Shown here: positions 1 through 35,235 of the stretch, piece by piece
Numbering within the stretch: the first letter of the stretch is position 1
Layout of the letters: every line of letters starts with the position of its first letter
Notes under the pieces: model-generated
The model's input: only the letters and a program-made list of their open reading frames with translations
Databases searched by the model: none
Told to the model about the DNA's origin: nothing
Assembly (NCBI GenBank): GCA_027365735.1
Contig: DAHXLY010000003.1
Span: forward strand, 1-35,235
Reading direction: 5' to 3'
Length of the DNA: 35,235 nucleotides
Source of the DNA: Microcaldota archaeon
Lineage (GTDB): Archaea; Micrarchaeota; Micrarchaeia; Micrarchaeales; Micrarchaeaceae
Program-made: the position numbers and the translations under genes

Positions 1-203
1 GCGTCAGGCATGAGGCTCTGCATTATCGGCACCAGGAATGCCCCTGTCTTCCCAGTTCCGGTCTTGGCCCTGACTATTCCGTCCTCGCCTGCCATCACCA
101 TAGGTATGGCGTGCTCCTGCACCTCCGTCGCCGTGACGAACCCGATTTTACCAAGAGAATCGATTAACTCTGCCCGTAAGGGCATCTCTGAAAATTTCTT
201 CAT
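1..203 (-). CDS. DEAD-box RNA helicase, N-terminal fragment (runs off the window)
   Basis: ATP-dependent RNA helicase of the DEAD-box superfamily, expected to remodel RNA in the cytoplasm. This ORF is not in the supplied track because it leaves the window. Reading the reverse strand from the ATG at 203 gives 67 codons with an intact Q-motif region (GFVTATEVQEHAIP) followed by Walker A/motif I (AKTGTGKTGAF). These are the first two signatures of the RecA-like domain 1. The DEAD, SAT and domain 2 motifs lie outside the window. A TATA-like AAATAAAC at 222-229 sits about 23 nt upstream of the ATG, which suggests a leaderless or very short-leader transcript. The next gene (Lrp type) is on the same strand upstream but about 170 nt away, so separate transcription is likely. 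Confidence 0.88.
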   Translation of the reverse strand, partial: MKKFSEMPLRAELIDSLGKIGFVTATEVQEHAIPMVMAGEDGIVRAKTGTGKTGAFLVPIMQSLMPD

Positions 204-373
204 TCTATACACTTGTTTGTTGTTTATTTCGAACAATCCCGAAGGACTGCAACAACCAGAAAAAGACTGATAAGATTGCGGCTTGCGCATTTCTGTTCTT
301 AATGTTCTTTATCTTGTTGTTTCTGAGGGGTGTGGGAAAGGGAGATATATATACGTATCTATGCCCTCCATCG

Positions 374-1429
374 TTACTCCAGGCGCTCTACTTTCGGCTG
401 GGTTCCCGGAACCCAGCGGATCATGTTGAACTCCTTCTTTACGTCAAGGTTCCTCGTCGGGAAATCCCCGATCAGCGACCTGCTGATCGTCCCGTAGGCC
501 GGCTTGACGCTGTGCTTCTTGAAGCGCATCTTGTAGTACTTCACCAGGTGCTCGTACCCTACCTGGTCGCTGTCGTACACCCCGACGAAAAAGAAGTCAT
601 AACTCCCGATCAGCTGCGCCGAGAAGAGGCACCGGCTGATGAGCGGGAGCCTGTCGTCCATGAAGGTGATCTCCTTCCTCATGTTCATCGAGTCGTCCTC
701 AAATCCTCTCGCGATTATGTACTTCCCGAAAAGGCTTACCATCGAGACGCCGGCCGCCTTCCTCATTATGATCGTGAACCGCTTTATGTATCCCGCCCTC
801 TGGAGCTTCTTGAAGTTGTACACCAGCGTGTTTTGCTTCATCCCGAGCTTCTTCGCCATCTCGCTGAAGGACATCCTCGAATTCTCGTTCATCAGGAGTA
901 TTATCTTCTTGTATATCTCCGGTATCTCAAGCCTCGAGAGGAGGCTGTTCCTCAACGGGAAGAATCCGAGGTGCCTGAATGCCAGGTCGGAGGGCTGCCA
1001 GTGGACCTTGTACTTGGCGAGCTGGATCTGGGTTGTCTTGTCCCAATAAACATACTCATCCGGACTTTCGGCATTCGCGTAGATGAACATGTCGTACGTA
1101 CCGTTGACCACCGATACCACCTGCGGTATGTGCGATGCGTTGAGTATCTTGGTTATGTCTTCATAGTCCGGCTTTTCGATGAACGTCACAAGTATGATGT
1201 GCGGGTCGCCGAGCCCGAGCTTCCTTTCATCGAGCTCCAGGGTGTACTTTATCCCAAGCTCCTCTTCCGCCTTTCTCATCTTCTCGTCGATCGTCTTCCT
1301 TGCTACGCCGAGCCTCTTGGATATCTCCGTGACCGATATCCTCGAGTTTTCCGACAGCAAACGCATTATGTTCTTCACGAGCGGGCTCCACCTCTCGTTG
1401 AATTCGCTCTTGAAATCGTAATCGACCAT
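374..1429 (-). CDS. Lrp/AsnC-type transcriptional regulator with two HTH units
   Basis: DNA-binding regulator of the Lrp/AsnC (FFRP) kind. A winged helix-turn-helix near residues 20-60 (NSRISVTEISKRLGVARKT) is followed by an alpha/beta ligand-type segment. A second HTH then appears (NSRMSFSEMAKKLGMKQNT) with another alpha/beta segment, so the 351-residue protein is about twice the usual Lrp length and looks like an internal duplication. The track's longer start is a TTG at 1447. I prefer the ATG at 1429 because the TATA-like GTAATAAATT at 1451-1460 is centred about 26 nt upstream, as expected for a leaderless mRNA. It diverges from the EamA transporter, so the shared 160-nt intergenic region is a plausible target. 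The ligand is unknown. Confidence 0.85.
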   Translation of the reverse strand: MVDYDFKSEFNERWSPLVKNIMRLLSENSRISVTEISKRLGVARKTIDEKMRKAEEELGIKYTLELDERKLGLGDPHIILVTFIEKPDYEDITKILNASHIPQVVSVVNGTYDMFIYANAESPDEYVYWDKTTQIQLAKYKVHWQPSDLAFRHLGFFPLRNSLLSRLEIPEIYKKIILLMNENSRMSFSEMAKKLGMKQNTLVYNFKKLQRAGYIKRFTIIMRKAAGVSMVSLFGKYIIARGFEDDSMNMRKEITFMDDRLPLISRCLFSAQLIGSYDFFFVGVYDSDQVGYEHLVKYYKMRFKKHSVKPAYGTISRSLIGDFPTRNLDVKKEFNMIRWVPGTQPKVERLE

Positions 1430-1450
1430 GGAAATGGTGGGGAGCAAAGG

Positions 1451-1460
1451 AATTTATTAC
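1451..1460 (-). promoter_or_regulatory. TATA box of the Lrp-type gene
   Basis: GTAATAAATT read on the minus strand, centred about 26 nt upstream of the ATG at 1429. This supports a leaderless start at that ATG over the upstream TTG. Confidence 0.6.
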
Positions 1461-1592
1461 TATTTATCCGCCCTTTTTCTTGCGTTTTTGGTTAAGTCGC
1501 AAAACCACAAACAAATATACATAAAATGCGCTTTTTGGAAGGGTTTATTAACGTGGAAAACACACCATAACTGTGGGGAAAGATGATGGATC

Positions 1593-2876
1593 ATGGAGAT
1601 AAAGACGAGGGCGTACATTTACCTGTTCGCCTCTCTGTTCATAGGATCGATAACCCCCGCGCTGATGCTGCTTACGCAGGGAACCAACGCGTTTGAGTTC
1701 TTCCTGATAGCATCGCTCATCAGCATACCGATCAGCCTTGCGCTGGTCGTGAGGAACGGCAAGCTCGAACTCCTGAAGGGCATGCTTAGGGAGAGGAAGA
1801 GGCTGTTTTACATAATCCTTGCCGGGCTGCTGATCTTTGTAACATACGAATACGGGATAGCCCTGGCCGAGCATTACATAAGCGCCTCGCTTGCGACGGT
1901 GCTGTTCAGGCTCAACCCTCTGCTGATGCTGATATTCCTCCCACTGCTGCTGAGGGAGAGGCTCAGCGCCAAGCAGGCCGCCGCGCTGGTGGTGGCGTTT
2001 GTCGGGGTGCTCATCGGCTTCACCGGAGGTAACGTTGCCAACATATTCGCCGCGGCCAACTTCCCGATAGTCGCGTTTGCCGTCGGGTTGGCGCTGCTGT
2101 ACGCCCTCGGCAATGTGATAATAAAGTGGCAGATGCTCGACAACGACATATTCCTCTGCATCTCCTCGTTCGCGCTAACCGCGTTCTTCGGGGTGCTCTT
2201 CGTATTCAGCGGAGCGCACTTCGTTCAGTTCGGGCTGGCCGAGATAGTGGTGATACTCTGGGTGGCGGTTACGAACGTGTTTAGCTTTTACATGTACATG
2301 TACGCCTTCAAGACCCTCAAGACTACCATGGTCACCAACTCCTTCCTGCTCTCGCCCTTCCTGACGTTTGTATGGGCCAACCTGCTCTTCAATGAGCCGA
2401 TAAAGGTATACTATCTGGCAATAGCCGCGCTCGTGGGTGTGGGAATACTAATACAGAGGACGGACACTGAGGGCGGATCGTACATCATGAAGAACAGCAA
2501 CGGCTTCGCGAACTTCACCATTTTCGACGTAACCGGGGCGTTCGCAAACCAGGACGGAGAAATTGGCGGGATAATAATGTCCGGCGGCAGGGTACTCGCC
2601 ACTAAGCTGCCGATGGAGAATGCCCACTATGTCGATTCGATATCCTTCGACCCGAGGTTCGCCAATGTCTATACTGGGGACGAGGCATTTATTGGCGAAC
2701 AGGCTGAATTTGTAAGGGACGTCCTGGGTGCGAATTCCGATGATGTGGTGGTAATGAAGGCCGGCACCGACGCCGATAACGAGAGGTTCTTCGACGAGCT
2801 GGGCAGCATGGTTTCCGAAGAAAGGGCCGCAGCCGTTTCGGAAGCCCGTCGCAGCACTGGTATGGATGGCATTTAA
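1593..2876 (+). CDS. EamA/DMT-family membrane transporter with a C-terminal soluble domain
   Basis: Drug/metabolite transporter superfamily protein, predicted in the cytoplasmic membrane; the substrate is unknown. Residues about 1-290 contain roughly ten hydrophobic helices arranged as two EamA-like halves, with the typical helix-loop features (ISASLATVLFRLNPLLM, then NSFLLSPFLTFVWANLLFNEP). The family is usually about 280-300 residues. Here about 130 further hydrophilic residues follow (from about RTDTEGGSYIM), with alternating beta-like segments (NFTIFDVTGAF, GGIIMSGGRVLATKLP) and a charged helical end. I do not recognise this tail; it may be a regulatory or binding domain. The ATG at 1593 follows a GGGGA-containing leader, and TTTATTAA near 1543-1550 is the likely TATA element. 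The reading frame is continuous, so this is a real fusion in the given sequence. Confidence 0.85.
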   Translation: MEIKTRAYIYLFASLFIGSITPALMLLTQGTNAFEFFLIASLISIPISLALVVRNGKLELLKGMLRERKRLFYIILAGLLIFVTYEYGIALAEHYISASLATVLFRLNPLLMLIFLPLLLRERLSAKQAAALVVAFVGVLIGFTGGNVANIFAAANFPIVAFAVGLALLYALGNVIIKWQMLDNDIFLCISSFALTAFFGVLFVFSGAHFVQFGLAEIVVILWVAVTNVFSFYMYMYAFKTLKTTMVTNSFLLSPFLTFVWANLLFNEPIKVYYLAIAALVGVGILIQRTDTEGGSYIMKNSNGFANFTIFDVTGAFANQDGEIGGIIMSGGRVLATKLPMENAHYVDSISFDPRFANVYTGDEAFIGEQAEFVRDVLGANSDDVVVMKAGTDADNERFFDELGSMVSEERAAAVSEARRSTGMDGI

Positions 2877-2937
2877 ACCGGAATAACCGATTTCAGCAAC
2901 AATTAAATATCAGACCGGATTCAGCACCTATGGTTTT

Positions 2938-3624
2938 ATGGTAATCATGCAGAAGGAGGCGAAGGCTGTAATAATCGATTTGGACGGCACGCTCTGTGAA
3001 GGGAGGGTCGCGACCGGCATAGGCAAGGCGTACATGAGGAGGGAGCTTGCGCGCCTGCACTTCGGCAACCTCAGGCGCGGCATAAAGGGCGCGGAGAGGG
3101 TCATGGAGGTGGTGAAGACCAACGGGGCGAACGGCAACGCCGAGGGGCTTAAGGCATTTTATGACGAGCTTATCGCGCTAGGGCTGGGAAAGAGGTACGA
3201 GATGTTCAACTACGCCACCAAATACCTTAGGAAGCACCGCGTAGAGGCGGTTGCTGCATTCATTAATAGATTCAAGCCACCGGTTGTCAAGATAATAGCA
3301 ACGACCGGCGGTTCAACCTCCGCAGAGGCTGCCCAGCTCGAATACGGCGCCGAATCGGTGGTGGCGAATATTGACCAGTTCAAGGGAGAGGATGCCACGC
3401 TAAGGGGAGTCAGGCTGGATATTCGCAACGGCGACGACAAGCTCATCGGGGTTTTGGACAAGCTCGACATGATGGGGATAAAGATCGGGGAGTGCATCGC
3501 AATCGGTGACGGCCAGGATGATGTTGCGGTGCTGAATGCGGTGCCGCTGAACAGAAGGTACGCATCTCCGCTCGCCGATGAAAAGGTTCTTTCAATTTCT
3601 GGCATAGTCCGGCTGTCCAACTAA
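2938..3624 (+). CDS. HAD-superfamily phosphatase (phosphoserine phosphatase-like)
   Basis: Predicted cytoplasmic phosphohydrolase of the haloacid dehalogenase superfamily. Motif I is VIIDLDGTL near the N-terminus (the first Asp is the nucleophile). Motif II is probably the IIATTGG segment near residue 120. Motif III/IV is GDGQDDVAVL near residue 190, with the acidic pair that binds Mg2+. The helical cap between motifs I and II is the C1 type, as in SerB-like enzymes. At 228 residues the length suits that group. The substrate cannot be assigned. Starts at 2938 or 2947 (MQKEAK) are both possible; TTAAATAT at 2903-2910 is the likely TATA element. It is a single gene, with no obvious operon partners. 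Confidence 0.8.
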   Translation: MVIMQKEAKAVIIDLDGTLCEGRVATGIGKAYMRRELARLHFGNLRRGIKGAERVMEVVKTNGANGNAEGLKAFYDELIALGLGKRYEMFNYATKYLRKHRVEAVAAFINRFKPPVVKIIATTGGSTSAEAAQLEYGAESVVANIDQFKGEDATLRGVRLDIRNGDDKLIGVLDKLDMMGIKIGECIAIGDGQDDVAVLNAVPLNRRYASPLADEKVLSISGIVRLSN

Positions 3625-3645
3625 TGCTGCACGCAATTTAATCAG

Positions 3646-3867
3646 TCAAATAAGTATTTCAACGAGCTTTTCCCTGCCTTTTACACCCTTGAGTATTATC
3701 ACCTTGGATTTTGAAGCACCAAAGTGCTCGGCGAGTATCTGGACAAGGCGGATGTTCGCCCTTCCCTCGGTCGGGCGTGCATCGACCTTCACCTTGTAGC
3801 TTTCCTCGTCGATTTTTTCCACTGAGGGGGCCTTTGCGTTGGGGGTTACAACGACCCTGATTTTCAT
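3646..3867 (-). CDS. DUF167 / UPF0235 (YggU-like) family protein
   Basis: Small conserved alpha/beta protein of about 73 residues; the family's function is not established. The sequence starts KIRVVVTPNAK and contains VKVDARPTEGRANIRLVQIL followed by FGASKSKVIILKG. This is the family pattern (basic beta strand, 'P.eGkAN..l', then 'G..s'). The track start lies further upstream, but the ATG at 3867 is better. The TATA-like TTATAAAG at 3889-3896 is centred about 26 nt from it, and the family normally begins right at this strand. The 3' end converges on the HAD gene with about 21 nt between stops. The gene diverges from the surface protein. Confidence 0.85.
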   Translation of the reverse strand: MKIRVVVTPNAKAPSVEKIDEESYKVKVDARPTEGRANIRLVQILAEHFGASKSKVIILKGVKGREKLVEILI

Positions 3868-3888
3868 GAATATGAATCGATTCAAAAG

Positions 3889-3896
3889 CTTTATAA
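3889..3896 (-). promoter_or_regulatory. TATA box of the DUF167 gene
   Basis: TTATAAAG read on the minus strand, centred about 25.5 nt upstream of the ATG at 3867; it decides the start codon. Confidence 0.6.
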
Positions 3897-3927
3897 TGTC
3901 CCGCATCCCAATTGAATTGGTGGTGAG

Positions 3928-4971
3928 TTGAACGCAAGACTACTATTCGTCCTGCCTGTTCTGCTGATGTTGATGGCAGCCACCGCAGTTATGGCTGCAT
4001 CGTGTTCATCCACCGTTTATCTGACAACGTACAACAAGATGCCGCTGAACGCTTCGGTCGGGATAGACAACGTATCGATCAGCGCATACCTGAGCAAGTT
4101 CAACTACAGCAACGCCACGAGCCAGTGCGTGCTTGTGGGTCTGCCATCGCAAAGCATCACCTTCTACGCAACAAGCATAAACGCGTCCTCGGCGTATTAC
4201 AACAGCCTTCTGACGATAGGAATATCAACCACCAACTCTACAGGGTGGGCGGAGATCAACTACAACAGCTCTAAGCTCGGATTGGGTACGTACAGCGCGG
4301 TGTCCGATTGGGCGGGAAACAGCACGAAGGGAACGGTGCAGTCCAACAACGTGAGCATCAGCCTGAAGAGGCCGGTGGCGAAGATCAACACCACGTGTTA
4401 CGGGCAGGGGTGCGGCAACAGGACGTTGGGCCAGACCTTCAATGCGGTCGCCAGCCTCTGCATAGGGCGCCCTCCCTTCTCATGGAACACATGCCATTAC
4501 CTATCCGACCAGCAGCTTTCCTTCCTCGGTGGCGGGTTCTACCTGGGGGCGGCCACGACAAACAGTTCTGGCATCGCATCCGTGAATTACAACACCACCC
4601 TTCTGGGGGTTGGCACGTATGGGATATACGCCACATGGAAGGGAGGAACAAAGTATGCGAACGCCAACGCTACCACCTCTCCAGTGACGTTCACGCTTAA
4701 CATATATCCGGCGCCGACCACGACGTCTGTTGCCAGTAACACTTCTAAGTCGACAACCTCGACCACGTCGCCAACCAACCAGTCAAGCGGAGCGGGAAGC
4801 CAGACTCCTGCATCTGTTGCGGAACAGCTTGTCGCGCTGTACATAGTCATAGCGATCCTCCTCCTTGCGCTAGTGGTGATTGGATACAAGCACTACGCTC
4901 ACATCAGCAGGTTCCACAGCCATCCGCGTCGTCCGCCGGGCGGGTTCAGGCCCAACCTGCCGCTGAAGTGA
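3928..4971 (+). CDS. Secreted, membrane-anchored surface protein with two Ig-like repeats
   Basis: A signal peptide is evident (basic NAR, then LLFVLPVLLMLMAATAVMA with an AxA-like cleavage site). Two homologous domains of about 120 residues follow. Their ends match clearly: TTNSTGWAEINYNSSKLGLG in the first and TTNSSGIASVNYNTTLLGVG in the second. More than ten N-x-S/T sequons point to heavy N-glycosylation. Several Cys residues in the second repeat could form disulfides. A Thr/Ser-rich stalk (about residues 265-290) leads to one transmembrane helix (LVALYIVIAILLLALVVIGY) and a short basic tail rich in Pro, Arg and His. The topology is outside-facing with a C-terminal anchor. The start is a TTG at 3928 preceded by GGTGGTGAG, a strong archaeal Shine-Dalgarno sequence. 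Its role is unknown; possibly cell-envelope structure or adhesion. Confidence 0.75.
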   Translation: MNARLLFVLPVLLMLMAATAVMAASCSSTVYLTTYNKMPLNASVGIDNVSISAYLSKFNYSNATSQCVLVGLPSQSITFYATSINASSAYYNSLLTIGISTTNSTGWAEINYNSSKLGLGTYSAVSDWAGNSTKGTVQSNNVSISLKRPVAKINTTCYGQGCGNRTLGQTFNAVASLCIGRPPFSWNTCHYLSDQQLSFLGGGFYLGAATTNSSGIASVNYNTTLLGVGTYGIYATWKGGTKYANANATTSPVTFTLNIYPAPTTTSVASNTSKSTTSTTSPTNQSSGAGSQTPASVAEQLVALYIVIAILLLALVVIGYKHYAHISRFHSHPRRPPGGFRPNLPLK

Positions 4972-5004
4972 TCCAACCCTCATACTGGCTGCAGCGCAAT
5001 CAGG

Positions 5005-5523
5005 CTAATGGCCCTTCCAGCGCCTCTCCCACTCCTCTGCCTTTTTGAGGAGCTCCTTCTGCTCGTCATCACTTATCTTGTCGAACGGGGGCCGTTTCAG
5101 CTTTATGCGCCCCTGAGCTGCGGGGCATCCTGGGTCGCGCAGCAGGCTCTTTGCGAACTCCTCCTCCTGTATGGCTCTCTCCCTTTCGAGCCGCTCCCTG
5201 AAGTCCCTTGCAAACACGCCGTGCGCCACCACCCAGAGCTCATTTCTTTTCTCCTTAGTGATCCCCTCCCTTCTCTCGACCTCGTCCATCAGGTTCTCCA
5301 TCGCAATCCTCAGGCCCTGGGCCTGGCGGTTGAGGTTGTAGGAATAATAGTGTATCAGCGCTATTACGCAGACGTACAGCCCGAGCGCGTTGGTCGGGTT
5401 CCAGGGGTACTCTTTGCCATAGAGGTATTCGCAGGTATGCGCGATGTGCTTCTCCCCGTCCGTAAGCGGCCTTGTCGGCGGGACTGCGACCGGCAGTGGA
5501 GTATCCACGCTCTTGGATGCCAT
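5005..5523 (-). CDS. Uncharacterised 172-aa protein
   Basis: I do not recognise this protein. It has a short Pro-rich N-terminus, a segment TDGEKHIAHTCEYLYG with a moderately hydrophobic helix after it (ALGLYVCVIALIHYY), and a long, highly charged helical C-terminal half with Arg/Glu-rich patterning, probably a coiled coil or amphipathic helix (ERLERERAIQEEEF). The track start is a TTG at 5559. I prefer the ATG at 5523 because a TATA element lies 25.5 nt upstream. The gene diverges from the 84-residue ORF at 5574 and shares the promoter element with it, so the two may be co-regulated. It converges on the surface protein gene. Confidence 0.7.
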   Translation of the reverse strand: MASKSVDTPLPVAVPPTRPLTDGEKHIAHTCEYLYGKEYPWNPTNALGLYVCVIALIHYYSYNLNRQAQGLRIAMENLMDEVERREGITKEKRNELWVVAHGVFARDFRERLERERAIQEEEFAKSLLRDPGCPAAQGRIKLKRPPFDKISDDEQKELLKKAEEWERRWKGH

Positions 5524-5544
5524 GAACCTATTTTTTCGGAAAAC

Positions 5545-5552
5545 GTTAAAAG
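5545..5552. promoter_or_regulatory. Shared bidirectional TATA element
   Basis: GTTAAAAG on the plus strand (CTTTTAAC on the minus). Its centre (5548.5) is the exact midpoint between the ATG at 5574 (+) and the ATG at 5523 (-), 25.5 nt from each. The spacing suits leaderless transcription in both directions. Confidence 0.5.
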
Positions 5553-5573
5553 GGTTCAATCAGAAATCGTTAC

Positions 5574-5828
5574 ATGGCTGACAAGGAAGGGCGGCGCAGG
5601 CCCACCCAGACGGAGATGAGGAGGATTTTTCTGCGCAACAACAGGGACGACCCAATCATCAAGTCTCAGAGACTGGAGAGGAGGGGAAGGTATGGCGAGG
5701 CTGCAGACGAGCTGCTCAACTACCTGATGGCACCGATCCCGAGCAGGATGGAGCGGTTAGTGGTCGACCTGGACTACAGGAGGCTGCTCAGGCTTGCGAG
5801 GGAGCACGGCCAGAAGCCGCCCAAATAA
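5574..5828 (+). CDS. Uncharacterised small basic protein (84 aa)
   Basis: This is a short, strongly charged and predominantly helical protein (RRRPTQTEMRRIFLRNN, GRYGEAADELLNYLMAPIP, RRLLRLAREHG). I do not recognise a family. The basic N-terminus could bind nucleic acid, but that is only a guess. The ATG at 5574 is supported by the TATA element at 5545-5552. That element also faces the divergent 172-residue gene, giving a two-gene divergent unit. The stop is followed by about 185 nt without a gene before the tRNA. Confidence 0.65.
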   Translation: MADKEGRRRPTQTEMRRIFLRNNRDDPIIKSQRLERRGRYGEAADELLNYLMAPIPSRMERLVVDLDYRRLLRLAREHGQKPPK

Positions 5829-6013
5829 GATGCGCCGCGCCACAAAGATACCCGGAAACCATTCGCCCCATTCTAGAAATGCGAGGAGAATATTCACTCG
5901 GTACGCCCCAAGAGTGGATATAAGATAAGGCGGAAAGTAACGAGGGAAGAAAGGCATTCATCTGGGAAAGGAGGAGGGAGAGATATGTGGCGCGAATATT
6001 TCAGGTGAATAGA
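5829..6013. other. Non-coding stretch with a long-range inverted repeat
   Basis: This interval has no credible ORF. CGCGCCACA at 5836-5844 is the exact reverse complement of TGTGGCGCG at 5986-5994, so the roughly 160-nt interval could close into a terminal stem. The interior is purine-rich on the plus strand (GGAAAGGAGGAGGGAGAG). I could not match it to RNase P RNA, SRP RNA or a box C/D pattern. It may be an unassigned ncRNA or just intergenic DNA. Confidence 0.3.
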
Positions 6014-6085
6014 AGCCTCAGAAGGGAATCGAACCCTCAACATCCAGTTTACAAAACTGGCGCTCTGCCATTGAGCTACTGAGGC
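6014..6085 (-). tRNA. tRNA-Thr (anticodon UGU)
   Basis: A 72-nt cloverleaf folds completely on the minus strand. The acceptor stem is GCCTCAG paired with CTGAGGC, with a D-arm GCTC/GAGC. The anticodon stem is CCAGT/ACTGG with loop TTTGTAA, giving anticodon TGT. The T-arm is GAGGG-TTCGATT-CCCTT, and the discriminator base is U. No CCA is encoded and there is no intron. It lies 10 nt downstream of the flippase stop on the same strand, so its promoter either overlaps the end of that gene (TTATATATTT around 6107-6116) or it is cotranscribed. The UGU anticodon reads ACA and probably other ACN codons. Confidence 0.95.
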
Positions 6086-6095
6086 ACGTTGTAGC

Positions 6096-7667
6096 TTATT
6101 TTTGCGCAAATATATAAGTGTATCCCAGCATCGGCTCGACCAACCACCTGATCGGCTTGAGCATTGACGCTGTCTTTCTCATCGCCGTTATGTCCGACCT
6201 GCTCACCGCGCCGGCCAGCCCCGCTGCCGGCGGGTAGGCCAATACCGCTACGACCAGGTCCGCCGCTATCGCCGCATACCCGAACGAGAGCGCATACGAT
6301 ATTCCATAGAGTACCAGCCCCAGAGCGACCGCAGCCGCACCCGCGGCGTACACCTCTCTCAGTTGGTGCTTGATCCTGAACTCCCTCTCCAGCGCCTTGA
6401 TATAAAGCACATTCAGGACAACCGGAGTTATCACGAACAGCGATACCAAGACCCCCACGGCCCGATACGTCGGTGTCAAGACAACGAGGAGCGCAACCTG
6501 CAGCGCCACCGCCGCGAGTTGGTACCACATGAACTTTTTAATATCGCCGTATCCAACCATCAGCGTTCCGGCATACGTGCCGATCAGGCCGATCGCCATG
6601 CCCGCGGCGATGATCGCAAAATACAACGGCGCGCTTGCATAGGAGGTCGAGAACAACAGCCTTATGAACGGGGAGGCCACGGCTATCATGTATGCAACCG
6701 CAGGGAACAACAACAACGATGTGTACTTAAGGCTCTTGTTGTACATCTCACCTATCCCTTTCGCGGTTACTTTCTTCATCAGCGCAGTGGAGAATGCGGG
6801 AAGAAGTATGAAGGTTATCGTGGTTATCCCCAACTCTATGACTCGTGCAATCTTGAACGCCGCGCCGTAGTTGCCCACCACCGCCTGCGCTGCGAAGACC
6901 CCGAGGAAGAGGACCCCGAAGTTCTGCGCCCCGAACGTCGCCACCTGCGACGCGACCACCGGCCCGGAGAACGTTGTGAGCCGGCTTAGCGTCTTGCCGC
7001 TCGGTGCTGACAACGAGAACTTTATCCTTCCGGCTATGTACACTATGCTCACTACGGATCCGACCAGAAGCCCGATGAGCGTTCCCAGGACCGCACCGGT
7101 GTATCCATAGCCAAGTACCACCAATCCCACGGCAAATGCGAACGAGCCAACCGAGTATGCGATGTTGCTGTACGTCGCTTCCTTCACCATGTGCATGCCC
7201 ACCGCCGCCGCCTGGCCGAGGTTGAACAACACGCTGAGGAACTCCGCCGCCGCCGCCAGCTCCAGCGCATATCCGAGCGCGGGGTTGTCGTATACATGAA
7301 CGGCAATCCAGCCGCTCGCAATCAGGCCTATTATAGTCACGGCCAACCCTACGCCGAGCGCAAGCGTGTAGCCATTGCTCAGTATCCCATCCAGGTCGGT
7401 CTTCTTCTTGGTCTCGGGCAGCATCTTCCTGAAGGCAACTCCGACGCCGAAAGTGCTGCCGATTGTGAGCATCCCGAGGAAGGCGATGGCAATTGTATAG
7501 TTTCCGAACGCAGCGGGCTGGAGGAGCCTCGCCAGGACTATCAGCATGACGGCCGTCACAACCGAGGTTCCCGCCTCGCCTGCGACGTAGATTATCCCCC
7601 TCTTCGCGGTCTGGTGGCCGATCTCCTTCATCTCCTCCGACGCCCCGACCGCACTCTCGTCTGCCAT
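6096..7667 (-). CDS. Wzx-like polysaccharide/lipid-linked glycan flippase (MOP superfamily)
   Basis: Integral membrane protein of 523 residues with about 12-14 hydrophobic helices. It has the typical N-terminus of the polysaccharide biosynthesis/oligosaccharide flippase family: a cytoplasmic lead, then GIIYVAGEAGTSVVTAVMLI and ARLLQPAAFGNYTIAIAFLG. Family members translocate lipid-linked oligosaccharides across the membrane; here that would serve N-glycosylation or surface glycan assembly. This fits the sequon-rich surface protein nearby, although linkage is not shown. The ATG at 7667 is supported by the TATA element ATAAAAG at 7689-7695, 25 nt upstream. The stop lies 10 nt before the tRNA-Thr gene. 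It diverges from ProRS. Confidence 0.85.
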   Translation of the reverse strand: MADESAVGASEEMKEIGHQTAKRGIIYVAGEAGTSVVTAVMLIVLARLLQPAAFGNYTIAIAFLGMLTIGSTFGVGVAFRKMLPETKKKTDLDGILSNGYTLALGVGLAVTIIGLIASGWIAVHVYDNPALGYALELAAAAEFLSVLFNLGQAAAVGMHMVKEATYSNIAYSVGSFAFAVGLVVLGYGYTGAVLGTLIGLLVGSVVSIVYIAGRIKFSLSAPSGKTLSRLTTFSGPVVASQVATFGAQNFGVLFLGVFAAQAVVGNYGAAFKIARVIELGITTITFILLPAFSTALMKKVTAKGIGEMYNKSLKYTSLLLFPAVAYMIAVASPFIRLLFSTSYASAPLYFAIIAAGMAIGLIGTYAGTLMVGYGDIKKFMWYQLAAVALQVALLVVLTPTYRAVGVLVSLFVITPVVLNVLYIKALEREFRIKHQLREVYAAGAAAVALGLVLYGISYALSFGYAAIAADLVVAVLAYPPAAGLAGAVSRSDITAMRKTASMLKPIRWLVEPMLGYTYIFAQK

Positions 7668-7688
7668 GCTGAGACTTGATACCCAAGG

Positions 7689-7695
7689 CTTTTAT
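7689..7695 (-). promoter_or_regulatory. TATA box of the flippase gene
   Basis: ATAAAAG on the minus strand, centred 25 nt upstream of the ATG at 7667, implying a leaderless transcript. Confidence 0.55.
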
Positions 7696-7771
7696 GGGTT
7701 TTGTGGCTCCGGAGAGAAATGTTATTAAGGTTTCCACCCTCATTCTACCGTAAGTTGCTACTTGTGGAAGC

Positions 7772-9253
7772 ATGGCGGACAAGAAACCAAAGAGGGAGGA
7801 GAGCAAGGGCGATAGCTCCAAGGTGACGTTCAACATCGACAAGGCCAAGAACTTCCCGGACTGGTACGACCGCGCGATAGAGGTTGCGCAGATGGTCGAC
7901 ACCCGCTACCCTCTCAAGGGCATGAACGCGTGGATGCCTTATGGATTCAAGGCGCTCAAGCTGATGATGCGTCAGATGGAGATGCTGCTCGATGCAAAGG
8001 ACCACCACGAGGTCTATTTCCCGATGCTCGTTCCGGAGAGCATCTTCGGGAAGGAGAGCGAGTTCCTGAAAGGATTCAGCGGTGAGTCGTTTGTCGTGAC
8101 CCACGCTGGAAAAAACCCGCTTACGGAGAAGCTCTACATCCGCCCCACCTCTGAAACGGTCATGTATTCTATGGTCCGCGAGTGGATAAGGTCTTTCGCC
8201 GACCTGCCTTTGAAGTTGTACCAGACCGTCAATGTCTTCAGGTATGAGACTCGAATGACAAGGCCGATGTTAAGGGTTAGGGAGGTCGTCAAGTTCAAGG
8301 AAGCCCATACCTTCCATGCCACCTCCAAGGACGCCGACAGCCAGATAAAGGAGGGGATCGAGATTTATTCGGAGTTCTTCGACATGCTGATGATTCCATA
8401 CCTGGTAGTCAAGACCCTGCCGTGGGACACCTTTGCCGGCGCGGAGTACAACTTCGACTTCATGAGCGTCATACCAGACGGCAAGGGGATAGAGCTCGCC
8501 TCGGTGATAAACCTCGGCACGAAGTTCGCCAAGGCGTACGACCTGAAATATGAGACAGAGAAGGGAGATCATGAATACGTCCACCAGACCTGTTACGGCA
8601 TATCCGAGAGGGAGCTCGGGGTGGTGATGGCGATACACGGCGACAACAAGGGCCTGATTCTGCCTCCGCTGATCGCTCCGATACAGATTGTGATAGTCCC
8701 GATTTACTTTGCGGGCAGGGAAGACCCAGTAAGGAAGATGTGCAACGAGGTTCTTGGAAAGCTCACCAAGTTGGGATTCCGTGTGGAGTTTGACGACAGC
8801 GGAAAGACTCCCGGTGAAAAATACTACAAGTGGGAGGCGCGCGGAGTCCCGGTCAGGATCGAGATCGGCCCTCGCGATGTGGAGGCTGGAAAGGCCGTCA
8901 GCGTAAGGAGGGACACCGGTGCAAAGGCGTCTGTCCCAGTCGCTGAACTTGAGAAGTCGATACGCCTGGCATTTGAGGAGATAAACAAAACCCTGAAGGA
9001 GAACGGTCAGAGGTATTTCTCGGCGCGCGTTCTTCATTTTGCCACTACGAAGGAGGTTAAGGAGAAGTACACCGAGAGGTTGGGGATGTTGGGGCTGCCG
9101 TGGTGCGGGGACCAGGGGTGTGCCAAGAAACTGGAGAAAGATATCGACATCCCTACAATCGGGTTCAAGCCATACGAAGGCAAGGGCCAGAAGTGTGCGT
9201 CGTGCGGAAAGACCGCTGGGGTAACAGAACTGTTCTTTGGTAGGACGTATTAG
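7772..9253 (+). CDS. proS: Prolyl-tRNA synthetase, archaeal/eukaryotic type
   Basis: Charges tRNA-Pro with proline (class II aaRS). A charged N-terminal lead precedes the catalytic core: RPTSETVMYSM near residue 124 (the TxE proline-site motif), then motif 2 (RYETRMTRPMLRVREV...EAHTFHAT) near 157-183. There is no bacterial INS editing domain. The anticodon-binding domain follows (about 300-400). The C-terminal Zn-type domain has Cys pairs (CGDQGC and CASCG) and ends FFGRTY, the conserved terminal Tyr of this subtype. The 493-residue length is normal. The ATG at 7772 is preceded by a TATA-like GTTATTAA near 7721-7728 and a short leader. The gene is transcribed divergently from the flippase. 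Confidence 0.97.
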   Translation: MADKKPKREESKGDSSKVTFNIDKAKNFPDWYDRAIEVAQMVDTRYPLKGMNAWMPYGFKALKLMMRQMEMLLDAKDHHEVYFPMLVPESIFGKESEFLKGFSGESFVVTHAGKNPLTEKLYIRPTSETVMYSMVREWIRSFADLPLKLYQTVNVFRYETRMTRPMLRVREVVKFKEAHTFHATSKDADSQIKEGIEIYSEFFDMLMIPYLVVKTLPWDTFAGAEYNFDFMSVIPDGKGIELASVINLGTKFAKAYDLKYETEKGDHEYVHQTCYGISERELGVVMAIHGDNKGLILPPLIAPIQIVIVPIYFAGREDPVRKMCNEVLGKLTKLGFRVEFDDSGKTPGEKYYKWEARGVPVRIEIGPRDVEAGKAVSVRRDTGAKASVPVAELEKSIRLAFEEINKTLKENGQRYFSARVLHFATTKEVKEKYTERLGMLGLPWCGDQGCAKKLEKDIDIPTIGFKPYEGKGQKCASCGKTAGVTELFFGRTY

Positions 9254-9345
9254 TAAAACAAAAAAACAGATAAATTCGAACACTTGTTATTGCAAAGTTA
9301 TCTACGTCGAAAATCCAAACAATCGTTGAAAGGGCTCTCAAGTTG

Positions 9346-9486
9346 ATGCAAAAGGGCATCGCGATGAAGAAATGGAAGTTCAACAGAGAAGAACTTTACA
9401 GCCGAATGTCTTTCGGTGTGTATAGCCACACTACGTTATTCGTCCATGGTAGGGTTCGCTTTATAAAGAAGCCGCCTGAGGCTTAA
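9346..9486 (+). CDS. Possible small protein (46 aa), uncharacterised
   Basis: This ORF is too short for the track. It reads from the ATG at 9346 (or the TTG at 9343) to the TAA at 9484-9486. The product is basic and protein-like (MQKGIAMKKWKFNREELYSR, ending FIKKPPEA). The same frame stays open upstream to about 9275 without a conventional start. No clear Shine-Dalgarno motif is seen. The promoter of the following HAD gene (TTATAAAG at 9461-9468) lies inside its 3' end. It could instead be chance coding in the 247-nt gap after ProRS; there is no recognised homology. Confidence 0.3.
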   Translation: MQKGIAMKKWKFNREELYSRMSFGVYSHTTLFVHGRVRFIKKPPEA

Positions 9487-9500
9487 TCCTTTAGACCAGC

Positions 9501-10109
9501 ATGGGCGACAAGAAGATCATCGTCTTTGACCTAGATGGTGTGTTCTGGGACGACGTGCAGATGAAGCTGCGAAAACACCTGCGCACCACCAGCACCCCGA
9601 TAGCCCAGGCTTTTTGCGAGGCTGTGGTGCTGCCTCTGAACAGCTTCCCTGCGATGGTTGCGCGCTCTACAAAAGACCTGAAGAAGGGCGTCCTGGTCAA
9701 GGAGGCCATCGATGCCGCGAGGACCCTGGCGGAGGACGGTTGGGAGATTTTCATAAGGACCAGCAACCCGACGATAGACACCGACGAGCTTGAACGGCTG
9801 CTTGCAAAGAGGAAAGTGCCGATCGAAAGGGTGCTTGAGACCTCTTCCATGGCCGGCAAAGCGGACATGATCGATGGCGTAAGGCCCGTAGTGGTGGAGG
9901 ACAACCCCATTGTCGCCCTGAAGGCGGCGAGAAGGGGTTGCAGCGTGGTGCTTCTCGTAAAGGACTACAACCGATTCGGAAGCTGGCTGGCCAGCAAGGT
10001 GAACCGCAGCATAACCAGGATAAGGGCGATGGACGAGACCGTCGAGGCCGTGCGGAGCCTGGCGAGAACCGAGATGCCCAACCGCAGGAAGATCCTGTCG
10101 GTCGCCTGA
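9501..10109 (+). CDS. HAD-superfamily hydrolase
   Basis: Predicted Mg2+-dependent phosphatase or related HAD enzyme in the cytoplasm. Motif I is IIVFDLDGVFWDD at the N-terminus. Motif II is the IFIRTSN segment near residue 91. The C-terminal acidic motif is VVVEDNPIVALKAA near residue 132. The region between motifs I and II is short and helical, so the cap is small. The last 50 residues are charged and helical. The substrate is unknown. The TATA element TTATAAAG at 9461-9468 predicts a start site near 9490 and a leader of about 10 nt. Its stop codon (TGA) directly abuts the stop of the convergent TrpRS gene with no intervening base. Confidence 0.75.
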   Translation: MGDKKIIVFDLDGVFWDDVQMKLRKHLRTTSTPIAQAFCEAVVLPLNSFPAMVARSTKDLKKGVLVKEAIDAARTLAEDGWEIFIRTSNPTIDTDELERLLAKRKVPIERVLETSSMAGKADMIDGVRPVVVEDNPIVALKAARRGCSVVLLVKDYNRFGSWLASKVNRSITRIRAMDETVEAVRSLARTEMPNRRKILSVA

Positions 10110-11216
10110 TTAATCCTTGAAGATTCCCATCCTCTCGATAATCGACTGTACGTCGACGTCCTCGTTCTTCAGGAGTATTTTTTCTATGTCCCTTGGCGTT
10201 ACTTTATCGTACCTCTTCCTAAATTCGCCTACTCTCTTCATCAGCTTTTCAAACAGCATCTGCTTCAGCTCGCCGCTCAGCAGCTTGCCGGACCTGTACT
10301 CCTCCCCTATCTTATCGGACTCCTTCTCCGAGAGGAAGTAGCTCTTCAGGTAGAGGAACGCTACATCAACATCAGGATTCCCTCCAAGCCTGCGGTGCTC
10401 CTCAACGCTGGTCTGGCCACCGCTGAAAGCCGCCATTACCTTCTTCTTGATGCTCTTCTCATCCTCAAGGAAGAATATCGCATTGTTCCTCGACTTCGAC
10501 ATCTTGTTTCCGTCGGTGCCCGGGAAGAACCTCGAATGCAGCACGGCTGGCTTGTTGTAGCCGAACTTGTCCGCCATGTCCCTGCACACCCTGAGGTGCG
10601 CGTCCTCGTCAGGGCCGATCGGCACCAGGACGTTGGGTATCCCCATCGTCTGCGGAAGGGTCACGTGGGCCGCCTGGACCGCCGGATAGAAGTGCAAACC
10701 CGCGTTTTGGTCGTGGGTGTACCCGTACACCGCCCTGATCTCCGACATCGTCACGCCCCTCGACAGTTTTATCGCCAGATTGTAGATATCGGTGTAAAGA
10801 TAGTCGATTATGATGTGGGTCTTGCCCGGGTCGAAGCCCATGCCTATCATCGTCCTCACTAGGGTTAGAGCGTTCTTCATCGCCTCCTCCTGGGTCTTGA
10901 CCTTCAGCGAAACATAGCTTTCATCATCTGAGATAGGGATGAACACCTTCAGTCCGTGCTCCCTTTGGAAGTACATGTTGGTGTCAAACACGCCAAGATG
11001 GCCAAGGTGCATGTTCCCGCTAGCGTTGAACCCCGACACTATGGCGCACTTCTCGCCCCTCTTGAGGCTGGAATAGAACTTGTCGAAGTCCCTGTGTGAA
11101 TAGATCAGGCCTTTGTTGAACGTGTAGAAGTCCGGAAGGCTCTTGAGCTTGTCGATGCTGTCGGCTCCGAAGGAGGTGAGGAGCTTCTTGTTGTCCGCTA
11201 GAAGGTCATCCGGCAT
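10110..11216 (-). CDS. trpS: Tryptophanyl-tRNA synthetase, archaeal/eukaryotic type
   Basis: Class I aaRS that charges tRNA-Trp. It has a short helical N-terminus and the HIGH-type motif ASGNMHLGHLG (residues about 66-76). The family-typical PIGPDEDAHLRVCRDMA segment contacts the substrate. The KMSKS loop is exact (DGNKMSKSRNNAIF, about 236-249). A C-terminal helical anticodon-binding region follows, including the GGxxxxxEHRRLGG element typical of archaeal TrpRS rather than TyrRS. The length of 368 residues is normal for archaea. The track start is a GTG at 11225. The ATG at 11216 is equally placed after the AT-rich promoter near 11250-11265, and I prefer it. The stop abuts the HAD gene's stop. 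Confidence 0.93.
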   Translation of the reverse strand: MPDDLLADNKKLLTSFGADSIDKLKSLPDFYTFNKGLIYSHRDFDKFYSSLKRGEKCAIVSGFNASGNMHLGHLGVFDTNMYFQREHGLKVFIPISDDESYVSLKVKTQEEAMKNALTLVRTMIGMGFDPGKTHIIIDYLYTDIYNLAIKLSRGVTMSEIRAVYGYTHDQNAGLHFYPAVQAAHVTLPQTMGIPNVLVPIGPDEDAHLRVCRDMADKFGYNKPAVLHSRFFPGTDGNKMSKSRNNAIFFLEDEKSIKKKVMAAFSGGQTSVEEHRRLGGNPDVDVAFLYLKSYFLSEKESDKIGEEYRSGKLLSGELKQMLFEKLMKRVGEFRKRYDKVTPRDIEKILLKNEDVDVQSIIERMGIFKD

Positions 11217-11374
11217 GGTTACCACTTGCGCTCACGGCGCTACTATCCTCGAATAATACGTATTTAGCCTTTGCTTTTCGGCCAGGACGAGATATGCTGC
11301 AAGCTAGGGATGTGTCAGGCGCAACGCCAAATAAGATCCCTTCTGAACTGCATAGTATGATTTCGGTTTTTCAG

Positions 11375-11382
11375 ATATATAA
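11375..11382 (+). promoter_or_regulatory. TATA box of metG
   Basis: ATATATAA lies about 24 nt upstream of the MetRS ATG at 11403. This supports that start even though the first codons themselves look TATA-like (TTTTTTATATC). Confidence 0.55.
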
Positions 11383-11402
11383 GGCTTCTGTGCGGACTGG
11401 GA

Positions 11403-13115
11403 ATGTTTTTTATATCTGGCGCACTGTATTATACCGCAAACGGTGATTCCTTCAGGTACATAGTAACGGCAGCTCTGCCGTATGTGAACAACGTCCCACA
11501 TCTCGGGCATCTCATTAGCACGCTGCTTCCCGCGGATGTGTATTCGAGGTTCCTGAAGCTGCAGGGCAATGAGGTAGTTTACATCTGTGGCACCGATGAG
11601 TACGGAACGACCACGGAGATAGCGGCGCTCAAGCAGGGAATAACGCCGAAGGAGCTGACCGACAAGTATTACGCCATCGACAGGGAGGCGTTCGACAGGA
11701 TGGATTGCAAGCCGGACATATTCTCCAGAACCTCAGATCCGGCCCACACGAGGCTGGTGCAGTCGTTCTACGAATCGGTCAAGAAGAACGGATATTCATA
11801 CAAGAAGAACATAGAGCAGCTTTACTGCGACAGGGACCAGAGGTTCCTCCCTGACAGGTTCGTTGAAGGGACTTGTCCGCACTGCGGGTTCGAGCAGGCG
11901 AAGGGAGACCAGTGCGAAAGCTGCGGTAAGGTCCTCCGTCCGACGGAGCTGATAAAGCCAAGATGCACGATCTGCGGCACAACCCCGCACGTCAGGAAGG
12001 AGGAGCACGTATTCTTCGCGCTCAGCAAGCTACAGGACAAACTCTACAAGTTTGTCGGAGCCCAGACCCATTGGTTCCCGAGCTCGAGGAATTTCGCGCT
12101 CTCCTGGATCAAGGAGGGGCTCGAGGACATTGACATACAGCGCGACATAAAGTGGGGAGTCCCGATTCCTGAGGCGGGCAGCACCGGCGTATTTTATTCG
12201 TGGTTCGATGCGCCCCTAGGATATGTGACCTTCACAGAACAGCTCGGCAAGGGAAGCTGGTGGCACGACAGCAAAACTAGGCTGGTGCACTTCATCGGCA
12301 AGGACAACATCGCATTCCACACGATGTTCTTTCCTGGAATGCTCATAGCTGCGGGAGACAATTACGTGCTGCCGTGGATGGTCGCATCGTACGAGTTCCT
12401 CAACTGGGAGGGAGGCGAGAAGTTTTCCAAGTCTAGAGGAGTGGGGCTTACGGTGCCGGATGCCAACCAGCTTTACCCTGCTGATTACTGGAGGTACTAT
12501 CTCCTCTCGATACTCACGGAGAAGAAGGACGCCAATTTCTCGTGGGAGGACTTCCAGGCCAAGATTAATACGGAGCTGAACGATACGCTCGGCAACTTCC
12601 TCCAACGCACATTGGTATTCACGCAGAACTCGTTTGGCGGAAAGGTGCCCACCCCTGGCGAGTTGACCGCGGCAGACAAAAGTGCGCTCCTCGCAATCGA
12701 CACGGCTTTCGAGAAGGTGTCGAAACACCTCGGTGACATCGAGCTCAAGTCGGCGCTGGAGGAGGTGATGGGGCTTGCAAGGACCGGCAACCAGTACCTC
12801 CAGGCAGAGGCGCCGTGGAAGAACAAGGAGAGGAGCAACACGATAATATACGTCTCATTGAACGTCGCAAGTGCTCTTTCGGTGCTGCTCGCGCCGTTCC
12901 TCCCGTCCACTTCCGAAAAGATGAGGGGCTACCTTGGTGCGAAGCCCGTCAGAGACTGGGAAGACGCCAAGGAGAGGGTGAAGGCCGGCAGGGCGATAGG
13001 AAAACCGGAGCCGTTGTTCAAGAAGATCGAGGCGAAGGAGATCGCGGAGTACAGAAAGAAGTACGCTGGCGTCCCCGAGGCAAAGGCCGAGAAGAAGAAG
13101 CCAGAGAAGAAATAG
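11403..13115 (+). CDS. metG: Methionyl-tRNA synthetase
   Basis: Class I aaRS that charges initiator and elongator tRNA-Met. The HIGH motif is HLGH at residues 33-36, after VTAALPYVNN. The connective-peptide insertion carries Zn-type Cys pairs (C158/C161 and C171/C174, with C188/C191 in the second knuckle). The KMSKS loop is KFSKS at 340-344. A helical anticodon-binding domain follows, with the conserved tail region QAEAPWKN. The protein ends in a Lys-rich stretch and has no EMAP-like tRNA-binding domain at the C-terminus. At 570 residues it is within the range for archaeal MetRS lacking that domain. About 15 extra residues precede the usual N-terminal beta strand. Its TAG stop directly abuts the TyrRS stop on the other strand. 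Confidence 0.96.
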   Translation: MFFISGALYYTANGDSFRYIVTAALPYVNNVPHLGHLISTLLPADVYSRFLKLQGNEVVYICGTDEYGTTTEIAALKQGITPKELTDKYYAIDREAFDRMDCKPDIFSRTSDPAHTRLVQSFYESVKKNGYSYKKNIEQLYCDRDQRFLPDRFVEGTCPHCGFEQAKGDQCESCGKVLRPTELIKPRCTICGTTPHVRKEEHVFFALSKLQDKLYKFVGAQTHWFPSSRNFALSWIKEGLEDIDIQRDIKWGVPIPEAGSTGVFYSWFDAPLGYVTFTEQLGKGSWWHDSKTRLVHFIGKDNIAFHTMFFPGMLIAAGDNYVLPWMVASYEFLNWEGGEKFSKSRGVGLTVPDANQLYPADYWRYYLLSILTEKKDANFSWEDFQAKINTELNDTLGNFLQRTLVFTQNSFGGKVPTPGELTAADKSALLAIDTAFEKVSKHLGDIELKSALEEVMGLARTGNQYLQAEAPWKNKERSNTIIYVSLNVASALSVLLAPFLPSTSEKMRGYLGAKPVRDWEDAKERVKAGRAIGKPEPLFKKIEAKEIAEYRKKYAGVPEAKAEKKKPEKK

Positions 13116-14198
13116 TTATCGCGTTATTTTGTAAGACTTGACCTTTTCGTAAAGCTCTTTCGCCTTCTTATCTTTCTCGAAATGTTCACGGATAGGTTTT
13201 ATCTGTTTCTCAAGTTCCGCTGCCACGAAGGGCTTGAGGTCGGCCGGATGTATTTTGCCTGCCTTGTAAATTGCGATCAGGTCGTCATAGTTCTTCGCCT
13301 CCACCGGTCCGCCGAATTTCTGCGGTCTGTCGATCGTGATCGGCAGCGACTTATCATCGATTATGAGCTTGTCCAGGTAATCAAACATCGGGTTGCCCTC
13401 AATCACCTTTTCTGGGCAGTAAGCCGAATTGATCTTCTTGATTATCACATCAGGGGTGTCATGAACGAGTATCGATGAGTTCGGATCTGACTTCGACATC
13501 TTAAACGACATTCCTTCCGCATCGCTCATCGTCTTTAGGTCGGATGGTGCTCCCTTAAGCCCAAGGAGGTATGCGTGGTGCACCGCAACCGGTACTTTCC
13601 ATTTGTATTTCTGCGCCACCTCTCTTGCGAGGATGTTGGCCTTCCTTTGGTCCATTCCAAGCTGGCAGATGTCAATGTCCATTTGGAAGATATCTGTGAC
13701 CTGCATGCACGGGTAGAACAACGAGGCAGTATCCTGGGCTTCACCCTCTTTTCTGCCCATTATTGTGACCGCCCTCCTGACCCTGTCCAACGTAAGGACC
13801 TTTCCGACCCTTATGAACATGTCCCAGTACTTCAGGTCGCTCATCAGGTCCTTGCACCATACCACATTAACCTTACCTGTGTCGATGCCGGCCCCGCGCC
13901 AAACCTCAACGAAGTACCTTCCCACATCCCTTATCTTTTCTAGGTCCCCATCCATCTTGTTATTGATCAGCGCGAAGTAGTCGGCAAGGTAGAGGTTGAA
14001 CTTGATTCCTACGCTGAGCATCCTCTTCAGGTTTTTCGCCCTGAGTATGCCGAAGTGTATAGCTGCGATTCCGGAAGGCTCGAATCCGTCATAAGCGAGC
14101 GGGTGGTCGTTCGTCTGGAAGAGCCGCCTCAGCTCGTCCTCCGTGACGATCTCCTGTGCGAAGCTCTTGATCGCATCCATCTTTGTTTCAACGTCCAT
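13116..14198 (-). CDS. tyrS: Tyrosyl-tRNA synthetase, archaeal type
   Basis: Class I aaRS that charges tRNA-Tyr. The HIGH-equivalent motif is GFEPSGIAAIHFGIL (HFG at about 48-50), and the tyrosine-binding region includes ASLFYPCMQVTDIFQMDID. An exact KMSKS (SFKMSKSDPNSSI) lies at about 233-237, followed by the short C-terminal domain typical of archaea and eukaryotes. No S4-like bacterial tail is present. At 360 residues it is slightly longer than many archaeal homologues because of the charged C-terminal helix. The ATG at 14198 follows GAGAGTGGAAGC; a TATA-like CATAAAAG lies near 14240-14248. The stop is shared back to back with metG, with 0 nt between them. Confidence 0.95.
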   Translation of the reverse strand: MDVETKMDAIKSFAQEIVTEDELRRLFQTNDHPLAYDGFEPSGIAAIHFGILRAKNLKRMLSVGIKFNLYLADYFALINNKMDGDLEKIRDVGRYFVEVWRGAGIDTGKVNVVWCKDLMSDLKYWDMFIRVGKVLTLDRVRRAVTIMGRKEGEAQDTASLFYPCMQVTDIFQMDIDICQLGMDQRKANILAREVAQKYKWKVPVAVHHAYLLGLKGAPSDLKTMSDAEGMSFKMSKSDPNSSILVHDTPDVIIKKINSAYCPEKVIEGNPMFDYLDKLIIDDKSLPITIDRPQKFGGPVEAKNYDDLIAIYKAGKIHPADLKPFVAAELEKQIKPIREHFEKDKKAKELYEKVKSYKITR

Positions 14199-14271
14199 GC
14201 TTCCACTCTCTCTGCTGTGTTAGTAGTGATAATGAAGGCTTTTATGTTTTCTGTACGCCCAGAGCAGCACA

Positions 14272-15096
14272 TCAATTTTTTCCAGAAACAGCATCGACCA
14301 ACGCCCTTACCTTTTTCACGCTCACCCTTGAGTTATAGGGCTTTAGGTTTCTCTCGCCTTCAACGATTCTCCCCTCCTTCACAGAGGTGCTGACTATTGC
14401 CACATCGGCATATTCAAAAAGCGTTTTCGCATTGTTATAGCTCAGCCCGCTTCCGATGACGATAGGTATCTTAACGCATCCCCTCGCCTCCTTCAGATCC
14501 GACATGTCCGGAGCATCACCGGTCCACTCGCCAGTTATGACTATCGCGTCTGCGCCCTTCCTCTCCGCGTCAATCGCCGATTCTGAAACACTACGGCTCT
14601 TCAGAATGGTTGCGTGTTTCACCTGTATGTCAGCGAATATCTGCACCTTGTCCGCACCGAAATCGCTTCTTGTCCTAAGTACATCTTCGGGATCCGCTAT
14701 CACCGTGCCGAAGTCGGTCTTCACGCTGTCAACAAAGACCGGCACCCGGATGAATTTCGCTCCCAGTGCCACTGCAATTGCGAATGCAGATTTGTAATCG
14801 TTCCAGAGCACGCTGACACCAAGCGGGAGTTTCGTCCTCCTCTTTATCTCTGCACCAAGGTATGTCATCGCCGAAACAGTTTCAGGACCCACGTGTATCT
14901 TGTGTGGTATGTCGTAGTTATTTTCTATGATGATGGAATCAGCACCTCCATTTTCGAAGGCGGCCGCATCCTTCAGTGCCATATCCAGCACATCCTCCAT
15001 GCTTTTGAACCCCTTGTAGCCAATTAGCGGAGAAAAATGGAGCGCGCCTATTATCGGTTTGTTCCTTACGCTGTTAAAAATATCCTTTAAGCTCAA
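14272..15096 (-). CDS. BtpA/SgcQ-family TIM-barrel protein
   Basis: Member of the BtpA family (predicted TIM-barrel). BtpA was linked to photosystem I stability in cyanobacteria, and SgcQ-like members sit in sugar or nucleoside loci. The archaeal role is unknown. Family signatures visible are the N-terminal KPIIGALHFSPLIGY, the IIIENNYDIP strand, LPLGVSVLWNDYKSA, FIRVPVFVD, and ADAIVITGEWTG with VIGSGLSYNNAKTL (probable phosphate-binding loop). The 274-residue length is usual. The start is a TTG at 15096 preceded by AGTGAG. It lies downstream of and co-oriented with a nucleoside phosphorylase gene about 76 nt away, which suggests nucleoside or ribose metabolism. A palindrome separates the two. 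Confidence 0.82.
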   Translation of the reverse strand: MSLKDIFNSVRNKPIIGALHFSPLIGYKGFKSMEDVLDMALKDAAAFENGGADSIIIENNYDIPHKIHVGPETVSAMTYLGAEIKRRTKLPLGVSVLWNDYKSAFAIAVALGAKFIRVPVFVDSVKTDFGTVIADPEDVLRTRSDFGADKVQIFADIQVKHATILKSRSVSESAIDAERKGADAIVITGEWTGDAPDMSDLKEARGCVKIPIVIGSGLSYNNAKTLFEYADVAIVSTSVKEGRIVEGERNLKPYNSRVSVKKVRALVDAVSGKN

Positions 15097-15158
15097 CGTC
15101 TCACTTATCCTGTGGTATAGTTCGATGCTATTAATCTAATTATATTGTGGGTACTAAT

Positions 15159-15174
15159 AATAAAAATTTTTATT
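15159..15174. terminator. AT palindrome between the phosphorylase and btpA-like genes
   Basis: AATAAAAATTTTTATT is a perfect 16-bp palindrome overlapping the TAA stop of the phosphorylase gene and lying about 63 nt upstream of the btpA-like start. On the minus strand it provides a T-run, so it may terminate the upstream gene. An operator role is the alternative. Confidence 0.35.
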
Positions 15175-15949
15175 AGCGTTGTGGGAACATCGTGGCCGCA
15201 ACTTTCACCAATCTCTTATAACCTATCAGCCTGTTATCTTTCATCCCGGTCCATTCCTCATCTAGGACATCTGATACAGTGAACACTGCAGCTGCACGCC
15301 TCTTGAAAAGTTTTGCTACAGTAAACAGCGTTGAAGCTTCCATCTCAACGTTCAAAATCCCAATTTTACGGTAGTGTAGAACTTCCTTATACGTTTCTCT
15401 GTAAGGCGCATCTATGGTCCAGGTTGGACCCTTTACGTACTTGAGGCCTGATCTTTCCACCGCATTCTCTAGTTGCTTTGACAGCTGTCTGTCCGGATAT
15501 GCATATAGAGAGGGCCTGGCATAATGGTGCGAAGTACCCTCATCCCTGACGGCCTTAGTGCAGATTGTTACCTCATTGATTCCTAACGATTTTGTTAACG
15601 AACCAGCGATGCCTAAAATTATGAAATTGTTTATTCCATAGTACGAAAGCTCTTCTACGACGGTTGCAGTCAATGGTGCGCCTATCCCGAGTTTGAGCAT
15701 TATTACTTGTTTGTTTTTGGAAAGGAAGACATCCAAATAGTCCCCATAGATTTTTTTGTAGCGTTTAAGCTCCAAGGGTTTCTTTGCAAAACGTATCATG
15801 TGTCTAGAGTACACGAGTATTGCTGTCTTAAGCTGTTTAGGTCTACTAATACTACGGCTCTTGAAAAACACCTTCGGCGTCACCATCGGTTCAAAAGTAT
15901 GCTTTTTCTTATACTTTGGAAACGCTGTTCCACTAGTCATTTTTTTCAC
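15173..15949 (-). CDS. Nucleoside phosphorylase (uridine/purine phosphorylase family)
   Basis: PNP/UDP-phosphorylase superfamily enzyme that splits nucleosides with phosphate into base and ribose 1-phosphate in the cytoplasm. Visible features are a glycine-containing strand-loop (IMLKLGIGAPLTATVVEEL), the central FIILGIAGSLTKS segment, RDEGTSHHYARPS typical of uridine-phosphorylase-like members, and NVEMEASTLFTVAKLF, where the Glu-Met-Glu contacts ribose. The end is AVFTVSDVLDEEW. Base specificity cannot be read from the sequence. The start is a GTG at 15949: the TATA element TTAAAAG at 15971-15977 is centred 25 nt upstream, although an in-frame ATG follows three codons later. That promoter overlaps the 3' end of the upstream ksgA gene. 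Confidence 0.85.
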   Translation of the reverse strand: MKKMTSGTAFPKYKKKHTFEPMVTPKVFFKSRSISRPKQLKTAILVYSRHMIRFAKKPLELKRYKKIYGDYLDVFLSKNKQVIMLKLGIGAPLTATVVEELSYYGINNFIILGIAGSLTKSLGINEVTICTKAVRDEGTSHHYARPSLYAYPDRQLSKQLENAVERSGLKYVKGPTWTIDAPYRETYKEVLHYRKIGILNVEMEASTLFTVAKLFKRRAAAVFTVSDVLDEEWTGMKDNRLIGYKRLVKVAATMFPQR

Positions 15950-15970
15950 ATGGTGGATTTGAATGCACAG

Positions 15971-15977
15971 CTTTTAA
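15971..15977 (-). promoter_or_regulatory. TATA box of the nucleoside phosphorylase gene
   Basis: TTAAAAG on the minus strand, centred 25 nt upstream of the GTG at 15949 and overlapping the last codons of ksgA. Confidence 0.5.
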
Positions 15978-16792
15978 GTCTTCTGTGCATGGTCGTCTAA
16001 CGAAAAGCACTTTGCAATCACCCTATAGTTATCGTTTGTCAGTTCCGCCGGCCTCTTATTGAGTATTGACCTCCATTTTCCGCTGAATATCTCCTCCAGC
16101 TTTGCCTCCGCCTCCTTCTTCGTCATCCTCTTCCCAAAGATGTTCTCTCCCTTGTCCCAAAACAGTTTCAGCAGCGTATTTCCAACCTTCTTCTTGTCAA
16201 ACAGGAATATCTGCTGCAGGATGTAGCTTGCCCTGTTCTTGTCGGGTCCCACCTGTTTTGGTTTGATTCGCACATATTCTGAACTAACCTTTGGAGGAGG
16301 AGTAAAACTGTTTTTGTCGACCTCGAACAGCACATCCACATCGTAGAATGCCATGAACATCGCGGATATCCCGCCGAAAGCAGCATCAGAGGGCTTGGCT
16401 GTCATTTTTGTGGTGAAGCCGTGCGGCACCATAAGTATAGCTGATTCAAAATTCTGCCTCCTTTCCCTGATCAGTCTTACAAAGAACTGCTGTATTATGG
16501 AATAGGGAGTGTTTGTTATTATCTTGTTGAAGTTTGGAAGCACAACCCTGAGTATGTCACCATGTATCACTTTGACGTTTTCGCTTCCTGCGAACTTTTT
16601 GTTGAGAATTTTCACGAACCTGCTGTCTTTTTCGACTATGAAGAGCCTGCCGCAGTGCTTTATCAGCTCTTCCGAAAGGTTTCCAGGCCCTCCGCCCACC
16701 TCTAGCACCACATCGCCCCTGCTCAGGTCTGCTGCCTCCACCATGGAGCGCATGAGCTGCATGTCGTTGAGTATGTGCTGGTCGTCCTTCAC
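15974..16792 (-). CDS. ksgA: 16S rRNA adenine dimethyltransferase (KsgA/Dim1)
   Basis: SAM-dependent methyltransferase that dimethylates two adjacent adenines in the 3' terminal hairpin of 16S rRNA during small-subunit biogenesis. Visible features are the N-terminal QHILND lead, motif I VVLEVGGGPGNLSEEL, an acidic SAM-ribose residue in FIVEKDS, VIHGDIL, and the catalytic motif IV as ITNTPYSI. In KsgA/Dim1, motif IV is usually NLPY, so the Thr is a substitution to note. The late FTPPPKVSSEYVRI segment is characteristic of the family and separates it from generic methyltransferases. The GTG start at 16792 is well supported by an exact GGTGAT Shine-Dalgarno sequence about 5 nt upstream. The length of 272 residues is typical. 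It fits the surrounding translation block. Confidence 0.9.
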   Translation of the reverse strand: MKDDQHILNDMQLMRSMVEAADLSRGDVVLEVGGGPGNLSEELIKHCGRLFIVEKDSRFVKILNKKFAGSENVKVIHGDILRVVLPNFNKIITNTPYSIIQQFFVRLIRERRQNFESAILMVPHGFTTKMTAKPSDAAFGGISAMFMAFYDVDVLFEVDKNSFTPPPKVSSEYVRIKPKQVGPDKNRASYILQQIFLFDKKKVGNTLLKLFWDKGENIFGKRMTKKEAEAKLEEIFSGKWRSILNKRPAELTNDNYRVIAKCFSLDDHAQKT

Positions 16793-16870
16793 CGTTCAAT
16801 CACCAATCCCGTAATAGAGCCTCGCTAAAGCTTTTATTTGTTCTGCAATATAGTATAGCAGGTTCTGCTT

Positions 16871-18367
16871 ATGAACATTGACGACCTTACAGCATTGGCG
16901 AAGCAGCGCGGCTTCTTCTGGCCTGCGGCTGAGATATACGGGGGAGCCTCTGGCCTATATGATTATGGTAATATCGGCGCGCTCTTCAAGAGGAGATGGG
17001 AGATCGTTTGGCTCTCATACTTCGTGGACACCAATCCGGACTACCATCTCATCGATGGTGCTAATATGCTTCCTGAAAGCCCCCTGATTCATTCAGGCCA
17101 TGCGTCCAGGTTCAATGATGTGTTGGTAGGATGTGGCAAGTGCAAGACCTACTATCGCGCTGATGTGTTACTGGCGGATGCAGGCGCGAAAATATCGGAA
17201 GGTGCCGGAAGCGAGGAGATCGACAAGGCAATAAGGGACAACAAACTGAAGTGCCCGAAGTGCAAGTCCATACAGTTCATGCCGTCAAAGGCGTTCAACA
17301 TGATGCTTGACCTGCATTTGGGTCCCGACAAGGGTGAAAGTGGTTATCTAAGGCCTGAAACCGCGCAGTCCGCTTATTTGAATTTCTTTAGAGAGTTCAA
17401 TATATTGCGAAAGCAGCTTCCACTTGGGCTTGCCGTAATTGGCAGGGCATACAGGAATGAGATATCACCAAGGCAGGGCCTTTACAGAATGCGCGAACTC
17501 ATTCAGGCTGAGCTCCAGATATTCTTCGACCCTGCGACATGGAAACCAGACATCAGCAAAGTAAGGGGGCGCAAGCTTAACGTCGTTCTGTACAAGAAGG
17601 AGCCTGCAGTGATCACCGTGGAGGATCTGATTACGAAGCACAACATTCCCGAGTTTTATGCATATCACATGGCGTTGATTGATGCGTTCTACAAAGACGC
17701 AATAAAGGTGCCGGAGGGCAAGCTCCACTTCCTCGAGAAGGGCGGCGACGAGAAGGCGTTCTACAATAAAGTTCATATGGACATAGAGGTTGACGTCGAA
17801 AGCTGGGGTGGCTTCAAGGAAGTCGGTGGTCTTCACTACCGTGGTGATTACGACCTGACCCAACACAGCAAGGGATCCAAGCAGGACCTGGCAGTGCTGA
17901 TCGATGGCAAGAAGGTGATGCCAAATGTTCTGGAGCTTAGCTTTGGGGTCGACAGGAACTTGTGGATGTTGATAGACGTGTTCTTCAAAAAGGACGAAGC
18001 AAGAAGCGTCCTCAAGATTCCGCCTTTCATGGCTCCGTACCATGCCGGTCTATTTGCGCTCCAGAAGGACGAGGGAATCGACAAGATGGTTGAAAATGTC
18101 CACAACAAACTCAGGAAGAGCCTGAAGGTGTTCTTGGACGACTCCGGATCCATCGGAAAGAGGTACGCGAGGATGGATGAAATAGGCACTCCCTTCTGCA
18201 TCACTGTCGATTTCGACTCAGCGAACAAACAGTCGAAGGAGTACAACACCGTCACGGTCAGGTCAAGGGACGATAAGAGCCAGGTGCGTGTCAAGGTGGA
18301 CGAACTAGAGCATTTCATAAAGGAGAAGGTCGCCTTCGACCCGTACAAGGTCTTTGAGTTCCACTGA
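16871..18367 (+). CDS. glyS: Glycyl-tRNA synthetase, dimeric archaeal/eukaryotic type
   Basis: Class II aaRS that charges tRNA-Gly. The N-terminus (RGFFWPAAEIYGGASGLYDYG) is the family signature. A Zn-type pair of Cys pairs follows (C88/C91 and C128/C131). The catalytic core has GYLRPETAQSAY (about 159-170) and motif 2 ending FRNEISPRQGLYRMREL-like (here YRNEISPRQGLYRMREL). HYRGDYDLTQHS precedes motif 3 (LELSFGVDRNLW). The anticodon-binding domain occupies the last 110 residues. At 498 residues it is slightly shorter than many archaeal GlyRS (about 560-570). Candidate TATA elements lie at about 16830-16838 and 16847-16856. The stop TGA abuts the AsnRS stop directly. Confidence 0.96.
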   Translation: MNIDDLTALAKQRGFFWPAAEIYGGASGLYDYGNIGALFKRRWEIVWLSYFVDTNPDYHLIDGANMLPESPLIHSGHASRFNDVLVGCGKCKTYYRADVLLADAGAKISEGAGSEEIDKAIRDNKLKCPKCKSIQFMPSKAFNMMLDLHLGPDKGESGYLRPETAQSAYLNFFREFNILRKQLPLGLAVIGRAYRNEISPRQGLYRMRELIQAELQIFFDPATWKPDISKVRGRKLNVVLYKKEPAVITVEDLITKHNIPEFYAYHMALIDAFYKDAIKVPEGKLHFLEKGGDEKAFYNKVHMDIEVDVESWGGFKEVGGLHYRGDYDLTQHSKGSKQDLAVLIDGKKVMPNVLELSFGVDRNLWMLIDVFFKKDEARSVLKIPPFMAPYHAGLFALQKDEGIDKMVENVHNKLRKSLKVFLDDSGSIGKRYARMDEIGTPFCITVDFDSANKQSKEYNTVTVRSRDDKSQVRVKVDELEHFIKEKVAFDPYKVFEFH

Positions 18368-19708
18368 TTACGGCTCAACCCTGTTCATCGTCCTCGGGAA
18401 TGGTATTGCATCCCTTATGCTGTCCAGCTTCAGTATCCATCTGCATACCCTTTCCGACCCCATTCCGAATCCGGAGTGCGGAACGCTTCCGTACTTCCTC
18501 AGTTCTATATACCACTTGTAATTCTCCTCCCTCAGTCCTGCTTCATTGAGCCTCTTTATCAGCTCGTCGTAGTCAGCGACCCTTTCGCTGCCTCCTATTA
18601 TCTCGCCGATCCCTTCCGGAGCCAGCAGGTCTCCGTCCAACACCGTCCTCGGATCATCTGGATCAATCTTCATGTAGAACGCCCTCATCTCTTTCGGCTG
18701 GTTTGTCAGGAAGACCGGCTGCATGTTCTCTTGCACAAGCCTCTTCTCCTCATCAAGCCCTATTCCATCGCCCCACTTTATCTCCAGCCCCTTCTTCTGG
18801 AGTATCTTTATCGCCTCCTCGTATGTCATCTTATCGAACGGCGCCTTTATCGCGAGCATGTCCTTCGGGTCGCGGCTGAATTTCCTGAGTATGTCCGCCT
18901 GTTTTTTCGCCGCCTCGTGACATATGTATTCTACCAGCTCGCCCTGGAGCTTCATATTCATCGCCTGGTCATAGAACGCCATTTCTGGCTCAAGCTGCCA
19001 GAACTCCGTTAGGTGCCTTGGGGTCCTGCTCGGCTCCGCCCTGAAGGACGGTGCGAACACATAGACCAACGGATAACCTGCAATCATCGCCTCGCTGTAA
19101 AGCTGTCCCGTTTGTGCGAGGTACGCCTTCCTGTTAAAATATTTGACCTCAAAGACCGTTGAGCCGCTCTCCGCCGCGCTGCCCACAAACATCGGCGGCT
19201 GGAACTCCAGGAATCCCCTATCATCAAGGAACTGCCTGCAAGTCCTGAGCAGGAATGCCTTAAACTTTACAATGTCGATTATGTGCTGCGACCTGACCCA
19301 CAGGTGACGGACATCAAGCAGGAATTCTGTGCTCTGGTCCTTCGTTATCGGGAACGGCTCGCCCTTGAATTCCACCTTCAGGTCTTTTGCGCGTATCTCC
19401 ACGCCTCCCGGCGCGCGCGGCTCGTCTGCAACCTCACCCAAAACATAAACGACCGACTCGATGAATACACTGTTGGCGTTGTCCCACATCCTCTTGTTCT
19501 TATCGTCGTTCTTGACCGCGCACTGCACGATCCCGGTGCCGTCCCTAACTATGACGAAAGCGACGCTCGAACCGCTCCTCTGCCTGTGGACCCACCCCCT
19601 AATCAGGACCTCCTTTCCTACCTTCTCTTTGAGGTCCGATATCCGTGTGACGCGACCGCTGACCTCTTCTAAAGTTCCCTTAAGCATTCCATCTAGCTCC
19701 TTACCCAT
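18368..19708 (-). CDS. asnS: Asparaginyl-tRNA synthetase
   Basis: Class II aaRS that charges tRNA-Asn directly. An N-terminal OB-fold (IRGWVHRQRSGSSVAFVIVR) binds the anticodon. The catalytic core has QTGQLYSEAMIAGY, motif 2 FRAEPSRTPRHLTEFWQLEP and motif 3 GFGMGSERVCRW, ending DAIPFPRTMNRVEP. The sequence TEFWQLEPEMAF after motif 2 is AsnRS-like; AspRS usually has NEFTGLDIEM there. The assignment as AsnRS rather than AspRS therefore rests on that segment and on FPRT. The track start is a TTG at 19735. The ATG at 19708 is preferred because GTGAT precedes it by 4 nt. Direct Asn charging would reduce dependence on the GatCAB route. The stop abuts glyS. Confidence 0.92.
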   Translation of the reverse strand: MGKELDGMLKGTLEEVSGRVTRISDLKEKVGKEVLIRGWVHRQRSGSSVAFVIVRDGTGIVQCAVKNDDKNKRMWDNANSVFIESVVYVLGEVADEPRAPGGVEIRAKDLKVEFKGEPFPITKDQSTEFLLDVRHLWVRSQHIIDIVKFKAFLLRTCRQFLDDRGFLEFQPPMFVGSAAESGSTVFEVKYFNRKAYLAQTGQLYSEAMIAGYPLVYVFAPSFRAEPSRTPRHLTEFWQLEPEMAFYDQAMNMKLQGELVEYICHEAAKKQADILRKFSRDPKDMLAIKAPFDKMTYEEAIKILQKKGLEIKWGDGIGLDEEKRLVQENMQPVFLTNQPKEMRAFYMKIDPDDPRTVLDGDLLAPEGIGEIIGGSERVADYDELIKRLNEAGLREENYKWYIELRKYGSVPHSGFGMGSERVCRWILKLDSIRDAIPFPRTMNRVEP

Positions 19709-19795
19709 TGAATCACTAGGCTTAGTTTGGAACAAGTTGCCCCCAACACAAATTATTGAACGGAATGTTATAAAACCCTATCGTGCAGCGAAAGC

Positions 19796-20251
19796 TCAGT
19801 CGCCGGTGCAGGTCTCCAGCAGGTCACCAATCGGGTTTGTTGATTCTGCATTTCTTAGCATTGCAGAGCGAGGCCCGATGGTCCATCCATGCCCGTCATG
19901 TTCAAGTATCTTGAACTCCCAATTCTTGGTGCCTTCTCTGCGTTTTGCCTCTATCGCAAATGTGCCGCTGCTGCCCGCAAGGGTTATTTTTAGCACATTT
20001 GTTGCAATGGAATCTTGTCCTGGTTTGTTTGGTGCAAGTTTCACGCTGTGCTCAACATCAATGTTTCGCGTACCGAATCTCATTTTTGTGCCCGGCCAGT
20101 ACCTATGTCGCTGTAACGACTCCGGGGTGCCGCGCCATTTCCATTCTGAAATTCGAAGAAGTGAGTCAAGTGCGCAATTCATCCTGACATCTGCATCGTA
20201 CCTTGTGGGCATGCAACCGCTTACCTCGGACTCAAGATCGAGCGCTATCAT
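19796..20251 (-). CDS. Uncharacterised 151-aa protein
   Basis: I do not recognise this protein. It appears to be a mixed alpha/beta cytoplasmic protein without signal or membrane segments. A Trp-rich beta-like region (SEWKWRGTPES, RYWPGTKMRFG) is followed by strands such as VLKITLAGSSGTFAIEAKRR and FKILEHDGHGWTIGP, then a short helical end. The ATG at 20251 has an AT-rich promoter upstream (AAAAATAAGC, about 20269-20278). It is 55 nt downstream of another unknown gene in the same orientation, so the two may form an operon. It precedes AsnRS on the same strand. Confidence 0.65.
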   Translation of the reverse strand: MIALDLESEVSGCMPTRYDADVRMNCALDSLLRISEWKWRGTPESLQRHRYWPGTKMRFGTRNIDVEHSVKLAPNKPGQDSIATNVLKITLAGSSGTFAIEAKRREGTKNWEFKILEHDGHGWTIGPRSAMLRNAESTNPIGDLLETCTGD

Positions 20252-20306
20252 CGACAGGCCTCTCTCGCTTATTTTTGGTTTTTATTGCTAGTATTGGGCA
20301 TTCGTA

Positions 20307-20852
20307 TCACATAAAGCCTCTTACACCTCCGCTAGGTATGGCTGTACTTTGTCTAGACCTCCTTCCCTCGTTTTCCATTTCCAGCTCCTCCTTTCTAGGT
20401 GTGATTCTTTCAGGCGCGAACGATAATTTTCTCAGCTCTTTTTCATTTATATTCGTGACCTTTCCAGCAAATGCCTTCAGCACCGAATCTATCCAATTTG
20501 GCACCGAGTTGAATCCATCGCTATACTCGATGACTATCTTTCTTTCTCCTGCAGTGCGCCTTAAGTATATTGCCACAATGCCAAGCTGCACGCTCTCATC
20601 CTTGGTGTGTATCTCAAGCACCCGTCTTCCCTCCTCTCCCGCGCCATTCTCCCTGACTTTTGCGTCCTGACCTGCAGACCGCACCGCTTTATTCAGCTCG
20701 GCCATGACGTTCCTTTCCACGTACGTTACCATTTTCTCTGTATCCACTCCGTTCGGGCACGCAATTCTATATTCGGTCTTGTATACCCTGCCATTCCCCA
20801 TGTTGATCTCTGGCATAATTTCAAGGCCCTTGGTTTTGGTAGACTGGGTCAT
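20307..20852 (-). CDS. Uncharacterised 181-aa protein
   Basis: I do not recognise this protein. It has an N-terminal lead, a CPNGVDTEKMVTYVERNVMA segment and a mostly soluble alpha/beta body (RRVLEIHTKDESVQLGIVAI, KIVIEYSDGFNSVPNWIDSV). The C-terminal third is highly charged, ending in an Arg-rich, Gly-containing tail. The repeated 'rvLEI' and 'kIVIEY' strands suggest a small alpha-beta sandwich. An AT-rich TATA-like AATAAATATTTG lies near 20880-20890. The gene is upstream of the 151-residue unknown gene on the same strand and borders the insertion element. Confidence 0.6.
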   Translation of the reverse strand: MTQSTKTKGLEIMPEINMGNGRVYKTEYRIACPNGVDTEKMVTYVERNVMAELNKAVRSAGQDAKVRENGAGEEGRRVLEIHTKDESVQLGIVAIYLRRTAGERKIVIEYSDGFNSVPNWIDSVLKAFAGKVTNINEKELRKLSFAPERITPRKEELEMENEGRRSRQSTAIPSGGVRGFM

Positions 20853-20955
20853 GCTTACACGGCAGAGCTGTGAATTTTCAAATATTTATTGCTTGCCTAT
20901 GCCATCCCATAATTACTAATATCCTTAAAAAATTAGAGAAAAATCTAAAGCAAAA

Positions 20956-20966
20956 CATCCTTCAGG
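20956..20966 (+). repeat. Left copy of an 11-bp direct repeat flanking the insertion element
   Basis: CATCCTTCAGG occurs here and again at 22378-22388 in the same orientation, just outside the inverted termini of the IS. The copies are 2 and 4 nt from the inverted repeats, so a simple target duplication is not proved. Confidence 0.5.
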
Positions 20967-20981
20967 CTTTGGGACAAAACT

Positions 20982-21149
20982 CTAGTTCTTCAATATGACC
21001 ACATACGCACGCCGCCCAATGTAAATCTTTGGTGCATCTAGTTTCGCAGAATTTCCAAATTTTGTTATCCTTTTTTCGTAGAACGTTTCAACTTCTTTGC
21101 CTAGGGTTAATGCCTCCTTCATAATTTTAATATTTTTTTTCTTAGACAT
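20982..21149 (-). CDS. DUF2080-like transposon-encoded small protein (55 aa)
   Basis: This gene is too short for the track. On the minus strand it runs from the ATG at 21149 to the TAG at 20982. After a Lys-rich start it has VETFYEKRITKFGNSAKLDA followed by PKIYIGRRAYVVILKN. This is the DUF2080 pattern and resembles an AbrB/MazE swapped-hairpin DNA-binding fold ('k.tkfGnSa...PK...G....v'). Family members accompany archaeal transposases. A role as a DNA-binding regulator or accessory of transposition is inference. It is divergent from the transposase and faces the tandem palindrome at 21196-21214. Confidence 0.7.
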   Translation of the reverse strand: MSKKKNIKIMKEALTLGKEVETFYEKRITKFGNSAKLDAPKIYIGRRAYVVILKN

Positions 21150-21195
21150 GCAATCACATTACAGATAAACTTCATGCAGTTTTATATCTTATTAT

Positions 21196-21214
21196 GGATA
21201 TCCGAAGGATATCC
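21196..21214. promoter_or_regulatory. Tandem palindrome, candidate operator inside the IS
   Basis: GGATATCCGAAGGATATCC comprises two copies of the 8-bp palindrome GGATATCC separated by 3 bp. The second extends to AAGGATATCCTT at 21205-21216. It overlaps the start of the transposase TATA element (CTTATATACC, 21214-21223) and lies between the two divergent IS genes. A site for autoregulation by the AbrB-like protein is plausible. Confidence 0.45.
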
Positions 21215-21252
21215 TTATATACCTTTCGATTGTATACCTTATTGGTGTTATT

Positions 21253-22362
21253 ATGGCCACGAATATCGGCGGTGGGATGAGAAGGCTCTGGAGCAGGGAC
21301 CTTCAGAATCTTGTTTCCGGGATTAGAAGGGGCACATTCAAATACGAAGAGAAAGAGGGGGAACGAATAGACGGAAATAAGTATGATGAAGCGCAAGTCA
21401 ACGAGGTTACTGACATGCTGCAGGTGATAAATGATGTCGTCGATGCCGCATATGGAAGAGTGATGTCAAGAAAACACAAGGGAAAGAGATTGCCGGGGAA
21501 ACCTCTGATACCTGCAGACGATATCGCAAAAATAATGCTGCTCCAGTGCTACTTTGGTTTTTCGAACAGAGTTTCCGCCGGTTTTCTAAAGATGTTCACG
21601 GCAATCAAATTCTCCAAGAGTTTCAGTTACAAAACTGTGGAAAGAGGATACGATCCGGATCGCACCAAACCACTTTTTGACGAGATATTCCGGCTCACGA
21701 ACGAGTGGAGTAATTTCAAGGAAGATATGTCGGGTTTCGATGGAACAGGAGATCCAAACACTATGAAAGTGAACTATGAGAACAAACGTTCTGAACAGAG
21801 GACAAAAACAAAGAAGGCGAGCTGTACATGGCCGAGTACGAAGCATGACTTTCAGTACTCTGAAATAGGGGCAGGGATGCACACAAAAATAATATCGGGT
21901 TTTTCATCGACAGATGACCATCATACTGGCGAACTTTCTCAGTTTCCAACTGCGATGCGTCAAACACATTCGAACATTCCAAATCTTGCGATAGTCGTTG
22001 GCGACTCTTTATACGCATGCAGATCGGTTTGTAAACAGGTCGGCGATTACGGCGCTGCGTTGTATTCCCTGCCGAAATCCAACAGCACTTTGAAAAGTTA
22101 CGGCGTATGGGATTGGAAACGGATGACGTACGAATTGATATTGGATCCTCAGGGATTTCTAGAGGTATTTCATAACCGTTCGATATCGGAAACCGTAAAC
22201 TCCATGATGAAAAGAAGAGAGCCAATTCCGATAAGGAAAAGAATTTCATGGAGAAAGGACATGGAGGAGTTTCTGAAAGTCAACATCCACAACCTGCGCC
22301 AATCCTGTTATCTATCATATCTTGCGCCCACCATGACTAGGATACCGCTTCATGGTGGGTAA
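21253..22362 (+). CDS. DDE-type transposase (IS4/IS5-like)
   Basis: The protein has 369 residues with an RNase H-like catalytic core. The likely acidic triad is the Asp in SGFDGTGDP (about residue 162), the Asp in IVVGDSLYACRS (about 250) and the Glu in FHNRSISETVNSMMKRR. The last matches the R-x3-E-x6-K style signature of IS4-type enzymes. The N-terminal third is helical and probably binds the element ends. The ORF is uninterrupted. The ATG at 21253 follows a TATA element at 21214-21223. Its partner is the divergent DUF2080-like gene. Family placement within IS4/IS5 relatives is uncertain. Confidence 0.8.
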   Translation: MATNIGGGMRRLWSRDLQNLVSGIRRGTFKYEEKEGERIDGNKYDEAQVNEVTDMLQVINDVVDAAYGRVMSRKHKGKRLPGKPLIPADDIAKIMLLQCYFGFSNRVSAGFLKMFTAIKFSKSFSYKTVERGYDPDRTKPLFDEIFRLTNEWSNFKEDMSGFDGTGDPNTMKVNYENKRSEQRTKTKKASCTWPSTKHDFQYSEIGAGMHTKIISGFSSTDDHHTGELSQFPTAMRQTHSNIPNLAIVVGDSLYACRSVCKQVGDYGAALYSLPKSNSTLKSYGVWDWKRMTYELILDPQGFLEVFHNRSISETVNSMMKRREPIPIRKRISWRKDMEEFLKVNIHNLRQSCYLSYLAPTMTRIPLHGG

Positions 22363-22377
22363 TATTGTCCCAATCCC

Positions 22378-22388
22378 CATCCTTCAGG
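22378..22388 (+). repeat. Right copy of the 11-bp direct repeat flanking the IS
   Basis: CATCCTTCAGG, identical to 20956-20966. It continues into GGAAGG, so it could also form a CCTTcaggAAGG hairpin next to the ankyrin gene's TATA element. Confidence 0.5.
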
Positions 22389-22429
22389 AAGGTATAAATA
22401 TCTCCTAAAATCCAACGGAATACGATAAC

Positions 22430-22948
22430 ATGACCGTCAAAAATCAGAAAAGGAACTTGAAGCTTGAACAAGAATTTCTAATGGCCGTCAGGAAGGGTGA
22501 ACCGGTGTCCGTTTTGAAGGACTATGTGGATCGCGGCGTTCCGATAGGGTGCAGCGATGGGAGCGGCAGGACAGGCCTGCACTGCTCCGCCATCCGCGGA
22601 TTGTACGAGCAGGGGAAGTACTTTTTGGACGGTGGCGTTAGCCCGGATGTTAGGGACAACGATGACAACACTCCGATGCACGATGTTGCGGCCGGTGGGA
22701 GCCTGAGGTTTGCATTAATGCTGCGTAAACGTGGTGCCAGAACCGATGCGGTAAATAAACACCTTGAAATCCCGTTTGTTGTTGCAGTTAAAAACAAGAA
22801 TTATAACATCGCGCGCGCTATCGGCTCTGACTCCAAGACAACGAATGAGGGTCTGTTGCGCAAAGCGATCGAGATAGAGTTCGGCACCATCAAAGAAAAG
22901 ACCCAGGCCGTCGGAGTGCTCATATCGCTCCAGCGCACGAAGGCCTGA
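22430..22948 (+). CDS. Ankyrin-repeat protein
   Basis: A soluble protein of 172 residues, probably a protein-protein interaction scaffold. About three to four ankyrin units can be read: a degenerate first unit (AVRKGEPVSVLKDYVDRGVP), then GSGRTGLHCSAIRGLYEQGK with YFLDGGVSPDVRDNDDNTP, and MHDVAAGGSLRFALMLRKRG with ARTDAVNKHLEIPFVVAVKN. The helical tail may be a capping repeat. The TATA element GTATAAATATC at about 22390-22400 predicts a start site close to the ATG at 22430. It sits directly after the IS and before a decayed gene, so it is probably part of the accessory island. Its target is unknown. Confidence 0.8.
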   Translation: MTVKNQKRNLKLEQEFLMAVRKGEPVSVLKDYVDRGVPIGCSDGSGRTGLHCSAIRGLYEQGKYFLDGGVSPDVRDNDDNTPMHDVAAGGSLRFALMLRKRGARTDAVNKHLEIPFVVAVKNKNYNIARAIGSDSKTTNEGLLRKAIEIEFGTIKEKTQAVGVLISLQRTKA

Positions 22949-22996
22949 CGACCTTCAAGCCAGGAATTTGTGCAACATCACGCAATTCGTGGCACC

Positions 22997-23816
22997 TCAC
23001 GTTGCGAGGCTGGCGACACTGCTACGCCTTCCACGAAACAATTTTGTCCCCTTCGCCTTTGTGCATATCCATTGTGCCTTGGTAAGCGGCGTTGCTTTCA
23101 CCCCGCTACCCTCAAACATCAGGTCGTATATGCGGTCAAAGCTCTCCTCGATCTGCTTTATCGACGGAGTCTTCGTACCATTGATGTGACCTTCATATTC
23201 TATCTCCATCTGGGAGATGCTGCTGTTTTCGTAGTAGGCATTTGCAAAAGTTATCACGAAATAGTGGTTTTCCAGCCTTAGGAAATGTCAATCGACTCCT
23301 TCTCAAACGATCCCAGGCATCGCCAAGACATGACCTCCTCCATTGTCTTGCAATACTCTTTAGAATCGGGTCGTATCTTCCTCTCTGGCCTAAAGAGAAT
23401 CGGAATGCTGTTCTTTGTCGTTATAATATGTGCCAGCCAGTCCTTTATCTTGATCCATTTTTGCGTCGATCTTTTTATAACACTCCCTCCGTTTGATTCC
23501 ACGTAGTTGTCTATTATTACACCCGTTTGATACGAATGCGAGTCGTTCCTGTAGAGCGTATGGGTCTCCTTCTTTCTATTTTTCTGAAAAGTGCTATCGG
23601 TGGTTTGTGCAACGCGCTGATAAAGTCCATGTTACTGAGCTCAGAGATGTCAATTTTGCATTCAAGCTCAGTCTCGGGTATGGTCTCCACGAATCTGTCG
23701 GGTTGCAATCTTGCTTCACCGAACCCTTTGCCTATTTCTACGATGTCAAATTTTGCCGCGGTGCGGTTGCCAGAATTCCTGTCTAGGTTGTTTGCGTCGG
23801 TGTGCATGCAAATCAC
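22997..23816 (-). pseudogene. Decayed gene of about 275 codons with two frameshifts
   Basis: Three consecutive minus-strand ORFs in three different frames read as parts of one protein: 23816-23517 (from FDIVEIGKGFGEARL to MDFISALHKPP), about 23600-23278 (THTLYRNDSHSYQTGVIIDN and IKDWLAHIITTKN) and about 23275-22997 (LENHYFVITFANAYYENSS to LMFEGSGVKATPL). Each downstream frame carries protein-like sequence well before its first possible start codon, which suggests one ancestral ORF. One shift lies near the A-rich AGAAAAATAGAAAG (about 23565-23580), the other near GACATTTCC (about 23278-23290). I do not recognise the family. Sequencing error or programmed frameshifting are alternatives to decay. 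Confidence 0.55.
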
Positions 23817-23829
23817 AGTGTGTGATGCA

Positions 23830-24010
23830 GCACCAAATTTTAAATACCAATTCTTTAATATACGAAGAACAGCATTTTACTATATTTTTTTAAAATTATA
23901 TCTAAAATATTCAATTAACTTGTTAATTAGTATTATTTTGATTTTTTTAAATAAGAAGCAGCTCATTGTGTATTTAAATATTTGGGAAGCATTGTTTTCC
24001 AAACTTCAGT
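23830..24010. other. AT-rich intergenic block ahead of the GT9/rSAM operon
   Basis: About 180 nt are composed almost entirely of A and T runs (for example TATATTTTTTTAAAATTATA), unlike the GC-richer neighbours. There is no credible ORF; the long plus ORF across it is a shadow. Several TATA-like elements occur. The last, TATTTAAATA at 23972-23981, is placed to drive the gene starting at 24025 with a leader of about 20 nt. Confidence 0.5.
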
Positions 24011-24024
24011 TGAAGGTTGGTAAA

Positions 24025-24324
24025 ATGGCCGAAGCCGCAATTAGGATTCATATGCAGGTTGATAGCGCCAGGGACAGGCTTTGCAGCCTGATAAGGGAGC
24101 ACCCGGAACGGGCGCTGGAGTGCCTCACCTCACTGCTTAGAATGTGTGCGGCTTCGTTTGGATCGCAAGGAGTCACGGTCTCCGACCGCGCCGATGCGGA
24201 GATGGTTGGAGTAGTTGTCGCTATGGTTTCAGGAAAATGCGCCGATGAACACGACCCTGTATATATGGAACGCCTCATTGAGGGGCTTTCGAGGGATTAC
24301 GATGAAAATTCAAGAGAAGAGTAA
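24025..24324 (+). CDS. Small helical protein, first gene of the GT9/rSAM operon
   Basis: This is a 99-residue protein that I do not recognise. It is mostly helical and acidic at the end: RIHMQVDSARDRLCSLIREH, ALECLTSLLRMCAASFG, VGVVVAMVSGKCADE and YMERLIEGLSRDYDENSREE. The supplied track extends this frame back to 23527 through the AT-rich block. The ATG at 24025 is the credible start because coding-like composition begins there and GGTTGG lies just upstream. Its last 23 nt overlap the start of the glycosyltransferase-like gene, so the two are translationally coupled. It may be an accessory subunit. Confidence 0.6.
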   Translation: MAEAAIRIHMQVDSARDRLCSLIREHPERALECLTSLLRMCAASFGSQGVTVSDRADAEMVGVVVAMVSGKCADEHDPVYMERLIEGLSRDYDENSREE

Positions 24325-26194
24325 AACCGGGACGATAGTGGTGTCAATGGCTGGCGTACACAAGGACAAGCACCCACAAAAGGAGCTTGCCCTTTGGCTG
24401 CCCGGGCCGGGCGACACGAATGGTGAGCTGCGCAAGCCGCAGCTGATGGCAAGCCTTTCTGGAACGCATGCGAGGATACTCGTGAGGCTCCTGGAGGGAT
24501 TTGTGATATACAACATTAATATGATAAATAACGCGGTCGCCGAATTCAAACATTCTGGCAAGAGTTACTCGCTCACCGAGCTTTCAGATGAAGTGGTAGT
24601 ATCGATAAGGCCGGCCCACAATTCCTCCACGGGCACGGTGGCGCTCAACGTTGGATTCCCATTCCCTATATACACTGAAAAGTTCAGCAATGCAGAGCTG
24701 GAGTGTGGCAGCCTTGATATCCAGATATTCCTTAGGGGTGAGAGGATACGAAACCTACAGAGGATAATGCTGATGGACCTGCTTGATGGGGATGTACCGC
24801 TGAAGTGGAATGAGGTAGGTAGCGTGCGCGAGTTCAGGGAGCTGACGAAGAGGACGATGGCGTGGACGGGCAACGTGCTGTACGTAGACGCCTACACATA
24901 CATAGGCGACTCCATAATAGGGCTGCACTTCCTTGATGCTTTTGTTAAGGACTATGGCATAGACAAGAAGAATGTCAGGGTGCTCTCGAGGGCGTACAAA
25001 CACATAGACGGGTTCTACCCCAGCGCCCCGTGCGACCCGAAGGAGCTCTCCGGGATATGTGATGAATCCAGTGTCGTGATAATGCCCGACCTGATAGACA
25101 GCCATTGGGGTAAGAGGTTGGAGCTAATCGATGCTATAAAGGACAGGGAGGTGTTTGTGTTGGTGGTCTCCCGCAACCTGGCGATAAAGCTAGGAAAAAA
25201 GAGGGAGGTCTGGCACCTGAGTAGCGCTGATCCTCTGTTGAGGGAGTCGAACATCGAAGACTATATGAATGACTGTCTGCTTCCGTTTGTTGACCGGGCA
25301 TCGGTGTGTGAGCGTGGCTGCGTGGCACGGCCGTCGGCAGAGCTTAGAGAAAACGGGAGGATTGCACTGTTGGGCAACGCCCTCAGCTCGCTAGGCGGAA
25401 AGGACCTGCCACCCGAGAAGTTCTTGGACCTCTGCAAAAAGATGCTCACACGAATCAGCGCGCCGATATATGTTTCCGCCGGGGTCAGGGAGAGTGCAAA
25501 GGACGTCGCCTGGGTGGCAAAATTCTCCTCTCTGTTGGCCGCGAGCGACAACCGCGTACGCAGCGGAATAAGGCTGCTTTACGACAACGGGCTTACCGAC
25601 CTTGCCGAACGGTGCAGGGAGCTTGACGTCTCACTGGTCTTCAGCGTCGATACGTCGCTGCCCCACCTGTTCAACAGGCTGGGCGTGCCAACGATTGCAA
25701 TTTACAAGAAGGCATTTTGGGATGACTCGAGCCTGCAGTCTCTAGCCTCCGACTCACCGCTTGGGTTCTGTCGCTATGGGGGTGCGATGTACCCTGCGGT
25801 CTTCGACGAGCGGGAGGACAACGGAAGGTTCGCCGACCTGATGGCGGAATGCGCGGTCTCGCTGATCGGTGATGGTTTGTGTGAGGTGCACGAGGGCGTG
25901 CAAGAGTTCATCAGGGACATTGAGAGGCTTGCATTTGCGAGAAGGGATCCGAAGATCTCTGGACTTAGGGAGAGGAACGGCAGATTGGTGTGGTCATTTG
26001 AGAGGTTAAGGGCCAAATACAAAGAAGGGCGGAACGCATGGATGTTTGAACTGTTTGACCCAGCAAGCATCACGGAGAACGTGATGAATTTCTTTCCCGC
26101 ACCTCGCACTGCAGACCTTGTCTCGAGCTCTTGGCTGATATCGCCGGCGTACAAGTGGTTTAAGTTTGACTCATACAGAAAAAAACGTGGTTGA
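24302..26194 (+). CDS. GT9-like (heptosyltransferase-type) glycosyltransferase with an extra N-terminal domain
   Basis: A predicted GT-B-fold glycosyltransferase of 630 residues. Residues about 190-340 start like GT9 enzymes (NVLYVDAYTYIGDSIIGLHF, equivalent to the usual 'D.iGD...t.P.l'). Residues about 350-500 hold the nucleotide-sugar half with the diagnostic LVFSVDTSLPHLFNRLGVPT followed by IAIY, matching the GT9 'SVDTg..HlA..lg.PT'. The first 190 residues and the last 120 are not recognised. The track start (24215) would run through the upstream gene. The ATG at 24302 gives a 23-nt overlap, normal for an operon. The stop immediately precedes the radical SAM ATG. Donor and acceptor are unknown; activity is inferred. 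Confidence 0.65.
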   Translation: MKIQEKSKTGTIVVSMAGVHKDKHPQKELALWLPGPGDTNGELRKPQLMASLSGTHARILVRLLEGFVIYNINMINNAVAEFKHSGKSYSLTELSDEVVVSIRPAHNSSTGTVALNVGFPFPIYTEKFSNAELECGSLDIQIFLRGERIRNLQRIMLMDLLDGDVPLKWNEVGSVREFRELTKRTMAWTGNVLYVDAYTYIGDSIIGLHFLDAFVKDYGIDKKNVRVLSRAYKHIDGFYPSAPCDPKELSGICDESSVVIMPDLIDSHWGKRLELIDAIKDREVFVLVVSRNLAIKLGKKREVWHLSSADPLLRESNIEDYMNDCLLPFVDRASVCERGCVARPSAELRENGRIALLGNALSSLGGKDLPPEKFLDLCKKMLTRISAPIYVSAGVRESAKDVAWVAKFSSLLAASDNRVRSGIRLLYDNGLTDLAERCRELDVSLVFSVDTSLPHLFNRLGVPTIAIYKKAFWDDSSLQSLASDSPLGFCRYGGAMYPAVFDEREDNGRFADLMAECAVSLIGDGLCEVHEGVQEFIRDIERLAFARRDPKISGLRERNGRLVWSFERLRAKYKEGRNAWMFELFDPASITENVMNFFPAPRTADLVSSSWLISPAYKWFKFDSYRKKRG

Positions 26195-27157
26195 ATGACA
26201 CTGAAACAAATAACACTGGCCGTTAACGATTATTGCAACAACAAATGCGACGTAATGTGCCAGATATACAAGAACGCACCCATTGTCAAGACCGGCGCGA
26301 GCGAGTTCACCGGCATGCTGCGCAGACAGGAGTTCAGGGATCTGCAGGAGGTTGCGATAACCGGAGGTGAGCCGTTTATGAACGTCGAGCACCTCAATGG
26401 GGTCATCGAGGGTATGATAGAGGCACTCCCAAATCTTTCGTGGGTATTCATCAACACGAACGGCACCTATCCAGAGCGCGTCGGGAAATTCATAGAAAAA
26501 TTCGCCGGGAAAGTTCCAAAACTGACAATATCAATTTCATTGGAGGGCACCCCGGAGGTCCATAACAAACAGCGCGGCGTCAGGTCGTTTGAGCTTGTGA
26601 TGTCGACGATAGATGTGGTTAGCAAGTCGGGGAGAAAGAACGTGACAGGATCGCTGTCCACCACTATAACGTTATACAACGCCGATGTGTCAGAGCTCGA
26701 CTACGTAAGGTGTGTTGCGGAGAAGAATGGTTTTGCACATACATTTAGGATGGCGAGCAAGAGCGGAACCTATTACCACAATGAGAACACCGGAAAGGAT
26801 GAGCAGATTCCACCGAAAAAAGTCGAAGAGATCCTTGCATTCATAGCGCAGCACTACAGCGAAGATCCATTCCAAGCGATGCAGACCAGATACCTACGCA
26901 CTGGGCAGACGGGATTGAAATGCACCGCCGGCTCCGACTTCGCATTTGTACAGGCTGACGGCAAAATATACCCATGCATATTTAGCACGAGGGTGATCGG
27001 CGGTAAGGCTGAAGGGGTTACAACAAGCGTGATAACCGACCTTGGAAAGCAGGAACCGTGCCCGTGCTGCACCGAGTGTGCGGTTTACCCAATGATGAAC
27101 TATGGTCCGTCGGAAAACAGGCAGCAGAGGCAGGAGGCACTGATACAATTACGATAA
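26195..27157 (+). CDS. Radical SAM protein with SPASM-like C-terminus and atypical CX3CX3C motif
   Basis: This is a 320-residue radical SAM enzyme. The N-terminal cluster motif reads YCNNKCDVMCQIY, so the three Cys are spaced CX3CX3C rather than the canonical CX3CX2C. The ITGGEPFMN loop for SAM is intact, as are the TISISLEG strand and later barrel elements. The C-terminal part has CTAGSDFAFVQADGKIYPC followed by PCPCCTEC, like a reduced SPASM/twitch domain holding an auxiliary Fe-S cluster. SPASM proteins commonly modify peptides or carbohydrates. The ATG directly abuts the GT9-like stop. The gene after it starts 12 nt downstream. The product is probably co-expressed with, and may act on the product or substrate of, the glycosyltransferase. 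Confidence 0.85.
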   Translation: MTLKQITLAVNDYCNNKCDVMCQIYKNAPIVKTGASEFTGMLRRQEFRDLQEVAITGGEPFMNVEHLNGVIEGMIEALPNLSWVFINTNGTYPERVGKFIEKFAGKVPKLTISISLEGTPEVHNKQRGVRSFELVMSTIDVVSKSGRKNVTGSLSTTITLYNADVSELDYVRCVAEKNGFAHTFRMASKSGTYYHNENTGKDEQIPPKKVEEILAFIAQHYSEDPFQAMQTRYLRTGQTGLKCTAGSDFAFVQADGKIYPCIFSTRVIGGKAEGVTTSVITDLGKQEPCPCCTECAVYPMMNYGPSENRQQRQEALIQLR

Positions 27158-27169
27158 AAAGGTGGAAAC

Positions 27170-27553
27170 ATGGATATATCACCAGCAGAACTGGCAGACC
27201 GCTACACGATAGTAGCACTGAAGTTGGAGAGGAATGGGGATCTGCTCTTCAAAAAGGAGTTGGATACCCTGGCGGGGGAGGTGCTCGAGCTGAAGAGGCA
27301 GGGCCTAATGCAGCAGAGATGGGTTGATGAGCTCTACAGGGTCAACTCCAAGATATGGAACCTTGAATCGAAGATAAAGGACACCAATGTCAAGAAGGGT
27401 GATCTGTCAACGATCGGCTCTCTTGCGCTGCAGGTGAGGATCTGGAACAACCGCAGGACCGACGTCAAAAGGAAGATAACCAAGAAGATCGGAGTCGGCT
27501 TCATTGACAGGAAGAAGTACTATGTGAAGACGGCCGCAAGAACCGGCAAGTGA
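27170..27553 (+). CDS. DUF6165-like protein
   Basis: A helical protein of 127 residues. The sequence ISPAELADRYTIVALKLERN, then YRVNSKIWNLESKIKDTN and LALQVRIWNNRRTDVKRKI, resembles the DUF6165 pattern known to me from bacteria ('iS.gEl.DKltIL.iK...', 'L..vN..LW.iEd.IR', 'V..lND.Ra.lK..I'). My recollection is that such proteins occur beside heptosyltransferase/TPR-type glycan genes, which would fit the GT9-like neighbour. The biochemical role is unknown. The start is supported by GGTGG 5 nt before the ATG. A profile search should confirm the family. Confidence 0.55.
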   Translation: MDISPAELADRYTIVALKLERNGDLLFKKELDTLAGEVLELKRQGLMQQRWVDELYRVNSKIWNLESKIKDTNVKKGDLSTIGSLALQVRIWNNRRTDVKRKITKKIGVGFIDRKKYYVKTAARTGK

Positions 27554-27557
27554 TGCG

Positions 27558-27758
27558 ATGCTGGCTGCAATTGCAAAGATCGGAAGGGAAATAGATAAGG
27601 ATAACCGAATCTGCACCACAGCTGGGGGTGCATACGCAGATGATGGGTGCTTTATGGAGCTGAAGCGCACGCAAGGAGAGGAGGTAAAGGTGGGCACCGT
27701 TAGAGAAATGGAGTCGATGATGGATATCGCGCTGAGAGCAGAGCGCAGATGTGATTGA
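27558..27758 (+). CDS. Small uncharacterised protein of the operon (66 aa)
   Basis: The ATG at 27558 lies 4 nt after the stop of the DUF6165-like gene. The stop region itself supplies GTGAT as a Shine-Dalgarno sequence, implying coupled translation. The sequence has an amphipathic start (LAAIAKIGREIDKDNRICTT), a Gly/Ala-rich centre (AGGAYADDGCF) and a helical charged end. It has three Cys. No family is recognised; it could be a small accessory protein or a peptide substrate. Confidence 0.45.
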   Translation: MLAAIAKIGREIDKDNRICTTAGGAYADDGCFMELKRTQGEEVKVGTVREMESMMDIALRAERRCD

Positions 27759-27782
27759 TAATATGTTTGTAAAGGTGTATAT

Positions 27783-28037
27783 ATGGATAAATTTGTAACC
27801 GAGAACAAGCCAAAAAAGCAAGATACGGCGAGTGGGGAATGCCCGGAGCAGTTTATTGGTCCTTATGAGGGTTTTGTGCATCACTTGCCTTTGTTAAGAA
27901 CCGAGCTGAAAGGAAATGGGTCGCCCACAAAGCAGCATGCGGTTTCTGATACTGACATGGAGGTTGTCATTGAGGAAAGCTATTCCTGCACTGGTGGCGG
28001 CGTTGAGACTGACGGAAATGACAGAATGGTGGTGTAG
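27783..28037 (+). CDS. Small uncharacterised protein, possible peptide substrate (84 aa)
   Basis: The last ORF of the apparent operon, with GGTG 7 nt upstream of the ATG. The protein is hydrophilic, low in secondary-structure propensity, and has two Cys (ASGECPEQ and YSCTGGGVE), with a Gly- and Thr-containing C-terminal segment following acidic residues. This layout (acidic leader, Cys/Gly/Thr-bearing tail, radical SAM enzyme nearby) resembles precursor peptides of modified ribosomal peptides, but no recognised motif proves it. It converges on the HIT gene with 13 nt between the stops. Confidence 0.4.
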   Translation: MDKFVTENKPKKQDTASGECPEQFIGPYEGFVHHLPLLRTELKGNGSPTKQHAVSDTDMEVVIEESYSCTGGGVETDGNDRMVV

Positions 28038-28050
28038 TAGGGGTTAGCAG

Positions 28051-28509
28051 TCAGCTTTTGACATCCTCTTTGAGTCTTTTCTGGAGCTCCTTTAGCTCTT
28101 CCTCGTCCGCTCTTGGTCCCATGATGGTAGTCACGTAGCCCGGATAACTGTCGAATTTGACATTCTCCTTTGCCGTTGTGGAAATGGAATCCTTGCTGCA
28201 ACCTATCGCAGGATAGAGTTTCGCATGCAGGTGGTTTACCGCCGTTCCCTCTAGGACGAGGTGAACCCTGTTCACTTTGAGCCTCTTGGCCAATAGCTTT
28301 GCCACCTTTTTCACTGCCTTCATAAAGCTGCTGTATTCGGGAACGCTCATCTTGAACGCATCGCTGTCTGTGTGGACTTTCGGTATCACAAGCGATTGGC
28401 CCTTTATGTTCGGGAACGCGTCGAGTATCGCTATGTAGTCCCCGTCCTCCCAGATTTTGCAGGACGGGATCTCCCCGGCGATGATTTTGCAGAAAATGCA
28501 GTTGTCCAT
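28051..28509 (-). CDS. HIT-family protein with incomplete histidine triad
   Basis: Predicted nucleotide hydrolase or transferase of the HIT superfamily. The N-terminus is classic (NCIFCKIIAGEIPS, with the CxxC), and SLVIPKVHTDS follows in the usual place. The active-site segment reads AVNHLHAKLYP. The first two His of the HxHxH triad are present, including the middle His that is normally the nucleophile, but the third position is Lys. The length of 152 residues is normal. The ATG at 28509 is supported by the TATA element AATAAAAA at 28531-28538, 25.5 nt upstream. The gene is a monocistron converging on the rSAM operon. The substrate is unknown. Confidence 0.85.
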   Translation of the reverse strand: MDNCIFCKIIAGEIPSCKIWEDGDYIAILDAFPNIKGQSLVIPKVHTDSDAFKMSVPEYSSFMKAVKKVAKLLAKRLKVNRVHLVLEGTAVNHLHAKLYPAIGCSKDSISTTAKENVKFDSYPGYVTTIMGPRADEEELKELQKRLKEDVKS

Positions 28510-28530
28510 GAAAGGAATTGGTGAAGAAGG

Positions 28531-28538
28531 TTTTTATT
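28531..28538 (-). promoter_or_regulatory. TATA box of the HIT gene
   Basis: AATAAAAA on the minus strand, centred 25.5 nt upstream of the ATG at 28509. Confidence 0.55.
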
Positions 28539-28560
28539 GATTTAGTGTGCCCGTAATTTA

Positions 28561-29487
28561 TCACGAGGGAAAGTTTACTATCGTTTCGATTATCGGCTTT
28601 CCGCATAGATAGTTCTGCAGTATTTTCTCATAAATTGAATAGCGCCATTCCCTCGTTTTCGGAAACTTTTGCAATTGGACGGCTGACCAAATTATCCGTC
28701 CGAAGATGAAATCATCCTTATAATCTGACGGTTTCGGCAGCCCGTTCCTTACGTAGACGTCGTCAATTGCGTTCAGGTAGGATACTCTTTGGGCTGCCGT
28801 GAAATCATATCCGCGCCACATCTCATATTTTCTGCTCTTGCTGAAGTTTCTGGTTTTTGGAAATGCGTAAATGTGGTAGAGGTTTGTGATTGCATCATAT
28901 CCGGCAGGCCCGTAGAACATAAACTCGAAATCTATTATTCCCTTTGGCATGAAGTTAAACGGGTTAAGGTCTCCATGCGTGATCACCATTGGAAAAACCG
29001 AAGTTCTGTCCTTCACCTGTTTGAGCGCTTTGATGGTGTCATGTTTCAAATCGGGCCGTTCCTCAAAAAGCTTATGTGAAAAAAATCCCTTTATGTCAAA
29101 TTTTTCCTTTTTGGTCGCACTTCTCAGCTGGGCCTCGCAAAAGAGCCTTGTCATGTCGATGTACCTTTTGAAGTTGGCGGCAGATACGGTACCCGATCTG
29201 CTGCAGTCCCTCATGAATATCTCACCCATATGCACGTCTCCGAGAGACTCCTCGACGTAGAAGCTTTGACCATCGACCTTGCCCTCCTTGATTAACCTTG
29301 CCACTGGGAACCCGAACCTCCGCAGTTTTTCGAATACCTCCATGTCTTTTTTGACATCATTGGTGTTTCCCATCCTAAGATAGGTTCCACTCCCTTTGTA
29401 GACCGAAATCGAGCTATACGCCCTTTTCTTCACAAACTCGTATTCCCTGTTTCCTATTCTGAGCGTGCCTCCTGCCATCTTTTCCAT
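28561..29487 (-). CDS. APH/choline-kinase-like phosphotransferase
   Basis: Protein kinase-like-fold small-molecule kinase of 308 residues. The N-lobe begins GGTLRIGNREYEFVKK, with YLRMGNTNDVKKDMEVFEKL near the ATP-binding region. The catalytic loop is ITHGDLNPFNFM (HGDxxxxN), and the metal-binding motif is GIIDFEFMFYGPAGYD, as in aminoglycoside/choline phosphotransferases. The substrate is unknown; it need not be an antibiotic. The track start at 29565 is replaced by the ATG at 29487, because the TATA element AATAAAAG at 29510-29517 is centred about 26.5 nt upstream. The next gene upstream (ABC ATPase) is divergent. Confidence 0.8.
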   Translation of the reverse strand: MEKMAGGTLRIGNREYEFVKKRAYSSISVYKGSGTYLRMGNTNDVKKDMEVFEKLRRFGFPVARLIKEGKVDGQSFYVEESLGDVHMGEIFMRDCSRSGTVSAANFKRYIDMTRLFCEAQLRSATKKEKFDIKGFFSHKLFEERPDLKHDTIKALKQVKDRTSVFPMVITHGDLNPFNFMPKGIIDFEFMFYGPAGYDAITNLYHIYAFPKTRNFSKSRKYEMWRGYDFTAAQRVSYLNAIDDVYVRNGLPKPSDYKDDFIFGRIIWSAVQLQKFPKTREWRYSIYEKILQNYLCGKPIIETIVNFPS

Positions 29488-29509
29488 ACAAGATGATAGA
29501 TAAAGGAGG

Positions 29510-29517
29510 CTTTTATT
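29510..29517 (-). promoter_or_regulatory. TATA box of the APH-like kinase gene
   Basis: AATAAAAG on the minus strand, centred about 26.5 nt upstream of the ATG at 29487. It selects that start over the longer ORF in the track. Confidence 0.6.
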
Positions 29518-29682
29518 GATTTTGTACAGCTTTTGGAGAACATCTGCAGAAGCACCATTTGACAATCATCGTTGTTTTCCCCTTGCAAGTACAGAAGGAT
29601 TAAGTATTTTTACGTTCCAACCACCTCAGGTCAATTTACGCAAGGTAGCGCCGCTGCTAAACTTCGTAAAACCGTGATGGAG

Positions 29683-30696
29683 ATGGCCAAGATATCCAAA
29701 GAGATGGAAAATGCAAATGCAAACGCAAATGCAATAGAGATCAGCGACGTACGGAAGTACTTCGACACGGTCGAACACTCCAGCGGAGGCTTTTTCCAGA
29801 GCCTGCGCAGGAAGAAGTTCATTAAGAAGGCGGTGGACGGGGTATCGTTCAACGTCAGGAAGGGCACGATCATGGCGCTCCTTGGGAAGAACGGATCAGG
29901 GAAGTCGACCCTCATCAAGATGCTGGTCGGCATAATGAATCCAGACAGCGGCAATATCAAGATTCTTGGCATGGACCCGTGGAAGGACAGGATCCAGCTT
30001 TCAAGAAAGGTGGGAGTCGTGTTGGGCGCGCACCCTGTGCTGTACACCGACCTGCCTGCGATTGACAACTTCGAATACATAAGACAAGTGTACCGCATAC
30101 CGAAAGCCGAGTTCAAGAGGAGGCTCGACTACCTGGTCGGCATGCTGGAGCTGAAGGATGTATACAACCGCCAGGTGAGGGAGCTGTCGCTCGGAGAGAA
30201 GATGAAGTGCAACTTCGTCGCCGCTGTGCTCCACATGCCGGAGCTGATAGTGTTGGACGAGCCGACGATCGGAGTCGACCTTCCTTCAATGTTGAACCTC
30301 CGCGCAGCGGTGCTGGACCTCCAGAAGAACTATGGTCGTACATTCCTGATCACCACCCACATACTCGAGGACGTGAGGATACTCGCGGAGAACGTGGTGA
30401 TAATCGACAGGGGCAAGAAGGTGTTCGACGACACGAAGGAGAAGCTAAGCAAGCTGTACGGGGACTACAAGTACGCAGAGATATATTACCAGGACGGCAA
30501 GAGGCTGAACTTCTCGAAGTACGGCAAGGTCGTGGAGCGCAAGGAGTCATATGTGAAGTTGGAGGTAAACAGCTCGCAGATCAGGAACAAGAGGTTCACC
30601 AAGCTCCTCGCCGACCCGAGGGTCGAGGACTTCAACATAGTCGAACCAGAAATCCAGGATGTGATGAAGAAGTTCTACACGAGGATGAAGAAGTAG
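29683..30696 (+). CDS. ABC-2 type exporter, ATP-binding subunit
   Basis: Nucleotide-binding subunit of an ABC exporter at the membrane. Visible motifs are Walker A GKNGSGKSTLIKM, a Q-loop region, signature ELSLGEKMKCNF (LSxGxK rather than LSGGQ, as often in this subclass), Walker B LIVLDEPTIGVD and the switch His in TTHILEDV. A C-terminal regulatory stretch of about 100 residues follows. A short low-complexity repeat (NANANANA) lies near the N-terminus. The track begins at a TTG at 29572. The ATG at 29683, preceded by GTGATGGAG, is a better start (337 residues). The two permease genes follow at 6 nt and 0 nt, giving a complete exporter operon. The transported substrate is unknown. Confidence 0.9.
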   Translation: MAKISKEMENANANANAIEISDVRKYFDTVEHSSGGFFQSLRRKKFIKKAVDGVSFNVRKGTIMALLGKNGSGKSTLIKMLVGIMNPDSGNIKILGMDPWKDRIQLSRKVGVVLGAHPVLYTDLPAIDNFEYIRQVYRIPKAEFKRRLDYLVGMLELKDVYNRQVRELSLGEKMKCNFVAAVLHMPELIVLDEPTIGVDLPSMLNLRAAVLDLQKNYGRTFLITTHILEDVRILAENVVIIDRGKKVFDDTKEKLSKLYGDYKYAEIYYQDGKRLNFSKYGKVVERKESYVKLEVNSSQIRNKRFTKLLADPRVEDFNIVEPEIQDVMKKFYTRMKK

Positions 30697-30702
30697 CGTG
30701 GT

Positions 30703-31518
30703 ATGATGGAAAACAACGGATTCGCAAGCCAGTACATCGCGGCGATGCTGATAGAGTGGAGAGCATATCTTACCTACCGCCTCGAGCTGATGGTTGCGAT
30801 AATAAGAAGACTACTGTCGCCCATAGGCAGCATAGTGCTATGGAGCGTGATATACGCAGCCACCGGCACGCACACCCTGAACGGCTTCCCGCAGTCGGCG
30901 ATCTACATATATTTCCTAGCGATGAGCGCTGTGACCGCTTCGGTGCTTAACGTCAACATAGGATTCGACATGCAATCGGATATAAAGTCGGGGGACATAG
31001 CCGGAAAGCTGGTCAAGCCCTTCAGCTATCCGTGGCTGGCATTCGCCGTTACTTTGGCGGACTCGATGTTTGACTTCCTGATACTGACTGTGCCGATCAT
31101 GATAGTCGCTTCGGTGGCGATAGGGTACCACATCAACCCCGCATTCATAGGGATGTTCATGCTGACGATGCTGCTTGGCTTCATCATAAGCAGCCTGATA
31201 TTCTTCACTGCCGGGTGCCTATCGGCATACCTTATAAACATCTGGGGGATACTCTCCATACTGCAGTGGGGTTTCGCGATACTCGGAGGCAGGATGATTC
31301 CGCTGACGGTGTTTCCGCCGGCGATGCAGACGATCATCCAGGCGCTGCCCTTCTATTTGGTGTATTACCTTCCGGTCGCCACCATAACAGGCATAGCGAC
31401 GCCCGCTTTCATAGGCGCCGCGATGGTCGAGGCCGTCGAGTGGATAATCGCGTTGTCCGTCATCGCATACGCAGCATGGGGTCTGTCGAAGAACAAAATA
31501 ATGGCTGCAGGTGGTTGA
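30703..31518 (+). CDS. ABC-2 exporter permease, first subunit
   Basis: Membrane protein of 271 residues with about six hydrophobic helices, an amphipathic N-terminus and the conserved cytoplasmic-loop sequence IKSGDIAGKLVKPFSYPWL. It resembles the PF06182/DUF990-type ABC-2 permeases, in which 'G.i...L.kP' is typical. It presumably pairs with the following permease as a heterodimer and uses the upstream ATPase. The start is one of two tandem ATGs (30703, 30706) with GTGG just upstream; the gap after the ATPase stop is 6 nt. The last codons carry the Shine-Dalgarno sequence (GCAGGTGG) for the next gene. Confidence 0.82.
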   Translation: MMENNGFASQYIAAMLIEWRAYLTYRLELMVAIIRRLLSPIGSIVLWSVIYAATGTHTLNGFPQSAIYIYFLAMSAVTASVLNVNIGFDMQSDIKSGDIAGKLVKPFSYPWLAFAVTLADSMFDFLILTVPIMIVASVAIGYHINPAFIGMFMLTMLLGFIISSLIFFTAGCLSAYLINIWGILSILQWGFAILGGRMIPLTVFPPAMQTIIQALPFYLVYYLPVATITGIATPAFIGAAMVEAVEWIIALSVIAYAAWGLSKNKIMAAGG

Positions 31519-32334
31519 ATGAGGTATGAGAGAGATCAAAATCCAATCATAAACTTTTTCGAGGCCATTAGGATAGCGTTGATTACGCAGTACTACGGCT
31601 GGAAGGGGTTCACGATCTACCGTACGCAGTTCGTGTTCTACCTGCTCTATGGCGCGGTATCGCCGTTTGTGACCTTCCTGTTCATTTATGTTATTTACAA
31701 CGTCTCGGCCGGGGTGCCCGGGTGGACCTTCTACCAGCTGCTATTCCTGAACATACTGGTGGGCCTGGTCTCATCCCTCGTGCCATACGTATCGAGCCCG
31801 AGCGGTCTGATGCTCTCGCTCAGGACCGGAGGGTTTGATGTGCTTCTCACCAGGCCGTACTCGGCGTTCAATGCGATCATGGCCAACTTCAGCGACACGA
31901 CCAGCGGAATCAACGTGATTGATTACCTAATACTGCTTGCGTATGTAATGGCTCACCTCACCTTTACGCTGCCCGGGGCAGGGATGTTCGCGGTCGTGTT
32001 TGTGCTCGGCACGATAGCGATAACGCTCTTCCTCCAGACGGCAGTGCTCTTCGCCTACCGAAGCCTGAGGTCGAGCAGCGTGATATCGAACATCTTCAAC
32101 CTCGCAACCGGGTTCACCAACCAGCCGCTCAGCCTTTACGGGTTCACCGGCACGATCCTCCTGACGCTGCTGGTGCCGATAGGCTTTGCGACCTACTTCC
32201 CGGCAGAGCTGTTCATCGGCAAACAAGGACTTTCATTCTTCATACCGGCGGTCATCGCGCTTGCGGTGCTGATAGGGATGTTCTACAAGCTGATAACCCG
32301 CCGCCTCAAGGGATACGAGAGCGCGATGGGCTGA
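31519..32334 (+). CDS. ABC-2 exporter permease, second subunit
   Basis: Membrane protein of 271 residues, the same length as its neighbour, with about six helices. After the second helix pair comes LRTGGFDVLLTRPYSAFNAI, the same conserved loop position as in the first permease and in PF06182-type proteins. The ATG at 31519 immediately follows the TGA of the first permease and is preceded by GCAGGTGG, so translation is coupled. The C-terminus is basic (ITRRLKGYES). Together with the ATPase and the first permease it completes a three-gene exporter. The substrate is unknown. A paralogous origin with the first permease is likely. Confidence 0.82.
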   Translation: MRYERDQNPIINFFEAIRIALITQYYGWKGFTIYRTQFVFYLLYGAVSPFVTFLFIYVIYNVSAGVPGWTFYQLLFLNILVGLVSSLVPYVSSPSGLMLSLRTGGFDVLLTRPYSAFNAIMANFSDTTSGINVIDYLILLAYVMAHLTFTLPGAGMFAVVFVLGTIAITLFLQTAVLFAYRSLRSSSVISNIFNLATGFTNQPLSLYGFTGTILLTLLVPIGFATYFPAELFIGKQGLSFFIPAVIALAVLIGMFYKLITRRLKGYESAMG

Positions 32335-32415
32335 TGTTCCACAGATAACGTAAGGCTTATATATCATTATAAACCACCTTTACCAAATTACAGTAGTGAT
32401 GCGTGGAATGATTTG

Positions 32416-32607
32416 ATGGGTCTCTGGTCTTGGTTAACGAAAGGAGTGAGGAATGGATTCCATACCTCGGGGGATGAGAATAAGGAGGAGCAGGCCGTTG
32501 ACGTCCACAATCTCGTGTGCAAGTGTTCAGAGTGCGTCGAGGCGGCGGAAAAGGACTTGAAGCAGGGTGTGAGGACGCAGAGAAACCCGTTCAGGGGCGC
32601 ATACTGA
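32416..32607 (+). CDS. Small Cys-containing protein (63 aa), uncharacterised
   Basis: I do not recognise this protein. It has a short amphipathic start with two Trp (GLWSWLTKGVRNGF), an acidic linker, then VHNLVCKCSECVEAAEKDLK, where three Cys in CxCxxC spacing could bind metal. A basic end follows (RTQRNPFRGAY). The ATG at 32416 overlaps the stop of a five-codon ORF (ATG at 32399). A strong TATA-like CTTATATAT lies at about 32355-32363. It converges on the CBS gene, with 3 nt between the stops. Confidence 0.5.
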   Translation: MGLWSWLTKGVRNGFHTSGDENKEEQAVDVHNLVCKCSECVEAAEKDLKQGVRTQRNPFRGAY

Positions 32608-32610
32608 TTT

Positions 32611-33009
32611 TTATTTGCCAGCCGCTTCCTTGAGCAGTTCGGTGGTGCTGATCAGTCCAACGCATCTCATTCCAGCAAGAGAATCAACCACCGGCAGCCT
32701 CTGCATGTCGTGATCTAGCGCTGTTTTTATCGCCGTGGCGATCGTGTCGTTCTGCTCCACAAAGATCGGCGATTTTATAAGCCTGTCCACGCCGACCGAG
32801 TGGTCTTCCTCTTTATGGCTCGCGGCGAAAAGTAGCAGTTCGGTTTCATCCACCATCCCGACCAGCCTTCCGTTCGCCAGGACTGGGATTATGCCGACAT
32901 TGCTGGTCTTCACCAAATTCAGTGCGGATCTTATCGTGGTGGTGTTGGATATCGCAACCAACTTCCTGTCCATTATCTCCGATATTTTCCTGGTGTTGAT
33001 GTTCGGCAT
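32611..33009 (-). CDS. CBS-domain pair protein
   Basis: Two tandem CBS motifs form one Bateman module in 132 residues. The first runs from ISEIMDRKLVAISNTTTI to GIIPVLANGRLVGMVDETEL. The second runs from LIKSPIFVEQNDTI to RLPVVDSLAGMRCVGLISTT. Such stand-alone modules usually bind adenosyl ligands (AMP, ATP or SAM) and regulate a partner, which here is unknown. The track start is a TTG at 33024. The ATG at 33009 (MPNINTRKI) is preferred, with AT-rich promoter sequence about 20 nt upstream. It converges on the small Cys protein gene, and its promoter region adjoins the AlaRS-like stop. Confidence 0.85.
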   Translation of the reverse strand: MPNINTRKISEIMDRKLVAISNTTTIRSALNLVKTSNVGIIPVLANGRLVGMVDETELLLFAASHKEEDHSVGVDRLIKSPIFVEQNDTIATAIKTALDHDMQRLPVVDSLAGMRCVGLISTTELLKEAAGK

Positions 33010-33073
33010 GGTCGGTTCTCCCAATAAATATTTTGATTCTTCCCTCTTAATAACCTTTGCGGGCTTCGGCTTT

Positions 33074-34408
33074 TCACTGCCTCTTGAGGCCTCCTAGCGC
33101 CTTCTCTATGCGATCGAGAGGTATTCTCTTTCCGAACCCGCCCGCTATGCACTTCTCTACAAACTCGTAGGTCGGCGCCTTTGCATCATCTCCGGATATG
33201 CTAAGTTTTAGTTCTGCAGCAAGTTGCCCGTTCCTCTGCCTGTTGACCTCATCTCTGATCACCTCCCTTATCTGTGTGGGCCCCAGTTGGAGTTTCGTGA
33301 AGTAACTCCAGAACTTGTAGTAGTACGGGACCAGCGTGTGCCACCTGAGTGCGTCCCCATCAGCCGCCACGAGATCCCTAACTAGGCTCCTGACCTTCAT
33401 TCCGTACGGCGTATCTGACGGTGTGATATTCGAGCCTATGAGGAGTGCAAGAGTCCTGGTCCTGTCCATAAGCTGTATGTTGTCATTCACCGACTCGGTC
33501 AGCGGCCCGACCATGTCAAAGTTGCGGACCGTCTTGTTTGCGCACCAAGCTATCCTTTCCAACCCGAATCCTATGTCGCTGAAGACCAGCGGCTGCCTTG
33601 TGCTTTGCGGGAAGGCGTAATGGTAGCCGGAGTCCCCAAGCTCAAAGCTTTTGTATGCAAAGAATATGTGAACAGTTGGGCTTTTCCTCCCGTACCAATC
33701 CAGCACGTGGTCGTACACCTTCATCGAAAGGTTCTGTTTCTCCATCACCTCAGAGAGGAATTTCATCCACGAGATCACGTCCGCTACATGCTCTTCAGGC
33801 GTAGGGTTCACCGATTCGGTCGCGACGTTGACGAAGGACGAGTAGAACCCCTTATCCCTGCTGATCTGATCCCGCATGATCAACCTGATCGCCGGCTGCC
33901 AAGAGAATATTTTTCTCTTCGCCACATCGACCTCCTTCTCCTCAAACATCATCTCGTCAAACATCTGGACAACCGCCACGGTGAAGAGGCTCTCATCAAG
34001 CTGCTTCTCGCCGGACTTCCCCCTCCAATGAAGCACCGGCCTCGGATCGAGGCTTGTGTAGCCGTCACCCACAAAGTGGTCGCGCATTTTTTTCATCAGT
34101 GCCTCTATGGTGATTGGTGATTTCGCGTCTCCAGCCTGGAAGCACAACGATTGGTTGCTGCAGAACTCGCTTCCGCAGTTGCCGAGCCTCTGGCCCATGC
34201 TGTAGAATGTAACCCCGCACGTGTCGCATTTTCCGCGCTGCCAACCATCGGCCAGCATCACTGCATCCAGTTTGCCAAGAAACGCCACCCTCAGCGGATT
34301 GGCCATATTCTGCTCACTAGGCGGCGGCGCCCTGTAGTGGGCTGGCGTGACAAACTTCTCCGACCCGCTTTCCGCCACCGACCCACTCCCTTTCGTGCCC
34401 AGCATCAT
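33074..34408 (-). CDS. AlaRS-like stand-alone catalytic protein (no editing domain)
   Basis: A 444-residue protein resembling the class II catalytic core of archaeal alanyl-tRNA synthetase. It has an N-terminal Zn-type element (C61, C64, C78, C83: CDTC...NCGSEFC) like the one in archaeal AlaRS. A motif-2-like WQPAIRLIMRD lies near 170-180, and a motif-3-like SDIGFGLERIAW near 278-288. The editing (SAD) and DHHA1/C-Ala domains are absent, so it is about half the family's usual length. The middle region carrying the usual amino-acid pocket is divergent. The ATG at 34408 overlaps the SerRS stop (ATGA), so it is translated with SerRS. It may be an AlaRS paralogue or one half of a split AlaRS. Its substrate is not certain. 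Confidence 0.65.
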   Translation of the reverse strand: MMLGTKGSGSVAESGSEKFVTPAHYRAPPPSEQNMANPLRVAFLGKLDAVMLADGWQRGKCDTCGVTFYSMGQRLGNCGSEFCSNQSLCFQAGDAKSPITIEALMKKMRDHFVGDGYTSLDPRPVLHWRGKSGEKQLDESLFTVAVVQMFDEMMFEEKEVDVAKRKIFSWQPAIRLIMRDQISRDKGFYSSFVNVATESVNPTPEEHVADVISWMKFLSEVMEKQNLSMKVYDHVLDWYGRKSPTVHIFFAYKSFELGDSGYHYAFPQSTRQPLVFSDIGFGLERIAWCANKTVRNFDMVGPLTESVNDNIQLMDRTRTLALLIGSNITPSDTPYGMKVRSLVRDLVAADGDALRWHTLVPYYYKFWSYFTKLQLGPTQIREVIRDEVNRQRNGQLAAELKLSISGDDAKAPTYEFVEKCIAGGFGKRIPLDRIEKALGGLKRQ

Positions 34409-35235
34409 TTCGCCGGCTTGATAGTATCTATTCCAGTTATGTTGGCCAATACCCTTGGTACCTGGATAACACCATCCTCGTCGAGCGCGTTCTCCAACAG
34501 ACACGAGAGCGCCCGCTCCATCGGTATCATGGTTCCGTATACCGTAGTGACAAGCTGCGGGTCCTGCTTGCCCTTCGGCACGTACTTCATGTTGAGCCTC
34601 GAGGCCTGCCACGTCCCTACGGACGCATGGCTTCCCAGCTCTCCATACCTGTTCTGGCCGGGGAACCATCCTTCTATGTCGATGTGGCGGTAGGCCTTCT
34701 TGTCCATGTCCCACGTCGGCAGCTCTATCGCCCTGTACGGGATGCCAAGGCTCTGCAAAAGCCTGCCCTCGTTCTCAAGTACCAGGTTGAGTGCGTCCTC
34801 TGCCTGGTCCTGTGTGCAAATGATATACTGCTCCACCTTGTTAAAGTGGTGGTTCCTGTAGATTCCCTTCGTGTCCTTGCCGTGCGCGCCCGCCTCCTTT
34901 CTGAAGGATACGCTGTACCCTGCTAGCTTCAGCGGCAGGTCCTTCTCGAGGAAAAGCCTGCCCCTGTTGTAGGCGGCGATCGGATGCTCGGCGGTGGGTA
35001 TCATGAAGAGGTCCTCGCCCTCTATCTTGTAAATTGTCTCCTCAAAGGCGTCCAGCGTCGTTGCAAGTTCCTCGACGATCCTTTTCACCATGTACGGCGG
35101 GGTCATCAGCGCGAAGCCCTGGTCTCGCAGCACTTTCACCGCGTGCATCGCGAGCGCAAGGTCCAGTAGCACGAGCTCGTTTTGCTTGTAGTAGAACCTC
35201 GCCCCCGCTAGTTCCGCGCCCTTCTCCTCGTCGAC
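34405..35235 (-). CDS. serS: Seryl-tRNA synthetase, C-terminal part (gene begins outside the window)
   Basis: Class II aaRS charging tRNA-Ser (and tRNA-Sec where present). The reading frame stays open to the window edge, so the N-terminal coiled-coil arm is missing. Visible elements are RFYYKQNELVLLDLALAM at the start of the core, the serine-site IPTAEHP, motif 2 as FRKEAGAHGKDTKGIYRNHH followed by FNKVEQY, and GELGSHASVGTWQASRLNMK. This last matches the SerRS 'GE..S.S...D.QaRR...' region, with variation. The C-terminal motif 3 region is TMIPMERALSCLLEN. Its TGA overlaps the ATG of the AlaRS-like gene, so the two form an operon. Confidence 0.9.
   Translation of the reverse strand, partial: VDEEKGAELAGARFYYKQNELVLLDLALAMHAVKVLRDQGFALMTPPYMVKRIVEELATTLDAFEETIYKIEGEDLFMIPTAEHPIAAYNRGRLFLEKDLPLKLAGYSVSFRKEAGAHGKDTKGIYRNHHFNKVEQYIICTQDQAEDALNLVLENEGRLLQSLGIPYRAIELPTWDMDKKAYRHIDIEGWFPGQNRYGELGSHASVGTWQASRLNMKYVPKGKQDPQLVTTVYGTMIPMERALSCLLENALDEDGVIQVPRVLANITGIDTIKPAK

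Follow-up and report, generated by a model that had tools for sequence, protein, structure and literature searches.

A truncated alanyl-tRNA synthetase-derived protein family of DPANN archaea with a probable role in small-molecule metabolism

The window analysed here, 35,235 nt of DNA, is one whole contig of a Micrarchaeota genome (562 kb in 39 contigs, 53% complete). Towards one end, at positions 33074–34408, it encodes a protein, P0001, that resembles an alanyl-tRNA synthetase (AlaRS). An earlier note on this DNA had given these coordinates correctly; the coding strand is the minus strand, and several stops are present on the plus strand of the same interval. The frame is intact, with 444 codons and a stop, which agrees with the 444 residues stated in that note. 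Its first ATG (34408–34406) shares bases with the TGA (34407–34405) of the seryl-tRNA synthetase (SerRS) gene (34405–35235, minus strand), as ATGA, and the 5′ end of the SerRS gene is cut by the contig end at 35235. Because the homologues described below begin ∼14–22 residues before a conserved GW, Met35 at 34306 is the likelier start, which would give a protein of 410 aa. The gene is real: its codon use agrees with that of the contig (mean log RSCU of +0.165 versus −0.154 ± 0.028 for random synonymous codons). Its C-terminal end is natural: the next gene, on the same strand, encodes a CBS-domain protein (32611–33009), and the contig continues beyond this point. As this downstream protein is unrelated, a missed frameshift or a truncated editing domain was ruled out.

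Further into the window, two adjacent genes on the plus strand encode a GT9-like protein (24215–26194; the GT9 assignment is weak, from PF01075 at E 0.026 plus the appearance of the sequence) and a radical SAM protein (26195–27157). They are followed on the plus strand by a gene for a small DUF6165/DUF4254-like protein (27170–27553; weak match). Between the pair and P0001 are genes for an APH-family kinase (28561–29565, minus strand) and an ABC-2 exporter with an ATPase and two ABC2_membrane_6 subunits (29572–32334, plus strand), both possible members of a cluster by position only. Several other features of this contig were observed. Synthetase genes are concentrated on it (7772–19735 and 34405–35235), encoding ProRS, TrpRS, MetRS, TyrRS, GlyRS, AsnRS and SerRS, with one tRNA-Thr also among them. 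The radical SAM protein carries a C-x3-C-x3-C motif (CNNKCDVMC) versus the usual C-x3-C-x2-C in its homologue from genome G488 (see below), and its cluster-binding loop is one residue longer. An ORF of 369 aa at 21253–22362, DDE-transposase-like by eye and without a Pfam match, is found near a local GC dip (∼44–48%) just upstream of the GT9-like and radical SAM genes, and this region may be mobile.

Against a profile of canonical AlaRS, P0001 scored 64 bits, the best of 200 shuffled sequences reaching 0.7 bits. A Pfam search gave no hit, including to PF01411, and the score against the archaeal AlaRS model TIGR03683 (43.1 bits) was far below the cut-off of 744.7. An AlphaFold2 model, for which the alignment consisted of 42 canonical AlaRS only, was of moderate confidence (mean pLDDT 73.5, pTM 0.74). 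The top PDB matches of this model in Foldseek were all AlaRS (E 2e-14), with the GlyRS alpha subunit next, at a distance. This match and the presence of the class II arginines of motif 2 and motif 3 (R175, R285) uphold the family assignment made in the earlier note. P0001 comprises the catalytic and tRNA-recognition parts of an archaeal AlaRS and ends after the latter; the editing and C-Ala domains are absent, in agreement with the note.

P0001 shares the fold, the Cys cluster, the motif 2 and motif 3 arginines and the equivalents of Trp170 and Asp235 with archaeal AlaRS (TIGR03683; PDB 3wqy, 2ztg and 2zzg; residues in E. coli AlaRS numbering, via chain 3hxu). However, it retains only 24 of the 55 columns that are invariant across 42 canonical archaeal AlaRS, whereas canonical members retain >93% of them in a leave-one-out test. 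The signature elements listed in the earlier note are all present, namely the four-cysteine cluster C61-C64-C78-C83 of the archaeal AlaRS N-terminal type (CxxC-C-C; 34160–34228), QPAIR within the motif 2 region (33833–33898) and GFGLER within motif 3 (SDIGFGLERIAW, 33545–33580), all on the minus strand. In motif 2, Q171, R175 (R69) and F192 (F90) are kept and the equivalents of D76 and H86 are lost, so adenylation by P0001 may be impaired. Motif 3 keeps D278 (D235) and R285 (R242), and the equivalents of W170 and G237 are kept as well. The note had also called the amino-acid pocket divergent, and this was borne out: in the pocket strand ELGDSG (33626–33643, minus strand), E256 (E209) is kept, and D259 and G261 replace N212 and V214. 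In a bacterial AlaRS, the V204A exchange, which places a smaller residue at the V214 position, raises the use of serine (PMC12143591), and by analogy the pocket of P0001 may therefore take a larger amino acid. Finally, the reduced tRNA-recognition-like region (33077–33484, minus strand) has PSD332 where all 42 canonical sequences have PSN, the Asn of which (N303) reads G3:U70; the GGG separator described for archaeal AlaRS is changed too.

A second AlaRS was found elsewhere in the source genome (G000:C8, L001 1483–3276). It is a bacterial-type enzyme of 597 aa with core and editing domain (NF002436, 803 bits; cut-off 529) and without a DHHA1 match, and tRNA-SAD in this genome is confined to its gene. 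A separate AlaRS beta half (DHHA1/C-Ala) was not found in the 53% complete genome, where the only matches to DHHA1 are DHH phosphoesterases, as judged by sequence. These results bear on the suggestion in the earlier note that P0001 could be the alpha half of a split AlaRS of the Nanoarchaeum type. Like the N. equitans alpha half, P0001 is an AlaRS core that stops ahead of the editing domain. It differs, however, in covering the tRNA-recognition region, and its homologues are single genes, one of them in a genome (G488) with an intact full-length AlaRS of its own (823-codon frame). Because the source genome has an AlaRS with an editing domain and no beta half was found in its 53% complete assembly, the idea fails, and we regard it as extremely unlikely. 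P0001 is neither the AlaRS of the cell nor an AlaRS alpha half.

A search for homologues of P0001 returned only canonical AlaRS from 301 Micrarchaeota genomes, a contig collection (protein and alignment queries), viral contigs, phages and plasmids. The impression that P0001 is a singleton was overturned when 371 genomes from the Nanoarchaeota phylum were searched: G597 (E 3e-40), G435, G510 and G488 encode full-length short homologues; in a fifth genome, G427, the gene is broken by an N gap. The homologues are 379–397 aa long, have the same architecture as P0001 and are 22–27% identical to it. The complete family thus comprises five sequences, P0001 and four homologues, all from assembled genomes. 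An HMM built from the four homologues, with P0001 left out, gave P0001 231 bits versus 94 for the best canonical AlaRS. In a tree, the five complete mini proteins formed one clade (SH-aLRT 100), apart from 54 canonical AlaRS; an earlier tree with P0001 as sole mini member had given a branch length of 10 and no usable placement. We do not trust the branching order and rooting, because all five mini proteins have long branches. The family is rare and patchy, present in three of the 103 genomes of the order to which G488 belongs. No member was found in viruses or plasmids, and a Sphingopyxis match (24%, inside an EAL-domain gene) was judged to be due to chance.

Members of the genus of the source archaeon differ in their AlaRS, with either a bacterial-type enzyme (∼600 aa, core and editing domain) or an archaeal-type one (∼890–940 aa), which amounts to a synthetase replacement. 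P0001 might accordingly be pictured as a decaying relic of an ancestral archaeal AlaRS, left behind after replacement by the bacterial-type enzyme. Such an origin is very unlikely: the ORF is intact, its codon use is native, catalytic residues are conserved and P0001 groups with homologues from another phylum. Joining it to the archaeal AlaRS of its own family was rejected (p-AU 5e-6).

Despite the low identity, several positions are kept in all five mini proteins: Q171, R175 (R69), F192 (F90), W238 (W170), S277-D278 (D235, where the column holds an acidic residue throughout), GLER with R285 (R242), D315, R318, W367 and E387. Other positions are not. The N212 column reads D, I, D, V and D, so that N212 is lost in all five, and the V214 column reads G, N, G, N and V, with V214 lost in four. 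In two members N occupies the N303 position, which falls in a weakly aligned region, and the Cys cluster is present in four. Residues that hold the adenylate are kept while the amino-acid pocket is changed, a pattern that fits an enzyme which binds an adenosine-type ligand and has acquired another amino acid or acceptor better than it fits a scaffold. The proposal in the earlier note that P0001 might be a paralogue with a changed pocket, handling something else, is supported, and it gains strength from this family.

Could such a protein still charge tRNA? A functional mini-AlaRS has been described from Tupanvirus, and P0001 could by comparison be a mini synthetase that loads one specific tRNA with alanine, serine or some other amino acid. 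TuAlaRS has the same domain content, with neither editing domain nor C-Ala, has lost the Asn that reads G3:U70 and is active without the Asn/Asp readers (PMC10036535), and the V214 → G change would enlarge the pocket in the manner of V204A (PMC12143591). TuAlaRS is, however, a true AlaRS, which charges tRNA-Ala and complements yeast (PMC10036535), whereas the alanine pocket of P0001 is divergent. At N212, V214 and motif 2 positions where canonical enzymes show no variation, P0001 has other residues, and its GGG separator is altered as well. P0001 furthermore coexists with another AlaRS and with a normal tRNA-Ala(UGC), whose G3:U70 can be read straight off the sequence, and a survey of the tRNAs of the source genome revealed no odd tRNA as a substrate. 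We consider a charging function improbable.

The genes around the homologues point in a different direction. In four of the five genomes (G597, G435, G510 and G427), a gene for an archaeal-type methionine adenosyltransferase (MAT) is directly upstream of the mini gene, overlapping it in G435 and G427, which are close relatives and were counted as one lineage. MAT was assigned by PF01941 in the three genomes tested and by homology in G427; the enzymes of G597 and G510 are divergent (310–324 bits at best versus NCBIfam cut-offs of at least 435). A gene for an S51 peptidase-like protein (PF03575) occurs within a few genes of the mini gene in all five, a radical SAM gene in three (G597, G510 and G488) and a histidine phosphatase gene in two (G597 and G510). 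In G488 (L188), which also has a deoxynucleoside-kinase-like gene nearby, the order is GT9-like, radical SAM, mini-AlaRS. The window pair is homologous to these two neighbours (E 1e-77 between the GT9-like gene and the gene two upstream of the mini gene, E 4e-66 between the radical SAM gene and the one directly upstream), and its two genes are adjacent to each other as they are in G488; in G488 the pair abuts the mini gene.

SerRS was seen beside the mini gene in none of the five homologues, which have biosynthetic genes there instead. The earlier note had found the loss of the editing domain next to SerRS provocative, given that AlaRS editing removes mischarged serine. This fidelity story found no support: the editing-less family goes together with biosynthetic genes, and several relatives of the source archaeon have another gene after SerRS, encoding a 402-aa protein that we read as aRF1-like by sequence. 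The surroundings of the homologues also bear on the possibility that P0001 is a pseudo-synthetase like HisZ, in which the AlaRS fold would serve as a scaffold for binding tRNA or an aminoacyl-adenylate-like effector and would act on SerRS without catalysis. The overlap of the two genes and the loss of 31 of the 55 AlaRS-invariant residues, D76 and H86 equivalents included, would fit a non-catalytic partner of SerRS. Yet the adenylate-contact residues R69, F90, W170, D235 and R242 are shared by all five members, divergent as these are, and a partnership with SerRS is hard to extend to homologues that all sit among biosynthetic genes. We regard this explanation as unlikely.

As the family sits beside small-molecule biosynthesis genes, P0001 probably attaches an amino acid to a metabolite and has no part in protein synthesis. 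Our favoured reading, which we hold to be probable, is that P0001, of AlaRS descent, serves an accessory small-molecule pathway, either as an amino-acid ligase or as an aminoacyl transferase; we infer its catalysis, its substrate and the source of its amino acid (ATP activation or aminoacyl-tRNA). The AlaRS-type pocket would hold an adenosine-containing ligand, which could be a self-made aminoacyl-adenylate or an acceptor of adenosine type, and the enzyme would link the amino acid to a non-protein acceptor through an ester or amide bond. Likely partners would be the GT9-like and radical SAM proteins in the window, and MAT, the S51 peptidase-like protein and the phosphatase in the relatives. 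Several observations speak against this ligase or transferase reading. MAT and S51 genes are absent from the contig of P0001 (the window was searched for them and for a phosphatase gene, and it has none of the three), the gene that touches P0001 is a housekeeping gene, that for SerRS, and the D76 and H86 equivalents are lost. Because the GT9-like/radical SAM pair is ∼6 kb away and on the opposite strand, its membership of the pathway in the source genome is deduced from co-occurrence.

Truncated AlaRS are already known, as TuAlaRS (PMC10036535) and AcmF illustrate, and the latter is the closest analogue, among characterised enzymes, of the kind proposed here. AcmF, from ascamycin biosynthesis in Streptomyces, is a 370-aa truncated AlaRS-like protein with only the aminoacylation and tRNA-recognition domains. 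It uses Ala-tRNA as the donor of alanine and, as acceptor, a nucleoside sulfamate that has been modelled at the alanyl-AMP site (PMC4257720, PMC12945691). Neither the N212 equivalent nor the G3:U70 readers remain in AcmF, which tolerates Gly- and Ser-tRNA; Ala-tRNA is supplied by AcmD, an AlaRS encoded near acmF in the same cluster, which also holds a radical SAM gene (PMC4257720, PMC12945691). By this published description, P0001 is alike in being truncated, in lacking the N212 equivalent and the G3:U70 reader while keeping the acid, and in its biosynthetic setting with a radical SAM gene and a synthetase gene nearby; in the family at large the loss of N212 and the acid are common to all five members, but two of them have N in the weakly aligned N303 column. 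The two differ in that AcmF is bacterial, that the acid is Glu in AcmF and Asp in the DPANN family, and that the DPANN clusters hold other genes (MAT, S51, GT9-like). Moreover, most ATP-binding residues are described as missing from AcmF, whereas the arginines of motifs 2 and 3 are present in the DPANN family. Since both arginines are kept, self-activation is conceivable, and the mini family plausibly works as AcmF does or activates its amino acid itself. The SerRS beside P0001 could recall AcmD near AcmF, or be an accident. Other synthetase folds have likewise been recruited outside translation, in aa:CP ligases, HisZ and SbzA, but these derive from other synthetases or are without the tRNA-binding part, and no carrier-protein gene was recognised near P0001.

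The link to MAT in the relatives would fit a SAM-derived acceptor. One could picture a hitherto unrecognised DPANN pathway that couples an amino acid to a SAM-derived or other adenosine-like molecule by means of the AlaRS-derived enzyme, with the radical SAM, GT9-like, MAT and S51 proteins acting alongside it. The amino acid would either be activated by the enzyme itself or be drawn from aminoacyl-tRNA, which in the source archaeon might be Ser-tRNA from the coupled SerRS. In this specific form the proposal is tentative and, on balance, rather doubtful. The small genomes of DPANN archaea are thought to be poor in secondary metabolism, and a family whose genes keep company with those for MAT, radical SAM and S51 proteins would suggest that these archaea make a new metabolite, and it provides a concrete enzyme that can be tested. 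Enzymes derived from synthetases and working outside translation are how the machinery of the genetic code gets recycled; those derived from AlaRS are very few, AcmF being the characterised case that we found. A DPANN family derived from AlaRS with such a residue pattern and such neighbours was not found in the literature searched, and the family, which is rare, is apparently undescribed. For annotation, whenever a genome-reduced archaeon has a short 'AlaRS', a second AlaRS should be looked for before the short one is called split or editing-deficient.

Two further AlaRS genes deserve mention. The viral contig IMGVR_UViG_3300006324_000092 carries an archaeal-type AlaRS gene (L148, 3659–5335) that is cut by the contig end; its product resembles Nitrosopumilales AlaRS and lacks the N-terminal Cys cluster, and the other genes of the contig are, by eye, helicase-, PolA-, nuclease- and SET-like. 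A Woesearchaeota AlaRS gene (L075, 2923–5439) is interrupted by one stop near codon 424, which divides it into two in-frame halves.
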